A stretch of 60,496 nucleotides of DNA from the IMG/VR virus record IMGVR_UViG_3300033146_000395, positions 1 to 60,496 of that record, one strand, 5' to 3'. The DNA is from a virus. Each line of letters begins with the position of its first letter. Positions within the stretch are counted from its first letter, which is position 1. This document shows positions 1 through 60,496 of the stretch, piece by piece. Both the position numbers and the translations under genes were made by a program. The notes under the pieces are model-generated. The model made no database searches. It worked only from the letters and a program-made list of their open reading frames with translations, and was not told the DNA's origin.

Positions 1-341
1 GTAGCAACAAAAAGCTACTGAAGTCTAACAACACAAAGTATTCTCCAGTCAATGTGAAATCTTTTGGTGTTGAGATTCGAATACCAAGTGCTGTGAAAAA
101 TGTAAGGCAACTCAAATTGAGGTACGACTTGATATACAAAATCATGCATCACAGCCTGCAAACTAGACAGTCCTACGACAAGCTTCTTGAGAAGATTGAC
201 TACATACTGATGCGTATGTATAAAGACAGGCTTAAAGTCGATCAAGTCAAGAACCTGTCATACGATTTCAGGAAGTACTTACTTAGTGATGAGTACCCAA
301 ATAGTATACGAGAATATTTAGAAACAGAAGATGAAGATTAA
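1..341 (+). CDS. Amidoligase-like protein, C-terminal part (5' part lies at the window's right end)
   Basis: The reading frame is open from base 3 with no stop before it, so the gene enters from outside. The codon split a(60496)+gt(1-2) joins it in frame to the ORF starting at 59596, giving one 413-residue protein. This part supplies about 112 residues. It has the C-terminal core expected of amidoligases (COOH-NH2 ligase superfamily): a V-E-I-R-I-P-S-A-V strand at about residues 324-332 (whole-protein numbering), with E325 and R327 as likely substrate or ATP ligands, then a basic helical tail. The internal GTG at 54 is not the real start. The next gene, the amidotransferase/cyclotransferase fusion, begins 3 nt downstream, so both are probably cotranslated. 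Whole-family assignment is inferred from motifs. Confidence 0.8.
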   Translation, partial: SNKKLLKSNNTKYSPVNVKSFGVEIRIPSAVKNVRQLKLRYDLIYKIMHHSLQTRQSYDKLLEKIDYILMRMYKDRLKVDQVKNLSYDFRKYLLSDEYPNSIREYLETEDED

Positions 342-344
342 ATT

Positions 345-1382
345 ATGTGTGTAATTATTGTAAAACAAGACAACGACAAAGTGATCAGGCAAGATACCCT
401 GATTGCTTCAGCAACTAAGAACCCTCATGGATTGGGTGTTCTGTGGTTGGACAAGTGGAACATTGAATACTTCAACAGCGAAGACTATCGAGTCTTGCTA
501 ACGAAGAGACCATTCATTGCCCACTTCAGATACGCAACGGTTGGTAAAGTGTCGAGAGAAAACTGCCACCCGTTCAACATCAACAAGAATGAAGTGCTGT
601 TTCAGAACGGAACTATCTACAATCTTGGAGATGCAGACACAACAGATACAGAAGCTATGGCTGTGATACTCAGGGACATACCCAAAAAACATTGGGCAGA
701 TGTACTCGAGATGAATGACTGCAGGTTTGTAACAGCAAACCTAAAGACCAAAACATTCGAGCTGTACAACAAGCAAGATTGGGTACAACGTAATGGAATA
801 TATTACAGTAAAAAGAATGTGCTTGACTTGACGGCAATAGCTGTGTACGGAACATTGAAGAAGGATTACTCCAACTACTATGGCTACCTCAAGAGCGCAG
901 CCTATGTGGGAAGGGGTGAAACGAAAGACAAGTACCCTCTTGTAGTTACAGGTCTACCATACCTGCTAAACAAGAAAGGTGTTGGTCACAATGTAGAGGT
1001 TGATGTGTTCCTTGTTGATTCATACACCCTGTCTAGGGTTGATGGTCTAGAGGGACACCCCAACTGGTACGAACGCAAGAAGATCAAGATTGATCTGGGT
1101 GACAATCAGTACATCAGTGCTTGGATATACTTCAACGACACTGAAGACACTGGCGTCTATCATCAAGCTTATACTCAAGAAGTTAGATCGAGCTCATACC
1201 TTGGGTACGATAGATGGAACTCTTGGGATGACATTGATGAGGTGGGTGATGACTTTGGAACTGCAAAGTATGAACCTAAACCATCTCACGAAGCTTGCTT
1301 TTGTGGGGATCAGTTGTATGACGATCCGTTCTACCCAGGCGAGAAGTACTGTATGAGTTGTGAAGACTATGTAACTGTTTAA
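345..1382 (+). CDS. Class II glutamine amidotransferase fused to gamma-glutamylcyclotransferase (AIG2/GGCT-like) and a Cys ribbon
   Basis: Three parts are visible. Residues 1 to about 155 are an Ntn-type class II glutamine amidotransferase. Cys2 directly after Met is the predicted nucleophile that releases ammonia from glutamine, with motifs H-G-L-G-V, H-F-R-Y-A-T-V-G and F-Q-N-G-T-I. Residues about 165-270 are a gamma-glutamylcyclotransferase (AIG2-like) domain: Y168-G-T-L-K loop and a candidate catalytic Glu at 236 in V-D-G-L-E-G-H-P. The C terminus has a possible zinc ribbon (C318-x-C320 and C336-x2-C339). It lies 3 nt behind the amidoligase, and amidoligase/GATase/AIG2 neighbourhoods are known from comparative genomics. 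I infer a joint role in making or removing an amide or gamma-glutamyl modification; the target is unknown. Confidence 0.85.
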   Translation: MCVIIVKQDNDKVIRQDTLIASATKNPHGLGVLWLDKWNIEYFNSEDYRVLLTKRPFIAHFRYATVGKVSRENCHPFNINKNEVLFQNGTIYNLGDADTTDTEAMAVILRDIPKKHWADVLEMNDCRFVTANLKTKTFELYNKQDWVQRNGIYYSKKNVLDLTAIAVYGTLKKDYSNYYGYLKSAAYVGRGETKDKYPLVVTGLPYLLNKKGVGHNVEVDVFLVDSYTLSRVDGLEGHPNWYERKKIKIDLGDNQYISAWIYFNDTEDTGVYHQAYTQEVRSSSYLGYDRWNSWDDIDEVGDDFGTAKYEPKPSHEACFCGDQLYDDPFYPGEKYCMSCEDYVTV

Positions 1383-1394
1383 ATATAAATTAAT

Positions 1395-1613
1395 ATGAAA
1401 AATACTATTGATAACGAAGACTTCATTCCTGTTGTTAGCGAAATTGCAAGTCGCCTGACTGAAGAAAAATATGGGAGACACACGTGGATTTTTGATAAAG
1501 CAAACGACTCCTATATATACACAGACAAGGCACAGGACTTTTTCAATATCACATACGATGAGATTGAACATATATTAATAACAAATTTAAACTTAGAAAT
1601 ACATTTTAATTAA
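1395..1613 (+). CDS. Small hypothetical protein (72 aa)
   Basis: Unrecognised acidic 72-residue protein with no Cys pairs or membrane segment; mixed helix/strand composition. It sits 12 nt after the amidotransferase fusion and 6 nt before the YubB-like gene in an evenly spaced plus-strand series. The start ATG follows an A/T-rich leader without Shine-Dalgarno, as for its neighbours. Coding status is supported by tight packing and by shared start context, not by similarity. Confidence 0.65.
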   Translation: MKNTIDNEDFIPVVSEIASRLTEEKYGRHTWIFDKANDSYIYTDKAQDFFNITYDEIEHILITNLNLEIHFN

Positions 1614-1619
1614 ATAGAT

Positions 1620-2228
1620 ATGCCTAATCATGTATATAATTCTATCTCGGTTGAAGAAAAGTATGCCGAGAAGCTAGCAGAGATTGCTAAGGTGGGGCTG
1701 TGTAAATACTACAAGCCGATGCCTGATGACTTGCAGGGGACAACCAGTCCTCAGCGTATTCCTGAGACAATATCTCAGCAACAATATGATATCCTCATGG
1801 AGAAGTATGGATGTACCGATTGGTATGAGTGGGCTAATCGTGAGTGGGGTACAAAGTGGGGTGCTTATGATAACAATTCCGAGGACCGACTTTACACATT
1901 CACAACAGCGTGGTCTCCTCCTAACGATGAGATACTTTCCATGCTAATGGAGGACATACCAAGCTTCACTTACTTCTGGGAAGAAGAGCAAGGGTATGGT
2001 ATGGAGTTCGAAGTAGAGGACGGAGAGGTAACAAATGTTTTCGAGTGGGACATTGCGCCATGGGAAATGGTCGAAGATGAGGATGAAATTACATTCTTGT
2101 CTGAAGACTACGAAAATTATATGGGTAAATTCAAGAAAGGATATTACCAACACTATGACCTCGAGGGTGGCTACCTTGGGGCTACATTAGAGGAAGCCAA
2201 AGACAATTTAATATCATTTAATAATTAA
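1620..2228 (+). CDS. YubB/DUF1281-like ferredoxin-fold protein
   Basis: The protein (202 aa) opens with M-P-N-H-V-Y-N and contains W-Y-E-W-A-N-x-x-W-G-T-K-W-G and T-A-W-S-P-P. These hallmarks are of the phage/plasmid family known as YubB ferredoxin-like or DUF1281 (Api92-like). Members are common accessory proteins of mobile elements with no established biochemical role. The C-terminal half is strongly acidic with many aromatic residues. It lies in the early plus-strand operon between two small hypothetical genes with gaps of 2-6 nt. Family recognition is fairly firm; function is unknown. Confidence 0.8.
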   Translation: MPNHVYNSISVEEKYAEKLAEIAKVGLCKYYKPMPDDLQGTTSPQRIPETISQQQYDILMEKYGCTDWYEWANREWGTKWGAYDNNSEDRLYTFTTAWSPPNDEILSMLMEDIPSFTYFWEEEQGYGMEFEVEDGEVTNVFEWDIAPWEMVEDEDEITFLSEDYENYMGKFKKGYYQHYDLEGGYLGATLEEAKDNLISFNN

Positions 2229-2230
2229 TT

Positions 2231-2608
2231 ATGAGTAATTTAAAATCAGCGAGAGGAAAACTCTCACAGGAACAACGTGATTTCTTAATCACAAATAGCG
2301 AAATGCCTACAACTAAGTTGAAGACAGAGTTTCGTAGAAAGTTTAATCGTAAGATTAGCGTGAATAGTTTAGCTAACTTTTATAGCCGAACCAATTCAGA
2401 GCCCACAAACTTTGATGAGCATACTACATGTAACTTCGATACGGAGTATGTGTACTTGCGTAATTCAAATGGAGATGAGGTAAAGATAGACGCACGTGTC
2501 TTCTCGAAGAACTTCCTTTCAGAAGTGGCTTCAATGAAGCAGATCCAACTACGAAGAGAGCATGACAATGCTGTTTTGTTTTGGAATAATTTAGTTCAGA
2601 GTGTATAA
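2231..2608 (+). CDS. Hypothetical protein with HTH-like N terminus (125 aa)
   Basis: Unrecognised. The first 55 residues are basic and read like a small DNA-binding helical unit (L-S-Q-E-Q-R-D-F-L then K-L-K-T-E-F-R-R-K-F-N-R-K-I-S-V-N-S-L), comparable to terminal HTH segments of phage HNH or regulator proteins, but no nuclease motif follows. The last 65 residues are mixed. It is the last gene before a promoter/terminator-like leader at 2613-2717, so it closes a transcription block. A DNA-binding role is inference from composition only. Confidence 0.7.
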   Translation: MSNLKSARGKLSQEQRDFLITNSEMPTTKLKTEFRRKFNRKISVNSLANFYSRTNSEPTNFDEHTTCNFDTEYVYLRNSNGDEVKIDARVFSKNFLSEVASMKQIQLRREHDNAVLFWNNLVQSV

Positions 2609-2612
2609 AAAA

Positions 2613-2644
2613 TTTGCATATTAAAATATAAGTATTTATATTTG
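2613..2644 (+). promoter_or_regulatory. Bacteroidota-type promoter
   Basis: TTTG at 2613-2616 and TATATTTG at 2637-2644 are separated by 20 nt, which matches the published Bacteroidota consensus (-33 TTTG, -7 TAnnTTTG). This is the cleanest promoter in the window. It points rightward, with transcription expected to begin at about 2650, just before the leader hairpins and the replication block. Confidence 0.7.
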
Positions 2645-2667
2645 ATGCAAACATTTGTATTCATAAC

Positions 2668-2717
2668 GTGAGGTCCTAACCCCTCACCTCAAGGACAAAA
2701 GAGGGGTTTTTTATTTT
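2668..2717 (+). terminator. Intrinsic terminator / possible attenuator in a short leader
   Basis: CCCCTC (2680-2685) pairs with GAGGGG (2701-2706), followed by six T residues and a further T-rich run. Alternative pairings use the same bases: GTGAGG (2668-2673) with CCTCAC (2682-2687), and GTCCT (2673-2677) with AGGAC (2692-2696). The promoter lies just upstream, so the element could attenuate transcription of the replication block rather than only end the preceding operon. Confidence 0.65.
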
Positions 2718-2723
2718 AATCAA

Positions 2724-2900
2724 ATGGGAAAGAGTAAAGAGTTATTTAATAAGAGAAGGGAAGAAAGTTTGCTTGATCATGTTGATGATGAGTTCTTCTA
2801 TGATAAGTACAAGAGAGGTCAATCAAAAGTTATATTGAGTTCAAGTATGGTCGATCATATTTTCAATAGCCCTCCGTTTAAAATCAAATCTAATGATTGA
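2724..2900 (+). CDS. Small hypothetical protein (58 aa)
   Basis: A 58-codon ORF begins at ATG 2724, shortly after the leader terminator, and ends in TGA at 2900, overlapping the next start (2893) by 8 nt. The protein is highly charged with a basic N terminus and an acidic middle (D-H-V-D-D-E-F-F-Y-D). Tight overlap with the next gene and its position directly behind the promoter support it as a real first gene of the replication operon. Function unknown. Confidence 0.6.
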   Translation: MGKSKELFNKRREESLLDHVDDEFFYDKYKRGQSKVILSSSMVDHIFNSPPFKIKSND

Positions 2901-3171
2901 AGATATATTTAAAAGAGCAGTCAAGTCTGTATCTGAATCCGTGGGATGTAACCGAAAGCAGTTGCTGTCTTCTTCCAGAAAGTTTTCTGATGTCGAAGCC
3001 AGGGATTTACTTTACTATGTTTGCTACTCTAACTTGCTGAAGCTCAAGCATATACAAAAGTGTATGGAAGATTACAATTGTGAAACGTCTCTGTCTACAA
3101 TCAGTAGAGGTGTTAACAAAGTTGAAGGCAACAGAGATCTGCGCAGTATAGCTAAGTCAATTAAGATATGA
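2893..3171 (+). CDS. DnaA domain IV-like DNA-binding protein (92 aa)
   Basis: The arrangement resembles the DNA-binding domain IV of DnaA without the AAA+ part: Q-L-L-S-S-S-R-K-F-S-D-V-E-A-R-D-L-L-Y-Y around residues 22-45, then S-L-S-T-I-S-R-G-V-N-K-V-E. The match is weaker than for the 10086 gene because the G-R-D-H-x-T-V signature is replaced. It opens the recombination/replication block and overlaps its downstream neighbour by 4 nt. I infer a sequence-specific DNA binder, for example origin recognition or transcription control. Other helix-turn-helix families remain possible. Confidence 0.5.
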   Translation: MIEDIFKRAVKSVSESVGCNRKQLLSSSRKFSDVEARDLLYYVCYSNLLKLKHIQKCMEDYNCETSLSTISRGVNKVEGNRDLRSIAKSIKI

Positions 3172-3593
3172 GTGATTGTTTTTCAAGAGAATTTTTGATG
3201 CAACAAGCTAGAGATTCTTCTTATGCAACAGACATAAGTACAGAGTCAGCTGAAGCTTATATTATTAAGGGAGTTATTATCAAGAGAGATTTAGATCTGA
3301 ATATAAAAATACTTAATGCAAAGAAGGGTGGAATGTTTTATAAGGAGATTACTGATGATCAGTATTTCTTTTTTGCACAACATGGATTCACACTTGGATG
3401 TATAGAAGTTGCTATGGATAATTATCGTGAGTCTCTTGACAAAGTCAAGGGGATTATACGAGAGGAAATGAGTCTGAGGAAAAACACAAAAGCACTAGCC
3501 TCAGCTAAGATAAGAAGGGAGTTTCTTATGAATAAGATAAACGACGTTCTTAAATTGAAATCTAAAATAATTAAATCACAAGTTTATGAGTAA
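3168..3593 (+). CDS. Hypothetical protein in recombination block (141 aa)
   Basis: Unrecognised. The N-terminal half is mixed; the C-terminal 60 residues are Lys/Arg-rich and predicted helical, possibly a coiled coil. It overlaps both neighbours by 4-8 nt, between a DnaA-like binder and the single-strand annealing protein. This suggests a role in recombination or replication, but the sequence gives no direct clue. Confidence 0.65.
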   Translation: MSDCFSREFLMQQARDSSYATDISTESAEAYIIKGVIIKRDLDLNIKILNAKKGGMFYKEITDDQYFFFAQHGFTLGCIEVAMDNYRESLDKVKGIIREEMSLRKNTKALASAKIRREFLMNKINDVLKLKSKIIKSQVYE

Positions 3594-4191
3594 TTCAAAA
3601 TCAGTTTTTGAAACATTGAACTCTATCAATGTAAACGACAAGACAGAAACCATACGTGCTGGCCAACGGCAGCTGACTTATTTGTCTTGGGCGTGGGCAT
3701 GGAGCGAAGTTAAGAAAAACTATCCGAACTCTACATATACTATATATGAGAATGCAGATGGACTTAACTATCACCATGATGGCATGACAGCTTGGGTCAA
3801 GACAGGTGTTACTATTGAGGATGTTGAACACATCGAGTATCTTCCTGTCATGAACAACTACAACAAGTCTATCCCACTAGCAGAGATCACGTCATTCAAT
3901 GTTAACTCGTCCATTCAGCGTAGCTTAACCAAAGCTATTGCAAGACATGGGTTGGGTCTATACATATATGCTGGAGAGGATCTTCCTGAGAGCTCAGAGC
4001 CTGAGCAGGCAACACCTGAGACGAAGATCAAGTTGTTGAAGGGAGATGATAATTGGGACAAGGTGTTAGGATATATTCAAGCTACCAAAAGTAAGATACA
4101 GTTTGAAGATATATTGAACACATTCAAAACCAAGTATCAAATATCTAATGCAACTAAGAATGCTTTAGAAAAAGTATATAACGAAGCATGA
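3586..4191 (+). CDS. DUF1071-type single-strand DNA annealing protein
   Basis: The 201-residue protein matches the DUF1071 (Sak/Rad52-like) annealase pattern: S-V-F-E-x-L-N at the start, T-Y-L-S-W-A-W-A-W at about residues 26-34, and S-S-I-Q-R-S-L-T-K-A-I-A-R-H-G-L-G-L-Y-I-Y-A-G-E-D at about 106-131. Such proteins anneal complementary strands in phage recombination. The next gene (4-nt overlap) is a RecE-like exonuclease, giving the usual exonuclease/annealase pair. Residues after 140 are a short linker plus a helical C-terminal domain. Assignment is confident at family level. Confidence 0.85.
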   Translation: MSNSKSVFETLNSINVNDKTETIRAGQRQLTYLSWAWAWSEVKKNYPNSTYTIYENADGLNYHHDGMTAWVKTGVTIEDVEHIEYLPVMNNYNKSIPLAEITSFNVNSSIQRSLTKAIARHGLGLYIYAGEDLPESSEPEQATPETKIKLLKGDDNWDKVLGYIQATKSKIQFEDILNTFKTKYQISNATKNALEKVYNEA

Positions 4192-4919
4192 CAAAGGATG
4201 TTATAGATAAGCTCCGTGATGACAAACATTACTACGGAGATTTTGGTAGAAAGTTTTTGTCCAACTCTGACATAGGTTCTTTGTTGTGGTCTCCTGATAA
4301 CTTCAGGAAAAACAAAATGGAGAGCAAAGCTTTGTTGGAAGGTAGATACTTTCACACCACCATGCTTGAACCTGATAAGCTAGATACATTTTACATATCA
4401 AAAGCTAATGTTAGAAGGGGCAAGGTATGGGATGCTGAGGTCGAGGAGTTCGGTGAAAACATTTTACTTGAGAAGGAAAGGGATCACTTAGAAATGCTTG
4501 CATACAAAATGAAATCTAATTTGTATTTTTACGATCTCATTTACGATGCCAAAAATAAATACGAAGAACCCGGCATCATGGAGTTGTTTGGTGAACTATG
4601 GAAAGGCAAGGCCGATGTAGTTTCCGACGACTATATAATTGATTTGAAAACCACAAGCTCTATATCGGATTTTAGAAACAAAGTTAGCAGCTATTGTTAT
4701 GATAGCCAGGCTTATATATATAGAGCAATTTTTGGTAAGCCAATGCTATTCCTTGTGGTTGACAAACGATCAGCTCGCCTAGGTCAGTTCGCTGTTTCCG
4801 AACACACCTATGATAGAGGCAGACTGAAAGTAAGCCAGGCGGTAGATGCTTATAGAAAATACTATGGGCCTAATCCGACTGAAGATATAACCAATTATTA
4901 TATACATGAAGTTATTTAA
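4188..4919 (+). CDS. PD-(D/E)XK exonuclease, RecE/ExoVIII-like
   Basis: The sequence has the nuclease core in order: E-G-R-Y-F-H-T near residue 46 (motif I Glu/His helix), then K-G-K-A-D-V with I-I-D-L-K-T-T at about 139-157 (Asp and D-x-K metal site), and S-Q-A-Y-I-Y-R at about 168-174 (conserved Gln/Tyr helix). Its role is probably to resect dsDNA ends and supply ssDNA to the DUF1071 annealase encoded directly upstream. The pair resembles RecE/RecT systems used by phages for replication and concatemer formation. At 243 residues it is a compact, complete nuclease. Confidence 0.85.
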   Translation: MTKDVIDKLRDDKHYYGDFGRKFLSNSDIGSLLWSPDNFRKNKMESKALLEGRYFHTTMLEPDKLDTFYISKANVRRGKVWDAEVEEFGENILLEKERDHLEMLAYKMKSNLYFYDLIYDAKNKYEEPGIMELFGELWKGKADVVSDDYIIDLKTTSSISDFRNKVSSYCYDSQAYIYRAIFGKPMLFLVVDKRSARLGQFAVSEHTYDRGRLKVSQAVDAYRKYYGPNPTEDITNYYIHEVI

Positions 4920-5055
4920 AAAAATCTTTCGCAAGAAAGAGGATCAGTTTTTGTGGTTAAGAGTTCCACTTAAGTGCAAAGACCGAGAGGATTCTGAAAG
5001 AATCATCTTTGAAACAATAAAAATATTGGAACAAAAATTAATTTTAAATAAATAG
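4906..5055 (+). CDS. Small basic hypothetical protein (49 aa)
   Basis: ATG 4906 overlaps the end of the nuclease gene by 14 nt and ends with TAG at 5055, 3 nt before the next gene. The protein begins with a strongly basic amphipathic stretch (M-K-L-F-K-K-I-F-R-K-K) and ends in a leucine/lysine-rich helix. No family recognised; the fit between two genes is the main support. Confidence 0.55.
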   Translation: MKLFKKIFRKKEDQFLWLRVPLKCKDREDSERIIFETIKILEQKLILNK

Positions 5056-5058
5056 AAT

Positions 5059-5313
5059 ATGTCAAAACCTAAAATTTTTGCAGACGGATTTACCTTCAAG
5101 AGACCAAAAGAAAATGCACCTGATTGGGTGGTTGGTCACGTCTCTTTGAACGCAGAGAAAGCTGTTGCTTTCATTCAATCTCATACGAAGAATGGATGGG
5201 TAAACCTAAACATCAATCGCTCACAATCTGGTAAAGATTACATCGAGCTTGACACCTTCGAGCCTAAAAAGCAGAATGCTAACGCTCAACAGAAGGTGAA
5301 TATAGATTATTAG
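5059..5313 (+). CDS. Small conserved phage protein, possible ssDNA-binding accessory
   Basis: An 84-residue protein with the pattern I-F-A-D-G-F-T-F-K-R-P-K-E-N-A-P-D-W-V-V-G-H-V-S, then N-G-W-V-N-L-N-I and a Lys/Asn/Gln tail. I have the impression of a recurrent small phage protein found next to recombination genes. The beta-rich core with a flexible C-terminal tail would fit an OB-fold ssDNA-binding protein, but this is inference. It follows the annealase/exonuclease pair and ends 123 nt before the helicase-primase gene. Confidence 0.65.
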   Translation: MSKPKIFADGFTFKRPKENAPDWVVGHVSLNAEKAVAFIQSHTKNGWVNLNINRSQSGKDYIELDTFEPKKQNANAQQKVNIDY

Positions 5314-5345
5314 TCATTAATTTTCATTATAAAATAGACGCGTGT

Positions 5346-5401
5346 TAGGGTGCGAGGGGGTTTCAAATTCTTGGTTCTTTTAAAATTCCCCCTTAGCCCT
5401 A
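5346..5401 (+). promoter_or_regulatory. Long stem-loop in the leader of the helicase-primase gene
   Basis: TAGGG (5346-5350) pairs with CCCTA (5397-5401), and AGGGGG (5355-5360) with CCCCCT (5388-5393), leaving a 27-nt loop. No clear U-tract follows (AATTAAATAATAC), so it is not a typical terminator. It may set mRNA stability, terminate weakly after 5313, or control the GTG-started gene at 5437. Confidence 0.5.
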
Positions 5402-5436
5402 TCCTTAATTAAATAATACAATTAAATTTTAACTAA

Positions 5437-7860
5437 GTGATAACTATATTTAAGAACATAAAGGAAACGTCCACTCCTTATTACAGGGATGTAAAGGTTG
5501 TCTTAGATAGAATAAAGAATGGGAGCTCAAAGGAAAGGGTAAAGTTAATACGACAAGAGAAAGATAAATCAAACAGAAACAAACTAAAACAGGATTTACC
5601 TGCCGTTTGTTTTTCAGGAACATTCTCAAAGAGATCGGACACAGGACTTCAGGATCACAGCGGACTTATATGTCTTGACTTTGATGGGTACAAGACCAAG
5701 AAAGATTTGATGTCAGACAAGGATCAGCTTTCTAAAAACAAGTATGTTTATTCTGTTTTTGTTTCTCCATCCGGGAATGGACTAAAGGCTTTGGTTAAAA
5801 TACCAAAGGATCCTGACAATCATGTTGGATATTTCAGAGCATTGGAAGAATACTTTCAGTCTGAATACTTTGACAAAGCATGTAAGAATATTAGTCGTGT
5901 TTGTTACGAGTCTTATGATCCACTCATTCATGTCAACGAGACATCTAGTTTGTGGGACAAGATTGCTGAGCATGAGTACAGACCCATAGACAAATACAAG
6001 GAGAGACCAACCATACCTATTACAGACGAGAACAAAGTTGTTGATCGACTTATGTCTTGGTGGAAAAAGAAGTATGGTATTATAGAAGGGGAGCGAAACA
6101 ACAATGTGTATGTTTTAGCTGCAGCCTTCAATGACTTCGGAGTCAATAGATCTTTGGCTGAGTATGTCATGTCGGAGTTTCAAACAAGAGACTTCCCCAT
6201 GTCTGAAATAAAAACGACTATCGACTCTGCATACAGGCACACAACTAAGTTTGGTAGCAAGTATTATGAAGACGAAGAAAGAGTCTATCAGATACGCCAA
6301 AAGATTAAGAAGGGTGTGCCAAAAAAAGAGATACGTTCTCAGTTAATAGACTCCAATATTGAGGACGTTGTAGCAGACACAGTCATAAACCAAATAGAGG
6401 AAGATGAATCTTCTAAAAGGTTTTGGACTAAGAGTGATAAGGGAGTCATCAATATCGTTCACTATTTATTCAGAGAGTTTCTTGAGGACAGTGGGTTTTT
6501 TAAATACTGCCCTGAAGGAGCAAAAAGCTTTGTGTTTGTTAAGGTAACTAACAACCTTATAGATCACACCAATGAGGCTGAAATCAAAGATCATGTCCTT
6601 GATTATCTAGAGAATAAAGTAGAGGATCTGGAAGTGTACAACTTCTTTGCAGATAAAACAAGGTTTTTTAGAGAAGACTTTCTTTCTTTGTTGAGCCCGG
6701 TTAACGCATTCTTCATATCTGATGATAAGCACACAGCTTATTTGTATTACAAGAACTGCGCTGTCAAGGTGACGAAGAAGGCTGTAACTACTATTGACTA
6801 TATAGATCTAGATGGATTTGTATGGAAAGACCACGTAATAGATAGGGATTTTAAAAGTTGTGAGATAACAGATTGTGACTTTCAGAAGTTTATATCTAAC
6901 GTATGTGGGGGAGACGAAAAAAGAATAAAGTCAATGGAGAGTACCATAGGTTATTTGCTGCACGCATTCAAGAACCTATCTTATTCTCCTGCAGTTATAC
7001 TAAATGACGAGGTTATATCTGATAACCCTGAAGGTGGGACAGGTAAGGGTATATTTATGAATGCCTTGTCTCAAATGAAGAAGGTTGTCACGATAGATGG
7101 TAAAGGGTTTACGTTTGAGAAATCGTTTGCCTATCAGCTTGTATCTGCAGACACGCAGGTGCTTGTGTTTGATGATGTTAGAAAACACTTTGACTTTGAA
7201 AGATTATTTTCTGTTGTTACGGAAGGCCTTACCCTTGAGAAGAAAAACAAAGATGCGATCAAAATCCCATTCAGTAAATCACCGAAGATCGCAATCACAA
7301 CTAACTACGCTATCAAGGGTAAAGGTTCTTCTTTTGAAAGAAGGAAATGGGAGTTAGAATTTAAGCAGCACTACAGCTCTGAGCACACGCCTCTTGATGA
7401 GTTCGGCAGGTTGTTGTTTGGAGATTGGAATGATGATGAGTGGTGTGTGTTTGACAACTACATGATACGAAACCTGTCTAACTTTTTATCTACAGGTCTA
7501 GTTAAGAGTGAGTTTGTCAACCTTAAAATTAGGAAGCTATCAGCTGAAACATCCCACGAATTCATCGAGTGGTGCGGATTGACAAGAGGATCTGAAAACA
7601 ATGAGAGGTTAGTTACAAACCAATATTTACTTTGCCAAGATTTATATGCAGAATTCATTCAAGAGAACACAGACTACGGGCCAAGAGGTAAGATGAGTAT
7701 ATCAAAGACTAAATTTTACAGGTGGCTTATAGCGTATGGGTTGTTCTTGACAGGAAGGAATCCTGAACAAAGTAAATCTTCACAAGGTAAAACTATAATG
7801 TTTATTGATGAGACGAAAGAAGAAAACCAGAAAGAACATGCCATCGACATTCCATTCTGA
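5437..7860 (+). CDS. Replication protein: VirE-N/primase-like N terminus plus SF3 helicase (807 aa)
   Basis: The start is GTG at 5437. Residues 1 to about 180 match the VirE N-terminal (BT4734-like) domain frequent in Bacteroidota elements, with F-S-G-T-F, D81-F-D-G and V-S-P-S-G-N-G-L-K. A PriCT-like helical part follows to about 280. The C-terminal half is an SF3-type helicase: Walker A G-G-T-G-K-G at about 534-539, Walker B V-L-V-F-D-D at about 574-579, and I-T-T-N-Y sensor near 620 with an arginine pair downstream (F-E-R-R-K-W). I infer primase plus replicative helicase in one chain, the central replication enzyme here. No polymerase gene is seen, so the host enzyme would be needed. Confidence 0.85.
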   Translation: MITIFKNIKETSTPYYRDVKVVLDRIKNGSSKERVKLIRQEKDKSNRNKLKQDLPAVCFSGTFSKRSDTGLQDHSGLICLDFDGYKTKKDLMSDKDQLSKNKYVYSVFVSPSGNGLKALVKIPKDPDNHVGYFRALEEYFQSEYFDKACKNISRVCYESYDPLIHVNETSSLWDKIAEHEYRPIDKYKERPTIPITDENKVVDRLMSWWKKKYGIIEGERNNNVYVLAAAFNDFGVNRSLAEYVMSEFQTRDFPMSEIKTTIDSAYRHTTKFGSKYYEDEERVYQIRQKIKKGVPKKEIRSQLIDSNIEDVVADTVINQIEEDESSKRFWTKSDKGVINIVHYLFREFLEDSGFFKYCPEGAKSFVFVKVTNNLIDHTNEAEIKDHVLDYLENKVEDLEVYNFFADKTRFFREDFLSLLSPVNAFFISDDKHTAYLYYKNCAVKVTKKAVTTIDYIDLDGFVWKDHVIDRDFKSCEITDCDFQKFISNVCGGDEKRIKSMESTIGYLLHAFKNLSYSPAVILNDEVISDNPEGGTGKGIFMNALSQMKKVVTIDGKGFTFEKSFAYQLVSADTQVLVFDDVRKHFDFERLFSVVTEGLTLEKKNKDAIKIPFSKSPKIAITTNYAIKGKGSSFERRKWELEFKQHYSSEHTPLDEFGRLLFGDWNDDEWCVFDNYMIRNLSNFLSTGLVKSEFVNLKIRKLSAETSHEFIEWCGLTRGSENNERLVTNQYLLCQDLYAEFIQENTDYGPRGKMSISKTKFYRWLIAYGLFLTGRNPEQSKSSQGKTIMFIDETKEENQKEHAIDIPF

Positions 7861-8101
7861 TTTGAAATGGTGTATCGAAAATGATTGGCAAGTCTATGTT
7901 GTACCCTCTTTGGGTGGGCCTAAGATAGGTGTACGTAAAGGCGGTATATCTTCTTGTGGCAAAGATTATCATGTAGATAATAACGGCAAGACACACTACA
8001 GCTCAGAGCAACTTGGACAGAATGTATACAAGTCTCAGTCTGAGGCTGGAGTCGAGGCAGCTATATTAATGAAGAAGCTAAGAGAAAAGTATGACCGATG
8101 A
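7838..8101 (+). CDS. Hypothetical protein (87 aa)
   Basis: The frame is open from 7805 (TTG-ATG), but ATG 7838, 20 codons of overlap less deep into the helicase gene, gives the natural-looking N terminus M-P-S-T-F-H-S-D-L-K-W-C. The protein is small with an aromatic N-terminal half and a helical Lys-rich C terminus. It overlaps the helicase-primase end by 23 nt and the next gene by 11 nt. No function recognised; start choice is uncertain. Confidence 0.6.
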   Translation: MPSTFHSDLKWCIENDWQVYVVPSLGGPKIGVRKGGISSCGKDYHVDNNGKTHYSSEQLGQNVYKSQSEAGVEAAILMKKLREKYDR

Positions 8102-8315
8102 AGAGATAGTACATATCGCTATGCTCAATTCATATGACGTCCTTGTCAAGAAGGATGATGTTAATCTGTTTTTAGAAACGGATGAAAGCTACTTTGCTCA
8201 CGACATAAGCACCCTGATCACTAACGATGAACTTGCTGACATGATAAGTTATTGGCAAGAGTTAGAGGAATACGAGAGGTGTTCAGAACTTATAAAGTTA
8301 ATGAAAGTTATATGA
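8091..8315 (+). CDS. Acidic small hypothetical protein (74 aa)
   Basis: Strongly acidic, mostly helical 74-residue protein without recognisable domain. Stop TGA (8313-8315) overlaps the ATG of the SF2 helicase (8312) as ATGA, so translation of the two is probably coupled. Its position suggests an accessory factor of the helicase. Confidence 0.65.
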   Translation: MTDEEIVHIAMLNSYDVLVKKDDVNLFLETDESYFAHDISTLITNDELADMISYWQELEEYERCSELIKLMKVI

Positions 8316-9541
8316 TTAAATTTAGAGACTACCAGCAATCTATTATAGATAAAGGAACTGATATACTCAGACAGAGTAGGTTCTTATATCTAGCTATGGA
8401 GGTTAGAACAGGAAAGACTTTGACTAGCTTGGGTATAATAGATAGGGTTGGGGCAGACAACGTTCTGTTTGTTACTAAGAAGAAGGCAATAGGATCTATA
8501 GAGAGTGACTACAAGATGCTCAAACCTGGCTACAATCTTCACGTAATAAACTACGAAAGCCTGCACAAAATACCACGGGTTAGGTGGGATGCAGTTGTGT
8601 GTGATGAAGCTCACAGCATGGGTGCGTTCCCCAAGCCAAACAAGAGGGCCAAAACTATCAAAGATATAATAAATAATCATAGCCCGTTGGTAGTGCTGTT
8701 GTCGGGGACGCCTACGCCTGAATCGTACAGTCAAATGTATCATCAGGTGTACGGCATTCCTGGCAATCCTTTCAATGAGTTTACTAATTTCTATAAGTTC
8801 GCCAGGAAGTATGTGTTTGTTAAAGCCAGGATGATCAATGGGTATTCAGTCAACGATTACTCTGGCGGAAACAAATCAATCATACAAGCCATGCAACCAT
8901 ACACAATCTCTTACACTCAAAAGCAAGCAGGCTTTGTTGTTGATACCAAGGAGACTGTGTTGAGTGTTAAGATGTCTGATTCAACATACGATCTTGTGAA
9001 GAGACTTAGAAAGGATCTGGTGATTGATGGTGAGGAAGAAACCATTCTTGCTGAGACATCAGTCAAGCTGATGAACAAACTCCATCAACTGTACTCTGGC
9101 ACAGTTAAGTTTGAAAGTGGCAACTCAATGGTTATTGATACCTCAAAAGCTGAGTTCATCAGGGACAAATTCAAAGGTAAAAAGATAGGTATCTTCTATA
9201 AGTTTAGAGCTGAGCTAGATGCTTTGAAGCAGGTGTTTGCTGACAACTTATGCACAGATCTTGACACATTCAATAGTACAGATAAGCACATTGCTCTACA
9301 GATTGTGAGTGGCAGAGAGGGTATAAGTTTAAGGAATGCTGACGCTCTTGTGTATTACAACATAGACTTCTCTGCAACATCTTATTGGCAGAGCCGAGAT
9401 CGTATGACTACAAAGGATAGACTTAAGAATGATATCTATTGGGTGTTTGCTGAGAAAGGTATTGAGAGTCAGATATATAAGATGGTTACAAAGAAGAAGG
9501 ATTACACCCTTTACCATTTCAAAAAAGACTTTGTATTGTAA
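8312..9541 (+). CDS. SF2 (SNF2-like) DEAH helicase
   Basis: I chose ATG 8312 (409 aa) over a start at 8252 because it makes an ATGA overlap with the preceding gene and begins directly with the Q-motif-like F-R-D-Y-Q. Motifs: Walker A R-T-G-K-T (residues 32-36), DEAH at 98-101, S-G-T-P-T-P motif III near 133, and Q-S-R-D-R-M motif VI near the C terminus. The minimal two-RecA architecture is that of small phage SNF2-type translocases, which remodel DNA or protein-DNA complexes in replication and recombination. Its neighbour is a VRR nuclease. Confidence 0.88.
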   Translation: MIKFRDYQQSIIDKGTDILRQSRFLYLAMEVRTGKTLTSLGIIDRVGADNVLFVTKKKAIGSIESDYKMLKPGYNLHVINYESLHKIPRVRWDAVVCDEAHSMGAFPKPNKRAKTIKDIINNHSPLVVLLSGTPTPESYSQMYHQVYGIPGNPFNEFTNFYKFARKYVFVKARMINGYSVNDYSGGNKSIIQAMQPYTISYTQKQAGFVVDTKETVLSVKMSDSTYDLVKRLRKDLVIDGEEETILAETSVKLMNKLHQLYSGTVKFESGNSMVIDTSKAEFIRDKFKGKKIGIFYKFRAELDALKQVFADNLCTDLDTFNSTDKHIALQIVSGREGISLRNADALVYYNIDFSATSYWQSRDRMTTKDRLKNDIYWVFAEKGIESQIYKMVTKKKDYTLYHFKKDFVL

Positions 9542-9545
9542 TCGT

Positions 9546-9553
9546 TAACTTTG
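9546..9553 (+). promoter_or_regulatory. TAnnTTTG -7 box before the VRR nuclease gene
   Basis: TAACTTTG lies 4 nt before ATG 9558. There is no TTTG at the right distance upstream (nearest spacer 12 nt), so this is only half of a promoter. If used, the transcript would be nearly leaderless. Confidence 0.3.
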
Positions 9554-9557
9554 CATT

Positions 9558-9806
9558 ATGACCGAGCAGCAAATACAATCCAAAAGAATTAAACAACTTG
9601 AGGCTGAAGGTTACTACGTGATCAAGCTAATCAAGACCAACAAGAACGGAATACCCGACATACTAGCTATACCAAAAGACGCTGATGTTTTGTTCTCAGA
9701 AGTTAAGAAACCAAGTGGAAAGGTTTCGGTGTTACAGAAATATAGATTAAAAGAATTACAAAGTTATGGATTTAGAACAGAGGTTTACAGAGGAGTTGAC
9801 GTTTGA
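9558..9806 (+). CDS. VRR-NUC domain nuclease (Holliday junction resolvase-like)
   Basis: An 82-residue protein consisting of a single VRR-NUC domain: K-N-G-I-P-D-I-L-A-I (Asp of the PD motif), then S-E-V-K-K-P-S-G-K-V-S (E-x-K) and L-Q-K-Y-R-L-K-E-L. Stand-alone VRR-NUC proteins of phages cleave branched DNA such as Holliday junctions. It follows the SF2 helicase and overlaps the next gene by 41 nt. Probably resolves replication/recombination intermediates before packaging. Confidence 0.87.
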   Translation: MTEQQIQSKRIKQLEAEGYYVIKLIKTNKNGIPDILAIPKDADVLFSEVKKPSGKVSVLQKYRLKELQSYGFRTEVYRGVDV

Positions 9807-10089
9807 ATTAGAAGAGACGTTCCTCGAAAAGATGAGAGCATGTGACACTAGGTTAGGCATGCGTATTGCTTCGGCTATAGACAAGTTAAATCGAACTGAG
9901 ATTCCTATAGACAAGGATGAGTTTCAGATCTTCGGAGGAAGGGCTAGGTACAGGGGTGAAGATAACTTTTTTGCAGTAGAGATATGGAAGGATTCTCACT
10001 CAATTATAATTATCAACGATATATTCACAATATCTGCAGATAATTACTTAGATTTGTATAACGAAAACAAAATAATAAATCAAAAATGA
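9766..10089 (+). CDS. Hypothetical protein (107 aa)
   Basis: Unrecognised. The N-terminal 40 residues are acidic and helical, the rest beta-rich (F-Q-I-F-G-G-R-A-R-Y-R-G-E and S-I-I-I-I-N-D-I). From ATG 9766 it overlaps the nuclease gene by 41 nt; the in-frame ATG at about 9832 would remove the overlap and leave 85 residues. It ends with a 4-nt overlap on the DnaA-like gene. Confidence 0.6.
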   Translation: MDLEQRFTEELTFELEETFLEKMRACDTRLGMRIASAIDKLNRTEIPIDKDEFQIFGGRARYRGEDNFFAVEIWKDSHSIIIINDIFTISADNYLDLYNENKIINQK

Positions 10090-10610
10090 AATCAAATATA
10101 GACGCATTGCTGGATCTAACTAAAGAATATTGTAAAGCAGATCCTATGGAGAACTCTAGGAAAAGAGAAGTTGTATACGCAAGAATGATTGTGTATAAAA
10201 TACTGATAGACTTTCATAAGTTTACTTTGGCAAGAGCAGCCAGGATTTTTGGTAAGAATCACGCAACAGTTTTGCACGCCCAGAGAAGCTTCGATAGTTT
10301 GATGGAGCAGGATGAAGAATTCTCTGATGCATTCAGTTCTATTTTGAAAGAGTACTCTGATATAGTAAGTATAAGTGGACCTATAACAGACGTCTATGTT
10401 GAAAATAAAATATTAAAGTCTCGAGTAGAGGTGTTAACGAGACAACTAAAGACCACTAAAAGAGTTTATAAAATCATTGATGGTCTACCAGAGGATGCTA
10501 TGGAGCAGATGCTTTTTAAATTAAAAATTATGGCTTCAGCAGCTAAGAAAAATATTAATCCGAGGGGCTATAATGGCGAGGTTTACCAAGCTAATATGGC
10601 TTCGTATTAA
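10086..10610 (+). CDS. DnaA domain IV-like DNA-binding protein (174 aa)
   Basis: Residues about 20-75 follow the DnaA domain IV layout: R-K-R-E-V-V-Y-A-R-M-I-V-Y-K-I-L helix, a second helix A-R-A-A-R-I-F, then the signature G-K-N-H-A-T-V-L-H-A (compare G-R-D-H-T-T-V in DnaA). There is no AAA+ ATPase. The remaining 100 residues are helical and possibly oligomerising. In DnaA the signature contacts DnaA boxes, so this protein may recognise the phage origin or mimic/compete with host DnaA. It overlaps the preceding gene by 4 nt. Confidence 0.7.
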   Translation: MKSNIDALLDLTKEYCKADPMENSRKREVVYARMIVYKILIDFHKFTLARAARIFGKNHATVLHAQRSFDSLMEQDEEFSDAFSSILKEYSDIVSISGPITDVYVENKILKSRVEVLTRQLKTTKRVYKIIDGLPEDAMEQMLFKLKIMASAAKKNINPRGYNGEVYQANMASY

Positions 10611-10620
10611 ATATAGAGTT

Positions 10621-10851
10621 ATGTACGGTTACGATGACATAGATAAAATAGTTGAATTCAAAACGTGGAAAAGACGCAAGAAGATTGACGAGCTTTTTAG
10701 AATCGACAGCTGGATGTATACGAACCTAGGTTCTGAATCCACTAAAGCTGAGAAAGCTGCGGTTAAAAGAAAGTCAAAAGCTATATACAAAGCTGTCAAT
10801 AAAATCAATCCTTCTATTGGCAAGTCTTTAATTTTCCACATGGATGATTAA
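10621..10851 (+). CDS. Basic hypothetical protein (76 aa)
   Basis: The frame is open from 10573 (92 aa), which would overlap the DnaA-like gene by 38 nt. ATG 10621, 10 nt after its stop, is the simpler start. The product is Lys/Arg-rich and helical. Unrecognised; possibly nucleic-acid binding by composition only. Confidence 0.55.
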   Translation: MYGYDDIDKIVEFKTWKRRKKIDELFRIDSWMYTNLGSESTKAEKAAVKRKSKAIYKAVNKINPSIGKSLIFHMDD

Positions 10852-10859
10852 AAAAAATT

Positions 10860-10879
10860 AAATAAACGCTTGTTTATTT
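10860..10879. promoter_or_regulatory. Perfect inverted repeat, candidate operator
   Basis: AAATAAACGCTTGTTTATTT is an 8-bp perfect inverted repeat with a 4-nt centre. A third half-site AAATAAAC occurs at 10910-10917, 3 nt before the GTG start of the next gene. This fits a dimeric repressor site controlling 10920 onward; without a T-run it is unlikely to be a terminator. Confidence 0.5.
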
Positions 10880-10919
10880 GAAATATTTATTCCTATCTTA
10901 GTGGGAAACAAATAAACCT

Positions 10920-11108
10920 GTGTTTGAAAACAAAGCAAATAATCATTCGATAGCGTTTGTAAACCTAGTTATGAACTCCATAAATGGGCTTACGGACAAT
11001 ATATATGAGGCCCTTATGGACAGGGAAACTGATGATGTTAACTCTAATATTGACGAACTCATAAATGTTTTGAAGGATCTACAGGTGTCATGTAAGGATG
11101 AGTTATAA
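10920..11108 (+). CDS. Small acidic hypothetical protein (62 aa), GTG start
   Basis: Starts with GTG directly behind the AAATAAAC repeats. Acidic, helical, no known domain. It overlaps the metallophosphoesterase gene by 11 nt, so it heads a short cluster with it. Confidence 0.6.
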   Translation: MFENKANNHSIAFVNLVMNSINGLTDNIYEALMDRETDDVNSNIDELINVLKDLQVSCKDEL

Positions 11109-11814
11109 GGATTTTAGACCAAGGTTGAGTGGTAATAAAAAGATTGCCTACGACAACCTAATGAGGAAAGAAAGAAGAGTACTTGTTGTTGGAGATATAC
11201 ATGCTCCATTTGAACTAGAAGGATATCTAGAGTTTTGTCAAGAAACTTATGCCAAGTACAATTGTAATCAAGTAGTTTTTATAGGGGATATAATTGACAA
11301 TCACTATGCGTCATACCACGAAACAGATCCTAATGGAATGGGTGGTGGAGAAGAGTTGTCTTACGCAATAGATGATGTTAAGAGATGGGCAGATGCTTTT
11401 CCTGTAGCTGATGTGTGTATAGGAAACCACGACAGAATGATAATGAGAAAGGCGTTTACTTCAGCTATCCCAAAAGAATGGATCAAGGATTACAATGAAG
11501 TGCTAGGAACTAATTGGAAGTGGGCAGATAGATTTGTTTATGATGGCGTTCAGTACATACACGGAGAGGGTGGTACAGCCAGGACTAGAGCAAAGAATGA
11601 TATGATGTCTACTGTTCAGGGACATATACACACACAATCATACACCGAATGGATGGTTGGTAGAAACTTCAGGGTGTTTGGAATGCAAGTGGGTTGTGGG
11701 ATTGATGCTAACGCATACGCTGCAGCTTACGCTAAGCACTTTAAGAAACAAGCTATTGGCTGCGGAGTAGTTCTTGGTGGGCATACAGCTATAAACTGTT
11801 TAATGGAATTATGA
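11098..11814 (+). CDS. Calcineurin-like metallophosphoesterase
   Basis: All metal-binding blocks are present in order: V-V-G-D-I-H at about 27-32, F-I-G-D-I-I-D-N at about 61-68, I-G-N-H-D at about 107-111, Y-I-H-G-E near 157 and G-H-I-H-T near 178. Such enzymes use two metal ions to hydrolyse phosphoesters (nucleotides, DNA ends or phosphoproteins). The phage substrate cannot be told from sequence; proximity to replication genes suggests nucleic acid or nucleotide. Complete at 238 residues, overlapping both neighbours by 4-11 nt. Confidence 0.88.
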   Translation: MSYKDFRPRLSGNKKIAYDNLMRKERRVLVVGDIHAPFELEGYLEFCQETYAKYNCNQVVFIGDIIDNHYASYHETDPNGMGGGEELSYAIDDVKRWADAFPVADVCIGNHDRMIMRKAFTSAIPKEWIKDYNEVLGTNWKWADRFVYDGVQYIHGEGGTARTRAKNDMMSTVQGHIHTQSYTEWMVGRNFRVFGMQVGCGIDANAYAAAYAKHFKKQAIGCGVVLGGHTAINCLMEL

Positions 11815-12005
11815 GTTGGATAACTGACACTACAATAGGAGATATAGATGTTATCTATACCATTGTTACACCTAACGATATGGACGATAAGAAGAAAGAG
11901 ATTGTCGAGGCTATCAACAGAGAGAAGATGTCTGAGAAGCCTAACTTCGACACAATTAGAATGTTACAACAACAGCTTGATAACCTGGAGGTTAATGAAG
12001 AATGA
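11811..12005 (+). CDS. Small acidic hypothetical protein (64 aa)
   Basis: Overlaps the phosphoesterase stop as ATGA. Helical, with a heptad-like C-terminal half (M-L-Q-Q-Q-L-D-N-L) that could form a short coiled coil. Function unknown. Confidence 0.6.
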   Translation: MSWITDTTIGDIDVIYTIVTPNDMDDKKKEIVEAINREKMSEKPNFDTIRMLQQQLDNLEVNEE

Positions 12006-12081
12006 AGATACAGCACCCTGGATTATAGCTATATTTGTTAGCGCATGCTTTTGGTACTCTATTCTAAGGCATTTCCTGTAG
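11995..12081 (+). CDS. Putative single-pass membrane micropeptide (28 aa)
   Basis: From ATG 11995 the product is a short acidic N terminus, a hydrophobic stretch (W-I-I-A-I-F-V-S-A-C-F-W-Y) and a basic C-terminal R-H end, the layout of a small membrane peptide. It overlaps the preceding gene by 11 nt and runs 18 nt into the end of the convergent late operon. It would be the last plus-strand early gene. Short length makes coding status uncertain. Confidence 0.35.
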   Translation: MKNEDTAPWIIAIFVSACFWYSILRHFL

Positions 12082-15000
12082 CTCAACATCTTGTATTTCG
12101 CTGTACTTTTTAAATAGCTTTAGGTAAGTCTTATTGAATTGATCAAACAGTCTATCTTCTGCAGTCTCTATCTTTTTTAGAATCCTTTTCTTTTTAGATT
12201 CATCTTTTATTTTTTCGGCATTAACCCTTGTTTCTCTCAGGCCTTTCAGGCTTTTATCTATGTTCTTGTACACTTTTTCTAATGCCAAGGCGCTAGAGTA
12301 AACCTTGTTATCTAAAGATGGCCTTTGTCCTGATGCTATTGACTCTTTGTAATCTCTAACTAGAGTAGATATCTCATCTCTTCGTTTGTAGTATTGAGAT
12401 TGATCTATATATCTACTGTTCTCACCAGCAAATCTTCTTGCGAAAGGAATCTTTCTAGTCTCTAAATCAAACTCTTCTCCTGCAGCTGCATCAACAAGAC
12501 CTTCGGTTGTTGCCATTATATTCTTTACGAACTGACCTGTCCCTCCTATATACTGATCTACTATGTATTCAAAAATCTCTGGCTGAACATCTATTGATCC
12601 AGATCTAAACTCGCCTCCTCCACTAACTTCGTTGAGCCACTTTGATATGGCTTTATATGCTTCAGGAGTTGTTCTTCTTCCAAGCTGACTCTCTGGCTTT
12701 GGCGCACCAGCTGGAAAATTTTCCTCAAATATTTGAGTTCCAAAAAAGTTTTCATTCGCAAGAATATCACCAAGAGGTTTTACTACTGAAGGTGTAACTA
12801 ACTTCCCTGCTTGAGTCAACTTGCTGTCGCTAGTTGGAACAGTAAGTGGAGAGAATGCTCCAGTGAAAGACCTAACTAAAAATTCAGATGTGTCTCCAGC
12901 ATCTTTGTTTCCTGTAGATACGTCATGAAGGGCTTGCCCCATGTTATAGAATACATTATATCCGTAGGGCAGTGGTATTTTTATGTAATCTTTACCGTTA
13001 GGCTTCATGATTATAAGGTTTCTTTCTTTCTCATAATCAGGTATCTTACTAAAGAAAGACTCTCCATCATCATCAATATCAGACATCTCTTCATTCATTG
13101 CAGCTAGTAGAGCACTACCCCCTACTATTCCAAACGCAACTTTCTGAGCAGGGTTTAATTTTTTCTTAGTCTTACCTGTAACTGGGTCAATTGTTGTGGA
13201 TAGGGTTGTCATTGCTTTACCAAATCTAGCAGTACCCTGTACTGAAGCGTTGAAGAATAAGAACAAGGAGTTAAACAATCCTCCTAATTCACCCTTTTGA
13301 TTGAAGTTAACCGTCAAATCTTTAGCTATTGACGCAGCCTTTTGTCTGTCTACACCAGATTTTCTAGCCTCCATGTATGCAGCTAAACGTGTGGAGTTCT
13401 CAGCAGCTGAGTTCAAAGCGTCCACAAGCTTGCTTGTCTTTTTGAAAAACTCTTTTGTACTCCCAGGTTTTTGAACTGAACTAGCAAACCCATCCAATTG
13501 TTTTTTTATATCTTCATTGCTTTTGGTATAGAAGTAACCTGTCTTAGCTCCGTCTTCCACAAAGTCATTATAATATTTAACAAGCTCCGGATCTAAACCT
13601 TTAGCTATAAGCTCTTGATCACCAAGCAACCTTCCCTCTGCATCTTTTGTTTTACCTCTTTCAACTGCAGCAATAGTCTTAAGTGACTTGCGTGAATTAT
13701 TTGCTATAGATAAAGCTAATTGCGTTGGGTTCTGCATGGGTATACCACTATCAGCTAAAGCGTTTAGGATTCCTGTTTGAATATCTCTGACGTAGTTTAC
13801 GGCAATAAACTCTGGGTTGGCAGTTGTAAATACTTTTCTTAAATAATTATTGATCAAAGCCAATCCTCTTATTCCATTTTGCAGAACACCTACACCTCCT
13901 ATACTCGCATCGTTTAGAGATTTGGTTATTGATTCGTCTTTAAATTTTATGAAATAATCTTTACCATCCTTCACGACTCTAACATAATCTTCTTTGTTTG
14001 CAGACATTTCTCTTGGGGTCAACGGAGACATAACTCTTTGCCCTCCTTCTAATTTAGGGGCCATGTCTGGTGATTCTGCAGTATAAACAGTATATGCTTC
14101 GCTTGGGTTTTCTTGGACCAAGTTTAATAAGTTTTGCATAACAGCGTTCTTCTCAGCTCTCATTATGGCTGTGGTTCTAGCTTGTATTATATTAGAAAGA
14201 ACATCTCCCGCCTTACTTCTTCTACCAAGCGCAGCCCTTGTTTCCCCACCCCTTAACGGAAGAACGCTTGATGACTCTCCAACTATGTCTGTTATTCTAT
14301 CAACTCCAGATTTCTCGTCAAATCCTTTTAAAGGAACGTAGTTTTGGTATTGATTTTGTTTTAGATTCTGATACTCCTGTTCTGTTATTAAGCCACGGTC
14401 TCTAAGTATTTGAAGTGTCTGATCTGTGATTCCTAAAAACTTATCTGCAGCTTTATCTAACGCAGCCTTTTGTTTAGGGGTAAAGCTATCTATAATTTTT
14501 TGAGCCTCTTGATCTGTCATACCAGATCCTGCTTCATTGTCCGGGTCTCTTGTTTCTTTAATGAACTTGTTTCTTTCTGGCGCATGCAAAGCGTACAGGT
14601 AATCAGATATTTGGTCAGGAGTTACTCCTGATTTAGCCGCTTCCTTTACGGAGGCCTCGACTTCAGCTTCAAATTTATCTAGTTGATTTCTGGTTTTACC
14701 ATACAATAATTTCTCTGCTGTATCAAAATCTCTGTCTCTCTGTGTCTTTTTTCCGGCTGCCTTTTCTACTCCTCGCTGCAGCTTTCTAACTCCATATAGC
14801 CTATCGACAAAAGCCTTGGTCGCTCGGTCTATTAGACTTCCAATACGTGTAGACTTACCAGCTATCTCTTCTTCTGTTAAAATCTTTTGAGGCTCATCAT
14901 CTACCGCAACCTCTGTTTCCGTCTCTGATTCAACTTGGTCTTGGGTTTCAATCGTTTCGGTAGTTGGTTGTACTTCACCGGGTACTCCTTCAGCCACTTC

Positions 15001-16536
15001 TTCAGTAACTGCGGATTCTCCGACGCTAGCTTCCTCCATTGTGCTTGGCTTCTTACTGGCATATTTTTCGTATATTAAATCTAACTCATTATTGATATCC
15101 TTTTTTCTTTCAGCTGCAGTTCTTGAGCTATCTCCCTCTAATTGTTTTAGTTCCATCTCCAACACGATGATAGCATCTCTATCGTCTCTGTCGGTGATTC
15201 GATCAGGTATCAGCGCATCCATCTTGCTATTGAATATTGCGTCTTGTTTTTTGAGCGCAAACTTATTCTTAAGATCAGGATCGTTTTTTATTTCAACAGT
15301 AACTCCTGCAACGTCCTCTGGTTTACCTTTCTCTAAAATATCTACCACCTCATCCCTACTTCTTCTCTCTCCATTTATCTTGTAAGACGGAGTTTTATAT
15401 AATGCAAGACCTACAGATATAGGAGCTGTGGTAGTTCCTGTAACTGTTTCAAACCCAATCTCCGCTACATCCATTTCTTGTCCAGCAACCTTTCTAGCTA
15501 CAGTCTCCCCTGTGCCTCCACCTACCGCTTCAATACCTATACCTGTTGTTGCGCCTTTCAGTTTAGGAGCTTTTTTAGCAGCAGATGCTACGGCTTTTGT
15601 GGCTTTACCTGCAATGCCTGCTGTTATACCTTCTATTAGCCCTATAGCTATGCCTCTTCCAGCTGCACGTCTTCGTATTCTACCCATTTTATCTGGGTCA
15701 GATATTACTTCTCTTACATTCTCTAATGTAAATTCTTTTCCTTCTAACTCCTCTATAAGAAACTCATTTAACGACATAGCTGTTTCTAAAGATCCGGAAG
15801 CTCCCATTATGAATCCCCCTATAGCCCCTGGCACAGCTCCAATACCTGAAGCTGAAGCGCCTACTAATGCTCCTGCTCCCGATAATGCTGCACCGTAAGC
15901 TAAAGCATCTGCATCTAACATGCCTCGTACTGATGAAGTAAATAGCTGTGGAATTACCGTTGGGTTTTTGTATATGCCTTTTAAGAACCCCCATACACCT
16001 TCACCCTCTTCTTGATATACTTTTTGAAAGTTATTCATTTCATCTGAAGGTCCGAAGGACTCCATGTTTTTTACTGCAGCTATATACTCTTGTAATTCAT
16101 CATCTGAAATTTCAGAACCTTGACCAAACAAACGCATGGCATCATCAATAGTGTCACCCTGTGCAGCGCCTTGTTGCCAAGATCTATATATGTCTCCAAA
16201 AAAATCTGTGAACTCGTTCTTACCGAACTGTCTTTCTATTGCTGTTAGCTTTTCTGTAGACCCCAATCCAGATGGACTGACTTCTTCCGATGTAATAGAT
16301 TCCATAACGCCCCCTTGAGAAGAAGAAAGAGAGTCGTCTTTTTTTTTTAAACCTGTGTTGTCAGCCCAATCATTAAAAGAACTGTCTGTAAGTTTTTTAT
16401 CAACCAAATAAGTATAAATAGTTTGCTGAACAGACGGATCATTAGATACGTTTACAACCCACTCCTCAAAAGAACTCGTGGTTTTACCGTCCCTTGTTAG
16501 TTGATCCCAAATATTTTTTAACAACTGCTCGTTCAT
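12064..16536 (-). CDS. Large internal virion (ejection) protein with LPD38-like domain, 1490 aa
   Basis: Last gene of the late operon. The N terminus holds a K-K-K-D-D-S-L-S-S-S-Q-G-G linker motif that I associate with large virion proteins of marine phages. Residues about 180-340 are Gly/Ala-rich and hydrophobic, possibly membrane-interacting; 420-540 is acidic low complexity. Residues about 740-1130 look like the large polyvalent protein-associated domain LPD38 (A-L-G-R-R-S-K, T-A-I-M-R-A-E-K-N, N-P-E-F-I-A-V-N-Y-V-R-D). The end is helical coiled coil. By position after the hub gene and gp14-like protein, I infer an inner-core protein ejected with the genome, similar in role to T7 gp16. No lysozyme motif found. 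Confidence 0.75.
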   Translation of the reverse strand: MNEQLLKNIWDQLTRDGKTTSSFEEWVVNVSNDPSVQQTIYTYLVDKKLTDSSFNDWADNTGLKKKDDSLSSSQGGVMESITSEEVSPSGLGSTEKLTAIERQFGKNEFTDFFGDIYRSWQQGAAQGDTIDDAMRLFGQGSEISDDELQEYIAAVKNMESFGPSDEMNNFQKVYQEEGEGVWGFLKGIYKNPTVIPQLFTSSVRGMLDADALAYGAALSGAGALVGASASGIGAVPGAIGGFIMGASGSLETAMSLNEFLIEELEGKEFTLENVREVISDPDKMGRIRRRAAGRGIAIGLIEGITAGIAGKATKAVASAAKKAPKLKGATTGIGIEAVGGGTGETVARKVAGQEMDVAEIGFETVTGTTTAPISVGLALYKTPSYKINGERRSRDEVVDILEKGKPEDVAGVTVEIKNDPDLKNKFALKKQDAIFNSKMDALIPDRITDRDDRDAIIVLEMELKQLEGDSSRTAAERKKDINNELDLIYEKYASKKPSTMEEASVGESAVTEEVAEGVPGEVQPTTETIETQDQVESETETEVAVDDEPQKILTEEEIAGKSTRIGSLIDRATKAFVDRLYGVRKLQRGVEKAAGKKTQRDRDFDTAEKLLYGKTRNQLDKFEAEVEASVKEAAKSGVTPDQISDYLYALHAPERNKFIKETRDPDNEAGSGMTDQEAQKIIDSFTPKQKAALDKAADKFLGITDQTLQILRDRGLITEQEYQNLKQNQYQNYVPLKGFDEKSGVDRITDIVGESSSVLPLRGGETRAALGRRSKAGDVLSNIIQARTTAIMRAEKNAVMQNLLNLVQENPSEAYTVYTAESPDMAPKLEGGQRVMSPLTPREMSANKEDYVRVVKDGKDYFIKFKDESITKSLNDASIGGVGVLQNGIRGLALINNYLRKVFTTANPEFIAVNYVRDIQTGILNALADSGIPMQNPTQLALSIANNSRKSLKTIAAVERGKTKDAEGRLLGDQELIAKGLDPELVKYYNDFVEDGAKTGYFYTKSNEDIKKQLDGFASSVQKPGSTKEFFKKTSKLVDALNSAAENSTRLAAYMEARKSGVDRQKAASIAKDLTVNFNQKGELGGLFNSLFLFFNASVQGTARFGKAMTTLSTTIDPVTGKTKKKLNPAQKVAFGIVGGSALLAAMNEEMSDIDDDGESFFSKIPDYEKERNLIIMKPNGKDYIKIPLPYGYNVFYNMGQALHDVSTGNKDAGDTSEFLVRSFTGAFSPLTVPTSDSKLTQAGKLVTPSVVKPLGDILANENFFGTQIFEENFPAGAPKPESQLGRRTTPEAYKAISKWLNEVSGGGEFRSGSIDVQPEIFEYIVDQYIGGTGQFVKNIMATTEGLVDAAAGEEFDLETRKIPFARRFAGENSRYIDQSQYYKRRDEISTLVRDYKESIASGQRPSLDNKVYSSALALEKVYKNIDKSLKGLRETRVNAEKIKDESKKKRILKKIETAEDRLFDQFNKTYLKLFKKYSEIQDVELQEMP

Positions 16537-18419
16537 TATCCGAATGGTTTTGGCTCTGATGTTTGTGGTGGCACTGATTTTTTAAGTTGGCTGGCAACCT
16601 CCTCAACTCTTCTTATAAGAGCACTTGGGGTTAAGTCAAATAAGTTTTCGTCAATAGTTTGTGTTTTACCACCCACCTCAATGGTTATTTGAGCAATAGG
16701 TTTTTCTGACTTTCTATCTCCTTTACCCTTACCTCTCTTCGGGTCTACGTCTACGCCATAATAATCTGATAGGTTTGTAACAATCACCGATCCATTCACG
16801 TTTTGCAAAGCTTGATTTAAAGCTACTTCGTATTGATCTAAAATGTAAGCGTCTTTTTCTTCATGTTCATAAAGAGGTATGTCTGATGAAGGAGACTGTA
16901 TCATGCCAGCGGTATAAGAAGGTATACCTGCAATCCTCGACTGAAGAGGAATATCTTTTCGTGTGTCAGGATCATACACTTCTACGTCACTCAAGCTTAC
17001 GGGAGGAGTAAATGTTTCTGAAACAAACCCTGACTCCTCTACAGTAGACACGGGCTTCAGAGTTCCCCCATAGTCTCTTAATGTGTTAGCGAATGAAGAT
17101 CCTGACAATGGAGTAATAAGCTCTGCTATCCTCTGATAGTTTGCTTCTAAAGAAGCGTTTGGATCTGTAGATATTTCTTCACCACTAAACCTAACTAGCG
17201 TAATTGTACCCGAATCCGGATCTCTTCTGAACGTCTTGAACTTTTGATCTGGATCAGCTATACTTGCGTTTGCTTGCTCTAATCTAGATTTTAATGTTTG
17301 GTTTGCAGTAGCGGTGTCTCCGCTAAATATAGTAACAACCTCTTGCAAGTAACCTAGATTTTCTTCCTTGTCTTTATTTAATCTTTGTTGCTCTAAACCT
17401 AATCTTTGTCGCTGAATATCTTTTGTTTCTAACGTTTGTATTTTATCTAACTTGCTTCTTAGATTTTTTTGAACCACATCAAATGCAGCTTTGACTCTTG
17501 GGTCGTTAGGATCGTTGACATTGATCACAGGTACAAGCCTGTTGGCACTGTCTGTTTTTACTAGAATTTGATTGACATCACTTGGATCGTAATCATTTTC
17601 ATTGAACACTAATTCGTAATCCTCTGTAGCCCAATCGGTTAATATACTAGCAACAGCGCTTGGGTTTTTAAGCATTGAGTTTATGGCATTGCTTTCAGCG
17701 CTAGCAAACTCTGGGTTTTCAGTGACGTCTTCTATCGTCATATCAGGAAACGCTTCTACGTATCGGCCTAGGTTCTCTGCAATAGCATTTGTCTGGGTGT
17801 CCATCTGGAATTTTTTATCCAAGTTTTTACCCCTGTTCATCATGTTGTTTACCGAAAGCATTTTGGTTGGATCAGTCTGTATAACACCATCCTCCACTGT
17901 AGCTATAAAGACTCTTCCGTCTTCAGGATTCACATAGATCTGTTTGTTTTGAAAGTCTGCAAACCCAGCATAGTTTTCAAAAGTTTTTATTCCAAGCTCA
18001 GACAACTCTCCAGATTCAAGTTGAGCTAGTGCAGTGGCGTAATCCTGATTATATGTTTTGAACGCTGTGTTTAGTTGAGTCCAATCATCTTTCAAAGTCT
18101 GTCGGTATCTGGCATAATCCGATTGGTTTATCTGTCCGTTCTTAAATAATCTATTCAGCTCCAACAATCCCTGAGACGACTGTGCTGCCCCATCTAAAAT
18201 AAATTGATTCGCAGTTTTATCTTGACCCAACTCAAGCTCATTCATTCCTCTTACAAGATCTTGAGTTTCAGTTTCAATTTTTTCTCTTTCCGTATCTCTC
18301 TTTTCTTTACGGGTATTGATGGTTGTTATTAAATCTTTTGCAATAGTTCCCCAGTCGACAAAAGAATCTTCTGATCGGGCCACATATCCTAAAGAAGAAG
18401 GTACGTTAACTTTAGCCAT
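16536..18419 (-). CDS. Virion-associated protein, probable internal/ejection protein (627 aa)
   Basis: No family recognised. Composition is Asp/Gln/Thr-rich with long helices (residues 30-130 and 310-370 read as coiled coil) and a beta-rich C-terminal part. Start ATG at 18419 overlaps the stop of the preceding gene and its own stop touches the start of the 1490-residue gene, so the three are cotranslated. Location between a gp14-like protein and a large ejection-type protein suggests another inner-core component. Confidence 0.65.
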   Translation of the reverse strand: MAKVNVPSSLGYVARSEDSFVDWGTIAKDLITTINTRKEKRDTEREKIETETQDLVRGMNELELGQDKTANQFILDGAAQSSQGLLELNRLFKNGQINQSDYARYRQTLKDDWTQLNTAFKTYNQDYATALAQLESGELSELGIKTFENYAGFADFQNKQIYVNPEDGRVFIATVEDGVIQTDPTKMLSVNNMMNRGKNLDKKFQMDTQTNAIAENLGRYVEAFPDMTIEDVTENPEFASAESNAINSMLKNPSAVASILTDWATEDYELVFNENDYDPSDVNQILVKTDSANRLVPVINVNDPNDPRVKAAFDVVQKNLRSKLDKIQTLETKDIQRQRLGLEQQRLNKDKEENLGYLQEVVTIFSGDTATANQTLKSRLEQANASIADPDQKFKTFRRDPDSGTITLVRFSGEEISTDPNASLEANYQRIAELITPLSGSSFANTLRDYGGTLKPVSTVEESGFVSETFTPPVSLSDVEVYDPDTRKDIPLQSRIAGIPSYTAGMIQSPSSDIPLYEHEEKDAYILDQYEVALNQALQNVNGSVIVTNLSDYYGVDVDPKRGKGKGDRKSEKPIAQITIEVGGKTQTIDENLFDLTPSALIRRVEEVASQLKKSVPPQTSEPKPFG

Positions 18420-19261
18420 TATGAAGTTTGATTAGGTGTTCCGAAAATACTTCTAAAAAAATTGCCAAGACCTGTGCCAGTTTGATCTTGATTTAAACTA
18501 TAGTCAGTATTCATAAAAATACTATAATCTAATGGTGATTGTTGTGTGGTTAATGCAGGGGATATGGGTTGAAAATAAGTTGAGGGTTGTTGAGACGGAA
18601 CAACTTGAGACCCGCCCAAGCTAGACACAGCTTCGCTGATACCCATAGCATCTACCATTGTGTCTGTTCCTTGCGCCTGTGTTGCAGCTGTTTGAAAAAA
18701 CTGTTGAAATCCTGGTGCGTTTTGATTCATGCTTCGTCCGTATAACGGAGACTCAAGACCTTCTATTCCAGCGCCTAACGCAGCAAATCCACTGCTCAAA
18801 GATTGCGCTTGCCTCCGTGCAGCATCAGCTGCTCTTTGCGCTTCTCCTGCGCTTTCGGCTAATTTTATCTGAGCAATAGAAGCGTCATCAGTCATCTTCT
18901 CTTGAACAATAGCTTCTTCTCTACCCATGGTTCTTTCTCCTATTAGGTCTGCAATATCTTGAGCTTGAGATGTTTGAATCGCCCCCTCCTTACCTATACC
19001 AGCTGCTAATAATCTTGGATCAGCTTCTTGTAAAGCCTGTAGTCTTTGCTTAGATGCTTGCGCTTGTAGCCTCTTTAACTCTTCAAATTGCTCTAGCCCT
19101 AAGCCCAACTCTTCTGTTCTTACAGTAGATACCTGTTGAAGTGCATTTTGTATCGCCTGTTTAGTTTTGGCTTCAGCTTCTCTTCGCTCTTTTTGAGCAG
19201 CAGCTGACTGTATAAAACTGCCTGCTAAACCTAAACCCGCTATTATCGCTTGTACTGCCAT
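18419..19261 (-). CDS. T7 gp14-like internal virion protein (280 aa)
   Basis: The N terminus has a short hydrophobic Gly/Ala segment (A-I-I-A-G-L-G-L-A-G-S-F-I) followed by about 150 residues of Ala/Gln/Glu/Arg-rich coiled coil, then a second Gly-rich hydrophobic patch and a disordered Gln/Ser/Pro tail. This layout is typical of small inner-core proteins (T7 gp14 type) that insert into the outer membrane during ejection. A TATATTTG box lies 24 nt upstream on the minus strand (19285-19292). Assignment is by architecture and position, not by a diagnostic motif. Confidence 0.65.
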   Translation of the reverse strand: MAVQAIIAGLGLAGSFIQSAAAQKERREAEAKTKQAIQNALQQVSTVRTEELGLGLEQFEELKRLQAQASKQRLQALQEADPRLLAAGIGKEGAIQTSQAQDIADLIGERTMGREEAIVQEKMTDDASIAQIKLAESAGEAQRAADAARRQAQSLSSGFAALGAGIEGLESPLYGRSMNQNAPGFQQFFQTAATQAQGTDTMVDAMGISEAVSSLGGSQVVPSQQPSTYFQPISPALTTQQSPLDYSIFMNTDYSLNQDQTGTGLGNFFRSIFGTPNQTS

Positions 19262-19284
19262 AGATATAGTATTCTTATGTTATG

Positions 19285-19292
19285 CAAATATA
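19285..19292 (-). promoter_or_regulatory. Minus-strand TAnnTTTG box before the ejection-protein genes
   Basis: The plus strand reads caaatata, so the minus strand reads TATATTTG, placed 24 nt before ATG 19261 in a 38-nt gap. No -33 TTTG is visible at the usual distance. It could give separate transcription of the three inner-core genes. Confidence 0.45.
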
Positions 19293-19299
19293 CAAAAAA

Positions 19300-20058
19300 C
19301 TATGGGTAGCTTTTTAATATATCTGATGTTATAGCAAATAACTCAACAGGTGTAGTATCATTGTTTGTCAAGGTAAAGTCACAAAAATAACCCCTCATTC
19401 CCATTGATTCAGCTACGCTGTCTTTCAAAGAAAGGATAAAAGCACTTGCTGGAGGGGGTGTTCCTGCGCTACAGTCCACCGTTATTTGTTTATTAGCTCT
19501 ATCAATTGCTGTTACAACTCCAGCCTTTGTGGGAGTTGATCCAAAAAATATAGAATCACCAACACTCAGCATAGATCCTACTTCCACTTGAAACGATATT
19601 ACTGTCGCATTAGCTGGGCCGGTAACTGTAGTAGATGTTCCTATTCCATTTGCTGATCTCATGTTAAAGTTTTCTGTGCCAGACTCTGCTCTTATAAAGC
19701 TAAAATATGCGCCTTCTTTCTTTTCAAAGTAAGAGCTTTCTATAGATCCTGTCTGAAGATCTGTAACTCCATCAAACTTCCATGGTGCATCAGACTCTAA
19801 TTCTATAGTTTTAAATAATTTAACTGTGAGCGGATCTATGTTAAATACAGATGTTATTTTAGATGCATTCGCTGGATCAGAACCAGGGGTGTCGTAGTAT
19901 GAGTTTCTTTCTTCGTTGGTGTTGTGTCTGTATACGTTTCCATTCTTGAATGTGTACAAGTAGTTGTTCATACCCTTTATAAACTCAGGATAATAACTAT
20001 AAAACGAAGGCCATCCTTTTACGTCTGGACTATATGTTACTGTGAATGTTGTTGACAT
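19300..20058 (-). CDS. Tail/structural protein downstream of the hub (252 aa)
   Basis: Unassigned beta-rich protein. N-terminal part contains W-P-S-F-Y-S-Y-Y-P-E-F and N-N-Y-L-Y-T-F-K-N-G-N-V-Y-R-H-N, a pattern I recall from structural proteins that follow the stabilisation protein in crAss-like phages. A Gly/Thr-rich beta middle domain follows (residues about 125-205). It lies 11 nt behind the hub gene, so a tail component contacting the hub is likely. Confidence 0.7.
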   Translation of the reverse strand: MSTTFTVTYSPDVKGWPSFYSYYPEFIKGMNNYLYTFKNGNVYRHNTNEERNSYYDTPGSDPANASKITSVFNIDPLTVKLFKTIELESDAPWKFDGVTDLQTGSIESSYFEKKEGAYFSFIRAESGTENFNMRSANGIGTSTTVTGPANATVISFQVEVGSMLSVGDSIFFGSTPTKAGVVTAIDRANKQITVDCSAGTPPPASAFILSLKDSVAESMGMRGYFCDFTLTNNDTTPVELFAITSDILKSYP

Positions 20059-20069
20059 ATCTTTTTATT

Positions 20070-23000
20070 TTAAGTACATGCTATGTTAGCTATAACTATA
20101 CCGTTTTCAACTTGAATCGCTCTATGAGGCGCTGGACCTATTCCACTAGCATACCACCCATCATCCATTGGGGTTACACCATTAGGATCTTTAAATACAG
20201 CTCTGTAGCCATGTCGGCCAGATGCGTTGTTATTTGGCGTGTCATAAAATAGAGGGAAGGAAGGTAGGTCTGGGCCATAACTAGGTCCTCCACTGCCTAT
20301 TTCATCCACAAAACCGTTTACACCACTAAATTTTGGTAAAGGCGTAAAGTAATATGTTTCTGTTGCTAAAGCACAAACAGACGATGTTTGCTTTACACTT
20401 GCCTGGAAAGAAGGAAGAGCTGCTGGACAGAAAGCTGCTGCCTTCCAAACAGTTGAATCACATGGGCCTAAAACCTCTAATTGAATATTTTGTATAAAAG
20501 AACTTGTCTTTGGAATAACTAGGGTGTTAAAAATCTGTTGCCCAAACTGAAAAAGCCTACCTCCTGGAGTAAAGAAAGTTGTTCCAGGGCCAGGAGCGTT
20601 AGATACATTGTAGGTGTACGACTTAGAAGTGCCGGTGTTGTTCCATGAGCTTCCAGTATATCCATCGAAATATCTATATGGTACTGTGTCTTGGTTTAGG
20701 CAGTAGCTTCTAACAGTACTTGAGCAGCTATTATTTGCTATTGAGCTTCCTGCCAGAACAAATCCTCCGCTAGGATCCGACCAAACACCTCCATTAACTG
20801 TGTATTGCTGCCTATTGTAAGTGATAGTTCTAGGGCCCCTTGTGTCTACTAGCGTATTGTACGTTTGCCCATTGTATATAGCTCTAACTCCATCTATATA
20901 CCCTCGAGGGTCAAAATGTATTATAACAGCCCCAGTGTCACTACCCACGTTTAAATTTACATTATAATACCCTTCGCCTCCACTAGGTATATTTAAGTCG
21001 TCACCGCTACAAGCTTGAGACGGCGGGCATGTTGGGCACGAAGTTAAAGCTCCTAGCACACCTTGAGCATCTAGCTCTCTATACTGTCCATTCACTCCTT
21101 TATACAAACCTGGTGCAGCAAGTGTTTGCGATGCGTCAGAATAAAGAGTGTTAGAAAGTGGAGTAGTATCAAAGTTAGTCCCTAGTGGTAAGTAATATGT
21201 GTCTGAGGACGGCGACCCGCAGCACAATACATATTCATCTGATGCATCAAAAGCTAACTCAACAGAATTAACACAGACAGGGCATGTTGTAACAACTCCG
21301 AGTGTTGAAGATGATTGCTCTCTATATGTTCCTGAAGTAGGTACTTGATAGAATCCATCAGCTGCCGGAGTTAGGTTGGTGTCTGAATACAAGTTAGTTG
21401 TAGCGTCAAAAGATGATCCATCAATATAGTAAGTTGCCGTAGGTTTTGTGTTACAACATAAGTCTGTGGCATCTACACTACTGTATTCTAAAGTAATCGC
21501 AGTAACACACGAAGGACACGCAATTGCTGACTGAAGCACCCCTCCAGAAGTTTGTTCTCTGTAAGTTGTTTGTAGGTTTTCTTTATAAAATCCAGCTGCA
21601 GCTTTTGTTGTAAGTGTGTCGTCCGTGTATATGTTAGTTGCATCAGCAAATGTAGTTCCATCTACTCTAGCCATAAACACATTGGAGGTCTGCTGAGGAT
21701 CGCAACAAACTTCTTGTGCGCTTACAGAACTGTAATCTAAATTAAGAGATACAGCGCAGGTTAAACATGTAGCTGCTGTTTGAAGTGCAGATGAAGATTG
21801 CTCTCTATATTGGATTTGTCCAACAGGCAAATAGAATCCGTCAGCAGAAGGCGTTGTTAAACTTGTGTTGTCATATAGAACTGTAGCAGAATAAAACCCT
21901 CCTTCAAGTGCGCTTACATATTTAGTATTTGGTGTGAGTGATAAGCAACAAACGTCTACCGAAGAGTCAGAATCATACACTACAGACACCCCTATATAAC
22001 AATTAGGAAGTGATTGCTGTGATCCTAAAACTCCTGATGATTGTTCTCTATAGAAAGTTCCCGCAGCCTCTTTATAGAATGCATCAGGCGCTGGGTTAGT
22101 TGCCCCTATGTCTGTAAATAATGCTGGAGCATTTGCGAATGTAGTTCCATTGGCAATGTAGAATGTTCCTGACTGTGGAGTTCCACAAGTTAAATCAATA
22201 GCCGTACTATCAAACTCTAATGTAATTGCATAATGGGTAGGCGGCGTTATACATGGACTAGTTACCGATTGAACGATACCATCTATAACTTGTATGTATG
22301 AATCTGGATTAGTTCCACCCGCGCTATCAATGGTGTAATATCCGTCAGGTAAAAGGTTTTCTCCGTTTTCATCAGTGAACACCCAGTTGGATTGTTCAGG
22401 CACAGTGTTGGTTCTAACCGATATTTGTCCAGTTCCAGGTTGGTCTGCGTTTCTAGCAAAGTAAAAAGTTTCTGTCAAAGGATTGCAGCTTCCGTCAGAC
22501 TGAACTGGAGTTGAACTAAAACTTGGTAAAGCCACAGGACAAAACGTTGCTATATCAAATACAGTTCCTGTGCTTATACCTATTGACTCTACTAGCACTG
22601 TAGAAGGGAATTGATTTGGTTTTGGCACAACTATAGTCCCCCATTCAAAATTAGTGTTTGCTGTTCTGGCGTCATCTCCTGCAGATAAGGTTGCTGTTTT
22701 AGTTGATCCTGATGGAATCCAAGCTTGTGTGCTTGGGTCATAGGAATAAAATGGCAGCTCAAAACTCGTGGTAGGTCCATTAGGGAATGGTGGGTTTGGC
22801 AAAGAATCTGTTGGATCTCCAACGATTGTGAATGAACTATCTGTAGATCCTTGCGCTGGGACGAGGTCACCTATAAATGCCATTTTATTATAATACGCCC
22901 CATCATACAAAACCCTAACACCATCAGGTATTCCTCTTGGATTAAAGTAAACAATCATAGCGCCTGTATCACCAGGGTTGCTGCCGCCTTCAAAATTCAT

Positions 23001-26000
23001 TTCAGAATAACTTTCTCCTTGTATACTTGATGTAGGAGCTGGCGTGCTTGAACATGGTACAGTCGGCAAGAAACAATCTCCAACTTCTATGACAATTCCT
23101 CGTTTTACTTTTATGTAAGTAGTGTCTGATAATATGTAAAACTGCGCAGTTAGCGTGTCGTTTAATTTTGTTGTAGCTACAAAGTCTTCAAACACATAGT
23201 TACCTACAATTGGCTTATTATTAGTGTCCTCTACAAATGAACTCCCGTTCCACGTTGCATTTCTAGCAAAGAAGAATGTATTTTCGTTTGTGTCTGGAGT
23301 ACAGTTGTTGTTTAATTGAGGAGCTGAACAATTAAAAGATGGTAGTGGTGCTGGGCAGTTCACTATCCAGTTAAACTCTCCTTCATCCACACCAAAACAA
23401 TCTACCGACACATTGTATGATCCTGTCCAAGGTAAAACCATCGTATATATCGTTGGGTCTCCACCTTTAAGATCTATGTTTGTTGGATCAACAGTAACTG
23501 TTGATAATGGAAACCCTGGATTTATATAGTTCCCTGCAGAATTTAACTTAAACGTAGGAAGGTTTGAGGTGGTTTCAGGTGTTATAAAAGGTGTTCCTAT
23601 ATATGTCGGCTCCCCTGAATTGCTATTGATGCCTACAGGGTCTCCAGAATTGTTATTATATGTAAATTGATTTTGCAGTGTTGTATTTGAGAATCCAGCT
23701 CGAACTCCAAGAGGAGTGTTTGCAGGTCTAAAATAAATCACAACAGGCTGTTTTAAAGTAGTTAGTGAAATATCTCCAATATAAGTTCCGCCCACCTGGG
23801 TTGCTGATGCTAAAGTCCCGCAGTCAACAACGCAAGTTATGCATGGCTCTTCGTCTTGTAAAATCCCATTAGATTGATATCTAGATATTGTTCCGTCAGA
23901 ATAAAATTGATCAGGAGCAAGTTGAGTTAAAGATGGATTAGTGTAAACACTAGATGCTTGAGATAAAAATGGCGCATCTATATAAAATGTTGCTTTTGAA
24001 GTACACTCGCAGCAGACGTCATTTGCGCTAACTGTAGAAGTACATAACTCTATCGCATTAACATTTCTGTAATCCCAAACTAAATATAGATACGCATGAT
24101 CAGATGGATTGTTGTATGTAAACGAAGCCTGATACTTACCTGTAGATGGGTTTGATGTTGGAGTAGCCACAGTTAAGTTTGGATCTACCAATAGAGATGT
24201 TATATCTGCAGATGTGTTTTGATATAGCGTGTTTGAAACTAAATATCTAAAGTTGTGATAGTTTTCGTCAAAAACAAAATCATCGTTAGATAATTTATTT
24301 GATATGATCGTAATCGTAGCTCCGTCTGCAGGTATAAGTCCAACCGACTCTTTTCCTGTTCCGCTCTGATATTGTGAGACTACAGGCACTGGTAGCCCAC
24401 CGAACTCAATTTGTGTGCTGGATAAGGGACTCGCAGGATTAGGCGCTAACTCCCATTGATATTGATTGTGTATGTATTTATCTTCATCTTCCGGAGAAGT
24501 TATTGCCACTTGAATAACTGTTAATTCAGCTGCATCAACGCAGTTAGGCGTTATAGTGTAGTCTCCTCTTTGAGAAGGAGTGACTCTAAATTCAGCGGTA
24601 GTGGGATAAGCAAAATCTTTACTAAAAATTACAGACGATGTTCCGGCGGGTAAACTATATGTTGTGGTACTGCCATTGTAAATAATATCTAAAGATAAAT
24701 TTACTGTAGATGTATAATCTATTGTAGCGTCCCCAATTACTTCACCAAAATTTACTATAAATGAATATGGCCTTATGTCAGAGTCTTTTATAATTATAGG
24801 GGTCCCACAACCTGATTCTGGAATAGGTATAGGAATAGGTTGATCGTTAGACCCTAAAACATATTCATTCATGTATGGATCGTAACCACCTAGCTTTTGA
24901 GTTTCAAATCCCTGTTGGAATTTATCTCTAAAGTAAGATCTCATTCCAGCTTGAGAAATAACCTCCAGCTTTTCGTTTGAATAATCAGAACCTGTTAGTT
25001 TTATAACAGCGCCTCTACTTGTGTCGGTAAAATATTTATCATACCCAAACGAAGCAAAGCTTTCTGGGTTTTGACTAATACCATATTCTTCTAATCTAGC
25101 TATCTGAGTTCCTAAAACTTCAGGCACAGATGTGATAGCTCCGCCAGCTGCTGCATCAGACAATAAGTTTTTACCGGCCAAAACATAAGAAATTCTATCT
25201 TCCTGAAGAACAAGAAGGTCTGTTTCTCTAGGCGCTAGCTTCTGAATAGATCCGTAGTTTTTCTCTAAGTCTTTAAAGTTTGCAAGTCCTAAGTTGAATT
25301 CGTTTAATCTATTTACGTTTGTCTCGTTTCTAAATACACCACTGTATGTTATGCCCGCAAACCTGTGGGCTCTCTTGTAGTCTTGCTCTGATACAGAGGT
25401 AACTCTCTCTCCTAAATAAAACTTAGCTCCTGTTTGGTTATCCAAAGCTTTATAACTTTCAACGCCATTTCCAAAAGAAAAGCAGTCAAAAAAACTTAGA
25501 GTCATTATTGCTGGTTGAGTAGCGGTCTGATTTTGATCTCCGTCTTTATTTCCAGACATGTGGAATCCCCCTGATATGTCGTAGTTTTCAGAACCTTCAT
25601 AATAAAGGTCCACATCAGCGTCCAATGGTTTTGTTTCAAAAACACACAAACTTTGAGCTAGAGTCACAATGATTTCTATCTTTATTTTTGATGACTCCTG
25701 ATATGGGCAATGTTTTATGCCACACATTCCAACTAAATACATTCTCCCTGGAGTCATTGATGGAATAAAGCCTTGGGTTGTCGGTTGAACAAATTGAAGC
25801 TGATGATTCCTTCCTCTAGTTTTTGATTCTGATATTTCATATCCCCCTGCTGTAGTTAAATCGGTAGCTAGATTCGGGTAAAAAGTTATGCTTTGATTTT
25901 GAGGATCGTTATCATCATTGCCACCTTTTACTCCGTTTTCAAAATTTATGTTTTCACCTATAACAAATTGATAAAGACTATCATAGTCGGCATTTGCGGT

Positions 26001-28454
26001 AAATATTTTTGCGTCATCACCACCTAATCCGTAATCATAATAAACACTTCCACATCTTTTTTGAAATCCAGAGTCTCTGTAAAACTTAATCCTAAACTCT
26101 ACTGTCGAACCAGCTGGTATAGCATATGCATTATAGTATGGATCAGCCGGCTGCAGATCTTGACTTTCATCAAAAACTGGTTGCCACGTAAGGGCATAAT
26201 CTCCCTTGCTAAAAGAAGAGGGGTTTTTTATAACAACAACCTCATCTAGCGGTCTGCTTGCTATAAAATCATCTGGTCTAACTTCCATATATAAACCAGA
26301 GGGCTCAGGAACTTCGTCCCCTGCAGAGGTTTCATTGTTTAAAAAATCTTTAGATTTAGCCTCTAGCGACAAAACTTGTGTTTCAACAACTCTTGATATT
26401 GTCCCCGCCAAATCTCTCTTCACAATCAATTCATCTCCGCTTTTTACTTTTGTTTGGTTCTGACCTAGCAGCTGAAAGAAAACACTACTTGAGTTAGGAT
26501 CTTTAAAAGATAAATTGCTATATATAGTCTCATAGTCTGACTGAACTCTTTTTACTACAAACTTATATTTAGTTGCCCAACTTGGAGGCAAAGAATTTAG
26601 AGTTACTTTTAATTTGTTTATTGCAGTTGAAGATGAGGGAGAAGTATAAACAGAGTTATTAGAAGAAACAAGAGCAGTTGAGCTTCTGTTGTATTCGTCC
26701 ATATAAACTATTCCAACTTCATAATCTCTGTTACTGTGCAAACTTTTTTTAGATGCTGATGAAGAAAAAAATGGGCTTACTGTAAAAACAGAAAAATATT
26801 CAAACAAATTGTAAACAGTTCCTGGAGTTGTGGTATCGTCTTTAAATCTTATAGCCGGAAATTGTAAGCTAAAAATGTTTGATCCAGGATTTGCTGTTAC
26901 CACAACACCTTCAAAAGCCTTATTAACGCCAAATTCATCTTTAACCCAAGTAAAAGTATTATCAACTCTAGGGCTATCAACCGCACACACAAATCTTTCC
27001 GTCAAACTAAACCCTTGGCTAGAAGTTCCGCACGAGGAAATTGGTTGGACGTTTGGACTCCCAAACCTTGTGGAAGCTCCTATCGCAGTTTGAAAAGCTG
27101 CAGATGAAACTAAATCAAATGCATTTGCATAATCTCTTTGTAAAGAAAATGAAAAGTTTTCATCTATAGGCGCTGTTACACTTGGACTTCCAGATGTTTC
27201 TCCTGCAAAAGTGTTGTGCTGAAACTCAAATCCTATTTGAAGTAAAGACCCCGCTTTTAAATCTAATCCGCTAAAGTCAAAGGTGACTTTACTTTGAGGT
27301 ATTGATATATTGTTCTGTCCTGTTGTAAAGTTGTATACACTGCTAGAGGATGTTTCTTCTAAGTCAGAAGCTCCAGGGTTTGTTGTAATAATTTCTGTGT
27401 CAAAATCTATGTTTATGGGAGCTCCAGATTCATTAGATATATCATATCCTTCGACGTAATTACCAAACATTAGTCGGTTGCCCATCAAAACTAAAGATTT
27501 AGCTGTCAATGGAACATTGTCGTAAAGCCTTAATAACTCCGATTCTGTAAGCGTAGTATATATTTTTCCGTTATTAAAGGTAAGTGACTGTGTAGAGTTG
27601 CTTGGATATCCCAAACCTTCTTTATCTACCTTTTCAATAACGTTTATGACATTGGATTCAGGAATTTTAAAACACACATCTACACCAACAACATCTTGAG
27701 AACCTGTGTTAAAAGAAACGTTTACACTATTGTAGATGTTTTTCATTCCCTCATTGTTCATGTCTGAAAGATTGAACCTGAATTGTGAAGGCTCAAAGGC
27801 AACATCTGTAAATTGGGAAAGGGCAGAATATTCGCCGTCAACATATCTATATCTATAGGCAAAAGAAACGAACCTAGTCTCTAAATAATTTTCTTCACCC
27901 GGTGAATTTCTTAGTGATACAGAAGGCGCTTCTGATGGAGGCTTAACTATTAAGTTAATCTCTTCATCTGTAATCTTATCCACCCCATTCTCAGGAAAAT
28001 CATAATCTCTAGATACATTTATTTTTCTTGGCGGATTTAAGTTGTCTGTAAAGTATAACAGATCTTCGATCTTATCTACGCCAGTGATTAAGTGTTTGTC
28101 ACTAAAGTTTAATACAGTATAACTTTCTATATGTTTTGTTAGGTTATTATTTCTAACGTCGTATGATAATATTAAGTCGCCTATATCAGACGTTACAAAC
28201 CAATATATTGTGTCGTTCTCAGAATCAGCATAAGCCCCGATACAGGTTGGGTTCTGTCCACTTAAGCTTTGGCCATCAAAGTTAATATCAGTAAGTCTGG
28301 TGTTACCTTTTGAGTTTTCTACAGCTCCAATCTCAGATCCCTCTGTAGATCCGAGCCTAACATTCATTGCGTCAATGTACTCTCCAGGACGAATCAATCG
28401 TTCATCCACAGACTTATTCATTACGCCTCTAACAAAATTCTGAGTTGTCTTCAA
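20070..28454 (-). CDS. Tail hub/stabilisation protein (P22 gp10-like, crAss type) with giant Cys-rich adhesin extension, 2794 aa
   Basis: The N terminus (N-F-V-R-G-V-M-N-K-S-V-D-E-R-L-I then G-E-Y-I-D-A-M-N-V-R and G-S-E-I-G-A-V-E-N) is the signature of the crAss-like stabilisation protein, related to P22 gp10, which forms the tail hub or nozzle. This core fills roughly residues 1-1200. The remaining 1600 residues are beta-rich and modular: three copies of an F-x-P-R-G/F-R-P-A-N module around an x-D-G-V-R-x-x-Y-x-G motif, F-C-P-A-x-L-P-S-F linkers, and about five tandem 80-residue repeats near 2090-2480 with Y-R-E-Q-S-S, C-x-x-C and C-C. The extension probably carries receptor-binding or surface-exposed domains. 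It is the longest gene in the genome. Confidence 0.8.
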   Translation of the reverse strand: MKTTQNFVRGVMNKSVDERLIRPGEYIDAMNVRLGSTEGSEIGAVENSKGNTRLTDINFDGQSLSGQNPTCIGAYADSENDTIYWFVTSDIGDLILSYDVRNNNLTKHIESYTVLNFSDKHLITGVDKIEDLLYFTDNLNPPRKINVSRDYDFPENGVDKITDEEINLIVKPPSEAPSVSLRNSPGEENYLETRFVSFAYRYRYVDGEYSALSQFTDVAFEPSQFRFNLSDMNNEGMKNIYNSVNVSFNTGSQDVVGVDVCFKIPESNVINVIEKVDKEGLGYPSNSTQSLTFNNGKIYTTLTESELLRLYDNVPLTAKSLVLMGNRLMFGNYVEGYDISNESGAPINIDFDTEIITTNPGASDLEETSSSSVYNFTTGQNNISIPQSKVTFDFSGLDLKAGSLLQIGFEFQHNTFAGETSGSPSVTAPIDENFSFSLQRDYANAFDLVSSAAFQTAIGASTRFGSPNVQPISSCGTSSQGFSLTERFVCAVDSPRVDNTFTWVKDEFGVNKAFEGVVVTANPGSNIFSLQFPAIRFKDDTTTPGTVYNLFEYFSVFTVSPFFSSSASKKSLHSNRDYEVGIVYMDEYNRSSTALVSSNNSVYTSPSSSTAINKLKVTLNSLPPSWATKYKFVVKRVQSDYETIYSNLSFKDPNSSSVFFQLLGQNQTKVKSGDELIVKRDLAGTISRVVETQVLSLEAKSKDFLNNETSAGDEVPEPSGLYMEVRPDDFIASRPLDEVVVIKNPSSFSKGDYALTWQPVFDESQDLQPADPYYNAYAIPAGSTVEFRIKFYRDSGFQKRCGSVYYDYGLGGDDAKIFTANADYDSLYQFVIGENINFENGVKGGNDDNDPQNQSITFYPNLATDLTTAGGYEISESKTRGRNHQLQFVQPTTQGFIPSMTPGRMYLVGMCGIKHCPYQESSKIKIEIIVTLAQSLCVFETKPLDADVDLYYEGSENYDISGGFHMSGNKDGDQNQTATQPAIMTLSFFDCFSFGNGVESYKALDNQTGAKFYLGERVTSVSEQDYKRAHRFAGITYSGVFRNETNVNRLNEFNLGLANFKDLEKNYGSIQKLAPRETDLLVLQEDRISYVLAGKNLLSDAAAGGAITSVPEVLGTQIARLEEYGISQNPESFASFGYDKYFTDTSRGAVIKLTGSDYSNEKLEVISQAGMRSYFRDKFQQGFETQKLGGYDPYMNEYVLGSNDQPIPIPIPESGCGTPIIIKDSDIRPYSFIVNFGEVIGDATIDYTSTVNLSLDIIYNGSTTTYSLPAGTSSVIFSKDFAYPTTAEFRVTPSQRGDYTITPNCVDAAELTVIQVAITSPEDEDKYIHNQYQWELAPNPASPLSSTQIEFGGLPVPVVSQYQSGTGKESVGLIPADGATITIISNKLSNDDFVFDENYHNFRYLVSNTLYQNTSADITSLLVDPNLTVATPTSNPSTGKYQASFTYNNPSDHAYLYLVWDYRNVNAIELCTSTVSANDVCCECTSKATFYIDAPFLSQASSVYTNPSLTQLAPDQFYSDGTISRYQSNGILQDEEPCITCVVDCGTLASATQVGGTYIGDISLTTLKQPVVIYFRPANTPLGVRAGFSNTTLQNQFTYNNNSGDPVGINSNSGEPTYIGTPFITPETTSNLPTFKLNSAGNYINPGFPLSTVTVDPTNIDLKGGDPTIYTMVLPWTGSYNVSVDCFGVDEGEFNWIVNCPAPLPSFNCSAPQLNNNCTPDTNENTFFFARNATWNGSSFVEDTNNKPIVGNYVFEDFVATTKLNDTLTAQFYILSDTTYIKVKRGIVIEVGDCFLPTVPCSSTPAPTSSIQGESYSEMNFEGGSNPGDTGAMIVYFNPRGIPDGVRVLYDGAYYNKMAFIGDLVPAQGSTDSSFTIVGDPTDSLPNPPFPNGPTTSFELPFYSYDPSTQAWIPSGSTKTATLSAGDDARTANTNFEWGTIVVPKPNQFPSTVLVESIGISTGTVFDIATFCPVALPSFSSTPVQSDGSCNPLTETFYFARNADQPGTGQISVRTNTVPEQSNWVFTDENGENLLPDGYYTIDSAGGTNPDSYIQVIDGIVQSVTSPCITPPTHYAITLEFDSTAIDLTCGTPQSGTFYIANGTTFANAPALFTDIGATNPAPDAFYKEAAGTFYREQSSGVLGSQQSLPNCYIGVSVVYDSDSSVDVCCLSLTPNTKYVSALEGGFYSATVLYDNTSLTTPSADGFYLPVGQIQYREQSSSALQTAATCLTCAVSLNLDYSSVSAQEVCCDPQQTSNVFMARVDGTTFADATNIYTDDTLTTKAAAGFYKENLQTTYREQTSGGVLQSAIACPSCVTAITLEYSSVDATDLCCNTKPTATYYIDGSSFDATTNLYSDTNLTPAADGFYQVPTSGTYREQSSSTLGVVTTCPVCVNSVELAFDASDEYVLCCGSPSSDTYYLPLGTNFDTTPLSNTLYSDASQTLAAPGLYKGVNGQYRELDAQGVLGALTSCPTCPPSQACSGDDLNIPSGGEGYYNVNLNVGSDTGAVIIHFDPRGYIDGVRAIYNGQTYNTLVDTRGPRTITYNRQQYTVNGGVWSDPSGGFVLAGSSIANNSCSSTVRSYCLNQDTVPYRYFDGYTGSSWNNTGTSKSYTYNVSNAPGPGTTFFTPGGRLFQFGQQIFNTLVIPKTSSFIQNIQLEVLGPCDSTVWKAAAFCPAALPSFQASVKQTSSVCALATETYYFTPLPKFSGVNGFVDEIGSGGPSYGPDLPSFPLFYDTPNNNASGRHGYRAVFKDPNGVTPMDDGWYASGIGPAPHRAIQVENGIVIANIACT
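20990..22260 (-). repeat. Tandem 80-residue cysteine repeats inside the hub gene
   Basis: A tctct-containing motif encoding the Y-R-E or Y-R-E-Q-S box recurs at about 21075, 21318, 21557, 21799 and 22041, a period near 240 bp. Each unit also has a C-x-x-C after the Y-R-E box and a C-C or paired Cys before the next unit. Copies have diverged at DNA level, so recent expansion is not implied. Confidence 0.7.
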
Positions 28455-28455
28455 T

Positions 28456-29436
28456 TTACTTTATTACTTTATCCTGACCACGCAAATTCATAAGCAATCG
28501 ACCAGGGTGAATGTTACTGATTCTTATCTTAGCGTTTCTTAGTAAAGCCGACTTGTCTTTCTGGGCTCTTCTAACCACATACTCTTGTACCCCAAACCTG
28601 TTATTCAAGATAGCATATTTAATATAAGCATACACATATTCTTCAAACATCTTGTTAACACCTATCTTACTATCATCAACCAAAGGCTTATACGTGTTGT
28701 CGTCTTGCTCCACATATTGCAGCTCGTACATTCCATCAGAAACATACTCTAGAACAACTGATTTGCCCTGTAGTCCTGAACTAAAGTTTATTACCCCTCC
28801 CTTTTTGTCGATCTTAAATGTAGGGTTTGCATTGGCTGTCTCGGTGTTTAAACCAAACCTAGCTCCAACTGCATATTCAAAATACCAGTTACCATCATAA
28901 CAATAACCCTCTTGTCCATCAAACGGACTATTATCGTTTAGGTATATGCTTGGGGTTTGGTTTGTTATCCTAGAAAGAGTAACCTCTCCAAACTCAGGTT
29001 TAAGCATATCACCCTTTTCGTCAAACAATATTCTGAATTTATTATCCTGAAGATAACCTTCACTGTAATTTACCTGAATATTTTCTGTAAGCGGATAAAG
29101 AACTCCATCTTGAAAGTAAGATATTCTAATCCAGTTCACGTAATCAGGCGGAAGAACAAATCTAAGTCCGTCAGAAACGTCAAGCTGTAATACCTTAACC
29201 TCCTTGAAGGCGTCGTAATTTAACTCCTGTATAGCTCTTTTGGCGTGGAATAAAACTTGGTATCTAGATATGTTGTTAACTAGCTCATGATCTCCTTGAT
29301 ACATAAGCATAAAGTTATTTACCACATCAGGTAAAGACACATACTGATATGACCCCCAGTTCTCATCTTCTGGAGCTGTAAAGTCAGGGTTTACTCCCTG
29401 GTTTTCATAATACTGCCATCCTGATAAATATGCCAT
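28456..29436 (-). CDS. crAss-type tail tube/ring structural protein (326 aa)
   Basis: Contains N-Y-D-A-F-K-E-V-K followed by L-P-P-D-Y-V-N-W-I-R-I-S and G-V-L-Y-P-L around residues 95-145. I recognise these segments from a structural gene that lies next to the stabilisation protein in crAss-like phages. The C terminus is basic and helical. One nucleotide separates its stop from the hub gene start region. Probably part of the head-tail connector or tail ring stack; exact ring identity cannot be told. Confidence 0.75.
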   Translation of the reverse strand: MAYLSGWQYYENQGVNPDFTAPEDENWGSYQYVSLPDVVNNFMLMYQGDHELVNNISRYQVLFHAKRAIQELNYDAFKEVKVLQLDVSDGLRFVLPPDYVNWIRISYFQDGVLYPLTENIQVNYSEGYLQDNKFRILFDEKGDMLKPEFGEVTLSRITNQTPSIYLNDNSPFDGQEGYCYDGNWYFEYAVGARFGLNTETANANPTFKIDKKGGVINFSSGLQGKSVVLEYVSDGMYELQYVEQDDNTYKPLVDDSKIGVNKMFEEYVYAYIKYAILNNRFGVQEYVVRRAQKDKSALLRNAKIRISNIHPGRLLMNLRGQDKVIK

Positions 29437-29442
29437 ATCTTA

Positions 29443-30162
29443 TTATTTTTCTTCTAGTTCTTGCTGATTCTCTTCCGATTGAGCGTATGTAACTATATCT
29501 CCTTCTCGTATAGATATTCCAGCGTACTGTAATATTTTATAGACCAAGTTTATTGAGTCACTAGATGGGAGCTCAAAGTCTTGATAGTCTGATTGGCTTG
29601 GGTCAAACATAGGCTCTCCCCCAGCAAGAGACTGAAAAGTCCACTTTGGAACTTTAGGATATCTTATGTACTGTGCCTTGATAAGGTCCGCAGCATTAAT
29701 TGTTTCTGGATAAATAGTTATCTTATCTCCTTGTAATGTGTATGCCGGGAACGTTAAGTTAGGCGCTGTTAAATTAGAGGAAGACAGATACAAAATCTTT
29801 GATTGAGAAACCCTCTCTACCTCTGTAGTCCCATATATAACTTTGTTTACTAAATAATAAGACCCCTTTGTTGAGTTAGGATCTGTGGGTAGAGTGTACT
29901 TGTTGGCTGTATCATGAGCTAAAGTTTCCAGCATAGAGAAAGAATCAATAACCTCCTCTAAACCTTTCTTGATATCAGCATAACCTGACCCAGATCGTCT
30001 AGCGTTTTCTGAGTTTATTTGGCTATTAAACTGATAGAAATAATCCTCAAATATATCTAACTGAGCTTGCTCCGCAAACAGATTAAAATCTGATGGAGTT
30101 ATATACCCGTAATTATTTTTATTGATTACAGCGAGTACTGTGTTTCGTACCTCATTAATCAT
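29443..30162 (-). CDS. Head-tail adaptor/ring protein (239 aa)
   Basis: An N-terminal helix pair (I-N-E-V-R-N-T-V-L, then P-S-D-F-N-L-F-A-E-Q-A-Q-L-D-I-F-E-D-Y-F) is followed by a beta domain with I-R-Y-P-K-V-P-K-W-T and a C-terminal helix with L-Q-Y-A-G-I-S-I-R. This is the layout of gp6/gp4-like connector proteins, and the same pair of genes precedes the hub in crAss-like genomes. A TATCTTTG box (30178-30185, minus) and the terminator at 30192-30219 lie directly upstream, so this gene starts a new transcription unit. Confidence 0.75.
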   Translation of the reverse strand: MINEVRNTVLAVINKNNYGYITPSDFNLFAEQAQLDIFEDYFYQFNSQINSENARRSGSGYADIKKGLEEVIDSFSMLETLAHDTANKYTLPTDPNSTKGSYYLVNKVIYGTTEVERVSQSKILYLSSSNLTAPNLTFPAYTLQGDKITIYPETINAADLIKAQYIRYPKVPKWTFQSLAGGEPMFDPSQSDYQDFELPSSDSINLVYKILQYAGISIREGDIVTYAQSEENQQELEEK

Positions 30163-30177
30163 CTTCTAACTTTTGTA

Positions 30178-30185
30178 CAAAGATA
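30178..30185 (-). promoter_or_regulatory. Minus-strand TATCTTTG box before the adaptor genes
   Basis: Minus strand reads TTATCTTTGTA. The identical core recurs at 46969, 52248 and 55193 with TATCTTTGTA. It lies just behind a terminator hairpin and 16 nt before the start at 30162. No clear -33 element. Confidence 0.5.
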
Positions 30186-30191
30186 AGAAAT

Positions 30192-30219
30192 AAAAAAAAG
30201 CACTCTAAAAATAGAGTGC
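30192..30219 (-). terminator. Intrinsic terminator after the 246-aa head gene
   Basis: GCACTCTA (30200-30207) and TAGAGTGC (30212-30219) form a perfect 8-bp stem with a 4-nt loop. Read on the minus strand, the stem is followed by eight T residues (30192-30199). It separates head genes from adaptor/tail genes. Confidence 0.85.
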
Positions 30220-30244
30220 CTCTTTGGTTGTCTCATTTTTGTTG

Positions 30245-30985
30245 TTAGTCTAAATTCTTTTCTAACAATTTATATGTCTCAATACCATCGTCACTAACAA
30301 GGTAAGATGATACAGTATACATCGGCTCTTCTCCGAATGGAACTGTAAGCATTTTGGTTTTGTTAGACTTTAGATTGAAGTACACATCACGACCCTTGTT
30401 TCTTAAAGAAATAATATTCTGATCAAAACATTTAGCCACCAAGCTGTGTGTTTTAATCATAGGATCATTTACTGCATCTAGAAAATCAGAAGGATATGTC
30501 TTTGCGTAAATAAGGATATCTCTTTTGAGTTCCGCAGAAGTCATATTGTTTACTTTTAAGCCAAGTAAAACACGACCTACGTTTTCCATAGAGCTAATGT
30601 CCATTTCTTTTGCAAGAATCAAAGCGTCTACCTCACTATTGATTTTCTCTAAATCATCTTGAGCATTCTTCTCGTGATCTACTTCTTTGTACACCATTCC
30701 GTTTCCAGGGTGTATTTCTAAAAATCTTTGAAGAACAGGATTGTCAGCACCCACAGTCAAGAATCCATCTTCAAATATGATGGGCTCTAAAACAGCATTG
30801 CCGTCTTGCTCGTCTCGGTAGGGACTCTTTTGATTTTTTGCGTACCTAAGAGGTCTGTTGGATTCGCCATCGAAATGTAGTAATGGTTGTCTGGCTGAAT
30901 CTTTTGAAGGTAAAATATAGCTAAGTGGAGCAGCCTCCCTGTTTAGTCTATACACCTTTGTCTTTAAAACTTTATTTTTTTTCAT
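30245..30985 (-). CDS. Head-associated virion protein (246 aa)
   Basis: The segment R-P-L-R-Y-A-K-N-Q-K-S-P-Y-R-D-E-Q-D-G at about residues 40-58 and the following I-I-F-E-D-G, N-P-V-L-Q-R-F-L-E-I-H-P-G-N-G are, to my recollection, conserved in a protein encoded just downstream of the major capsid gene in marine Bacteroidota phages. The rest is helical. Function in the head is not known; perhaps a capsid auxiliary or completion protein. It lies between two hairpins and so may have its own mRNA. Confidence 0.7.
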   Translation of the reverse strand: MKKNKVLKTKVYRLNREAAPLSYILPSKDSARQPLLHFDGESNRPLRYAKNQKSPYRDEQDGNAVLEPIIFEDGFLTVGADNPVLQRFLEIHPGNGMVYKEVDHEKNAQDDLEKINSEVDALILAKEMDISSMENVGRVLLGLKVNNMTSAELKRDILIYAKTYPSDFLDAVNDPMIKTHSLVAKCFDQNIISLRNKGRDVYFNLKSNKTKMLTVPFGEEPMYTVSSYLVSDDGIETYKLLEKNLD

Positions 30986-31010
30986 TTGATTTAATATTAA
31001 AATTTATAAA

Positions 31011-31046
31011 AATATCTAGAGGGGTGGAGTCCACCCCCCTGATATT
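31011..31046 (-). terminator. Hairpin after the major capsid gene
   Basis: GGGGTGG (31021-31027) and CCACCCC (31031-31037) form a strong stem with a 3-nt loop; AATATC (31011-31016) and GATATT (31041-31046) can extend it. On the minus strand a moderately T-rich stretch follows. It may end part of the capsid transcript or protect its 3' end. Confidence 0.6.
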
Positions 31047-31059
31047 ATTTAATTACTTC

Positions 31060-32505
31060 TTATTGTCCAAACAACACAAAGTTGTTAGCACCTAAAGTAC
31101 AAAGCGAACGCTCAGACAGGAAGTGTACTTCCATTGCGTCTAAGCTTGAAGTTCGTGCTCCACCAGCTGAACCAGTGATCCAAGTTTTATATCTTCGATC
31201 TTCAGTTTCGCTAGCTCTATAACGAACGTGCAAGAATGGACGCTTAGCGTTTTTACCTAGGATTTGGTCATAAACAGTAGTTGATCCAGCAGGAACAAGA
31301 ATACCATTTACTTCTCCACCTTGAATGTCTCCACGCATTGTTGGATCGTTCAAGTATTTCCAGTCAGTCTTGTAGAAGTCATATCCTCTACGGAAGCCTG
31401 TAAATCCAAGATTCAAAGCCATATCCACATCGTTGTCAAACAAACCGTAAGATGTACCATTTGTAGTAGACTGAGCAGCACCGTTAAGTTCTGCCAACAT
31501 ATCATCAATAGCAAAGCTCATAGTTCTGTTCAAGAAAATAACGTTTTCTTCAATAGATCCTTGCTTGTCTAATCGCTGGATGATGTCATCAAAATCTCCA
31601 AGAGTTGCCGGAATACCTCCGTATACATTACCACGTTGGTTAACAACATAGAAAAGACCTTCAGAACCAGCTCCTGTTTTAGCAGCATTTTGACCTAGAA
31701 CTGCAGCAGCTCCAGAGTTTTGCTCAGCAGGAACAGCTTCGATCATAGCAGTCTCTAGATAATCTTCAAATCGAAGACGGGTGTCATGCTCTGATTTTAG
31801 ATACCATAGATATCCAGTAGCTCCATCTTCAGATGTAATTTCTACCCATCCGATTTGAGCCATGTCAGAACCTGATACAGCGTACTTGTCTTTAATGATG
31901 ATCGGCTTGTTCTCAAAGATGAAGTCATCAGACTCAATAGAGTTTTCCATGCCTTCTGTTCCTTTTTTGAACTCAGATCCATAAATAAATACTGAACATG
32001 CAGTTGCTTTTGAAGGAGCAGCGCTGTTAGCAGCAAAAGTTTGTCCTCCAGCTTCGTAATAAGCCACGTCAAAAGTTCCAGCTGCATAATCTACAGATGT
32101 AACTACAGCTTTGTTTGAAAGCGTAGAAGCAGCAGTGTTGTCTGAAATCATTACCGTTTGTCCTTTACGGATAGCGATACCACCTGTACCAGGATTTAGT
32201 GCATCATTAACTGTAAAAGTAGCAACGTCATCAGCAGCAGCCGCTGTAGTGGTTACAAATTCGTATTTAGTGTGTAGTCTTCCCTGCTCTGCCCACTTTA
32301 GCAAATCAGAGTTAGTTGGCATCTCTGCGCCAACAAGTCGTAAAAATGAAGCGATGCTTCGGTTTCCGTAACGCTCGAATTCCTTTTCGTAAGTATCAGG
32401 AAGATACTGGTTAAGGAAGTCGAAGTTAGTAATATAGTTCGATTCTAAAGCCACGCGCTCAGCACTTGGCTGCAGATCAAAACCAGGGGTTGCATTTAAA
32501 GCCAT
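31060..32505 (-). CDS. Major capsid protein (crAss-like, HK97 fold)
   Basis: 481 residues, downstream of portal and scaffold genes. The N terminus (Y-L-P-D-T-Y-E-K-E-F-E-R-Y-G-N-R-S-I-A-S-F-L-R-L) and the C-terminal F-L-S-E-R-S-L-C-T-L-G-A-N-N-F match crAss-like major capsid proteins. Residues about 90-170 form an Ala/Thr/Ser-rich beta insertion, probably a surface-exposed domain. The protein assembles the icosahedral head. Codon choice is the most regular in the window, in keeping with high expression. A strong hairpin follows the gene. Confidence 0.85.
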   Translation of the reverse strand: MALNATPGFDLQPSAERVALESNYITNFDFLNQYLPDTYEKEFERYGNRSIASFLRLVGAEMPTNSDLLKWAEQGRLHTKYEFVTTTAAAADDVATFTVNDALNPGTGGIAIRKGQTVMISDNTAASTLSNKAVVTSVDYAAGTFDVAYYEAGGQTFAANSAAPSKATACSVFIYGSEFKKGTEGMENSIESDDFIFENKPIIIKDKYAVSGSDMAQIGWVEITSEDGATGYLWYLKSEHDTRLRFEDYLETAMIEAVPAEQNSGAAAVLGQNAAKTGAGSEGLFYVVNQRGNVYGGIPATLGDFDDIIQRLDKQGSIEENVIFLNRTMSFAIDDMLAELNGAAQSTTNGTSYGLFDNDVDMALNLGFTGFRRGYDFYKTDWKYLNDPTMRGDIQGGEVNGILVPAGSTTVYDQILGKNAKRPFLHVRYRASETEDRRYKTWITGSAGGARTSSLDAMEVHFLSERSLCTLGANNFVLFGQ

Positions 32506-32524
32506 TTTGTTTTGTTTTTAGTTT

Positions 32525-33640
32525 TTAACTTCTTTTTATACTCTTGATACGCAATCCTCGCCCTGAATCTGGATTCATTGCAGTTACTTTTAATCCGCTC
32601 TTGGGAGCTGACTGTGGAGTTTGTCGCACATCCATATTAATGTTTTTGGATTTTTTAGCGACGTCTTCTACAGCATCAGCCTGACCCTGCTCATAAAAAT
32701 AACGAGCAAACTTGTCTGGATTCATTGCTACAGATAGCGCTCTGTGATATCCTTTTGCGTCTGTCAACAAACCTTCTTCGCTCATGAACTTATTGATAAA
32801 AGTCATAATGTTAGATTGTTTGGACTTCAACTCATTCGCATCTCCAGGAGAAAAACTTAACAAGCGATCATTGATATTGAACTCAAAACCTTTGAACTCA
32901 TCACTGAAAACCTCGCTGGTCTTTTGTAAAAACCACTCAGATTTCTTCTGGGCTTCCGCCTGACTTGATTGCGCATCAGATACATATTTCTTGTAAGCCT
33001 CATAAGCTTCTTTATCAGCTTGAGAAACAGCCACTCCCCCTGACTCAAGAGGCGCTTTATAAGTTTCTTTTAACTCATTAAGATACTTACGAGCTTTAGC
33101 AAGCTCTCTCTTCTTTGCTCTCTGAATTTTTTTAACTTCTTTCTCATCATCAATTTCTTCGTCAAACGAAAACTTATCATTGATTAGATCTTGAATGTCA
33201 CTCGAATCCAAACCTTCTTCAGTTTGTGAGTAGTATTCATGGAGCAAAGACGTGTCGTCCATAGATCCGTAATCCTTATTTAGTTTTACATAATCCTCTA
33301 TGCCACGACCAGTTTCTTTTTTGTATCTAAAATATGCAGATACATCCTCTGGGAGTTCTTCATTTTCTTTTTGTTGAGAAAACAAATCATCTACAGATGT
33401 AAACTCCTTTTGGTATCGGTCTTTAATATATGAAAGAACGTCTTCTTCTTTTAAGCTAGGAGCATCTACCTGCTGAGGTTCTTCAACCACTGGGGTTTCA
33501 ACTTCGGGCTGTTCTACTTTTACCTCTTCGGCAACCTCTTGTTGAGCTTCAGTAGATTCGTGCTTTTCTAGCAATTCTTTTTCAACTTCTTGTGTAGACT
33601 TAGACTGAACTTCGTCTAACGCTTTTACTTTGATTTCCAT
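32525..33640 (-). CDS. Scaffolding protein
   Basis: 371 residues, very rich in Glu, Lys, Gln and Val, with an N-terminal acidic low-complexity stretch (E-E-V-K-V-E-Q-P-E-V-E) and long helices. This composition, and the place between portal and major capsid genes, is typical of phage scaffolds that template the prohead and leave or are degraded before packaging. The C terminus is basic (R-I-K-S-I-K-R-S), as expected for a capsid-binding end. A TAACTTTG box lies 16 nt upstream. Confidence 0.8.
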   Translation of the reverse strand: MEIKVKALDEVQSKSTQEVEKELLEKHESTEAQQEVAEEVKVEQPEVETPVVEEPQQVDAPSLKEEDVLSYIKDRYQKEFTSVDDLFSQQKENEELPEDVSAYFRYKKETGRGIEDYVKLNKDYGSMDDTSLLHEYYSQTEEGLDSSDIQDLINDKFSFDEEIDDEKEVKKIQRAKKRELAKARKYLNELKETYKAPLESGGVAVSQADKEAYEAYKKYVSDAQSSQAEAQKKSEWFLQKTSEVFSDEFKGFEFNINDRLLSFSPGDANELKSKQSNIMTFINKFMSEEGLLTDAKGYHRALSVAMNPDKFARYFYEQGQADAVEDVAKKSKNINMDVRQTPQSAPKSGLKVTAMNPDSGRGLRIKSIKRS

Positions 33641-33655
33641 TTGATTTTATTTTTG

Positions 33656-33663
33656 CAAAGTTA
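33656..33663 (-). promoter_or_regulatory. Minus-strand TAACTTTG box before scaffold and capsid genes
   Basis: Plus strand caaagtta in the 50-nt gap between portal and scaffold genes reads TAACTTTG on the minus strand, 16 nt before ATG 33640. No good -33 TTTG. May boost scaffold/capsid expression. Confidence 0.45.
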
Positions 33664-33690
33664 TTAAATTATATATTCTTAAAATTAAGC

Positions 33691-36126
33691 CTATCTCGGT
33701 TCAAACTCAGCCAAATCAAAACCATCCAATGTGTCTTCATTTGACTCAAAATTTATTGGAGGTAGATTGTTTTTTCGCTGAGTGATGAGCTGAGACTGCT
33801 CTGAATTTTGTTGGCTAATCCTTTCGGCTTTACCCTTTTCTCTATCTTGCTCTCTTTTGTTTATAGAAACCTCCTCCATACCACGCAACTGTACGTTGTA
33901 CTGGAACTCCCTATCCATCAATTGAGATTTAAGAAGAGCCTCATTTTTCATCTTCTCTATTTCAAAAGCTACTTCGGCTTGCTTAGCCTGCATTTTCATT
34001 TGACCTTCGAGTTGAATCTTTTGTAGCGCAGCCTGATTAGCAGCCTGTTGAGTTTGCATGTTTGCTTGCGCTTGAGCTTGTTGCATTTGAAGTTTCATTT
34101 GCTGATCCTTCTCTTGCTTTTGAATTCTCTTGACTTTTAACAACTGGTTGGCCATCTTAATATTCTTGACCTCCCGTATATCAATAGCATCTTCAAGGTT
34201 TATGTCACCCTTAGATAGAGCCATCTGTATGTTTTGTTCCAGCACTGCCTTTTGCTCTTCATCAGGAGAAACTTCTATGAAAACTCCAAAGTCATACAAA
34301 TAAAGATCTTTTATTTGTTCGAGCACAGAAACATTGTACTTACCTATTTGCATAGCAAACTCTTCCTTGAAGTCTGAATACTTTAGAATATCAGCCACAC
34401 GACAAGACATAGCTTCAGCTAGAGTTCGAGTTATGAATAAGCTTCCGTCAAGCACGTGTCTTGTTGCTGTATTGGAGTTAAGTGCAGCTAACTTTTGTAA
34501 GCCGACTAAAGAATCTGGATCTGGCATAGTGCCGTCTCTAGCTTCATTAAGTCCTGTCACAGCTCTAAGCATACCTAAATAGTGATTATAGTTAGCTATA
34601 AGAGCAGACATCTTAGATTGACTGGTGTTTCCTGTGAGAGGCTGAATCGGAACTCTGGCGTTGTTAAACTCTCCGTCTTGAGTGTAGCTTCTACCTACAA
34701 CACTACCCGTTTGGAAATAAAGCCTTAGGGCGTCTTCTGGATTGTAGGCTGCACCATTACCTAAGTCAACCTCGTTTAGTCCATCTGCGTCTATATAAAC
34801 ACCATCAGGGACCATCCTGTTTACTACTTGCTGAAGCTTTAAGTGAGTGATTTGAATAAGATCTGCAAATGGTATCATTCTTCTAACCAATGACTCTATT
34901 ACTCCCTTATACATTCTAGGAGCTACTGCCACATAATTAGACATAGCGTGCTGAGAAGCTGACTGTGGACGAACCATGTTCTCGGCCATCTCCCACTTGA
35001 GCATGATGTTAGTACCCATAACCATAACGCCTTCGTACCAAACATCAATGGTCTTTTCTATTCTTTCAAACTTACCTTCATCCATCATCTCTTGTGGTGG
35101 ATTGAACTGATCGTCTTTCTCAATTACACGAGATCCTCCTGAATCAAGAATCTTTTTCTTGTAAACAAACTTGTTGGTTGTCTTGTAATTAAAATAAAGA
35201 AGCGTAGCTGTATCTTTACTGAACATGCTGTTCTCATAAAACTGAGACGTGTTCCAGTAGTCATACCAAGATTGGCTGTACTGAGATATTTTTTCTAAGT
35301 CTGAGTTAGTTAAAGAGGGGTCTATCTTTAATAGTTCTGTAATTGGTACAGTTTTTATTTCGCCCCAGTAGAAGCAATCCTTAAAGTACGGATCTTCTGT
35401 ATAGCTATAAACCACATTAGCTGGATCAACGTAACTTACTTTAACACCAGCTCCAGCCAAAAACTCATGCTTAGCTATACCAACACCTAAAACAGTTAAA
35501 TCGTAATCAACTCTCTTTCTGATATCTTCATAGTGGTTCTCAGCAAATACAGTATTGATAGCCTCTTCTTCTGCAATCTCTATGCCTGGCTTATAGTTTA
35601 GCTGCATGTATAGGTTGAGTTCTTCGTCAGAAGAGGGAAGGTCTTCAGGATCTCCAGCAAAAGGATTTACTTGGAAGTCAGACTGAATCTGAGTGAACAA
35701 ATCTTTTGACACCATTTGTGCCTCTATGTCCTCTTGGAATTTATTTCTTTTCTCAGCAGACAATGCGTCTTGAGCGTATGCCTTTACAGAAAATAATCTG
35801 TCAGACATTCCGTTGACAACTATGTCTACAAACTTAGGCATAATCGGAACTGGAGTCCAATCTAGATTTAGATAAGACAAGTCCCCGTCAACAGCTAATT
35901 CATTTTTGTATTTACCTATTGGTTGTTCACCCCTTGCGTAAAGTCTACGCTTCCAGAATTCAGAGTATTGGTCAAAGTATCTACAAGTAGAACCTTGTTT
36001 TCTAAACCATTCGTATTGAATAGCCTGACCTATCTGCAAACCATACTCACTTTTCTTTTTGTCTGAATCAGAGACAAATTGCGTAGGAAAGTAAACAGAC
36101 GAAATATTGATTTTTACTTCTTCCAT
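33691..36126 (-). CDS. Portal protein (crAss-like)
   Basis: 811 residues. The N-terminal part (Q-Y-S-E-F-W-K-R-R-L-Y-A-R-G-E-Q-P then L-D-W-T-P-V-P-I-M-P-K-F-V-D) fits crAss-like portals; the middle has the wing/stem helices and the last 150 residues are a Gln/Met/Lys-rich coiled-coil barrel-like tail. The dodecameric portal forms the DNA channel at one capsid vertex. It overlaps the terminase stop by one base (start at 36126) and a TAACTTTG box lies at 36170-36177 inside the terminase gene. Confidence 0.88.
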   Translation of the reverse strand: MEEVKINISSVYFPTQFVSDSDKKKSEYGLQIGQAIQYEWFRKQGSTCRYFDQYSEFWKRRLYARGEQPIGKYKNELAVDGDLSYLNLDWTPVPIMPKFVDIVVNGMSDRLFSVKAYAQDALSAEKRNKFQEDIEAQMVSKDLFTQIQSDFQVNPFAGDPEDLPSSDEELNLYMQLNYKPGIEIAEEEAINTVFAENHYEDIRKRVDYDLTVLGVGIAKHEFLAGAGVKVSYVDPANVVYSYTEDPYFKDCFYWGEIKTVPITELLKIDPSLTNSDLEKISQYSQSWYDYWNTSQFYENSMFSKDTATLLYFNYKTTNKFVYKKKILDSGGSRVIEKDDQFNPPQEMMDEGKFERIEKTIDVWYEGVMVMGTNIMLKWEMAENMVRPQSASQHAMSNYVAVAPRMYKGVIESLVRRMIPFADLIQITHLKLQQVVNRMVPDGVYIDADGLNEVDLGNGAAYNPEDALRLYFQTGSVVGRSYTQDGEFNNARVPIQPLTGNTSQSKMSALIANYNHYLGMLRAVTGLNEARDGTMPDPDSLVGLQKLAALNSNTATRHVLDGSLFITRTLAEAMSCRVADILKYSDFKEEFAMQIGKYNVSVLEQIKDLYLYDFGVFIEVSPDEEQKAVLEQNIQMALSKGDINLEDAIDIREVKNIKMANQLLKVKRIQKQEKDQQMKLQMQQAQAQANMQTQQAANQAALQKIQLEGQMKMQAKQAEVAFEIEKMKNEALLKSQLMDREFQYNVQLRGMEEVSINKREQDREKGKAERISQQNSEQSQLITQRKNNLPPINFESNEDTLDGFDLAEFEPR

Positions 36127-38372
36127 TAATTTAAAAGTTCACTCAAAGTTCCCTTGTTACTGTACTTTGCAAAGTTAATCTTTATTTTTGATTCTTTTTT
36201 TTGCGGTAAGTACACATGCTTCTGGTTTGCCATGATAGCTAATCCAGAACTTATTGTAGCATCAAACTTTGTTCGGTTATTAATATTGAATCTAGCCCAG
36301 TCGGCTAGTGTTTTGTTAAAGTACATAGATCCCATTGAATCTGACTCCCTGTATGTCCCCTCAAAATCCAGTCCAACATACTGCTCAATGTAACTTTCGA
36401 TAGCTGTGGCGTGAGCTTGCTTGACCGCTTCACTGGTGTTGGGTATTCCTCCTAATTCTTTTTCTGCTGTAGATAACTTGTGTTTATGTTTATCTGGTCT
36501 ATTCATAGAGAACATCCTATATCCCCTGTTCTTTAAATGGTAAAGAAGTCTAGGCTTGTTGTTTTCTGCAAGTACAGGCATTCCATAAAAGACCAAAGCC
36601 ATTAATACATCTTCAAAGAATATCTCTGCTGTTTGTGGTCTTGCTATATATTCTAAGAAAAACTCGTTACTAGGAGCTCCGGTCATATTAAACTTTGTCA
36701 ACCCGTGCAGAGCTCCGTTAGACCCTATCCCTCCTACAGTTCCGGATATATCATAAGAGTCACAACCAAAGCTGCCAACATGCTCATTTCCAGGTAGCTT
36801 CCTTCCGTTTTTATTCAGAACATTGTTTTGCATATGCTTGGGCGGCAACCAAGAAATCAGAAACCTTCCTCTTTCATCTGGAGTCCATACAACTTCTGAA
36901 TCTTTTACCCCACCTCTCCAGTGAAAACTTCCTTTGGTTAGAAAGTGAGATTTAATAAGGGTGTCATTGTAGTCTATTTGTTGGTATATCTTTGTTAAGT
37001 TGAAAAGAGACTCTTTCGTTTCATCTCTAAACGCATGAGCTTCAGTCCTAGGAAACTGTCTATAAAATTCATTTAACGCATCTGGATCATTCTTCAAAGA
37101 CTCAACCTCATTCTCCCAATAATCTACAGCCCCTTGGTGTATTGGATCTCCATAGGTATCTACTGTTGATGAGCTTGGTTTTGTAAGTACAGGCATTCCA
37201 AACTTATCTATGAACCCCTCCATGTTCCACTCCATTGGAATGAACAAACTATACATTCCGCTTTTTGTCTGGCCATTAGAGTTTCTTGTTGCGATATTCG
37301 AATCATAATATAGCTTCTTGAAGTTATCACCTCCCTTGTCCAATGCATTAGAGGTAGATCCCATCATACATTTTCCTATAATTTTACTACCGAGCCTAAG
37401 ACACGTTTTTGTTACCCTCCAGTTGTTAAGTATGTTGTTGGGTCTTAGCCATTTACCACTCTCATCATGAACTAACAATAAAAGTTTTTCACCATCATAA
37501 CTGTTGTCATCAGTATTCTTCCAGTCTATTGTGGTATCAAGTCCATCAAGATCAGTATCATCTTGAGTGTACATATTCTTTTTTGTGATCTTAGAAGCGG
37601 GAACTCTATATGCTAATTCAGTTTTAGGTTTGTCCATACCATCCTGTATGGGTTTAAAAAAGAATGGGTAGTTGCTTGATATGGGCACTACTTTATCTGT
37701 GAACATTTTCTTAGCATCAGCACCCGTTTTAGACAGTATACCTACCCTTGCGTCTTTGGCTAATGTAGCTGTACTCACACAAGAGCTAGACCCCATGTAT
37801 GAAAACCCGGATCGTCTTATCTTTAAATATATAAGCCCGAAGCATCTTGAGTCTGCCTTACAGGCTTCCCAAAATATAAAGAACAATCTATTGGCTTCTC
37901 TAAACTCAGGATATCCTACATCTATTTTGCTCCATTGCAAATACATATAGTGATCTCCAGTTATGTATGTTGGCTCTCCATTGTTATAGAACCAATAACC
38001 AAACTCTCTTTTATCAAACTCAGATTCTATGTAGTCAACCCACTTTGATTTAAAGGCGGAGGGTGCTTGATTCCAGTGAAATATTGTTTGGATCCTGCTT
38101 AACTCTGTGGGGTATTCGTATCTTTCCCAATATTGATCTGATTTCTTTTTAGATCTTTTAAATCCTGTATCATCGTACTTGGGTAGAGCAATATTTAATC
38201 CAGACACGTGCAACACAGATCCAATCTGACCTGTCTTGGATATTACAACTATATCATACTTAGGATCATAACCATACTTCCAAGTTTTATTCTTATTCTT
38301 TTTAGAAAGAACAGACTTTGGTATCAGGTCAAATACTTCGTGGGCTATACTATTTTGATCTTCTTTCTGCAA
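36126..38372 (-). CDS. terL: Terminase large subunit
   Basis: 748 residues with packaging-motor motifs: a Walker A-like K-I-R-R-S-G-F-S-Y-M-G-S-S-S at about 184-197, Walker B L-L-L-L-V-H-D-E at about 295-302, and a C-terminal RNase H-like nuclease whose first Asp lies in F-G-C-D-S-Y-D near 537. The N-terminal region (F-H-W-N-Q-A-P-S-A-F and E-P-T-Y-I-T-G-D-H-Y) matches crAss-like terminases. The enzyme pumps DNA through the portal encoded immediately downstream. A divergent Walker A lacking G-K-S/T is usual for this group. Confidence 0.9.
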   Translation of the reverse strand: MQKEDQNSIAHEVFDLIPKSVLSKKNKNKTWKYGYDPKYDIVVISKTGQIGSVLHVSGLNIALPKYDDTGFKRSKKKSDQYWERYEYPTELSRIQTIFHWNQAPSAFKSKWVDYIESEFDKREFGYWFYNNGEPTYITGDHYMYLQWSKIDVGYPEFREANRLFFIFWEACKADSRCFGLIYLKIRRSGFSYMGSSSCVSTATLAKDARVGILSKTGADAKKMFTDKVVPISSNYPFFFKPIQDGMDKPKTELAYRVPASKITKKNMYTQDDTDLDGLDTTIDWKNTDDNSYDGEKLLLLVHDESGKWLRPNNILNNWRVTKTCLRLGSKIIGKCMMGSTSNALDKGGDNFKKLYYDSNIATRNSNGQTKSGMYSLFIPMEWNMEGFIDKFGMPVLTKPSSSTVDTYGDPIHQGAVDYWENEVESLKNDPDALNEFYRQFPRTEAHAFRDETKESLFNLTKIYQQIDYNDTLIKSHFLTKGSFHWRGGVKDSEVVWTPDERGRFLISWLPPKHMQNNVLNKNGRKLPGNEHVGSFGCDSYDISGTVGGIGSNGALHGLTKFNMTGAPSNEFFLEYIARPQTAEIFFEDVLMALVFYGMPVLAENNKPRLLYHLKNRGYRMFSMNRPDKHKHKLSTAEKELGGIPNTSEAVKQAHATAIESYIEQYVGLDFEGTYRESDSMGSMYFNKTLADWARFNINNRTKFDATISSGLAIMANQKHVYLPQKKESKIKINFAKYSNKGTLSELLN
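36170..36177 (-). promoter_or_regulatory. Minus-strand TAACTTTG box ahead of the portal gene
   Basis: Lies within the last codons of the terminase gene, 44 nt before the portal start. Half-promoter only. Confidence 0.3.
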
Positions 38373-38628
38373 AACCTCGGGTTGTGTTTAAACTTGTGTC
38401 TGTTTCTCCCATGCTGTCTTTCTCTCCCTCGATTCTAGATAGTATTTCAAATGCATCTAATATAGCAAGCTTCTTTGTTGCTGCGGCATTCTTGAGCCTA
38501 TCTGCAGCTAACTCATCCTCTGGATCTGGTTTGATAACTTCTTCCTTGGCTATCTTAATTAGTTGTCTTACCGCTATATATCCAGCTGATATTATATCTT
38601 CTCTTATTTTTTTAGACTTATCTTCCAT
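38350..38628 (-). CDS. Candidate terminase small subunit (92 aa)
   Basis: The start ATG at 38628 overlaps the preceding stop as TAATG; a start five codons upstream is possible but less likely. The protein is helical: M-E-D-K-S-K-K-I-R-E-D-I-I-S-A-G then two Lys/Ala/Glu-rich helices with A-A-T-K-K-L-A-I-L-D-A-F-E-I-L. Position immediately before terL with a 23-nt overlap, and small helical composition, suggest a TerS. No HTH motif is certain. Confidence 0.5.
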   Translation of the reverse strand: MEDKSKKIREDIISAGYIAVRQLIKIAKEEVIKPDPEDELAADRLKNAAATKKLAILDAFEILSRIEGEKDSMGETDTSLNTTRGFAERRSK

Positions 38629-39191
38629 TACAATATAGCACAAATATTTTTTGTTTTCATTCTATACATCTTTTCACCATCTACAATAAATTCATATTCT
38701 GAGTCTGGTGTGAACATAACCTCGTCTCCTTCCTTTACTCCAAGTGTGGATAAATTTTTATTTGAATGAACCACAGTTCCAACAAGATCCTCGTTCTTTT
38801 GTGTCTTGTGGTATATAGACTTTTTACTTCTAGATGGTGACACAAAGCAATAGTCATCATGGGTGTACCATTTAACCATTTTTTTGTACATATAAAACTG
38901 ATCGTTATCTATAAAGAAAAGATTGTCTTTAAAAAAACTTCTTCCGCTTCTTTCTCTACCCTTCATATCATAGTAATACTTGAACACATTATGATGAACC
39001 AAAAGAATATCGCCAGCTTCTATAGGGCCTCTGTAGTTTAGCGGAGTTGATATTACAGAAGCAAATCTATTAGACACAGTGTGGTCTTCTTTAGATGTGC
39101 TTATGATCAGTTCTTTGTCGTCATAGTTTTTTACAGCATCATATCTAACATCTCCACACGGGGAAACTATAAAATAAAAAGGAGATCTCAT
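38628..39191 (-). CDS. GroES-like (Cpn10 fold) protein, possible double barrel (187 aa)
   Basis: The C-terminal 80 residues follow the co-chaperonin pattern: G-T-V-V-H-S-N, then V-K-E-G-D-E-V-M-F-T-P, E-Y-E-F-I-V-D-G-E-K-M-Y-R-M and a final I-C-A-I-L strand. The N-terminal half has a similar order (F-A-S-V-I-S-T-P, I-E-A-G-D-I-L-L-V-H-H, F-I-D-N-D-Q-F-Y-M-Y). I read this as two tandem Cpn10-like barrels. It sits at the head of the packaging genes and is separate from the canonical GroES at 52709, so it may assist capsid folding. Weak similarity only; other beta-barrel folds are possible. Confidence 0.5.
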   Translation of the reverse strand: MRSPFYFIVSPCGDVRYDAVKNYDDKELIISTSKEDHTVSNRFASVISTPLNYRGPIEAGDILLVHHNVFKYYYDMKGRERSGRSFFKDNLFFIDNDQFYMYKKMVKWYTHDDYCFVSPSRSKKSIYHKTQKNEDLVGTVVHSNKNLSTLGVKEGDEVMFTPDSEYEFIVDGEKMYRMKTKNICAIL

Positions 39192-39418
39192 TAGAAGTTA
39201 ATATTATATTCTAGAGATACCGGTATATTTTTATTAAACTCCTTCCAAAGTAGTATTTCTTTTTTATCAGATTCTATCCAAACCTTTATAGACTCTCTTT
39301 CTTTGTCGTGTTGTATTAGGTGGATTTTATGACTAGAGTTTAAGACTTCTTGTCCTACGATGTAATGCATGGCACTAGACTTATAGTCTGGCCCTACAGA
39401 TATTTTTCTTATATCCAT
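39191..39418 (-). CDS. Small hypothetical late protein (75 aa)
   Basis: Shows I-S-V-G-P-D-Y-K-S-S-A-M-H-Y-I-V-G-Q-E-V-L, a segment I associate with a small protein encoded upstream of the terminase in related marine phages. Beta-rich with a conserved W near residue 47. The stop and the next start share position 39191. Function unknown. Confidence 0.65.
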   Translation of the reverse strand: MDIRKISVGPDYKSSAMHYIVGQEVLNSSHKIHLIQHDKERESIKVWIESDKKEILLWKEFNKNIPVSLEYNINF

Positions 39419-39450
39419 TTTATTTAATTTTAAATATTACCAATAAGCTA

Positions 39451-39729
39451 TTATGACGGCTCTTCTGTTGGCTCCGGGTATTGTGTGGATTCTTCTAAAG
39501 ACTTCAAATAAGCAGCATAATCAGAAATTAAAGCTTCTGTCCATACACCGCTTGCATAAGGCTGTAGTTCTGCAGGCAATTCATCTCCGGGATAATAGCA
39601 GTCCCTACTAAAGCTTTCCGAAATAATATTGCCATTTTCTTTTACTACAGTTTTGTTTCTTGATTGCAGCGCCTTCCATTCGCCCACAAACTCTACTTTG
39701 TCTATTAAGTTTTCTTTTGTTAAACTCAT
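39451..39729 (-). CDS. Small hypothetical late protein, tail-fibre associated (92 aa)
   Basis: Residues 10-40 are beta-like (V-E-F-V-G-E-W-K-A-L-Q), the end is Pro/Glu-rich (P-E-P-T-E-E-P-S). It lies 11 nt after the 1004-residue fibre, where some phages encode fibre chaperones or caps. No family recognised. Confidence 0.6.
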   Translation of the reverse strand: MSLTKENLIDKVEFVGEWKALQSRNKTVVKENGNIISESFSRDCYYPGDELPAELQPYASGVWTEALISDYAAYLKSLEESTQYPEPTEEPS

Positions 39730-39740
39730 TGTTTTAAATT

Positions 39741-42700
39741 TTAACTAGTTGTATAATATGTAAAAGCTCCTGTAAAATAATTATAACCACTTGGATTATT
39801 CCCTGGCCAGTCGCCCGCAAGCATACTAGATTCCCCGAAATAACTATAATAACCTGTAACATTATTTGGCCTATAAAAATAAGCAAAATTACTGTTATAT
39901 CCTTGCCTAATATCCACATGCCCATAATCATCTGGGAATCTATATAAAGTTACAGAGCTTGGTGCTGGTACATCATTGTGCGCAATCCAACTGAACATAC
40001 ACCCGCCGGATAAAGTTCCTTGAAGAGGCGTAAAGGGCAGGTTGCTCATGTACAAAAGGCTGCTAGAATTATTCCACGCATACGGGTGGGCACTAAATTG
40101 GAATTTTATAAATATAGTAACTATCCTGCCAACTTTTACATATTTACATTGGTTGCTCAAACTAGACCCAAAATTAGTTGTTGTAGCCGTATAATTTGTT
40201 GACCCTACTGTAAAAGTAATATTATAAGTACCTTCTTCGTAGTCGTCTAGTTCGTTATTAGCGTTGTTTCCTCCTATTCTAAGCGGGACGCCAAAATTAG
40301 AATAATCCTTTGTGATTTCAAGGGGCATTATGTTTGACTCTCCAGCGTTTCCTCCTAAGTAAAACTGATATTTACCAAAGTTTCCTGTGCCTTCGCTTGA
40401 CGTGTCTTCTATATAAATAAACTGAGCTTGTGTGTCAGTAATACCTATCTTCATAACCTGTGAAGCGACACTACCGGATCTGCTTATGCATACAGGCTCA
40501 GTGTTCGATGTTGTATCAAATACAGCAGTACCGTCAACATATAATGGGTGGGTCGCTGCTGATGTAATAGATTCCCCTTGCCCAACAGAAATTGAAGTAG
40601 CAACAGTTAATCTACCGTTTGTAGTTAATGACATTGCGCCTTGCGCCTGACTATGCCCATCATCTCCCCACCAAAACCCTCTGTCATTGTCGTTGTTAAA
40701 CTGGAATGTCATACCCCAGTCATTTAAGTGGCCATAAGTAATTCCGCTTTGCATTCCTATTACATAGGGCGCTCCCGTATAAACACTTATTTTATCTCTT
40801 GTGGTTAAGTTGTTTGTGTTTAAACCGCCAGTAAAATTTGAACGCACAGTTGTGCTAGCGCCTCTGCTAGTGACGCTTTGCAGCGTGTCTGTTTCAGTGT
40901 AGCTAGTTAGATATCTGCCATCGAGATCTACAGTTACAGCGCTAAGGCCGCTTCTGTTTAGTGTCAGAACTCCATTGCCTGTATTGAAAGAGGCGGACGT
41001 AACATAGTTATTTGTGTTGGTGTCAGTTGGAGTTGCCCAGCTAAACGTTCCATCTCCGTCTGATCTTAAAAATTGAGATGTTGTACCATTCCCAGTTACC
41101 TTTAATTCACTAGCACCTATAACATCTGCCGAAACATTAGTTGCTATGCTTGTTGTTCCGCTACCTGTAACGTCCCCCGTAAGGGATATAGTTTGGTTTC
41201 CGGTTAGATACCTTCCGTCTAAGTCTACTGTAAGCGAGCTAAGGCCACTTCTGTTTAAAGTTAATACTCCGTTTGAGGTATTGAAACTAATAGAACTAAC
41301 GTAATTATTCGTGTTGGTGTCAGTGGCATTTATCGTAATAGAATCATTAGTAGCGTTGGTTGTAAGAGAAACATTGCTACCTGCCACTAATGTTAAAGTA
41401 TCATTATTGCTATCCGCAACAACAGTTGACTGTCCACTTACGGCAAAGTTTTTAAATATGTTTTGGCTTGAACCTCTATCGGTGTTTGTAAACGTAATCT
41501 CATAGTTGGAGTTAATGGACGTGTCCATTCCTGTTCCACCTACAAATGTTACCGTAGTTCCATTTTCAATGTCTTCAGATCCTGTGTCAGCATCCGCGAA
41601 CCACGTTGGAGTGCTTAATCCTATTGTCTTTGTGTTTACCGCTGTTACATGCCCCGTGGAGTTTGTGGTTATTGAATCTATAGCAGTGAAGCTAGAGCCA
41701 AAGTTTGGGGTAATAGATGAAGTGGTATTGTTCCTAGCTGTAGTGTCGTGAGTTATTACTAAAGTAGGGCCAGATGTTGTGCTTGTTGTTATGTATGTGC
41801 TTCCTGCAAAATCTACAGTATTTCCACTATTTACAGTATAAGGCGTTCCTTGGTCTCCATCAACGCTCCAAGTATAAGTTCCCGGTATTGTGGAAATTTC
41901 AGCCCACTTATTTGTTTTGGTTAAATATCTTTCGTTTGCTCCAGACGTACCGTCCACCGCACTAAGATCGGCTGTAACTGTTACCGCACCATCGGTGGGA
42001 GAGTTTGGTGTAAGGTTTATATAAGTACCGTCTGTAGTTGTAACGGTCTCTACTACATTTGATGGTACTGCATCTGTTTCAATAATTTTACCCGAAGAAG
42101 TAATGCTTAAGTTTTTAAAAGCAGTTCCAGTAAAAGTTCCAGAACCATATTCGTCAAAGTACACGCTTCCATCTGCCCTCATTGTACTTAAAATAGTAGT
42201 TCCATCTAAACCTCCCCAAAACTGCAAAGCTCCCGTGGTGTCGCTACCATCTCTTCTTGCATATATCCTAGCAGCCGTGTTTGAAGCTGTTCCAGAGTCG
42301 GTTAATGAAAAAATTATCCCCCCACCAAATCCATTTTGTATAGTTCCACTTGAATTAGTTCTGAGATGAAATCCCGAAGCTATGCCATTTGTTGATGTCA
42401 AAGTTCCATTTCCTGTTATGCTTGTTTCTCTTTGCAGAAAGTAAACAGGGAATGATGAGCTAGTGCTTCTTATTTGACCATCCACATCTAGCTTATAGTC
42501 AGGTTGATTTGTTCCTACACCAACATTAGTTCCGTTATCAAATATTTGAGAATTACCAAGGGTACTGCCATCAGGAGTCCACTTAACTACATAGTTAGTT
42601 GTTCCAGAGCCTTCAATAAGACTCGTTTCTATTACATTACCAGAAGCGTCAACACCAAGATTATGTGTTGCTGTGCCACTAATAGACCCACTCCCATAGG

Positions 42701-42755
42701 ATGTCAACTGTAAAGACCCCTCTAATAATCCGCTATTTAAAAACTTAATCGGCAT
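39741..42755 (-). CDS. Tail fibre / receptor-binding protein (1004 aa)
   Basis: Highly Thr/Ser/Gly/Asn-rich beta protein. Modules in order: Y-G-S-G...N-L-G-V-D-A-S-G-N-V-I-E-T at the N terminus, a V-G-V-G-T-N-Q-P trimeric-coil-type motif near residue 77, and two copies of a unit with N-N-Y-V-x-S-x-S-F-N-T-x-N-G-V-L-T-L-N-R-S-G-L at about 480 and 580-617. The C-terminal globular domain (residues about 840-1004) is rich in Tyr/Phe/Trp, probably the receptor-binding tip. It shares modules with the neighbouring 1305-residue fibre. No intramolecular chaperone (S74) motif seen. Confidence 0.8.
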   Translation of the reverse strand: MPIKFLNSGLLEGSLQLTSYGSGSISGTATHNLGVDASGNVIETSLIEGSGTTNYVVKWTPDGSTLGNSQIFDNGTNVGVGTNQPDYKLDVDGQIRSTSSSFPVYFLQRETSITGNGTLTSTNGIASGFHLRTNSSGTIQNGFGGGIIFSLTDSGTASNTAARIYARRDGSDTTGALQFWGGLDGTTILSTMRADGSVYFDEYGSGTFTGTAFKNLSITSSGKIIETDAVPSNVVETVTTTDGTYINLTPNSPTDGAVTVTADLSAVDGTSGANERYLTKTNKWAEISTIPGTYTWSVDGDQGTPYTVNSGNTVDFAGSTYITTSTTSGPTLVITHDTTARNNTTSSITPNFGSSFTAIDSITTNSTGHVTAVNTKTIGLSTPTWFADADTGSEDIENGTTVTFVGGTGMDTSINSNYEITFTNTDRGSSQNIFKNFAVSGQSTVVADSNNDTLTLVAGSNVSLTTNATNDSITINATDTNTNNYVSSISFNTSNGVLTLNRSGLSSLTVDLDGRYLTGNQTISLTGDVTGSGTTSIATNVSADVIGASELKVTGNGTTSQFLRSDGDGTFSWATPTDTNTNNYVTSASFNTGNGVLTLNRSGLSAVTVDLDGRYLTSYTETDTLQSVTSRGASTTVRSNFTGGLNTNNLTTRDKISVYTGAPYVIGMQSGITYGHLNDWGMTFQFNNDNDRGFWWGDDGHSQAQGAMSLTTNGRLTVATSISVGQGESITSAATHPLYVDGTAVFDTTSNTEPVCISRSGSVASQVMKIGITDTQAQFIYIEDTSSEGTGNFGKYQFYLGGNAGESNIMPLEITKDYSNFGVPLRIGGNNANNELDDYEEGTYNITFTVGSTNYTATTTNFGSSLSNQCKYVKVGRIVTIFIKFQFSAHPYAWNNSSSLLYMSNLPFTPLQGTLSGGCMFSWIAHNDVPAPSSVTLYRFPDDYGHVDIRQGYNSNFAYFYRPNNVTGYYSYFGESSMLAGDWPGNNPSGYNYFTGAFTYYTTS

Positions 42756-42760
42756 TTACG

Positions 42761-45700
42761 TTAATTTACATTGTTTATTAAAACTCTTATTCCATTTAAA
42801 ACCGGTGCGTTTGTGAACGATATCGTTACATTGCCACCAGATCCTCTAGTAACTAAAGGATAAACCGTATCTCCTGTACTCACCTCTACACACTGAACCA
42901 TAAATCCATCAGAGCTAGTTCCTAGTCCGTGGTTTTTATTTGGGGTAGTAGCCCCAGTGTTTTGCAACACATAACTTGTTGTGCTACCATCCCCTATAAC
43001 AACAGACGTGGACTTATTGTTTGCGTCTCTAATTATAGTAGCTAGATCAACGAGCTCAATCTTATTGTTTGTTCCAGCTCCGTTTTCAAATATAGCAATT
43101 GTACTGTCAGTATCTGCAGTTGTGATTTTAGGCAATGCATCTATATCTAAACCAATTGCTGCCGTTCCCGATGTATATGTAACATCAAGACCTCTTTTAT
43201 CTGAAGCCGTATCTTTATTTACATTACCTATTCCTACCTGAGTAAGGGAGGCAAGGTCAATATTGTTTTGAACAGTAGTCCAATCTCCTAGTGCAGTTGG
43301 CGCATCCACCTCTGCAATCAAAACATCGCCAACTCGAACTTGCTCACCAAAGAAAGTTCCATCAGTCGTCACTGTATATGTCCACCCTTTTTGTATAATG
43401 TTTGGGTTTGGAGGGGTTTGCAGTCCGTAATTACCTGGAGACGTTAAGTCTGTAACTGGATTATATCCTCCTTGATAAACTAAAGCCCCAGACACAGAGT
43501 TGTCTATGTATGTTTTAACTAATGTTAGGGCATCAACAGGAATAGTTCCAAGAGTCGTTTTCTTTACAGTCGAATCAGTAGTGTCAGAGAAATTAATTAT
43601 GTCTGTGTCGTCTGCTACTGCAGTTCCAGGGACTAATATATAGTTGTTTGATCCAGCGTAGTCGATGTTCACAGTTGGATTAACTGTAGGCACTCCTGTT
43701 ATTGTTATTCCGTCTCCACCGCTTACGCTAGTTACCGTACCTACAAACTGATCTGTAGAGTTCACTGTAAGCTGATTAGTTCCAGCGTCGTATGAAGTCG
43801 TTACGTTTGTTCCTCCAACCCAAGTAATAGTTTCTCCAGAAGCTACTGTTTCACTGCCTGAATCTGCAGCTACAGTCCAACTATAGTTTTCAGCAGAAGG
43901 CATTGTAACCGTCTTGGTGTTTATGCCTGTGACGTGTCCCGTGCTATTAATCGTTAAAGAATCTATAGCTGTAAACGTTCCGCCATATCCAGGGGAATCT
44001 GTAGATGTTGTTGGTGTTGTTGTTGTTAAATCGTGGTTTAGAGTAACATCAGTAGCAGTTCCACTATTGTTTAAATAAAGTCCAGGGGTTACAGTTTCAA
44101 CAGCAGTGTCTGTTTCGATTATATTACCGTTTGAATCAACAGATAAATTTTTAGTTGGAGTTCCTGTAAACGCACCAGATCCATACTCTTCAAATTGAAT
44201 GTCCCCATCAGCTTTAAATCTAGCTGGAAATTTGCCCGTGCCATTACTATCTCTAGTTGATATAACTACTTGCCCTCCATTCGTTTGGTTTGATAATACT
44301 AAACTATTGGCTCCAGCTGCGTTAAGGCTGTTTGGGCCATGAAATAAAATATCACCTCTGTTTGAAGTGTTAGTGCTTGTTTCTGCGGTGCGAAGCGTGA
44401 GAACTGCAGCCTGAAAATTACCACCTGTGGACTGATAACTCTCTACAGTTGCCACTGGATTGCCATCACTTCTTACGTGAAGCTCAGAATAAGGTGCATT
44501 AACTCCGATACCAACATTTCCATCAATAAAAAGATCAGAAGCTGAAACGTCTTGAGAAACAATTGAATCTCCAAGAACTCCATTAGGGCCATCTGTCCAT
44601 AGTGGTAAAGTGTTTGTTGTTCCTGTTCCTGTAGAAGCTAAAGCTGTTTCTATAACAATTCCTCCTGAATCAACAGATAAGTTTTTCACAGGAGTTCCTG
44701 TATGTGCGGATGGGTTCTGACCATACTCAACAAATCTTATTGACTTTCCTATCGCTGTCTGATTTATAGATGTAGTGGTTGCGCTTGTGCCTATAGCAAC
44801 AGAGCTATTGTGTGAAGACACAGCTGATTGTCCTATTGCAAAAGAACCTTGAGCGCTCGCCTGTGTTAAATCTCCTATAGCAAAAGCAAAGTCTGCGCTA
44901 GCTTCAGAGTTAGTACCTATAGCAAATGAACCTCTACCTTGAGCATCAGCCGTCTCTCCTAAAGCAACAGAATAAAGTCCTGATGCAGAAGAAGCCGCTC
45001 CTAGCGCAACAGACCCTGTGTTGCTAGCCGTTGAGCTACCACTAGCAAAAGAATAGTTTCCTGTAGCAGCAGCAGATGAGTTTCCAAAGCTAGCTGACTT
45101 CAATAAATCATTTACAGTTGCCGTAGTAGACTGAGCGGTGTTTGTGGAAGTTCCTACAAAAATTTTGTGTTGATCTAAATTAGGAACGTCGTTTGTTCTA
45201 AGTATAGAGGACACCACAAAGTTTCCATCGTTAGAAGTGCTAACCCTACCTACCTTACCCATGTTTTGAATAAGGTGTGGTGTGATTGGTTTAGTTGTGG
45301 TTAAAGCCGATCCAGAAGAGCCAGATGGTTTTACATATATGACATCATTTTCAGATGGTGTAAGCCCATCTATAGGTGAAGTAACTAGGTTTCTTAGCTT
45401 ACCGGTAATTACTGCTTTACCCTCTTCATTGTTTGCAAGATCTTGTTTTAACAATCCTAATGCAGGCATCTTGTTTGGGTCTGACGCATCAGCTAATTGT
45501 ACTTCTAACTTTCCAGATGCGCCAACAGAACCGGATATATAAACAGGATCTCCTTTAACAAGAGGGCCTCCAGATACGTTTTTAACGTTTGCCTCAACTA
45601 CCTCAGCACCACCAACAGATATATCCGCTAAGTTCACATAAGATAATTGGCTTTGAGAATTTGAAACTAAGATGTCGTCTTCAACACCTAGAGTAGCGGT

Positions 45701-46678
45701 ATTGTCTTTTACCTTCCCTTGAAGCACCAGTGTTGCATCCATCTCAACTTCATGTTGATCTCCAAGACCTATCGTCAAGGTGCTGTTAACAGGATCCTGA
45801 ACCATGGTTACTGGAGCTGCATCACCAAGAGTTTTGGCAGATGTCCACATGGCAATATTATTCTGCGTACCAGCCCCATCTACAGATGAGTTGTCTATCT
45901 TGTCCCAAAATACATTACCAGCGTCATCTTCAGATATAAGAGCCCAATCTCCGGGTTGCCAATCAGTAATTGTGCCCCCTCCTGATGTAGTAAGAGGCGT
46001 GCTACCAGCAACAGATACAACCCAATACTTGCCTGTGTTCCCTGGTATTAGTGGATAATTTTGCAGATCAGGACTGTTTGTGTCAGCGTTCCATGCCGAT
46101 TGAAACTCAAGTCCAGATCCTTGAAAGTTTTGCCACGTTACATTACCTAGGCCATCTGAAACTAAGACTTGTTCGTTGTTACCTAGATCATCGTTGGCGT
46201 CATATATAGGCCCTAACAAGTGTAGCTCGGATGTTGCAGCTAAAGTTGTTATCGCATTAAATATAGCGTCACCATTAAAAGTAGATAAACCTTCAACAGT
46301 GAGTGTATCAGCAACAGTTAAGTCATCGCCGACAGCCACATCCTGAGCCACAACTAAATTACCTATACCATTGCCATCATCTATAGTGATAGTAGTCCCT
46401 TGTAACACATCTCCTGAGAGCTGCGCTACATCTTGAGATATTATAGAGCTAACTAATTTTTTTGACTTTACCCCAGCTATAGACGCTGTAAACACTGGAA
46501 GTCTGAATGATACCCCATCAAAAGCTTGATCAATAACAAAATTAGCAATGCCAGACATTAGGAATGTCTTTGTTTGTTTCTCTATGGGGTTAGAGTTGGC
46601 TGCTGTCCCTATCAAATAATCAGCCCCCTCGATTGGGGACTGATTAGGATAGGCTTGTTTGTTACTTATCTTAGACAT
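42761..46678 (-). CDS. Large tail fibre/head fibre with YadA-like head repeats (1305 aa)
   Basis: The N terminus (S-K-I-S-N-K-Q-A-Y-P-N-Q-S-P then L-I-G-T and K-T-K-T-F) resembles that of the 180-residue gene at 49835 and may be a virion docking tag. Residues about 533-643 are trimeric autotransporter-type left-handed beta-roll repeats (S-V-A-L-G, S-F-A-I-G, S-V-A-I-G every 14-16 residues). Further Y-G-S-G and V-G-I-G-V-N-A-P fibre modules follow, and the C terminus is a beta domain ending in R-V-L-I-N-N-V-N. Likely a trimeric adhesive fibre. It precedes the second fibre by 5 nt. Confidence 0.8.
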   Translation of the reverse strand: MSKISNKQAYPNQSPIEGADYLIGTAANSNPIEKQTKTFLMSGIANFVIDQAFDGVSFRLPVFTASIAGVKSKKLVSSIISQDVAQLSGDVLQGTTITIDDGNGIGNLVVAQDVAVGDDLTVADTLTVEGLSTFNGDAIFNAITTLAATSELHLLGPIYDANDDLGNNEQVLVSDGLGNVTWQNFQGSGLEFQSAWNADTNSPDLQNYPLIPGNTGKYWVVSVAGSTPLTTSGGGTITDWQPGDWALISEDDAGNVFWDKIDNSSVDGAGTQNNIAMWTSAKTLGDAAPVTMVQDPVNSTLTIGLGDQHEVEMDATLVLQGKVKDNTATLGVEDDILVSNSQSQLSYVNLADISVGGAEVVEANVKNVSGGPLVKGDPVYISGSVGASGKLEVQLADASDPNKMPALGLLKQDLANNEEGKAVITGKLRNLVTSPIDGLTPSENDVIYVKPSGSSGSALTTTKPITPHLIQNMGKVGRVSTSNDGNFVVSSILRTNDVPNLDQHKIFVGTSTNTAQSTTATVNDLLKSASFGNSSAAATGNYSFASGSSTASNTGSVALGAASSASGLYSVALGETADAQGRGSFAIGTNSEASADFAFAIGDLTQASAQGSFAIGQSAVSSHNSSVAIGTSATTTSINQTAIGKSIRFVEYGQNPSAHTGTPVKNLSVDSGGIVIETALASTGTGTTNTLPLWTDGPNGVLGDSIVSQDVSASDLFIDGNVGIGVNAPYSELHVRSDGNPVATVESYQSTGGNFQAAVLTLRTAETSTNTSNRGDILFHGPNSLNAAGANSLVLSNQTNGGQVVISTRDSNGTGKFPARFKADGDIQFEEYGSGAFTGTPTKNLSVDSNGNIIETDTAVETVTPGLYLNNSGTATDVTLNHDLTTTTPTTSTDSPGYGGTFTAIDSLTINSTGHVTGINTKTVTMPSAENYSWTVAADSGSETVASGETITWVGGTNVTTSYDAGTNQLTVNSTDQFVGTVTSVSGGDGITITGVPTVNPTVNIDYAGSNNYILVPGTAVADDTDIINFSDTTDSTVKKTTLGTIPVDALTLVKTYIDNSVSGALVYQGGYNPVTDLTSPGNYGLQTPPNPNIIQKGWTYTVTTDGTFFGEQVRVGDVLIAEVDAPTALGDWTTVQNNIDLASLTQVGIGNVNKDTASDKRGLDVTYTSGTAAIGLDIDALPKITTADTDSTIAIFENGAGTNNKIELVDLATIIRDANNKSTSVVIGDGSTTSYVLQNTGATTPNKNHGLGTSSDGFMVQCVEVSTGDTVYPLVTRGSGGNVTISFTNAPVLNGIRVLINNVN

Positions 46679-46682
46679 CTAT

Positions 46683-46943
46683 TTAATCTTCTTTTTCTTT
46701 TTCTGAAGATTCTTCTGCTTTCTTTTCAGTAATCTCTCCTGTTTCTAGATTAATAACAGAATTTTCTCCATATTTCTTAATCAACTTTTCCTCTTCTTCA
46801 GCAAACTTTTGCTTTAGAATACCGATGTTTGAGATTATAATAGATTTCTGTAGTTCCAAATCTCCTAGGTTAACCTTTCCTTTGTTAAATTCAGAGATTA
46901 ATGATTGAAGAGTTTCCATCTCTTCGTTAGTAATTTTAGACAT
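46683..46943 (-). CDS. Small coiled-coil protein before the fibres (86 aa)
   Basis: Almost wholly helical and charged, with L-I-S-E-F-N-K-G-K-V-N-L-G-D-L-E-L-Q-K and a heptad region; the tail is Lys/Glu low complexity. It precedes the fibre genes by 4 nt, and a TATCTTTG box lies 26 nt upstream. Could be a fibre assembly or structural auxiliary; no known family. Confidence 0.65.
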   Translation of the reverse strand: MSKITNEEMETLQSLISEFNKGKVNLGDLELQKSIIISNIGILKQKFAEEEEKLIKKYGENSVINLETGEITEKKAEESSEKEKED

Positions 46944-46968
46944 TGTAAATTGATTTTAATTAGTGATA

Positions 46969-46976
46969 CAAAGATA
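46969..46976 (-). promoter_or_regulatory. Minus-strand TATCTTTG box before the fibre genes
   Basis: Minus strand reads TTATCTTTGTA, as at 30178 and close to 52248. Placed in the 42-nt gap before the fibre cluster. Half-promoter (no -33 TTTG). Confidence 0.5.
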
Positions 46977-46985
46977 AGAATAAAT

Positions 46986-47105
46986 TTATCTTCTTTTCTT
47001 TCCTTGACCTCTTCTAGGTTTCTTATATCCGTTCTGAGATTTAGATGAGTTTTTTGAGTGTACGCCCTTTCTTCGAGTCTTTGGTTTTTCTATATATGAT
47101 TTAAT
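46986..47105 (-). CDS. Lys/Arg-rich micropeptide with non-ATG start (about 39 aa)
   Basis: The frame encodes a very basic peptide with E-K-P-K-T-R-R-K-G-V-H-S-K then R-R-G-Q-G-K-K-R-R at the end, a pattern I recall from recurrent small phage proteins. There is no ATG, GTG or TTG. The first plausible codons are ATT at 47103-47105 or ATA just upstream, within the end of the holin gene, so it may be read by an unusual start or by reinitiation. The composition argues for coding. Confidence 0.45.
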   Translation of the reverse strand: MKSYIEKPKTRRKGVHSKNSSKSQNGYKKPRRGQGKKRR

Positions 47106-47502
47106 TATCAGTCGAGCCATTCTTTTTGTTTTTCTCCCATGTACGGCCCACGAAGTATGCACCATACACAGTTATTAATAATGATTGAAATATTGGTATG
47201 TAATCTTTTTGAACCTTAAATCCACCAACGTTTCCATCGGTAAAAGCTAGTAGCGTAAACATAGCTGTAAGAAACACCATTACAAGCGGGCGTATATTCT
47301 TGGACAAAAAACTGTCGCTCTGCATATCATACTTCCACCTTTCTGTAACCTGAGACTGAGCATCGTTATCAGCTTTTTCTAGCAATTGCTGTATCTTATG
47401 CTTTGCCTCAAGACGCTCCTCTTCAGTTGTGGTTACACTGTCGATCACACCTCCAATATCTTTTATCAGCCCTCCTGTTATAAGTTGTATTAATTTTTTC
47501 AT
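47101..47502 (-). CDS. Holin (GTA-type 3-TM holin-like)
   Basis: A basic amphipathic N terminus and charged helical part are followed by R-W-K-Y-D-M-Q-S-D-S-F-L-S-K-N-I-R-P-L. Two clear membrane segments follow (P-L-V-M-V-F-L-T-A-M-F-T-L-L-A-F and I-F-Q-S-L-L-I-T-V-Y-G-A-Y-F-V-G-R), then a basic tail. This is the pattern of the holin family of gene-transfer-agent type (W-x-x-D-x-x-S-D-S-W-L-S-K-x-I-R-P). It lies two genes from the M15 endolysin. The N-terminal stretch may add a third membrane-associated helix. It would make the lesions that let the endolysin reach the wall. Confidence 0.75.
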   Translation of the reverse strand: MKKLIQLITGGLIKDIGGVIDSVTTTEEERLEAKHKIQQLLEKADNDAQSQVTERWKYDMQSDSFLSKNIRPLVMVFLTAMFTLLAFTDGNVGGFKVQKDYIPIFQSLLITVYGAYFVGRTWEKNKKNGSTDN

Positions 47503-47576
47503 TTGTATTTTTTAAACATTAATTTATACAAAAGGCTATTCCAAGTTGACTGTAATTTATCTATAAACTTTTTCAT
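47499..47576 (-). CDS. 25-residue amphipathic micropeptide between endolysin and holin
   Basis: ATG at 47576 overlaps the endolysin stop as ATGA, and its TGA overlaps the holin ATG as ATGA. The peptide begins M-K-K-F-I-D-K-L and ends K-L-M-F-K-K-Y-K, amphipathic and cationic with one Trp. The double overlap is unlikely by chance, so it is probably translated and couples the two lysis genes. It could also act on the membrane. Confidence 0.5.
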   Translation of the reverse strand: MKKFIDKLQSTWNSLLYKLMFKKYK

Positions 47577-48034
47577 ATAACTCTGTATTGTGTTTTGCCA
47601 TCAATCCTTTCAGCTCTCAAACACCTTCCTCTATTCCTGTCTGGAGAAACATAAGATACATGCACCCAGTCAGGGTTATTGTCATCGCCAAACTCCCATA
47701 TCATTTGATCAAAGTCTAAGTGTTTTTTTATGTACTGAAACATCTCAGCATTGGTCTTGTGTCCATAGCTATCGTCAATATCAATAGCTCTACCCTGACA
47801 ATGTTGACTGGATTCACTTCCACCAATAGCTTTGTTTAGGTCTGGAACTCTCAGAAAAGAATTTATTTTTATAGGCCCTCTAACCCATTTTCTAAGCGGC
47901 TCAAAGATATTCTCCGCTATCACTTGCATGTTTGTAAATTGATATTGATCTGGAGTATTGTCAATACCCAATCTAAGGGCAGTTACAGAACGAGTGCCCT
48001 CCTTGTAGCTAATGTGTTCGCTTATTCTCTCCAT
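47573..48034 (-). CDS. Endolysin, peptidase M15 (D-Ala-D-Ala carboxypeptidase/endopeptidase-like)
   Basis: The 153-residue enzyme has the M15A zinc motifs: S-S-Q-H-C-Q-G-R-A-I-D-I-D at about 72-84 (S-x-H-x-x-G-x-A-x-D) and D-W-V-H-V-S-Y at about 124-130, plus I-N-S-F-L-R-V-P near 57-64. It cleaves peptidoglycan cross-bridges at the end of infection. No signal peptide, so export depends on the holin next door. It is separated from the Trx-like gene by an 11-codon Cys-rich ORF. Confidence 0.9.
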   Translation of the reverse strand: MERISEHISYKEGTRSVTALRLGIDNTPDQYQFTNMQVIAENIFEPLRKWVRGPIKINSFLRVPDLNKAIGGSESSQHCQGRAIDIDDSYGHKTNAEMFQYIKKHLDFDQMIWEFGDDNNPDWVHVSYVSPDRNRGRCLRAERIDGKTQYRVI

Positions 48035-48070
48035 TTAGCAGCATCCGCAAAAATTACAAAAATCACACAT
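48035..48070 (-). CDS. 11-residue cysteine-rich micropeptide (possible)
   Basis: Two nucleotides after the stop of the Trx-like gene an ATG opens an 11-codon frame encoding MCDFCNFCGCC, with its TAA touching the endolysin ATG. Five of 11 residues are Cys. Tight placement suggests translation. It may bind metal or act as a Cys-regulated leader for the endolysin. Very short, so coding is uncertain. Confidence 0.35.
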   Translation of the reverse strand: MCDFCNFCGCC

Positions 48071-48072
48071 AA

Positions 48073-48393
48073 CTATAATTTATCTATTACTTGTTGTATT
48101 TCGTTAAGATCAACATCTAGTTTAAAACTAAGATCTGCTGACCATTGACGAACAGGTTTATTTTTGTGGTAAACAACAACAAGGGGTACTGTTTGTACTT
48201 GCCTTCTGAAGTTGTCGTTTTGATCTTCAAGCCAAGCGAATTGAACTTCACAACCTATCAATCCATTAAGATCTATATTGTGCTGCTTGTTCCATTGAGC
48301 ATTCACTTGCAGAACTGTAATATCACTTTTGATTACCTCACCCAGAGAGGATGGTGTAAATAACAAAAACAATAAAACAATTAAAAGTCTCAT
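48073..48393 (-). CDS. Secreted thioredoxin-like protein lacking CxxC (106 aa)
   Basis: N-terminal signal peptide (M-R-L-L-I-V-L-L-F-L-L-F with a cleavage site near S-L-G). The mature part follows the thioredoxin order: V-L-Q-V-N-A-Q-W-N strand, a helix, V-Q-T-V-P-L-V-V-V-Y (cis-Pro strand) and K-P-V-R-Q-W. The C-x-x-C is absent; only one Cys (about residue 48) is present. It is in the lysis cluster, so a periplasmic role is likely, such as binding a host redox protein or assisting lysis. The fold call is inference. Confidence 0.65.
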   Translation of the reverse strand: MRLLIVLLFLLFTPSSLGEVIKSDITVLQVNAQWNKQHNIDLNGLIGCEVQFAWLEDQNDNFRRQVQTVPLVVVYHKNKPVRQWSADLSFKLDVDLNEIQQVIDKL

Positions 48394-48662
48394 CTCAATT
48401 CATATAATCTCTGCTCAATAATCTCTAGTTTCTCAAAGTTTTTCTCTATCAATTCTCTGTTGTTCATGATCTCACTACGAATAGCTTGATCCTTTATGTC
48501 ATACTCTTGTCTAGAGATAACAGGTTCTGGCTTTTCCATAGCTTCTTTTATCTGCGCTTTTAAACTAAAGTAAAACGCTGTTGCTGTACTGATAGCTACG
48601 GCAAGAGACACAATAGTCTCTATACTCATACTAAACTTGGTCTCTTTAGATATTTCAGACAT
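48390..48662 (-). CDS. Single-TM coiled-coil protein, holin/spanin-like (90 aa)
   Basis: A short polar N terminus, one membrane segment (T-I-V-S-L-A-V-A-I-S-T-A-T-A-F-Y-F) near residues 17-33, then a charged helix of 50 residues ending in E-Q-R-L-Y-E-L-R. The layout is like Rz-type inner-membrane spanins or accessory holins. It overlaps the Trx-like gene by 4 nt, next to the lysis genes. Confidence 0.7.
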   Translation of the reverse strand: MSEISKETKFSMSIETIVSLAVAISTATAFYFSLKAQIKEAMEKPEPVISRQEYDIKDQAIRSEIMNNRELIEKNFEKLEIIEQRLYELR

Positions 48663-48663
48663 A

Positions 48664-49146
48664 CTACCAAAGGGCTACGATGTTATCTGCTGTTGTAGCA
48701 GTTTGCTTTACTTTTAAAACTTGCACCGGTATAAACGATCCGGTTGGTACGTTTTTAAAGGAAACATCATTACCGCTGGTAGTGACAACCTGAAGATCCC
48801 CAGTATCACCAACATATAAAACACATCCAGTGTTTATTCCTGCCGGTGGAGAGTAGAGTCTATATGTAGCTCCAGTTGCTCCTTGAAACGCATCAGAACT
48901 TAAGTCTAGTTCAGTTTCACTTACCACATTGATAACACTTGCTGAAGTATTATCTCTTGTGTTGTAAACTAAATCTCCAACTTTTATTTTGTCTGTTTGA
49001 AATGTTGCAGCGCTATCAATAAGCTTGCTAGCTGTTACCGTCGTGCTTGTTCCAGAAAACTCACTACCCCCTGGTACTGGTATTTCTAGATCATCACTTG
49101 GTGTCACCTCAAGAGCAGCTCCTACTTGTAGTTTTTGGTATGCCAT
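48664..49146 (-). CDS. Minor virion protein (beta-rich, 160 aa)
   Basis: Starts with A-Y-Q-K-L-Q-V-G-A-A-L-E-V-T-P-S-D-D, a motif I recall in structural genes of marine phages, and continues as Thr/Ser/Gly-rich beta. It probably belongs to capsid decoration or tail. ATG 49146 shares bases with the stop of the 53-residue gene upstream. Confidence 0.65.
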   Translation of the reverse strand: MAYQKLQVGAALEVTPSDDLEIPVPGGSEFSGTSTTVTASKLIDSAATFQTDKIKVGDLVYNTRDNTSASVINVVSETELDLSSDAFQGATGATYRLYSPPAGINTGCVLYVGDTGDLQVVTTSGNDVSFKNVPTGSFIPVQVLKVKQTATTADNIVALW

Positions 49147-49307
49147 TATTCATTGTTTTGATAAGGAAAAACTCTATTGAGAGTGTCTCTTCTCTGACCA
49201 CAACCACATGGTTTTCCTGTAGCCTCAGACACTTTATCTACAACAGCTTTTATTCCAGTTGCTTTAGTAAACTTTTCTATACTATCTCCTAGCCCTCTTG
49301 ATTTCAT
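49146..49307 (-). CDS. Small Cys-containing phage protein (53 aa)
   Basis: Begins M-K-S-R-G-L-G-D-S-I-E-K-F-T-K-A-T-G-I-K and has V-S-E-A-T-G-K-P-C-G-C-G-Q-R-R; I associate this pattern with very frequent small proteins of marine Bacteroidota phages. C-G-C may bind a metal. Stop overlaps the next start. Function unknown. Confidence 0.7.
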   Translation of the reverse strand: MKSRGLGDSIEKFTKATGIKAVVDKVSEATGKPCGCGQRRDTLNRVFPYQNNE

Positions 49308-49513
49308 TTTGATGAGTGATATTTATTTAGGAATGAATTTTTAAAAGACATTTTCTCGTAACTCATAGAGTGATCTCCTCCATACGAATGTCCATAATAT
49401 TTTTTAGACATTGCTTTAGATTCGTCCCTACGATCTTTCATTGATTGAGAGTGACTGCCTTTATGTTTGTTTCCGAGTGACTCGTCTAAGCGAGCGTTAT
49501 AACCTTGTCCCAT
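49304..49513 (-). CDS. Small basic Ser/His/Lys-rich protein (69 aa)
   Basis: Low-complexity, with many Ser, His, Lys and Tyr (K-Y-Y-G-H-S-Y-G-G-D-H-S-M-S). ATG overlaps the following gene by 4 nt. Likely disordered; might bind DNA or the virion surface. TATCTTTG box lies 16 nt upstream. Confidence 0.65.
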   Translation of the reverse strand: MGQGYNARLDESLGNKHKGSHSQSMKDRRDESKAMSKKYYGHSYGGDHSMSYEKMSFKNSFLNKYHSSK

Positions 49514-49528
49514 TTGTTTTATTTTTTA

Positions 49529-49536
49529 CAAAGATA
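49529..49536 (-). promoter_or_regulatory. Minus-strand TATCTTTG box
   Basis: Reads TATCTTTG on the minus strand in the 29-nt gap before ATG 49513. Half-promoter. Confidence 0.45.
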
Positions 49537-49542
49537 GTTATT

Positions 49543-49833
49543 TTAATATTTTCCTTTTTTTGATTTTGGCGAACTCGCTTTACTTCCGCCCGGACCTGCC
49601 CACAAATGCTTACAAGCCCAATACCTTGCTGTCATTTTATCTTTAGCAGTAGAACATTTATGTCTTGCTTTAAAAGATTTTCTTGCAGCGCTAGAGTAGT
49701 TATGACCATATCCGCTAGCTCCGAAATGAATCAGCTTTTCTCTTCCATTAGAGCAAGCCTTTACCATTTTTTTCTTACCAGCTCTGTCGCTTTTAACAAC
49801 GACATTACATTTCATTTTAGCTTTATTTGCCAT
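49543..49833 (-). CDS. Basic Cys-containing small protein (96 aa)
   Basis: Pattern M-K-C-N-V-V-V-K-S-D, K-K-K-M-V-K-A-C-S-N-G-R-E-K-L-I-H-F-G, S-F-K-A-R-H-K-C and A-R-Y-W-A-C-K-H-L-W, recalled from small proteins in marine phages. Four conserved Cys plus His could bind zinc. The charge (very Lys-rich) suggests nucleic-acid binding; it may be a packaged condensing protein. Function unknown. Confidence 0.7.
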   Translation of the reverse strand: MANKAKMKCNVVVKSDRAGKKKMVKACSNGREKLIHFGASGYGHNYSSAARKSFKARHKCSTAKDKMTARYWACKHLWAGPGGSKASSPKSKKGKY

Positions 49834-49834
49834 A

Positions 49835-50377
49835 TTAACTTAGATCTATTACACTATACCAGAAGTATAGATTCATTGTTGTGTCTCCTTGTGTTATTGT
49901 TCCCCCAGTAGCTTGATCTTCCCATCTTAATGTTAGAGCTTCGTTCACCCCTAACGTAGCTAATGGTGTTGTTGGAAACGAAACATCTGTAAAAATATCA
50001 GAGGTTGTGTTAAGGTCTGCGCTACTTAGAACAGGACCAGGGCTAGCAGATCCGTCTGCAGCCAAAGTTAGGTTGGCAGAAAAATCAAACGCAACGCTAG
50101 AAAAGTCATAGTAAACCTGAGCTTTAACTATAGATATTAGCTTGTTTTCTCCGGGAGCTTCTATAAGTTCTATCGTTTTTGTTGGAACATTATTGAATGT
50201 GAAAAACTCAAGCGTTGTTATTTGAGATTTAGACGTAACAATAGATCCACCACTAAAAGCCTGAGATATTGTACAGGTTCTAGTTTTGTTTGAGTTACTG
50301 CCATCAGTATACACCATCAAATCAGATCCTGCTGGAGCTTGAGTTGGGTATGCTCTTACGTTACTTATTCTTGCCAT
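49835..50377 (-). CDS. Virion protein sharing its N terminus with the large fibre (180 aa)
   Basis: Begins M-A-R-I-S-N-V-R-A-Y-P-T-Q-A-P with K-T-R-T near residue 32, closely paralleling the first 40 residues of the 1305-residue fibre (S-K-I-S-N-K-Q-A-Y-P-N-Q-S-P...K-T-K-T). The remainder is a beta-sandwich-like domain. This suggests a short fibre or decoration attached to the same site. Gap to the next gene is 6 nt. Confidence 0.7.
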   Translation of the reverse strand: MARISNVRAYPTQAPAGSDLMVYTDGSNSNKTRTCTISQAFSGGSIVTSKSQITTLEFFTFNNVPTKTIELIEAPGENKLISIVKAQVYYDFSSVAFDFSANLTLAADGSASPGPVLSSADLNTTSDIFTDVSFPTTPLATLGVNEALTLRWEDQATGGTITQGDTTMNLYFWYSVIDLS

Positions 50378-50383
50378 TTTATT

Positions 50384-50635
50384 TTATCTTTTTGTAAATT
50401 TTTTAGTTACTCTTCCTGCGGGAGTGTTGGCAACAAACTGCCGGCTTCTCCCTTGTCTTTTCTTTTTCTTTGCAGTAGCAGCCCTTTCTGACTTGCTCAT
50501 GCTTTGCGCCTTCTTCAAAGGAAGGCATCTGTCTGGATTCTTTTTGTCCTTGCTTGTTCCACAAGCGCCAAGGATCGAACCATCCGTACCAATACGCACC
50601 CATTTTTCGTTCACCCATTTTTTTAATTCGCCCAT
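50384..50635 (-). CDS. DUF6321-like basic phage protein (83 aa)
   Basis: I chose ATG 50635 because M-G-E-L-K-K-W-V-N-E-K-W-V-R-I is the conserved N terminus of this small family. I-L-G-A-C-G-T-S-K-D-K-K-N-P-D-R-C-L-P-L-K-K-A-Q-S follows, then K-K-K-K-R-Q-G and F-V-A-N-T. Two conserved Cys. The family is common in marine phages; role unknown, perhaps virion-associated DNA binding. Confidence 0.75.
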   Translation of the reverse strand: MGELKKWVNEKWVRIGTDGSILGACGTSKDKKNPDRCLPLKKAQSMSKSERAATAKKKKRQGRSRQFVANTPAGRVTKKFTKR

Positions 50636-50636
50636 A

Positions 50637-51137
50637 TTATGATGATAATTCAACTGTCCAATAAAATGGGAATGATCCCCCACTTTGATATAATCTTCCT
50701 GTAAAGTTTATAGCTCCCCAATAATCTCCAGCTGGCAATGGGTTGTTTGATAGTGGAACTACAAATTTAGAGTTACATGCATTTCTGATTCCAGATCCAG
50801 CTGGCTGGGTGTATGGTCCGTATTCTCTAGCCAATAAATTTCTAGATGAGTTGAACCAAAATCTAAGGTTTAAAGATGTATATTCTATATTGTTTGGTAA
50901 ATTCACACAAACCTTCATTACAGGTTGAGCCGTGCCAGATGTAACTCTAATTGAAAAATCACTGTTAGATCTGCTTCCGGTTGAAAAATTACCCTCTTCC
51001 ACCCAAGTAAATGTAGATTGAGGAGTTCCGGAATGAGTGTTGTTTGGGAAATACTGTAAGTTTGACGCAGGGGGTGGAGTTGACGAAGTAATAACTCCGT
51101 TATCAATTCTATTCCCAACCATTATGCCTAAAGCCAT
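50637..51137 (-). CDS. Hypothetical beta-rich virion protein (166 aa)
   Basis: No family recognised. Rich in Ser/Asn/Thr/Pro with P-P-P-A-S-N-L-Q-Y-F-P, and two Cys (in K-V-C-V-N and R-N-A-C-N). Probably a capsid-surface or tail component by neighbourhood. Confidence 0.6.
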   Translation of the reverse strand: MALGIMVGNRIDNGVITSSTPPPASNLQYFPNNTHSGTPQSTFTWVEEGNFSTGSRSNSDFSIRVTSGTAQPVMKVCVNLPNNIEYTSLNLRFWFNSSRNLLAREYGPYTQPAGSGIRNACNSKFVVPLSNNPLPAGDYWGAINFTGRLYQSGGSFPFYWTVELSS

Positions 51138-51139
51138 AC

Positions 51140-51496
51140 TTATTTCTTTTTATAGTCAAAGTTCTCTCCAGAAACAGAAAGCTTATCAATCACTTCACTC
51201 TGCAAATCTCTAAGCAGCTTTTCTAGTTTATCTTTCTCAACAACCATCTGACCAACCTTATCTTCCAATGCATCGTTCTTTGCCCTCAAAGATTCAACTT
51301 CTTCAGGGTTCTTGCCAATGAAAGTATAGATCACAACTGACAAAGACCCAACGAGCATACCTACAATAACCTTGAAGATGTCGTTGTTAGTTTGTGGGAT
51401 TTCAAAGAATGCTAAAAATAATAGCAAACCCATCACAAGCACGAACACTGTGGCAGCACCTACATAACCTCTAAGTTCTTTATCCTTTAAAATCAT
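51140..51496 (-). CDS. Two-TM coiled-coil protein, possible second holin/spanin (118 aa)
   Basis: Two membrane segments (V-G-A-A-T-V-F-V-L-V-M-G-L-L-L-F-L-A-F and I-V-G-M-L-V-G-S-L-S-V-V-I-Y-T-F-I), followed by about 50 residues of heptad-rich charged helix. Such antiholin/holin-like layouts occur in phage lysis clusters. It overlaps the next gene by 4 nt but is 3 kb from the endolysin. Confidence 0.65.
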   Translation of the reverse strand: MILKDKELRGYVGAATVFVLVMGLLLFLAFFEIPQTNNDIFKVIVGMLVGSLSVVIYTFIGKNPEEVESLRAKNDALEDKVGQMVVEKDKLEKLLRDLQSEVIDKLSVSGENFDYKKK

Positions 51497-51675
51497 TTAC
51501 CTACTATTTTTTTGATTGCTTTATTTTTGAATGGAGCTTTGGTGATGACACTGTCTTGAACTTTAGCGTTCTTTAGATCTTCAAGAAATGCAACATTGTA
51601 AGCATGACCTGTTGGACCTACTTTAATGGTATCTTTCTTTTTAGCTATTTTTTTAAGGTACTTTGGTGGTATCAT
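51493..51675 (-). CDS. Small Lys-rich protein (60 aa)
   Basis: Basic (K-Y-L-K-K-I-A-K-K-K-D), with a G-P-T-G-H-A-Y-N turn. Part of a run of tiny basic genes at the head of the late operon, overlapping its downstream neighbour by 4 nt. Function unknown. Confidence 0.6.
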   Translation of the reverse strand: MIPPKYLKKIAKKKDTIKVGPTGHAYNVAFLEDLKNAKVQDSVITKAPFKNKAIKKIVGK

Positions 51676-51797
51676 TACTTTTTCTTTTTAGATGCTTTGG
51701 CTTTTGCTCGCAAAGCTGGAAAATCCGCAGCGTTTATAATATTATATGGGTATGCAGCTTTAGCAATTTTTTTCTGTCTGACGGTTAGTTTACTCAT
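51675..51797 (-). CDS. Lys-rich micropeptide (40 aa)
   Basis: Pattern M-S-K-L-T-V-R-Q-K-K-I-A-K-A-A-Y-P-Y-N-I-I-N-A-A-D-F-P-A-L-R, with a Lys tail, recalled from frequent marine phage micropeptides. ATG and neighbouring TGA overlap (51794-51797). Function unknown. Confidence 0.65.
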   Translation of the reverse strand: MSKLTVRQKKIAKAAYPYNIINAADFPALRAKAKASKKKK

Positions 51798-51913
51798 TTC
51801 TTTTTCTTTGTCATTGAGTTGATCATTCTTTCTATTTTTGCTGCCTGTTGAGCATGCATTCTAGATGCCCCCTTTAGTTGCTTAACAACATCCTTCATTT
51901 GCTTTATGTTCAT
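51794..51913 (-). CDS. Basic amphipathic micropeptide (39 aa)
   Basis: One helix with M-K-D-V-V-K-Q-L-K-G-A-S-R-M-H-A-Q-Q-A-A-K-I-E-R-M and a K-K-K-K tail. Overlaps both neighbours by 4 nt. Function unknown. Confidence 0.6.
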   Translation of the reverse strand: MNIKQMKDVVKQLKGASRMHAQQAAKIERMINSMTKKKK

Positions 51914-52074
51914 TTCTTTTTTCTTTTAGACGATTTAGCGTAGTTAGGATCTTTACAGTATTTACTTGCAGCGAGATTAGCGTAGGCACTTGGATATCTA
52001 TCAAAGGTTCTTTTGGCCCACGCAATCCCAGCTGGACAAATCTTGTTTCCTTTTTTCTTAGCCTTTCTTGCCAT
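51910..52074 (-). CDS. Basic Cys-containing micropeptide (54 aa)
   Basis: N-K-I-C-P-A-G-I-A-W-A-K-R-T-F-D-R-Y-P-S-A-Y-A-N-L-A-A-S-K-Y-C and a Lys tail; recalled as a common marine phage small protein. Two Cys could be structural. Overlaps the next gene by 4 nt. Confidence 0.65.
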   Translation of the reverse strand: MARKAKKKGNKICPAGIAWAKRTFDRYPSAYANLAASKYCKDPNYAKSSKRKKK

Positions 52075-52076
52075 GA

Positions 52077-52217
52077 CTAGTAATCTTTCTCCATGCCATA
52101 TCCTGGATTATTTGTCTTTTTACCTCCGTGCATTTTTGCGTAGCAATCTGCCTGAGCTTTACCTGTTGCGGTGTACGGAAACTTTTTAGTTTTTCCCTTT
52201 ACTTTTACTGTAGGCAT
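52077..52217 (-). CDS. Small Lys/Gly-rich protein, first gene of the late operon (46 aa)
   Basis: M-P-T-V-K-V-K-G-K-T-K-K-F-P-Y-T-A-T-G-K-A-Q-A and a Cys near residue 25; family common in marine phages. It is the first gene after the late TATCTTTG box, ends in TAG, and starts a chain of overlapping tiny genes. Confidence 0.65.
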   Translation of the reverse strand: MPTVKVKGKTKKFPYTATGKAQADCYAKMHGGKKTNNPGYGMEKDY

Positions 52218-52247
52218 AACTTATGGTTTTAAAATATTAATTTTGTA

Positions 52248-52255
52248 CAAAGATA
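52248..52255 (-). promoter_or_regulatory. Minus-strand TATCTTTG box at the head of the late operon
   Basis: Minus strand reads TATCTTTGTA, 30 nt before ATG 52217, in a 52-nt gap shared with a divergent plus-strand gene. It is the best candidate for the main late promoter. A good -33 TTTG is missing, so activation by a phage regulator (for example the divergent gene) is possible. Confidence 0.55.
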
Positions 52256-52269
52256 ATAAATGTACTCGA

Positions 52270-52743
52270 ATGAAATTTGACAAGAAGATACGCAAAAACT
52301 ACGACAGAAAACCGCCTGGGTATGATTACATGAAGTATTACAGGGTGGTTAGGCACTGGGTAACGGCTAAGTATGGAGTTTCTACAGCTGATCTAGAGAT
52401 GATGTTCTTTCTATATAGCGAACAAATATTCAGCAGAACTAAGTTCAACGAGTTTGAAGAGCTCATGTCTTGGGATGACAAAAGATTCAAAAGACTTGTA
52501 AGGGAAGGTTGGATTGGCATATGGAGGAAGAGGCAGGGATCTCAGAAGACATTGTACGAACTATCATACAAAGGGAAGCGATTGATCACTACGGTATACA
52601 AGAAACTGAACGGTGAGGAAATATCTGAGCAGAAGAACCCCATGTTTTTAAAAGGAGCCTCCTACTCAGATCGGGTTTACAGGAACATGATCGTTGAGAT
52701 GAACAAAGCTATAAGACAACAACGACGTCTTTCTCGAGAATGA
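52270..52743 (+). CDS. Putative winged-helix regulator, lone plus-strand gene in the late region (157 aa)
   Basis: Start ATG 52270 is preferred over an upstream ATG at 52171 that would run through the late promoter. The protein is basic, with Y-Y-R-V-V-R-H-W-V-T-A-K-Y-G-V-S-T-A-D-L-E-M-M-F-F-L-Y and a wing-like W-I-G-I-W-R-K-R-Q-G-S-Q-K-T-L-Y-E-L-S-Y-K-G-K-R-L, the order of MarR-type winged helix domains. It diverges from the late operon and its last 35 nt overlap GroES antisense. I infer a late-gene regulator. Family is not certain. Confidence 0.6.
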   Translation: MKFDKKIRKNYDRKPPGYDYMKYYRVVRHWVTAKYGVSTADLEMMFFLYSEQIFSRTKFNEFEELMSWDDKRFKRLVREGWIGIWRKRQGSQKTLYELSYKGKRLITTVYKKLNGEEISEQKNPMFLKGASYSDRVYRNMIVEMNKAIRQQRRLSRE

Positions 52744-52966
52744 CAGTGTATGGTTTGTCGTCTATAAGGACTGTATGTCCTGCGTGCTTGTCAAAATAAA
52801 TATTATCGTTTTCTTTTATTGAGTCAACAAGAGTGCCTGGTTTAATAACGACGCCCTTTTGATATCTTATGGACTTCTCGTCCTCCGCAGACAGAAGGAG
52901 TCCAGACTCAGTCTTAAACTCCTCCTTTATCTTTTCAACTATAATATATTTATTAATTGGTTTCAT
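52709..52966 (-). CDS. groES: Co-chaperonin GroES
   Basis: 85 residues, close to a typical GroES (about 95). Pattern: P-I-N-K-Y-I-I-V-E-K-I, a short mobile-loop region E-S-G-L-L-L, then K-G-V-V-I-K-P-G-T, N-D-N-I-Y-F-D-K-H-A-G and a final V-I-L-E-K-D-V-V-V-V-L. Forms the heptameric lid of the chaperonin encoded immediately upstream, with which it overlaps by 14 nt. The mobile loop I-V-L motif is altered to G-L-L-L, perhaps matched to the phage GroEL. Confidence 0.85.
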   Translation of the reverse strand: MKPINKYIIVEKIKEEFKTESGLLLSAEDEKSIRYQKGVVIKPGTLVDSIKENDNIYFDKHAGHTVLIDDKPYTVILEKDVVVVL

Positions 52967-54539
52967 ATGTTCTGGCCATTGTTACAATTGCATTTGTAGA
53001 AAGAATAGTTGTAGCTACAGAGAGTGCGTTCTTCAGTGCGTTCTTAGTAACCTTTGCTGGATCTATGATTCCCATCTTATACAGATCACCAACTTCGCCC
53101 GTCTTCGCATTCAAACCTTGACTAAAGAACTCGGTTAACTGCCCGCTCACAGAGTCTGGATCTGTTCCGGCGTTGACAAGGATTTGTCTAAACGGCGCAC
53201 GTAGTGCGTCACGCATAATTTTTTCAGCGTCACTTGCGCTATCATTGTCCCAATCAGAGGTCATCTTATATAGAACGCTACCTCCACCTGGTATGATTCC
53301 TTCTTCAAGTGCAGAGCGAACTGCACACACCGCGTCGTCAACGCGGTCAAATTTTTCTTTCTGCTCCACATCAGAGTTACCCCCAACATAAATCACGCCT
53401 ACCGAACCGCTCAGTCCTGCGATACGCTCACTGATAAAATCACGATCACCCTTCTTAGTGGTATTCTGCAGTGCTTCACGCAGCTCAACGATACGCTGGT
53501 CTATCACAGCTTGGTTATCACCCTGCTCTTTGACAAGAACCGTTTGGTCTCTTCCCACCACAATACGATCCACATGCCCTAGATCAGACATACTAATCAA
53601 CTCAAGGTTATCTCCTGTAGATTCTGAGAAGTACTTTGCTCCAACCGACACAGCGATATCCTGCATAAGCTCATGCTGACGATACCCGAAACTTGGCGGA
53701 GGAACGTTACATATCTTCAGATTGTTCTTCACGACATTAGCAGCAAGGGTGTTTATCACATTACCCGTACATGTACCTATGATCAGTAACTTCTTGTTGG
53801 CTTGAATGATCGGCTTGAGTATATTCTCAATCGCAAGTATGCTGTTTATTTCTTGGTCTGTAACCAGAACCAGAACGTCATCTAAGATACACTCGTCCTT
53901 TCTCTGGTTGTTTACAAAAAGATTCGATGAGTATCCTCTATCTATCTTCAAACCCTTTGTAACCTCAGCATACGTCTCCGTTGTTTGAGACTTCTCTACT
54001 GTCACCACACCGTTCTTCCCAACACTGTGATAAGCGTCCGATATGACTTTTCCCAGTTCTTTATCGTTATTAGCCGAGATTGTGGCTACATCGAGCATGG
54101 TCTTTTTAGTAAGCCGTTTCGCCTTAGAGTCTATACTTGATACCACTTGGTCTGTGATATTAGCCATTTCTCGTAGCGTCTCCGCCTTGTTGTTTTTAAT
54201 GTACTTTGTGCCGGCCTTGACCATTGCTTCAGTGAGCACGATGGCAGTAGTAGTACCGTCCCCAGCTTGAGTGGCTGTCTTGTCTGCAGCCTCCTTCATC
54301 ATCTTCACTGCTAAGTTCTCAACCGGATGAATAAGATCAATACTCTTGGCTACCGTCACCCCGTCCTTTGTAACCGTAATGCCGTGCGTGTGATTAGGTG
54401 ACTCAATAATAACTGTGTTGCCTCGAGGACCGAGCGTGCTCTTTACAGCTGATGCTATTTTCTCTATACCATTAACAAGATTCTCCCTACCCTTGTCGTC
54501 GAAGAAAAGTTCCTTCGGACTATAACCTGATTCGTTCAT
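52953..54539 (-). CDS. groEL: Chaperonin GroEL
   Basis: 528 residues, about the length of cellular GroEL, with T-L-G-P-R-G-N-T-V-I near residue 39, the ATPase motif G-D-G-T-T-T-A at about 93-99, and G-G-G-S near 400-420. The C-terminal Gly-Gly-Met tail of bacterial GroEL is missing (ends T-Y-E-T-N). Forms double-ring chambers for folding, here probably of large capsid and fibre proteins. It is transcribed with groES from a TATATTTG box at 54560 and lies apart from the late operon. Confidence 0.95.
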   Translation of the reverse strand: MNESGYSPKELFFDDKGRENLVNGIEKIASAVKSTLGPRGNTVIIESPNHTHGITVTKDGVTVAKSIDLIHPVENLAVKMMKEAADKTATQAGDGTTTAIVLTEAMVKAGTKYIKNNKAETLREMANITDQVVSSIDSKAKRLTKKTMLDVATISANNDKELGKVISDAYHSVGKNGVVTVEKSQTTETYAEVTKGLKIDRGYSSNLFVNNQRKDECILDDVLVLVTDQEINSILAIENILKPIIQANKKLLIIGTCTGNVINTLAANVVKNNLKICNVPPPSFGYRQHELMQDIAVSVGAKYFSESTGDNLELISMSDLGHVDRIVVGRDQTVLVKEQGDNQAVIDQRIVELREALQNTTKKGDRDFISERIAGLSGSVGVIYVGGNSDVEQKEKFDRVDDAVCAVRSALEEGIIPGGGSVLYKMTSDWDNDSASDAEKIMRDALRAPFRQILVNAGTDPDSVSGQLTEFFSQGLNAKTGEVGDLYKMGIIDPAKVTKNALKNALSVATTILSTNAIVTMARTYETN

Positions 54540-54559
54540 AAATTAAATTTTATTTGAAA

Positions 54560-54567
54560 CAAATATA
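54560..54567 (-). promoter_or_regulatory. Promoter for groEL-groES (minus strand)
   Basis: Minus strand TATATTTG, 20 nt before ATG 54539, with CTTG 19 nt upstream (54587-54590). This is close to the Bacteroidota -33/-7 pattern. Confidence 0.55.
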
Positions 54568-54590
54568 CTAAAATAATGCCATTACACAAG

Positions 54591-54807
54591 AATGACAGAA
54601 TGACGTTTTTTTGGTTTCAAAACACACTAATATATTTTTCTCTCTACTACTAAAAATTTTTTTCTATAAATAGGGTTTATTTTCGTCATTTCGTCATTTT
54701 AGTATAATAGTAAATAGTTAAGTAGTTGATAATAAGAGAGTTAAGTAGTTAAAGTTAAAGTGATGATTCACATTTAAAATCGTCACTCCAGTGACGAAAA
54801 TCGTCAC
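54591..54807. repeat. Cluster of seven TCGTCAY-type motifs
   Basis: Copies: AATGACA 54591-54597 and AATGACG 54599-54605 (reverse orientation, 8 nt apart); TCGTCATT 54683-54690 and 54691-54698 (direct, 8 nt apart); TCGTCACT 54780-54787, AGTGACGA 54790-54797 (inverted) and TCGTCAC 54801-54807. Spacing and orientation are organised, as in iterons or operator arrays. Confidence 0.6.
54716..54750. repeat. Two 12-nt direct repeats AGTTAAGTAGTT
   Basis: Exact copies at 54716-54727 and 54739-54750, period 23 nt, within the groEL upstream region between the motif clusters. The period of two helical turns suggests protein binding on one DNA face. Confidence 0.6.
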
Positions 54808-54833
54808 AAAAAAGGGCTACACGTAGTAGCCCT
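54807..54833 (-). terminator. Intrinsic terminator after the 60-aa minus gene
   Basis: AGGGCTAC (54813-54820) and GTAGCCCT (54826-54833) make an 8-bp stem with a 5-nt loop; on the minus strand five to six T residues follow (54808-54813). It lies 27 nt after the stop of the gene at 54861. Confidence 0.8.
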
Positions 54834-54860
54834 AGGGTTGAGAGGAAAGGAAAGACTCTA

Positions 54861-55043
54861 CTATGAGAGTAAATCGTTACGCATTTTAGAACGCATTTCT
54901 GCTAGTTCAATTCCGTCTGCAATATCTTTTACGGCTTTAGAAGCCTTCATCTGACGTCGATACATACTTGCCTCCTCGATGCCTGAGATTCCATCAGGTC
55001 TTAGGTTGATTAGTCTTCCGTTTTTTACAATTAGTCCGTCCAT
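54861..55043 (-). CDS. Small hypothetical protein (60 aa)
   Basis: Short beta start (D-G-L-I-V-K-N-G-R-L-I-N-L-R-P-D-G) then charged helices (M-K-A-S-K-A-V-K-D-I-A-D-G-I-E-L-A-E-M-R). Ends before a good terminator and follows another small minus gene by 2 nt. Function unknown. Confidence 0.6.
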   Translation of the reverse strand: MDGLIVKNGRLINLRPDGISGIEEASMYRRQMKASKAVKDIADGIELAEMRSKMRNDLLS

Positions 55044-55045
55044 GT

Positions 55046-55189
55046 TTATTTATATAATAGGTTAATTTCTAGTAATCCTAAATGGATCGAGAACTCACTA
55101 TAGTCGTACTTATCGTCCTTATGGTAGTATGACCATCCGATAGCAAAACCTGTGTGTATTCTGTTTCGGAGTTCAATGATCCAATCCAT
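55046..55189 (-). CDS. Small hypothetical protein (47 aa), possibly leaderless
   Basis: A 47-codon frame with H-T-G-F-A-I-G-W-S-Y-Y, a D-D-K-Y-D-Y-S-E-F-S-I-H-L-G-L-L segment and a beta-rich end. I recall Y-S-E-x-x-I-H-L-G-L as recurrent in small phage proteins. The TATCTTTG box ends only 3 nt before the ATG, so the mRNA would be leaderless or nearly so. Stop is 2 nt before the next gene. Confidence 0.6.
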   Translation of the reverse strand: MDWIIELRNRIHTGFAIGWSYYHKDDKYDYSEFSIHLGLLEINLLYK

Positions 55190-55192
55190 ATA

Positions 55193-55200
55193 CAAAGATA
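55193..55200 (-). promoter_or_regulatory. Minus-strand TATCTTTG box before the leftmost minus genes
   Basis: Same TTATCTTTGTA core as at 30178 and 46969; here directly before ATG 55189. No -33 TTTG upstream. Confidence 0.5.
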
Positions 55201-55332
55201 AGGTTTTTTCAGATACCCGTATTGATTGGGTAATATATATATTCTACGTTCGGTGTGTCAATTCGGAAATCGTTTTTTTTTCGTGGGGGGGTGTGTTTTT
55301 TCGTTTGGTTTGTTCTGATTTTTTGGCGTTTT

Positions 55333-55402
55333 TACGCGTGTGTGCGTGTGCGTATGCGTGTATGTGTGTGCGTGTGTGTACGAGCGTGCGTGTATGCGTG
55401 CG
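55333..55402. repeat. 70-bp alternating pyrimidine-purine tract (Z-DNA-prone)
   Basis: From 55333 to 55382 every step alternates pyrimidine-purine (CG, TG and TA steps such as GTGTGCGTGTGCG); after a three-purine break at 55382-55384 it resumes to 55402. CG/CA-TG steps are the sequences that most readily adopt Z-DNA under negative supercoiling. Confidence 0.8.
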
Positions 55403-55527
55403 AAGTTTCAAACCCTTTTGCCCTTCCCTCGTTTACATCATCACCCCACCGAACGAAAAGAAAAGAAACAAAAAACCCCCTAATTTCCTTCGATAAACTA
55501 AAAAAAAGTGAAAAAAAATTTGCGTAG

Positions 55528-55535
55528 TATTTTTG
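55528..55535 (+). promoter_or_regulatory. TATTTTTG box before the first plus-strand gene
   Basis: TAnnTTTG match (TATTTTTG) 37 nt before ATG 55572. TTTG at 55519 is too near to be a -33 element, so this is only a half-site. Confidence 0.35.
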
Positions 55536-55571
55536 CATTATGTACTTTTGGCGATATAAGTTCTTTTTTTT

Positions 55572-55979
55572 ATGAATACAAAAGCGAAAAACAGCGCAGT
55601 TGTGAACAATAGTAGCAACGCGCCAAAATGGTTTGTTAATGCTCAAAACGTCATTCAAACACTAAACGCAAAAGATGAGCGTACAGCGTTCGATAGCGTT
55701 CGACTAGCAAATCAATTATTCAAAATTGAAAATCGTAGCTTAAGCAAAGTTTACAACGAACTTAAAAATTCGTCTGGGGATATTGCAAAAGCAGTTGCCG
55801 AAGTTTTAGGCAAATCAAGTTTCCCAACCTTTAAAGCGTTCAAAAACGAAGCGAAGCAAGGGCAACAATTTTTTTCAATTTACGCAGGGTTGATGATGTT
55901 AAAAAAATTCAACAAATCAGCCAAACAAGTGGCAAGGGCAAAGCGACAAAGCAAAGCCCAAGCCCAAAAAATAGCATAG
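55572..55979 (+). CDS. Basic hypothetical protein (135 aa), first plus-strand gene
   Basis: A Lys/Ala/Asn-rich helical protein with a Lys/Gln/Arg tail (V-A-R-A-K-R-Q-S-K-A-Q-A-Q-K). No family recognised. Codon usage uses gcg, cgt and agc more than neighbours, and the start region TTTTTTTTATG is unlike others. It ends in TAG with two terminator-like hairpins directly after. Could be an early DNA-binding or host-takeover protein; inference. Confidence 0.6.
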   Translation: MNTKAKNSAVVNNSSNAPKWFVNAQNVIQTLNAKDERTAFDSVRLANQLFKIENRSLSKVYNELKNSSGDIAKAVAEVLGKSSFPTFKAFKNEAKQGQQFFSIYAGLMMLKKFNKSAKQVARAKRQSKAQAQKIA

Positions 55980-55985
55980 TTTGCG

Positions 55986-56031
55986 AGGGTCAAAAATGAC
56001 CCTTTGAGGGGTGCAAATCCCCTCTTATTTG
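55986..56031 (+). terminator. Tandem hairpins after the 135-aa gene
   Basis: AGGGTCA (55986-55992) with TGACCCT (55997-56003), 7 bp and 4-nt loop, followed by GAGGGG (56006-56011) with CCCCTC (56019-56024) and TTATTTG. The second stem plus T-rich tail acts as an intrinsic terminator. Confidence 0.6.
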
Positions 56032-56040
56032 CTAATCTTA

Positions 56041-56683
56041 TCGAGTTTGACAAATGTAGGAATTTTCCTACATAGTCATAAGTAGTAGCATCAACGAGGC
56101 GCAACGCCATACAGACGCAAAGTCTATTCGTTGAAGTGAAGCCAAAATAAGAGGATATACTGATAACACAGAGGAACGACCTCTCGATGACCGACAAAGG
56201 TACATGGGAAAGGTGTATGCAGTGCCGTACAACGATACGCGCCGTAGAACTACGCTACGAACAAACACTTACACTATCCACATGCGACTGATGTTAGTGT
56301 GACTATCATGATGAAAGCGATTGACAAAAATACTCATGCATGGGGTTGCCTTGTAGTGACAGAACACAGGTATATCAAAGCCCAATATCGCTATGCATAC
56401 CTACGAGATTTCGGTACTTCGGTACAAGCGTAGGGTTTACCCTTTCAGTATGGGGCTGTTTATATATTTTCAGCCAAAAAAATACCATACGACAAGCAAG
56501 TGCAGACACAGAGGGATAAACACGTACAGATATATTGCAGTAGAACGGAACAGAGAGAAATGCAATAGACAAATATATATATAAATCTATGGCTAAGGTT
56601 GAGCTGTCTGAGAATGATTGAAAGACAAAAACCTACACTACCAACGGGGCGAGGCTCGATACCTTTCCCCGTATCTAATTTTT
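56041..56683 (+). ncRNA. Candidate large structured RNA (about 640 nt)
   Basis: No convincing gene over 640 nt, but many hairpins. Examples: TGAC..ATGTAGGAA/TTCCTACAT..GTCA (56048-56078); a three-way junction closed by TCAACGA/TCGTTGA (56091-56134) with arms GGCG-CAA-CGCC and AGAC-GCAAA-GTCT; AGCGAT/ATCGCT (56316/56387); GTAC-TTCG-GTAC; GTATGG-GGCTG/CAGCC-bulge-CCATAC (56448-56490); TATTGCA/TGCAATA (56533/56561); nested AGGTT-TGTCT/AGACA-AACCT (56596-56634). It ends with a strong stem at 56644-56672 and TTTTT. Size and density recall ornate large RNAs of phages (GOLLD/ROOL type). The strand is inferred from the 3' stem plus T-run. Confidence 0.4.
56644..56683 (+). terminator. Strong hairpin with T-run at the end of the structured region
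   Basis: ACGGGG (56644-56649) pairs with CCCCGT (56667-56672); a C-T mismatch and GAGG/CCTT (with one G-U) continue the stem to a 7-nt loop. ATCTAA then TTTTT follow. It lies 17 nt before ATG 56689, separating the structured region from the small-gene operon. Confidence 0.6.
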
Positions 56684-56688
56684 AAGTT

Positions 56689-56901
56689 ATGCAACAGAGA
56701 AAACGAGTTCGCACTAAAAGTGTGGGCATATTCATGCATAATCAATACACCAGCAGACGAAAGAAATTTGGTGAATTGGTTAAATTAAGACTGATCGAGA
56801 AAGGTCTTGACATTACGACTGCGACATTCAAAGCAGAATGCCAACTACTAAACAATGAGTTAAGGCAAAGCAGACTTGAACGACAACTATCAATGATATG
56901 A
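56689..56901 (+). CDS. Basic hypothetical protein (70 aa)
   Basis: Highly Arg/Lys-rich, helical (L-R-L-I-E-K-G-L-D-I-T-T-A-T-F-K-A-E-C-Q-L-L-N-N-E-L). First of the early small-gene series, overlapping the next gene by 4 nt. Unrecognised. Confidence 0.6.
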   Translation: MQQRKRVRTKSVGIFMHNQYTSRRKKFGELVKLRLIEKGLDITTATFKAECQLLNNELRQSRLERQLSMI

Positions 56902-57131
56902 AAGTAGAGTTGAAATATAAGGACGGCAAAGCCATTGGTTGGTCAATGAACGCAGAAAACCATGAGGAAAGACTGATTGTGAATACGATTAGAGACATGG
57001 AATTTTGGGGTACAGACGACAGGTGTATAGTGTATGACGGCAGAGAAGGTGGATCAATGGACTATGCAGGTAAATTAAAATGGGTACAAAAACGATACCA
57101 AAGAAAAAACATGGGTAGAAATGACTTTTAA
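56898..57131 (+). CDS. Hypothetical protein (77 aa)
   Basis: Alpha-beta composition with N-T-I-R-D-M-E-F-W-G-T-D-D-R-C-I-V-Y-D-G-R-E-G-G. Overlaps both neighbours (4 and 11 nt). Function unknown. Confidence 0.6.
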   Translation: MKVELKYKDGKAIGWSMNAENHEERLIVNTIRDMEFWGTDDRCIVYDGREGGSMDYAGKLKWVQKRYQRKNMGRNDF

Positions 57132-57267
57132 ATACAAACGACTGGCAACTGGAGTTGTCATAGTCCACACTCCAACCCTATCGGGGAGTGAGAGAGTAGA
57201 GGTCTATACTAAAAATGATTTCATGTATAGGGCTCATAGTAGATTAGAGAAGCTATATAAACCATAA
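57121..57267 (+). CDS. Small hypothetical protein (48 aa)
   Basis: ATG 57121 overlaps the preceding gene by 11 nt; TAA at 57267, 4 nt before the next ATG. Beta-rich start (L-A-T-G-V-V-I-V-H-T) and a basic helical end. Function unknown. Confidence 0.55.
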   Translation: MTFKYKRLATGVVIVHTPTLSGSERVEVYTKNDFMYRAHSRLEKLYKP

Positions 57268-57271
57268 GTAT

Positions 57272-57493
57272 ATGAGCGAAGAAAAGCACGTAAGCGTACC
57301 ACTGCAACTACTAAAAGACCTTAGAGTTCAGTTAAGGTCACATGGAGAATTGTTGAAATTATTTAAAGCATTAGATAACAATGACAACTATTTTCATGAA
57401 TGTAATGTTTGGTCAGATTATCATGACAAATATATACATGAAGATGAAGCGTATTTTGATGAAGAATACGATGATTGGAAACTTATAGAATAA
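57272..57493 (+). CDS. Acidic small protein (73 aa)
   Basis: N-terminal helix (L-Q-L-L-K-D-L-R-V-Q-L-R) and a very acidic aromatic C terminus (E-D-E-A-Y-F-D-E-E-Y-D-D-W). Such acidic DNA-mimic-like proteins are common among phage host-takeover factors, but this is only a compositional hint. Confidence 0.6.
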   Translation: MSEEKHVSVPLQLLKDLRVQLRSHGELLKLFKALDNNDNYFHECNVWSDYHDKYIHEDEAYFDEEYDDWKLIE

Positions 57494-57500
57494 ATAAATT

Positions 57501-57809
57501 ATGACTAATTATGACAACTGGCTGGTTGAACAAGAACACAGCTATCGGGGCTGGAACAAGAAAGCCCCAAGAACATGCGATATCACAGGCGAAGGCATGT
57601 GGGAAGGATTTGTATTGCATGACACGAAGTACATTAAGTACGAACACGATCTATTGGAAGAACTACGGAAATTAGATTGGAGTGAAGAAGAACTCAAGTA
57701 CGATATGAAAGTCAGTAGAATGACCGACCAAGAGATAGTCGAGATGTCGTATGAGGAGGGTGTCCACTATTGGACTGAATGGGAAATAGAAGATGAATTT
57801 CAAGATTAA
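57501..57809 (+). CDS. Acidic hypothetical protein (102 aa)
   Basis: Contains C-D-I-T-G-E-G-M-W-E-G-F-V and a strongly acidic helical rest (W-S-E-E-E-L-K-Y and E-W-E-I-E-D-E-F). Found between two other small genes at 7- and 3-nt gaps. The T-C-D-I-T-G-E-G-M-x-x-G part looks like a degenerate zinc-ribbon-like turn. Function unknown. Confidence 0.6.
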   Translation: MTNYDNWLVEQEHSYRGWNKKAPRTCDITGEGMWEGFVLHDTKYIKYEHDLLEELRKLDWSEEELKYDMKVSRMTDQEIVEMSYEEGVHYWTEWEIEDEFQD

Positions 57810-57812
57810 ATT

Positions 57813-58280
57813 ATGGGATTAGATATGTATTTGACAAAGGAAACTTATGTCAAGCAATGGGAACATCAAACTGATGAGGAAAGACACGAAGTGAGTGTCA
57901 AAAAGGGTGGAGAAGTACACCCAACAATTCAAACCAACAGAATTTCTGGAGTGGTTGAAGAAATTATGTATTGGAGAAAGGCGAACGCCATTCATGGGTG
58001 GTTCGTGGATAATTGTCAAGACGGCATAGACCAGTGTCAAAGGGCTCATGTAAGTGTAGAGCAACTGAAAGAACTCAGGGATTTGTGTCAGAAAGTTGTA
58101 CTTGAGAAGAAACCTGAGCTTTTGCCACCAAGAGAGGGGTTTTTCTTTGGGTCAAACACAGCAGATGACTGGTACTATTCTGATTTGGCAGAGACGGTGG
58201 CAGAACTTGACAAAGAACTCAAAGGTAAAACTGAAGAGGACTCTTGGTCAGTAGACTACTATTACAGATCATCATGGTAA
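57813..58280 (+). CDS. MGLDMYL-type phage protein (155 aa)
   Basis: Opens M-G-L-D-M-Y-L and has Y-W-R-K-A-N-A-I-H-G-W-F-V-D-N at about 49-63 and E-G-F-F-F-G-S near 109-115, the hallmarks of a very widespread family of phage and plasmid hypothetical proteins. No biochemical role is established. It overlaps the next gene by 7 nt. Complete length for the family. Confidence 0.8.
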   Translation: MGLDMYLTKETYVKQWEHQTDEERHEVSVKKGGEVHPTIQTNRISGVVEEIMYWRKANAIHGWFVDNCQDGIDQCQRAHVSVEQLKELRDLCQKVVLEKKPELLPPREGFFFGSNTADDWYYSDLAETVAELDKELKGKTEEDSWSVDYYYRSSW

Positions 58281-58429
58281 CGGAACTAACAGAACTACGA
58301 AAGTGGTTGAGAGTGTGGAAATATCCACCTAATGACGCAGCTTTTGACGAGGCTGAGCGACACCTAACAAAGGTGCACGACAAGTATGGGACAGTAGATC
58401 CCGTGATTATACAACAACTATTAAAATAA
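58274..58429 (+). CDS. Small helical hypothetical protein (51 aa)
   Basis: ATG 58274 is chosen rather than the longer 58244 start, because it leaves only 7 nt overlap with the MGLDMYL gene. Helical with W-L-R-V-W-K-Y-P-P-N-D. Function unknown. Confidence 0.55.
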   Translation: MVTELTELRKWLRVWKYPPNDAAFDEAERHLTKVHDKYGTVDPVIIQQLLK

Positions 58430-58434
58430 AAGTA

Positions 58435-58575
58435 ATGAAATTTATAGACTTATTTTTTGACATCATAGCTTTATTCCTGATTGTAATGTGCATTCTTGGG
58501 ATAGGAAAGCTAGCACACATGTTGGTAACAGAAGGAGTGGACAATGCTACCTTCGGGATATTTGAGGTGCTATGA
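58435..58575 (+). CDS. Single-pass membrane micropeptide (46 aa)
   Basis: From ATG 58435: F-I-D-L-F-F-D-I-I-A-L-F-L-I-V-M-C-I-L-G-I-G-K-L is a long hydrophobic segment, followed by a polar tail. TGA at 58575 overlaps the next ATG (58572) as ATGA. Possibly a membrane-acting early protein such as superinfection exclusion; inference. Confidence 0.6.
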   Translation: MKFIDLFFDIIALFLIVMCILGIGKLAHMLVTEGVDNATFGIFEVL

Positions 58576-58670
58576 TAAGTAATTGCTGTGGTGCACCACC
58601 ATCATACTTCAGTGATGAATTGTGTGGTGCATGTTTAGAATGGGCAGAATTTGAAAACGAGGACACATGA
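58572..58670 (+). CDS. Zinc-ribbon-like micropeptide (32 aa)
   Basis: N-C-C-G-A-P and L-C-G-A-C-L-E-W give two Cys pairs 12 residues apart in a 32-residue peptide, the minimal treble-clef/zinc-ribbon layout. Overlaps both neighbours as ATGA. Similar tiny CCGA proteins are frequent in phages. Function unknown. Confidence 0.6.
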   Translation: MISNCCGAPPSYFSDELCGACLEWAEFENEDT

Positions 58671-59083
58671 GAAAGTTTTTTATTGAAGGGCAAGACGTTA
58701 TGGACTTGTTCTATAATCAAGAAGATGTTTGCCGAGTATCTGTTTGCGAACATGAGCCATACGCAACCGACAAAGAAAATCTGAAACACAGCGAGTGGTT
58801 TCGAGTTGTTGAGTTTGGATACACAGCGATTGCCGTACAAGACGGATGGGGTTATTCAGCAAAACCCATTAAATATGAAGATGTAACAATGGTAAAGGTC
58901 AATAGCAGTGAGGGTAAATACGTGCTTGTTAGAAATCGTGAGAACCCACCCTTTGTTTGGCTTCGTTTGTTAGAACACTACGCATGGTATGTAGATGAAG
59001 AAGAAAGTGCAGGAAACATACCACTTAAATATAGAGAGTGGTTAAACGAGTATGGGCAAATCATAATAGAAAAATACTTATGA
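58667..59083 (+). CDS. Hypothetical protein (138 aa)
   Basis: Alpha-beta protein with several aromatic acidic clusters (V-D-E-E-E-S-A) and R-N-R-E-N-P-P-F-V-W-L-R-L-L-E-H. Overlaps its neighbours by 4 nt on both sides. No family recognised. Confidence 0.6.
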   Translation: MRKFFIEGQDVMDLFYNQEDVCRVSVCEHEPYATDKENLKHSEWFRVVEFGYTAIAVQDGWGYSAKPIKYEDVTMVKVNSSEGKYVLVRNRENPPFVWLRLLEHYAWYVDEEESAGNIPLKYREWLNEYGQIIIEKYL

Positions 59084-59271
59084 GTAGATGTAGATGTGGA
59101 AACGAGATACCCCAAGGCAGAATAGCTTTGGGGTTTTTTAATTGTGTCAGTTGTTCATCAACTGAAATGTATAGCTATGTGCCGATTATATACCATAAGA
59201 CAGGCAACACAATACAGATTGTAGACCAAGCTACAAGCAGAGCTGTACATAAATCTTGGAGGAGAAAGTGA
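59080..59271 (+). CDS. Small zinc-finger-like protein (63 aa)
   Basis: Start ATG 59080 overlaps the preceding stop. R-C-R-C-G-N-E-I-P-Q-G-R-I-A-L-G-F-F-N-C-V-S-C has two C-x-C/C-x-x-C pairs, like DksA/TraR-type zinc fingers. Y-H-K-T-G-N-T-I-Q-I follows and the tail is basic. Possible RNA polymerase or nucleic-acid binder; by motif only. Confidence 0.65.
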   Translation: MSRCRCGNEIPQGRIALGFFNCVSCSSTEMYSYVPIIYHKTGNTIQIVDQATSRAVHKSWRRK

Positions 59272-59289
59272 AAATTAAAATAAACAAAA

Positions 59290-59454
59290 GTGACTAGAGA
59301 TCAATTAATAGAGAAGGTGACAGACAAGTGGACAGATAATATATACAGCGATATCGTTGATGTATTGGAAGCATATACACTTGAATTCCAAATGGAAGAT
59401 GAAGCAAAACTTGTTGATGAAGTGATTGCTAAAATGATTGAAATGTATAAATAA
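59290..59454 (+). CDS. Small acidic helical protein, GTG start (54 aa)
   Basis: From GTG 59290 the product is helical and acidic (T-R-D-Q-L-I-E-K-V-T-D-K-W). It fills a 182-nt gap and its TAA shares a base with the next ATG (TAATG), which supports translation. Function unknown. Confidence 0.5.
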   Translation: MTRDQLIEKVTDKWTDNIYSDIVDVLEAYTLEFQMEDEAKLVDEVIAKMIEMYK

Positions 59455-59603
59455 TGTTTGATATAGTTTATAGATCCCAATGGGGGAATGAAGTAGTTGA
59501 CACTGCCGACACTAGGCAGGAAGCTGAATACTTGCGTGGCGAGTACATGCTAGCATTCAATAGTAGTAATATAACAATTAGAAAAGGAAGGAAAGATGAA
59601 TGA
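59454..59603 (+). CDS. Small phage protein (49 aa)
   Basis: I-V-Y-R-S-Q-W-G-N-E-V-V-D-T-A-D-T-R-Q-E-A-E-Y-L and an I-T-I-R-K-G-R-K tail. I recall V-V-D-T-A-D-T-x-x-E-A-E-Y-L as a recurrent small-phage-protein motif. Overlaps the amidoligase gene by 8 nt and the preceding gene by 1 nt. Confidence 0.6.
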   Translation: MFDIVYRSQWGNEVVDTADTRQEAEYLRGEYMLAFNSSNITIRKGRKDE

Positions 59604-60496
59604 GGAATTAGTTGAGGACTTGGTCCAAGTGTACCCTGATGATGGGGAACACAATAAAGACGAGTGTGTGTATGCCGACTATGTAGATAGGTATATACTA
59701 AAGGAAGATGCATATCAGTGTGAGGAAACTGGAAGCTGGTATCATCAGCATAATGTCCATGATCACATGACATGGTGCGAATATGACGGCGTGTGGGTTG
59801 AGCATGAGTATGCTTGGAGATGTGAGGCAAATGATGAGTATTTTTATCACACCGACTACAAAGGAGAGTTGTATAACAATGAAGGGTATATTCATACTGA
59901 AAACCCTGATGAGTACGAATATGTGGAGCATGGTCGCGCCGAAGGGTATTGGCTGTATCGAGACGACACTGCATGGTGCTATGATATAGATGGGCCTGTT
60001 CATAGTGATGACGCATTTTATTGCGAGGACGATGGGGAGTACTACTATGATGAAGATGAGATGCCAAGTAGATCTAACGATGAAGATATATGTTCGTATC
60101 ACGGCTCACCTCAGCCAGAGATGATTCTAAATGCAGATGATAGCTATATGAGAATCGGATTTGAGATAGAGAAGACGTACTTTAGAGGGTTCAATGGTTA
60201 TGATGTAGATTCCGAGGGTGATCATGTAGGCTCTCACACTTTGTTCAAAGGCTACGAGAGTGACAGCTCATGTGGAGTTGAAGCTATCACAAACATACTA
60301 CCACTAGATAGTCCAAGGAGTGAGGGTAGGAATGCAGTGTTTGAGTATTTTGACGAGGCAGAATGTATTATCAATTCGCCAGCGAGCAAAAGATGTGGTG
60401 GACATATATGTATATCTGTGATGGGTTGGAATCCATACGATATGCTTGACAGAATGCGTGGTAACATGGCAATACTGTACTCAATGTACAGATGGA
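59596..60496 (+). CDS. Amidoligase-like protein, N-terminal 300 residues (continues at base 1)
   Basis: ATG 59596 opens a frame with no stop to the window end. Residues 1-180 are tandem modules of about 16-18 residues, each with a W/Y-x-C-E/Y box, an aromatic pair and an acidic His/Asp box (W-C-E-Y-D-G-V-W, F-Y-C-E-D-D-G-E-Y-Y-Y-D-E-D), resembling repeated half zinc-ribbons. The amidoligase domain begins at I187-G-F-E-I-E (E190, E192), followed by D222-x-S-x-C-G-V-E229 and G268-G-H-I-C-I-S274, and closes in the part at 1-341. Amidoligases use ATP to join a carboxylate to an amine. An 8-nt overlap links it to the preceding gene and 3 nt to the GATase/cyclotransferase gene. Substrate unknown. 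Confidence 0.8.
   Translation, partial: MNEELVEDLVQVYPDDGEHNKDECVYADYVDRYILKEDAYQCEETGSWYHQHNVHDHMTWCEYDGVWVEHEYAWRCEANDEYFYHTDYKGELYNNEGYIHTENPDEYEYVEHGRAEGYWLYRDDTAWCYDIDGPVHSDDAFYCEDDGEYYYDEDEMPSRSNDEDICSYHGSPQPEMILNADDSYMRIGFEIEKTYFRGFNGYDVDSEGDHVGSHTLFKGYESDSSCGVEAITNILPLDSPRSEGRNAVFEYFDEAECIINSPASKRCGGHICISVMGWNPYDMLDRMRGNMAILYSMYRW

Follow-up and report, generated by a model that had tools for sequence, protein, structure and literature searches.

A fast-evolving GC-rich tract beside a conserved noncoding core at the gene-arm divergence point of Pervagoviridae-related flavobacterial phages

The pyrimidine–purine alternating tract at 55333–55402 of the window (the whole stretch of DNA analyzed, an uncultured virus record of 60,496 bp without end repeats) can be explained as one case of a wider pattern of a conserved core with a GC-rich spacer. 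The phages that carry this pattern at the single point where their two gene arms diverge are flavobacterial phages related to the Pervagoviridae. Tentatively, and with slightly less than even confidence, we read the tract as a fast-evolving, usually repetitive GC-rich spacer lying 5′ of the conserved core and a promoter, the whole forming a control region that would combine an origin or terminus with early-promoter control. The site offers a clear candidate origin or genome end for an abundant and little-studied group of phages, and it is a noncoding locus where a physical property of the DNA is apparently retained despite very rapid turnover of the sequence.

Results

The 70-nt GC-rich tract of the window alternates strictly between pyrimidine and purine (YR) over 55333–55382 (50 nt) and 55384–55402 (19 nt), the two runs being split by the GAG at 55382–55384. 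These are the longest YR runs in the 60,496 bp, the third longest being 15 nt, and by chance about 3e-12 runs of 50 nt or longer would be expected. A 46-nt YR pattern was found in the tract only and matched none of 100 dinucleotide-preserving shuffles. We scored Z-proneness with a two-state supercoiling calculation using the B–Z energies of the Z-Hunt literature. Of all sites in the window, the tract had the lowest threshold, with the B–Z transition at sigma of about −0.044 in a 4-kb domain, versus −0.0535 for the next independent site and a median of −0.066. The original prediction had described the alternation as very unusual and Z-prone and had placed it where the gene arms diverge; all three statements were borne out. 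The frames within the tract are only mechanically open, and we rejected it as coding sequence; we also rejected a simple microsatellite, as the periods of 6, 18, and 26 are imperfect (75–78% match) and the words are mixed. On the plus-arm side the tract is flanked by a C/A-rich low-complexity stretch (55403–55500).

The ORF map of the window shows the strand divergence at 55.2–55.6 kb, with minus-strand ORFs to the left and a plus-strand ORF from 55572. Promoter-like sites of the Bacteroidota type, for which the consensus is well established, flank the tract and point outward on both sides. The leftward promoter has the −7 box TATCTTTG (55193–55200, minus strand), part of a TTATcTTTG pattern conserved in the alignment of the relatives, and the rightward promoter-like site reads TTTG-N20-TACTTTTG (55519–55550, plus strand). 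A small ORF of 47 aa (55046–55189, minus strand) begins a few bases past the −7 box and is possibly a leaderless early transcript; ORFs resembling it come after the promoter in some relatives. It is followed by a 60-aa ORF (54861–55043, minus strand; MDGLIVKNGRLINLRPDG...) that had no Pfam match and whose homologues lie between the core and groEL in relatives, and then by the first large gene of the minus arm, the phage groEL (52953–54539, minus strand). The first gene of the plus arm is a 135-aa ORF (55572–55979, plus strand).

By terminase identity, the window phage is closest to MW202828 from Manatee Spring (71%), followed by the Flavobacterium elemo phages (46%) and Cellulophaga phages such as phi38:1 of the Pervagoviridae (about 38%). 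We found no close relatives of the window in which the conservation of its own tract could be assessed; the search for relatives of the 135-aa ORF gave no match, and the best GroEL was 64% identical. The phage encodes GroEL, primase/helicase, DnaA-C-like proteins, and a Sak annealing protein. The two DnaA-C-like proteins (10086–10610 and 2893–3171) match the DnaA C-terminal DNA-binding domain below the Pfam cut-off and lack the other DnaA domains.

Adjoining the tract, and seen in 46 distinct relatives, is a conserved noncoding core. In the window it covers 55263–55330 (minus strand) and consists, in the groEL sense, of AACGCCAAAAAATC (55317–55330), CACACCCCCCCACG (55282–55295), and an A9 run (55273–55281). 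The layout in the relatives, on the groEL strand, is AACGCCAAAAAATC, about 20 nt, ACCCCCACCCC, and an A-run, and this is followed by TATATA-CC, the TTATcTTTG promoter, small ORFs, and then groEL. A scan with the core pattern matched 45 viral stretches, about 38 of which represent this module, and the reversed-pattern control gave 0 matches; the core was single copy in 12 of 14 related records. The 96 matches in bacterial genomes came from unrelated taxa, and none was convincing as a bacterial or prophage copy, the A-run following the core motif in just 1 of them. Our search of the open literature found no paper on the core/tract element. The core is still recognizable, in degenerate form, at the divergence of phi38:1 (about 34345; AACCCCACCCCGTTAAAAAAATCGG) and of elemoA (Elemovirus; about 19885–19960). 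Unlike the window with its alternating tract, phi38:1 has G-rich repeats that are word-like only, and elemoA has no GC-rich alternating or repetitive tract.

Most relatives carry a GC-rich tract directly 5′ of the core, often built of short repeated words that vary by lineage (GT/CG alternation, GGGACGT, GGAACGG, GGGGTGTAG, GAGC, CAGG, GGAAGG, CCACCA, and others). The most widespread property of the tract is its GC-richness: the mean GC content was 0.59, and 37 of 45 tracts were within the top 5% of their own contig. The corresponding counts were 17/45 for low complexity, 23/45 for the G4Hunter score, and 14/45 for the YR run. In 10 of 13 genomes, the tract was the top GC-rich low-complexity 100-nt window genome-wide. 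Repetition is thus common, and the tracts of L284, L298, L302, L309, and L314 are not low-complexity. As elemoA has no repetitive tract and several lineages have tracts of this latter kind, the tract is not essential.

Alternation is the minority form. It is strict in about 7 of 46 lineages, and a YR run of at least 20 nt is found in only 6 of 45 tracts. Strict runs reach 51–54 nt at the same site in L130, L144/L145, and L304 and are shorter in L082, L259, and MW202828; the alternation is of GT/CG type in L130, L144/L145, and L259, of CA type in L082 and L304, and mixed with GACGC in MW202828. The alternating lineages are spread over the GroEL tree, indicating that alternation arose repeatedly: the label requires 6 changes, of which well-supported branches force at least 5, and is no more clustered or retained than shuffled labels. 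Z-forming alternation as the selected feature was not upheld. The refuting condition that the original prediction had named, variation to non-alternating sequence in relatives, largely applies, since relatives have non-alternating GC-rich words at this site.

The turnover of the tract is seen most directly in close pairs, where tract identity was 18–66% beside flanks identical at 90–100%. In L148/L151, which have identical GroEL, the tract was 18–66% identical versus 92–100% downstream; in L103/L108 it was 64% identical within flanks mostly at 90–100%, and in L128/L135 the identity was 52%. The sisters L082/L085 differ in their tract words and also in which strand is G-rich. No identity dip was seen at the site in L298/L302, a pair without a repetitive tract. 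The contigs of many relatives stop at the boundary between tract and core, as can result from repeats or strain polymorphism.

The detrended GC-skew minimum was at most 1 kb from the core in all 13 genomes studied, and on this ground the earlier suggestion that the tract is part of an origin is plausible. In elemoA, one of these genomes, groEL has been relocated and the minimum lies about 100 nt from the core. Because gene direction also switches at this site, we tested a conserved gene oriented against its arm. Its coding-strand skew at 4-fold sites was −0.37, in comparison with −0.035 ± 0.071 for a null computed from arm-oriented genes (0/2000). The 4-fold skew of groEL was +0.21 when arm-oriented and −0.08 when counter-oriented in elemoA (24 informative sites). 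These comparisons, which come mainly from one gene family, favor an arm-wise, replication-like component of the skew starting at the core; the strand-composition switch present there is partly confounded with gene direction. The counter-oriented gene (DYLKYWRVIRYY...DLDMLLFLYSE) is found inside the groEL arm, at about 52270–52743 (plus strand) of the window and about 2.2–6.7 kb to the groEL side of the core in 12 related genomes, and is annotated as a repressor in MW202828.

The site shares with theta-type origins the skew minimum, the divergence point, and replication-type phage genes. It differs from them in its initiator sites: we rejected a DnaA-box cluster, none being near the core, and found no shared iterons clustering at the core. 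A further difference is the confounding of the skew with transcription.

Discussion

The position of the site, the core, the GC-richness and hypervariability of the tract, and the coincidence with the GC-skew minimum are direct observations. From these we infer a role of the site as origin or terminus and a physical role of the tract. The core would be the protein-recognized part of a combined origin (or terminus) and early-promoter control region, and one region may serve as both origin and terminus. The letters of the tract would change freely via slippage and repeat turnover while GC-richness is retained, the tract acting by bulk physics, as a stiff and hard-to-melt block, and not through recognition of its letters. 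It might adopt non-B forms when the DNA between the diverging promoters is negatively supercoiled; in the window, the form would be Z-DNA. A supercoil-absorbing role is possible, though this is not the conserved property. That the site is a control element of the whole family (origin or terminus), in which a conserved core is coupled to a GC-rich tract constrained physically but not in its sequence, we consider unlikely. In such an element the letters of the tract would differ between near-identical strains with the bulk property preserved, and lineages would use Z-, G4-, or other non-B-prone solutions at one site. Several observations weigh against the preferred reading of a spacer in a control region. 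GC skew also tracks transcription direction, the gene arms are unequal at about 72:28, DnaA boxes are not clustered at the core, and the tract is absent or nonrepetitive in several lineages. Its turnover could also be produced by neutral slippage alone. A slippage-prone intergenic spacer that gathers simple repeats, with the tract itself functionless, is a serious if somewhat unlikely alternative: the very fast turnover, the switch of the G-rich strand in L082/L085, and the lineages without the tract would all follow from it, but the GC-richness of the tract in AT-rich genomes would not, and neutral slippage does not predict that the top GC-rich repetitive window of most genomes should fall at one site. 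The strict alternation could instead have been kept by selection as a switch, flipping to the left-handed form under negative supercoiling and so buffering or coupling the divergent promoters. Z-DNA-forming (GT)n/(CG)n tracts near promoters have in common with the window's tract the strict YR alternation, the low predicted B–Z threshold, and a place between divergent promoters. That no site in the window is more Z-prone than the tract and that long YR runs arose repeatedly at this place both point the same way. However, the alternation of the phage tract is not conserved, its Z form is a prediction, the majority of relatives are non-alternating, and the label behaves on the tree like a shuffled one; we regard a selected Z-DNA switch as improbable.

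A different role for the same elements, which we hold to be on the unlikely side, is that the site is a physical genome end. The core would then serve terminase action or concatemer processing close to a direct terminal repeat, and the tract would correspond to the short-repeat arrays, SRL and SRR, that adjoin terminal repeats of the T7 type. Imperfect short repeats beside a conserved terminal element would be common to both systems. Here the terminus is putative, and the tract words, unlike the T7 arrays, are lineage-specific and differ between members of a close pair. In Tenacibaculum phage Gundel (32% terminase identity), a 322-bp terminal repeat (NC_062747, 1–322 and 78512–78833; L461, L462) lies exactly in the divergence gap, and a low-complexity stretch rich in GT comes after it, at about +370 to +515. 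Gundel is the nearest isolate whose genome ends have been called, and the call is a PhageTerm prediction (PMC8776804). By analogy, genomes of the wider group may end at the divergence point. Maribacter phage Panino has a linear record that likewise terminates in its divergence gap, with a CCCCCACC element about 190 nt before the end, although the Panino paper contains no genome-end analysis. The similarity between the edge of the Gundel repeat and the core is too weak for clear homology, which we rejected (rank 8 of 2612 windows with the consensus and 78 of 2612 with the window's core). The numerous contigs ending at the tract/core boundary are as expected of a terminus, but repeats or strain variation could also account for them, and where the contigs of relatives are near-complete, their ends mostly lie far from the core. 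Those same contig ends, and the metagenomic origin of the window, could also point to a short-read assembly artefact in a low-complexity region. Many contigs that were assembled separately have comparable tracts at this site, and an identical 54-nt run was assembled in both L144 and L145 (possibly one sample), making an artefact very improbable.

On the far side of the tract, some relatives have repeated, operator-like palindromes, TTATTGTA-N5-TACAATAA and GTGTC-N6-GACAC (L145, 3595–3780; L130, 40–230; MW202828, near 43.7–44.6 kb). These are lineage-specific and none is found in the window, and we rejected a shared palindromic operator. Within the structural arm of the window, the local GC skew over a 2794-aa ORF (20070–28454, minus strand) departs from that of the rest of the arm, being positive at 21–25 kb.

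Follow-up and report, generated by a model that had tools for sequence, protein, structure and literature searches.

A candidate large structured RNA paired with a small basic protein gene at the head of a phage early operon

The window, a stretch of viral DNA of 60,496 bases analysed here at its full length, appears to encode a large structured noncoding RNA of ~680–710 nt (~55980/56006 to ~56685) directly after a small basic protein gene, ORF135. A probability of about 0.5 is given to the reading in which the two form a module and act as an RNA-protein complex in infected cells. Such a module is supported by a fixed gene order, by the lack of coding, by a conserved 5' domain with compensatory changes (the T-arm-like hairpin, H1, a three-way junction, H3 and a domain-closing helix), and by a conserved 3' motif. 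Judged from sequence comparison, two further phage lineages, only distantly related, keep the shape of the RNA more than its sequence. The sequence-only reading of this DNA had proposed a large ornate RNA at 56041–56683, and this holds, as folding, compensatory changes and the short ORFs all came out in its favour; the upstream protein gene paired with the RNA went unmentioned there. The stretch itself stands, but not its start at 56041, since the conserved element begins at or before 56006 and the RNA starts by about that position, probably just after ORF135.

Phage GroEL, primase, helicase and virion proteins are encoded on the window, an IMG/VR virus contig. Its closest annotated relative is the podovirus MW202828.1 (circular, 60,850-bp), and the gene order suggests that a genome of this type appears in the window in rotated form. 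The turning point of the GC skew, at ~55 kb, coincides with the divergence of leftward structural/groEL genes from rightward early/replication genes, and the RNA region sits just inside the rightward operon: ORF135 is the first gene of this operon and the RNA lies directly after it. The gene downstream of the RNA differs between lineages, which makes ORF135 the constant partner. Near the GC-skew minimum, between the groEL operon and ORF135, a GT-rich, imperfectly repeated tract (GTGTGCGTGTGCGTATGCGTG...) was observed at 55288–55405. Upstream of groEL, small leftward ORFs (54861–55189, minus strand) fall within the DNA stretch most strongly matched by nhmmer in relatives. Elsewhere, positions 12064–16536 (minus strand) encode a protein of 1490 aa, which over its C-terminal ~900 residues has ~33% identity to a large protein found in Stx-converting and in Vibrio phages, annotated in some of them as an LPD5-domain protein.

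ORF135 has a pI of 10.4 in the window and of 10.4–10.5 across three lineages, and its AlphaFold model consists entirely of helices (pLDDT 81). Comparison of this fold with the PDB gave no match; structurally it matched only A0A516M6Y5, an unnamed protein of viral origin (48% identity). Searches of Pfam, NCBIfam and PHROGs with ORF135 returned no family above noise and no RNA-binding domain. Relatives 37–45% identical to ORF135 are found in two other phage lineages (related records are referred to by L numbers): the L199 homologue shares 41% identity over 109 aa (E=2e-19), and a two-sequence profile adds homologues in L223, L224 and L225, followed by L235 (45%). L246 gave a weak ORF135-like match (E=0.002); bacterial genomes and GenBank phages yielded no homologue.

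By using blastn and nhmmer, the region itself retrieved nothing from phages and ~220 related loci, and palindromic hairpin matches from a pattern scan were attributed to chance; with the direct nucleotide searches having failed, relatives were reached via the neighbour gene ORF135. Every ORF135 has downstream of it a G-rich hairpin whose loop of 7 nt reads UGCAAAU, UGCAAUU or AGCAUAU, and past this hairpin every relative has 490–570 nt without ORFs, and then a hairpin and CTAATTTTTAA. The window and L223 have in common an ordered series of words, namely GGGGTGCAA, TAAGTAGTA, AAGCCAAA, ACAAAGGTA and GTATCTAATTTTTAA. The RNA model R2 and the protein models A3/A5 were applied to over 100 phage records, some related and others not. 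Each clear ORF135 homologue has the RNA downstream, and R2 found no good RNA match lacking ORF135 in more than 125 other phage records. At whole-record level R2 did not pick up L199, so a diverged RNA could escape detection elsewhere. Weak R2 matches in the L024, L030, L056 (L247) and L008 records were discarded as GC-rich hairpins without the junction. Between L223 and L225, divergence is 1.4% in the 3' domain of the RNA, 10.6% upstream of ORF135 and 7/35 at ORF135 fourfold sites; the genes downstream are likewise similar in this pair, so the low 3'-domain value is modest evidence of constraint.

Other stretches were noted in these phages. Two genes after the ncRNA, L223 has a second ORF-less intergenic stretch (6483–6670, with equivalents in L224 and L225) that could form strong stems, with several hairpins enclosed by ACGCAGGA...TCCTGCGT. 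The same phage operon in L199 contains a match to the Rfam DUF805b RNA (RF02914) at 5575–5607 (plus strand; 42 bits, above gathering score). A similarity to Rfam DUF2693 in L030 was dismissed as it lies on the wrong strand.

Table 1. Position of ORF135 and of the RNA elements in the window, with counterparts in related phages.
Feature	Position	Strand	Counterparts in relatives	Basis or remark
ORF135	55572..55979	+	homologue groups: L199; L223/L225/L235; L224	small basic all-helical protein; codon score z +2.9, homologues, AF2 pLDDT 81, pI
Possible tRNA-like minihelix around T-arm-like hairpin	55973..56034	+	short pairings, not significant alone: L223 AAGTAG/CTACTT; L199 GGCTT/AAGCC	TAGCATA (55973–55979)/TTTGCTA (56028–56034), 6/7; weak
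Extra hairpin GAGGGTCA-AAAA-TGACCCTT	55985..56004	+	window only	between ORF135 and T-arm-like hairpin; p 0.93
T-arm-like hairpin GAGGGG-UGCAAAU-CCCCUC	56006..56024	+	GGGGG-UGCAAUU-CCCCC (L223, L224); GGGGG-AGCAUAU-CCCCC (L199)	model match; outer pairs covary
Domain-closing helix P2	56036..56152	+	L223 TTTATCGG/CCGGTAAA; L224 TTTATCGG/CCGATAAA	56036–56041 TCTTAT with 56147–56152 ATAAGA; alignment to model
Hairpin H1 (13-bp)	56048..56078	+	L223 AGAAAU/AUUUCU at equal offset (48 nt)	
Conserved word TAAGTAGTA	56079..56087	+	L223	between H1 and junction
Three-way junction UCAACGA(GGC-GCAAC-GCC)(AGAC-GCAAA-GUCU)UCGUUGA	56091..56134	+	L223 5444–5485; L224 924–967; L199 671–719; architecture repeated with loop CAA kept in L223 and L199	ensemble and descriptor scan
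Conserved word AAGCCAAA	56139..56146	+		after junction
Hairpin H3 AGAGG-AACGA-CCUCU	56170..56184	+	GAAGG/CCUUC (L223); GGGGG/CCCCC (L224)	
Conserved word ACAAAGGTA	56194..56202	+		
Predicted long-range helix closing 3' domain	56206..56669	+		56206–56216 with 56659–56669; p 0.68; conservation unproven
Hairpin CGUA-CAACGA-UACG	56226..56239	+	L223 UGGU-[GCAACGAA]-ACCA	
Stem with A-rich bulge	56448..56490	+	L223 look-alike, by eye: AATGAG/CTCATT with AAAAA bulge	ensemble p 1.0
Terminal hairpin ACGGGG...CCCCGU	56644..56672	+	other sequences instead in L223, L199	
3' boundary motif GTATCTAATTTTTAA	56671..56685	+	15 nt identical in L223; CTAATTTTTAA in L199	

The conservation of the fold was evaluated with a covariance model, R1, built from the L223 group only (window excluded; 168 positions, 39 pairs). 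Over the whole 60.5 kb and both strands its best match was 56006–56186 (plus strand), with 43.5 bits and an E-value of 3e-9, the next match reaching 17.8 bits; a sequence-only model of the same rows gave 23.4 bits (E=2e-6), and the E-values are rough by the tool's own statement. Sequence thus backs the homology, and pairing contributes a further ~20 bits. Between L223 and L224, which are 97% identical, no pair of the model is broken by the substitutions in its stems. Three of these are double changes, one in the T-arm-like hairpin (T-A to A-T) and two in H3 (A-T to G-C each), and the change of U-G in L223 to U-A in L224 in P2 favours the plus strand; with two distinct rows only, this result was not significant by the shuffle control (62/500). 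Once the window was added, in an alignment fitted to the model, 13 of the 39 pairs change on both sides, 99% of the cells pair and none of 500 shuffles reaches this level. In a hand-made helix table the count of double changes was 32 of 41; its stems were chosen for good pairing, so this figure overstates the case, and the model and descriptor tests were relied on instead.

An independent descriptor for the three-way junction with its CAA loop found exactly one match in each noncoding region (4/4), against a background of 0.2 per kb, or 0.04 per kb at a stricter setting. In the window, L223, L224 and L199, respectively, the distance from the T-arm-like hairpin is 48, 48, 44 and 71 nt for H1, 85, ~75, ~70 and 86 nt for the junction and 164, 149, 145 and 176 nt for H3. 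The junction, its flanking hairpins and the T-arm-like hairpin recur at matching offsets with most of the stem letters exchanged. L199 is matched by the model solely at the first (T-arm-like) hairpin, so that its membership rests on gene order, junction and 3' motif. Compensatory changes in relatives, which the sequence-only reading had proposed as a check, are present, and conserved secondary structure with such changes, as expected of a large phage ncRNA, was found across three lineages only.

Past the junction and H3, the hairpin loop CAACGA lies 36–37 nt after ACAAAGGTA in the window (36 nt), L223 (37 nt) and L224; this extends the conservation to ~56240. Beyond that point only the terminal hairpin and the 3' motif are clearly shared, the stem with the A-rich bulge having its look-alike in L223, and the 3' half of the RNA is only partly validated.

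Against dinucleotide shuffles (n=20), the 643 nt of the original stretch fold with a z of -3.15 and 55980–56690 with a z of -4.75 (20 shuffles), in both cases better than shuffled sequence. The excess of stability lies mainly at the 5' side, with a z of -5.6 for 55980–56210 and of -1.9 for 56200–56690 alone; since some ordinary genes in the window reach -4.3, folding energy alone is not decisive. Of the individual stems that had been picked out by eye, those looked for (56048–56078, 56091–56134, 56448–56490, 56596–56634 and the UUCG stem) are all in the predicted ensemble, from which the proposed long-range pairs AGCGAT/ATCGCT and GTATGCA/TGCATAC are absent. An RNA including the ORF135 frame, suggested by a 13-bp helix (55540–55553/56192–56205) and a z of -7.5 for 55540–56160, was ruled out: in L223 the partner strand is missing upstream of the gene, and ORF135 is itself a coding-like frame whose protein is conserved.

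That the stretch is poor in genes was borne out, as no coding-like frame lies in the ~710 nt that separate the end of ORF135 (stop at 55979) from the ORF that follows (56689). Open frames of 34–63 codons are present, and unannotated small genes instead of an RNA could be read from them. However, the two short ORFs, singled out beforehand for a check of codon pattern, score at or below shuffled level (z -0.5 for 56187–56291 and 0.0 for 56308–56433, with +2.9 for ORF135), and no homologous ORF was found in L223 or L199. With no conserved open reading frame in the RNA region, as befits a large phage ncRNA, the small-gene reading is the least credible one considered.

Under the preferred reading of a large RNA acting with ORF135, the RNA would be co-transcribed with ORF135 from a promoter upstream of that gene, would be released by cleavage close to the T-arm-like hairpin and to the 3' hairpin, and may act with the basic ORF135 protein as a complex in infected cells, like other large phage RNAs. 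The RNA lies inside an operon and the next ORF follows 3 nt (window), 13 nt (L199) or 30 nt (L223) past the 3' motif, so that processing or termination would be required to yield a free transcript. This same position makes a cis-acting role the main rival, one considered rather unlikely: a large antitermination/attenuation RNA of the early operon, in which transcription would run from an early promoter through ORF135 into the RNA, whose fold, with or without ORF135, would set read-through past the 3' hairpin/U-tract (cf. lambda N/nut, HK022 put). Such control would fit the location directly after the first gene of the operon, the little room left for a promoter and the conserved hairpin and CTAATTTTTAA; moreover, in the window the 3' arm of the terminal hairpin is also part of the predicted long-range helix, which would compete with that hairpin. 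However, the conservation of this helix is not significant. The terminal stem and T-run had been read beforehand as a terminator, and this did not survive: in three lineages the T-run begins 5–9 nt past the stem and the terminator scan lists nothing there, so it does not qualify as a canonical intrinsic terminator. The antitermination RNAs known from phages are much smaller, and this difference in size argues against such a role as well.

The RNA might also be a structured 3' untranslated region of the ORF135 mRNA, a stability/processing tail with no separate RNA. Its constant place directly downstream of ORF135, with the T-arm-like hairpin at the stop codon, would agree with this, but elaborate conserved junctions, conserved unpaired words and a domain-closing helix, spread over more than 200 nt, go beyond what such a tail requires, and the reading is judged improbable. 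Lower still is the credence given to a permuted or split tmRNA-like RNA, with the T-arm first and acceptor strands re-pairing downstream. TGCTA (56030–56034), after the T-arm-like hairpin, can pair with TAGCA (56086–56090), and L223 has an equal topology (ACTACTTA/TAAGTAGT). Against this, the downstream strand is missing in L199, U55 of the T-loop is replaced by G, ARAGORN and the Rfam tmRNA models detected neither a tRNA-like domain nor a tag ORF, and there is no tag-like conserved ORF. A type III toxin-antitoxin system was also dismissed, as the RNA lacks a repeat and the all-helical ORF135 protein matches no known fold.

Separately, minimal tRNA-like elements of ~40–50 nt were noted in the early operons of related phages, mostly just past a stop codon. 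They have a 6–7-bp acceptor stem, a short GG-containing loop and a canonical T-arm without an anticodon arm, and their acceptor sequences are wholly different yet pair. Sites on the minus strand are L030 ~5826–5872, L024 ~6374–6414, L018/L022 2596–2637, L061 146–182 and L070 680–728 (CCA after); further ones are L196/L197 5518–5558 (plus strand) and one in L007 upstream of groEL. The T-arm motif upstream of groEL occurs 13 times in sense and 0 in antisense, some of the 13 being ordinary tRNAs, and ARAGORN detected none of the minimal elements.

As regards known families, the window gave no match to Rfam 15 at gathering threshold, and neither the window nor the relatives matched the Rfam group I or group II intron models. 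GOLLD is a large structured RNA of phages and prophages, over 800 nt in many members, and ROOL is phage-encoded and ~660 nt; both form homo-oligomeric RNA nanocages, are often found near tRNAs and have unknown functions (PMC12286853). The similar size, the phage location and the tRNA-like hairpin at the 5' end here speak for an RNA of this type. However, the GOLLD, ROOL, OLE and HEARO models returned nothing at E<=10 in 55900–56800 and nothing at E<=5 in L223 or L199. A divergent member of GOLLD, ROOL, OLE or another family already in Rfam is therefore very hard to credit; among the earlier options of a known family, a divergent relative or something new, the last is favoured, no Rfam large-RNA model matching even at relaxed thresholds. 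The RNA seems to represent a new family among the large structured RNAs of phages.

Only a handful of such families are known, with functions yet to be settled. The obligate-looking partner gene ORF135 is a handle that ROOL lacks, and with this gene adjoining the RNA, function becomes directly testable by binding, deletion and read-through. Tentatively, ORF135 and the RNA might be a ribonucleoprotein machine of a new type in phages, in which a large RNA that mimics a tRNA at its 5' end is joined by a basic protein dedicated to it, made as infection begins and acting on the host translation or transcription apparatus. More generally, a neighbour protein can lead to a large phage ncRNA too diverged for BLAST or Rfam.

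In comparison with known systems, GOLLD is alike in its large size and phage setting and differs by the lack of a model match here and by the fixed partner gene ORF135 of the present RNA; it is also better conserved in its 3' half, whereas the present RNA is better conserved in the 5' half. ROOL is alike in length and phage origin, again with no model match, and is without a known protein partner, while the present RNA always adjoins ORF135. OLE is bacterial rather than phage. It resembles the present RNA as a large structured RNA and works with proteins (PMC12286853), with no model match here and ORF135 belonging to no Pfam family. The tRNA-like domain of tmRNA shares the T-arm-like hairpin and possibly the short 5' acceptor pairing, with the differences that the loop UGCAAAU here is without U55 and that neither a tag ORF nor an ARAGORN or Rfam detection accompanies it. 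The lambda N-nut and HK022 put RNAs are likewise structured RNAs early in a phage early operon, that of lambda being near the gene of its protein partner; the present RNA is ~ten times larger, and the likeness is solely one of position.

Follow-up and report, generated by a model that had tools for sequence, protein, structure and literature searches.

Phage modules for peptidoglycan modification that combine an amidoligase, a GATase or aminohydrolase, a cyclotransferase, a COOH-NH2 ligase and an ATP-grasp enzyme have been described (PMC5498523), and the accessible portions of two further papers describe such modules likewise (PMC11945000 and PMC3890496). According to the same sources, as far as their text is accessible, the carriers of these modules are RIO1-like podoviruses, phiEco32 and LUZ24-like phages (PMC5498523, PMC11945000, PMC3890496). 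A role in superinfection exclusion has been suggested in two partly accessible accounts (PMC10580990, PMC11318856), and the recycling of host material has also been discussed for genes of the module region (PMC5498523). In the accessible parts of the published accounts, the action of the modules on peptidoglycan is a prediction, modification of the wall or of other targets by phage amidoligase modules having been predicted since 2009, and no biochemical test of such a module was found there.

We analyzed a virus record of 60,496 bases, hereafter called the window, which is the whole stretch of DNA under study. An initial annotation had placed an amidoligase next to a three-part fusion protein and linked the two genes to the comparative work of Iyer and colleagues (2009). 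Judged through the papers that cite this work, the link is apt, and the association of amidoligase, GATase and cyclotransferase is indeed that of the published phage modules, which are read as cell-wall modification in the accessible text. Our preferred, although tentative, reading is that the locus represents a compact, early-expressed gamma-glutamyl amide cassette, a reduced relative of the "peptidoglycan modification" modules whose most likely target is an envelope precursor. The enzymes themselves are real and well supported, and the compact fused version is found in many related uncultured phages. They probably synthesize and trim an unusual amide bond, based on glutamate, on a host or phage molecule. 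Consisting of a ligase and an obligate partner that combines the glutamine-using and the cyclotransferase step in a single chain, the two-protein version is probably the simplest one for expression, purification and assay. A ligase family missed by Pfam, PHROGs and NCBIfam, with 248 matching stretches in viral contigs, would also gain a name.

Organization and genomic setting of the cassette

The features of the cassette in the window are as follows.

59596..60496 (+): 5' part of the ligase gene (aa 1-300), from the ORF and the join; an acidic Cys/Trp/Tyr-rich N-terminal region (approximately aa 1-180) is followed by the start of the predicted GS/GCS-fold core (by hhalign and fold), with the GFEIEK motif at aa 188-193
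1..341 (+): 3' part of the ligase gene, across the contig ends, with approximately 21 nt (7 conserved residues) apparently missing
345..1382 (+): fusion protein of 345 aa, comprising class II GATase, GGACT and Cys ribbon
345..818 (+): class II GATase (Ntn) domain, aa 1-158, nucleophile Cys2 (PF13522/PF13230, invariant residues, fold)
828..1184 (+): GGACT domain, aa 162-280, catalytic E236 (PF06094, fold, conserved residues)
1272..1382 (+): C-terminal Cys ribbon, aa 310-345, four Cys (Cys columns, beta strands)

The two parts of the ligase ORF (59596-60496 and 1-341) form an in-frame circular join of 414 codons including the stop (413 aa). The stop codon occupies positions 339-341, and the ATG of the fusion lies at position 345, 3 nt downstream. 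The relatives L003 (421 aa), L004 (417 aa) and L005 (428 aa) each encode the ligase as a single uninterrupted ORF located 2-3 nt before the fusion, and the circular join is therefore biologically right, as the initial annotation had assumed. Seven residues present in each of the five aligned relatives are missing from the joined ligase right where the two contig ends meet (60496 / 1), so that approximately 21 nt seem to have been lost from the contig at the join, with the frame apparently preserved by chance. No terminal repeat was found at the contig ends; the relative MW202828 is a circular record of 60,850 bases.

The cassette shares its strand with genes for a DnaA-like protein, a Sak annealing protein, an exonuclease and a primase, and the virion genes lie on the opposite strand. 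From this position and strand alone, we infer that the cassette is expressed early. Aminoacylated bases occur in some phages, and the location among replication and recombination genes would also accord with DNA base hypermodification, in which the ligase would add an amino acid to a modified pyrimidine. We regard this as extremely improbable, given that the record contains no thymidylate-synthase-type gene and that no other base-modification gene was recognized among the proteins scanned, which represent part of the ORFs. The 72-aa ORF at 1395-1613 weakly matched (E = 0.007) a family of phage DNA methyltransferases.

The TerL of the window is 71% identical to that of MW202828 and 46% identical to those of the Flavobacterium elemo phages. 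A TerL match was found in 87 records, every one of which is either the unclassified phage MW202828 or a phage infecting Flavobacterium, Cellulophaga, Tenacibaculum or Maribacter. A search of a genome collection returned only two loci, on MAG contigs labeled Cytophagales and Flavobacteriales, which give a weak hint of the host. In the isolate genome elemoA_7-9A, none of the three enzymes (GGACT, GATase and amidoligase) was found by model scans.

Identity of the ligase

Because no Pfam, PHROG or NCBIfam model names the ligase, its identity rests on a profile-profile comparison and on a structural model with a mean pLDDT of 61.8. The model PF12224 (Amidoligase_2) matched none of the 80 non-redundant ligase relatives at E 0.1 and nothing in the window record at E 1, and the same model was matched in 10 of 14 comparison records. 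When the profile of the 80 relatives was compared by hhalign with 10 phage amidoligases, all from records that match PF12224, the two aligned over 174 columns with a probability of 95.8 and an E-value of 6.5e-9, and the motif order GxExE - DxS - E - (C)GxH - EFR was shared. The amidoligase fold expected from profile searches in the initial annotation was thus recovered by profile-profile comparison but not by the Pfam model. A PDB sequence search with the ligase profile gave a single match at chance level, and the PADLOC defence-system models gave no match for the fusion or for the two ligases searched.

After omission of the truncated ligase L081, 11 residues were invariant in all 80 ligase rows (E188, E190, K191, E219, D221, S223, E227, E330, R332, R346 and Y347 in L003 numbering), and H268 was kept in 79. 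E188 and E190 correspond to E190 and E192 of the window ligase, within the GFEIEK motif. These glutamates had been named as catalytic in the initial annotation together with Cys2 and E236 of the fusion, and all of them exist in the window and are invariant in the relatives possessing the respective domains.

For the fold comparison, we used an AlphaFold2 model of the L003 ligase, which is approximately 73% identical to the window ligase; its core was modeled at a pLDDT of about 75 and residues 69-181 mostly below 50. All 50 PDB matches listed for this model belong to the GS/GCS superfamily (Z 7.4-9.1), with more than half of them under the caution limit of Z 8. They include YbdK (1r8g; Z 9.1, rmsd 4.2, 191 aligned) and PafA (4bjr; Z 8.1, rmsd 3.9, 176 aligned), as well as glutamine synthetases, Dop and glutamate-cysteine ligases. 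Characterized ligases of this superfamily act on the glutamate gamma-carboxyl. Motif order and predicted fold are thus shared by the cassette ligase with both PF12224 and the GS/GCS carboxylate-amine ligases, whereas the cassette ligase differs from PF12224 in going unrecognized by that model and, in the clade of the window, in an N-terminal extension. Profile-profile comparison and predicted fold together place the ligase with the amidoligases of the GS/GCS superfamily, upholding the identity given in the initial annotation; it is amidoligase-like in its predicted working and strictly outside the present Pfam family.

N-terminal region of the ligase

Residues 1-180 of the window ligase contain 50 Asp/Glu against 8 Lys/Arg, whereas the remainder of the protein is balanced (35 versus 33). 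Tandem C/W/Y repeats had been reported in this region. We compared the self-alignment of 11 proteins with 25 composition-matched shuffles each, and the window ligase scored 67 against a shuffle mean of 45.7 and a best shuffle of 83 (z = 2.0), so its repeats are not above composition. Repeats did exceed the shuffles in L003, L004, L023, L095 and L024 (z 4.3-5.8), were intermediate in L005, L020, L021 and L022 (z 2.1-2.8) and were absent in L015 (z 0.7). The repeats therefore hold for some relatives, confined to one clade, and not for the window itself.

The N-terminal region diverges faster than the core (49-68% versus 77% identity to L004/L003), and its dN/dS of 0.175-0.185 indicates that it is constrained. 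Across the four cassette regions that allowed an estimate, dN/dS ranged from 0.08 to 0.19. The idea that the N-terminal repeats are degenerate copies of the Cys ribbon of the fusion was rejected, as a ribbon HMM matched none of the 11 N-terminal regions at E 10, a threshold at which 5 of 220 shuffles were listed in the control.

Domains of the fusion protein

The fusion (345 aa) was modeled from 60 of 80 alignment rows with a pLDDT of 89.1. These 80 rows comprise 79 non-redundant relatives and the window; L009 and L010, which have a GATase without GGACT, were omitted before counting. In the GATase domain, C2, R62, H75, N88, G89 and D101 are invariant in all 80 rows. GATase_6 (PF13522) scored 26.1 bits (E = 1e-5), just below its cut-off of 27, and PF13230 fell just short as well (19 bits, cut-off 23). 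The modeled domain resembles the GlmS glutaminase (3ooj and 1xff; Z 12.4, rmsd 3.8-4.1, 155-160 aligned) and EgtC (4zfl; Z 11.5, rmsd 3.5, 153 aligned), and these fold matches do not separate an amidohydrolase from an amidotransferase.

The GGACT domain matched PF06094 with 69.8 bits (E = 4e-19, cut-off 22.8), and a profile search returned GGACT-type chains at 1e-14 to 4e-12. Its model superimposes on human and mouse GGACT (1vkb, 3jub-3jud) with Z 18.0-18.3 and 1.8-2.3 A over 118-119 residues, of which 32-33% are identical, and is closer to GGACT (Z approximately 18) than to GGCT (3cry, Z 11.8) or ChaC2 (6ky1, Z 9.8). The catalytic Glu is shared with the mammalian protein, which is a stand-alone enzyme, whereas the domain is fused behind a GATase here. 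YGTL and E236 are kept in all 79 rows having the domain. The exception among the 80 rows, L024, shows that the second domain can be missing from the fusion; its GATase relative (L024:7963-8706) lies 35 nt downstream of a ligase of the same family. The four Cys columns of the C-terminal ribbon are kept in 75-76 of 80 rows, its beta strands were modeled at pLDDT 80-89, and the four Cys probably form one zinc site. Profiles, folds and invariant residues thus bear out the GATase II and cyclotransferase identities assigned in the initial annotation, the latter specifically as GGACT.

These domain assignments bear on whether the cassette might act on an intracellular protein. EgtC is an Ntn hydrolase acting on a gamma-glutamyl substrate, and the known substrates of GGACT are of the gamma-glutamyl-lysine type. 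A PafA-like ligase could accordingly place glutamate, through its gamma-carboxyl, on the lysines of host or phage proteins or on another amine, and the GATase, as an EgtC/Dug3-like gamma-glutamyl amidohydrolase, and the GGACT, as a gamma-glutamyl-lysine cyclotransferase, could remove this tag. PafA and Dop among the fold matches of the ligase, the near tie of EgtC with GlmS and GGACT as the best match of the cyclotransferase domain are all consistent with such a writer and eraser pair. However, the fold matches leave amidohydrolase and amidotransferase on a par, the protein target is hypothetical, and the relatives with separate genes are read as wall-modifying in the accessible literature. 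We consider this explanation unlikely.

Pairing of the two genes in related phages

Scans of viral contigs yielded 248 relatives of the ligase and 273 of the fusion, and the best 80 of each were taken for analysis of their loci. Where at least 4,875 nt of downstream sequence was available, the ligase-selected loci all (62 of 62) contained the fusion; likewise, the fusion-selected loci with 6,100 nt or more on the upstream side all (58 of 58) contained the ligase. In all 150 loci with both genes, some of which overlap or represent near-identical contigs (99 are non-redundant by the first 200 aa of the fusion), the ligase lies upstream on the same strand at a distance of 1 to 4,875 nt. The 11 ligase-only and 6 fusion-only loci (of 160) retain only 1-2,643 nt on the relevant side. 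The pair is thus obligate. L009, L010 and L012 also carry an amidoligase, but one of the PF12224 kind.

Characterized relatives of both fused domains have gamma-glutamyl compounds as substrates, so the pair could in principle serve nutrient salvage, recycling glutamine, gamma-glutamyl peptides or glutathione-like compounds with no macromolecular target. The host-material recycling discussed in print for genes of the module region (PMC5498523) would agree with such a role, but an ATP-consuming ligase obligately paired with a hydrolytic fusion is hard to square with it, and we consider salvage very unlikely.

In a tree of the ligase core, the window grouped with 12 other tightly spaced rows having a long N terminus (L024, L068 and L088 together with 10 rows that include the window; branch support 100/98), whereas most of the remaining 68 rows have a short N terminus and a gap of 0.4-4.9 kb to the fusion. 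In 79 of the 99 non-redundant loci, the ligase is preceded by a gene of approximately 211 aa, which lies within 133 nt in 71 of these 79; an example from the sister clade is L080:6118-6741. This gene was absent from all six frames of the window and from each of the 11 loci of the repeat clade whose upstream flank extends to 5.7 kb or more. For the cluster-3 neighbor, Pfam (one member searched) gave no name, PHROGs (four members) gave one weak match (0.0088), and NCBIfam (two members) gave only weak matches below the cut-off. The distribution offers a lead that the N-terminal extension may have replaced a separate targeting or regulatory protein; because it reflects one evolutionary split on the tree, it is a lead and not independent evidence.

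If this lead were followed further, the cassette could be a self-contained, reversible gamma-glutamyl tagging system with alternative targeting modes, unlike the multi-ligase wall modules. The ligase would be the writer, and the GATase (as an EgtC/Dug3-like amidohydrolase) and the GGACT (as a cyclotransferase) would be the erasers; targeting would be provided by the separate protein of approximately 211 aa in the sister clade and by the ligase's own acidic Cys/Trp/Tyr-rich N-terminal region in the clade of the window. We regard this proposal as decidedly unlikely.

Comparison with described phage modules and possible function

Like the published modules, the cassette brings amidoligase, GATase and cyclotransferase together among early replication genes. 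In the modules, the enzymes are separate genes accompanied by a COOH-NH2 ligase and an ATP-grasp enzyme, whereas the cassette carries GATase, GGACT and Cys ribbon in one protein. The COOH-NH2 ligase model (PF14395) had no match in the window or MW202828, although Vibrio phage 1.293.O gave a match and the record of L010 a weak one. Similarly, the ATP-grasp models R2K_2 and RimK had no match in the window or MW202828 and were both matched in Vibrio phage 1.293.O and the record of L010, and R2K_3 had no match in the window record. Because the COOH-NH2 ligase and ATP-grasp enzyme were not found, the published three-linkage pathway cannot run as described; their absence argues against the full published wall pathway and therefore weakens an envelope reading.

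Of the 29 named phage records that match the fusion, MW202828 and C75C1 are the two in which the match extends over most of both domains, and the accessible literature, in which most subscription papers were out of reach, contained no description of a GATase-GGACT fusion. The fusion, called unusual in the initial annotation, is indeed so among named phages, yet it is what the phages of this uncultured group normally carry. In phage C75C1 (OQ984151), the fusion shares 41.5% identity with query residues 1-263 and likewise lies downstream of a ligase on the same strand. This ligase, however, belongs to the ordinary PF12224 type, a tblastn search with the L003 ligase did not detect it, four small genes separate it from the fusion, and the C-terminus of the fusion lacks the Cys ribbon.

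A survey of 14 phage records for the three enzymes detected GGACT in 9, GATase_6 in 5 and PF12224 in 10. All three occur close together as separate genes in the Arthrobacter phages Salgado and Ottawa and in Vibrio phage 1.293.O. In Salgado and Ottawa, the gene row GGACT - amidoligase - GATase II sets the three activities side by side as in the cassette, differing in the use of three separate genes, the order, a PF12224-recognized ligase and Arthrobacter hosts. Ligase and GGACT without a detected GATase were found in Bacillus phage 055SW001, Geobacillus phage GR1 and Blautia phage NatCom_2932. The records of L009 and L010 showed a ligase and a GATase but no GGACT, and in Porphyromonas phage019b neither partner of the amidoligase was found. 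Genes annotated as "hypothetical" beside the amidoligase in Salgado, Ottawa and NatCom_2932 are GGACT (PF06094; L177:3204-3656, L180:3207-3674 and L181:4979-5437). Taken together, the cassette is a reduced, fused variant of already known phage modules.

Class II GATases commonly supply a synthetase with ammonia. The GATase of the cassette could therefore channel ammonia to the ligase, which would make a primary amide from a target carboxylate, for example in a stem peptide of peptidoglycan or on the side chain of a protein, and GGACT would merely clear by-products or host gamma-glutamyl amines. The GlmS glutaminase as the closest fold of the GATase part and the presence of ligase and GATase without GGACT in L009, L010 and L024 favor such ammonia-only amidation. 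On the other hand, GGACT is retained with its catalytic Glu in 79 of the 80 fusion rows, and also beside amidoligases without a detected GATase in the Bacillus, Geobacillus and Blautia phages, so that gamma-glutamyl chemistry seems to be at the core of the system and not a side activity. We consider ammonia-only amidation somewhat unlikely.

The preferred reading of a gamma-glutamyl amide cassette directed at an envelope precursor takes the three enzymes as writer, supplier and editor on one target, which is favored because the ligase superfamily, the GATase and the GGACT all act at the glutamate gamma-carboxyl, where the chemistry of the cassette would be centered. Cys2 of the GATase would cleave the gamma-amide of glutamine, releasing ammonia and glutamate next to the ligase. 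With ATP, the ligase would activate a carboxylate, most likely the gamma-carboxyl of glutamate, and join it to an amine or ammonia on the target. GGACT would then cleave misplaced or unwanted gamma-glutamyl-amine bonds to 5-oxoproline and free amine, as an editing or eraser step that is not universal, since L024, L009 and L010 lack GGACT. The ribbon and, in the clade of the window, the acidic N-terminal region of the ligase, whose repeats had been taken in the initial annotation to bind the target, may hold a partner or the target. By analogy with the published hypothesis for related modules, the target would most likely be a cell-envelope precursor of a Bacteroidota host that is altered early in infection, and an intracellular protein or metabolite may serve instead. 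Predicted folds, catalytic residues, linkage and constraint are established here from sequence comparison and models, and with these data the "peptide tagging" and "wall modification" of the initial annotation are indistinguishable.

Other features of the genome

The phage encodes GroEL (phrog_5725; 52953-54539, -), GroES (Cpn10; 52709-52966, -) and a second, longer GroES-like protein (phrog_13932; 38628-39191, -). GroEL lies on the reverse strand in 74 of the 99 related loci. A very long ORF of 2794 aa with a TTG start occupies 20070-28454 (-), and an ORF of 1490 aa at 12064-16536 (-) matches the phage families phrog_14770 and phrog_616, both of unknown function. A Peptidase M15 gene (47573-48034, -) lies beside a gene for a GTA-type holin with three TM segments (47101-47502, -), and the two are likely a lysis pair.
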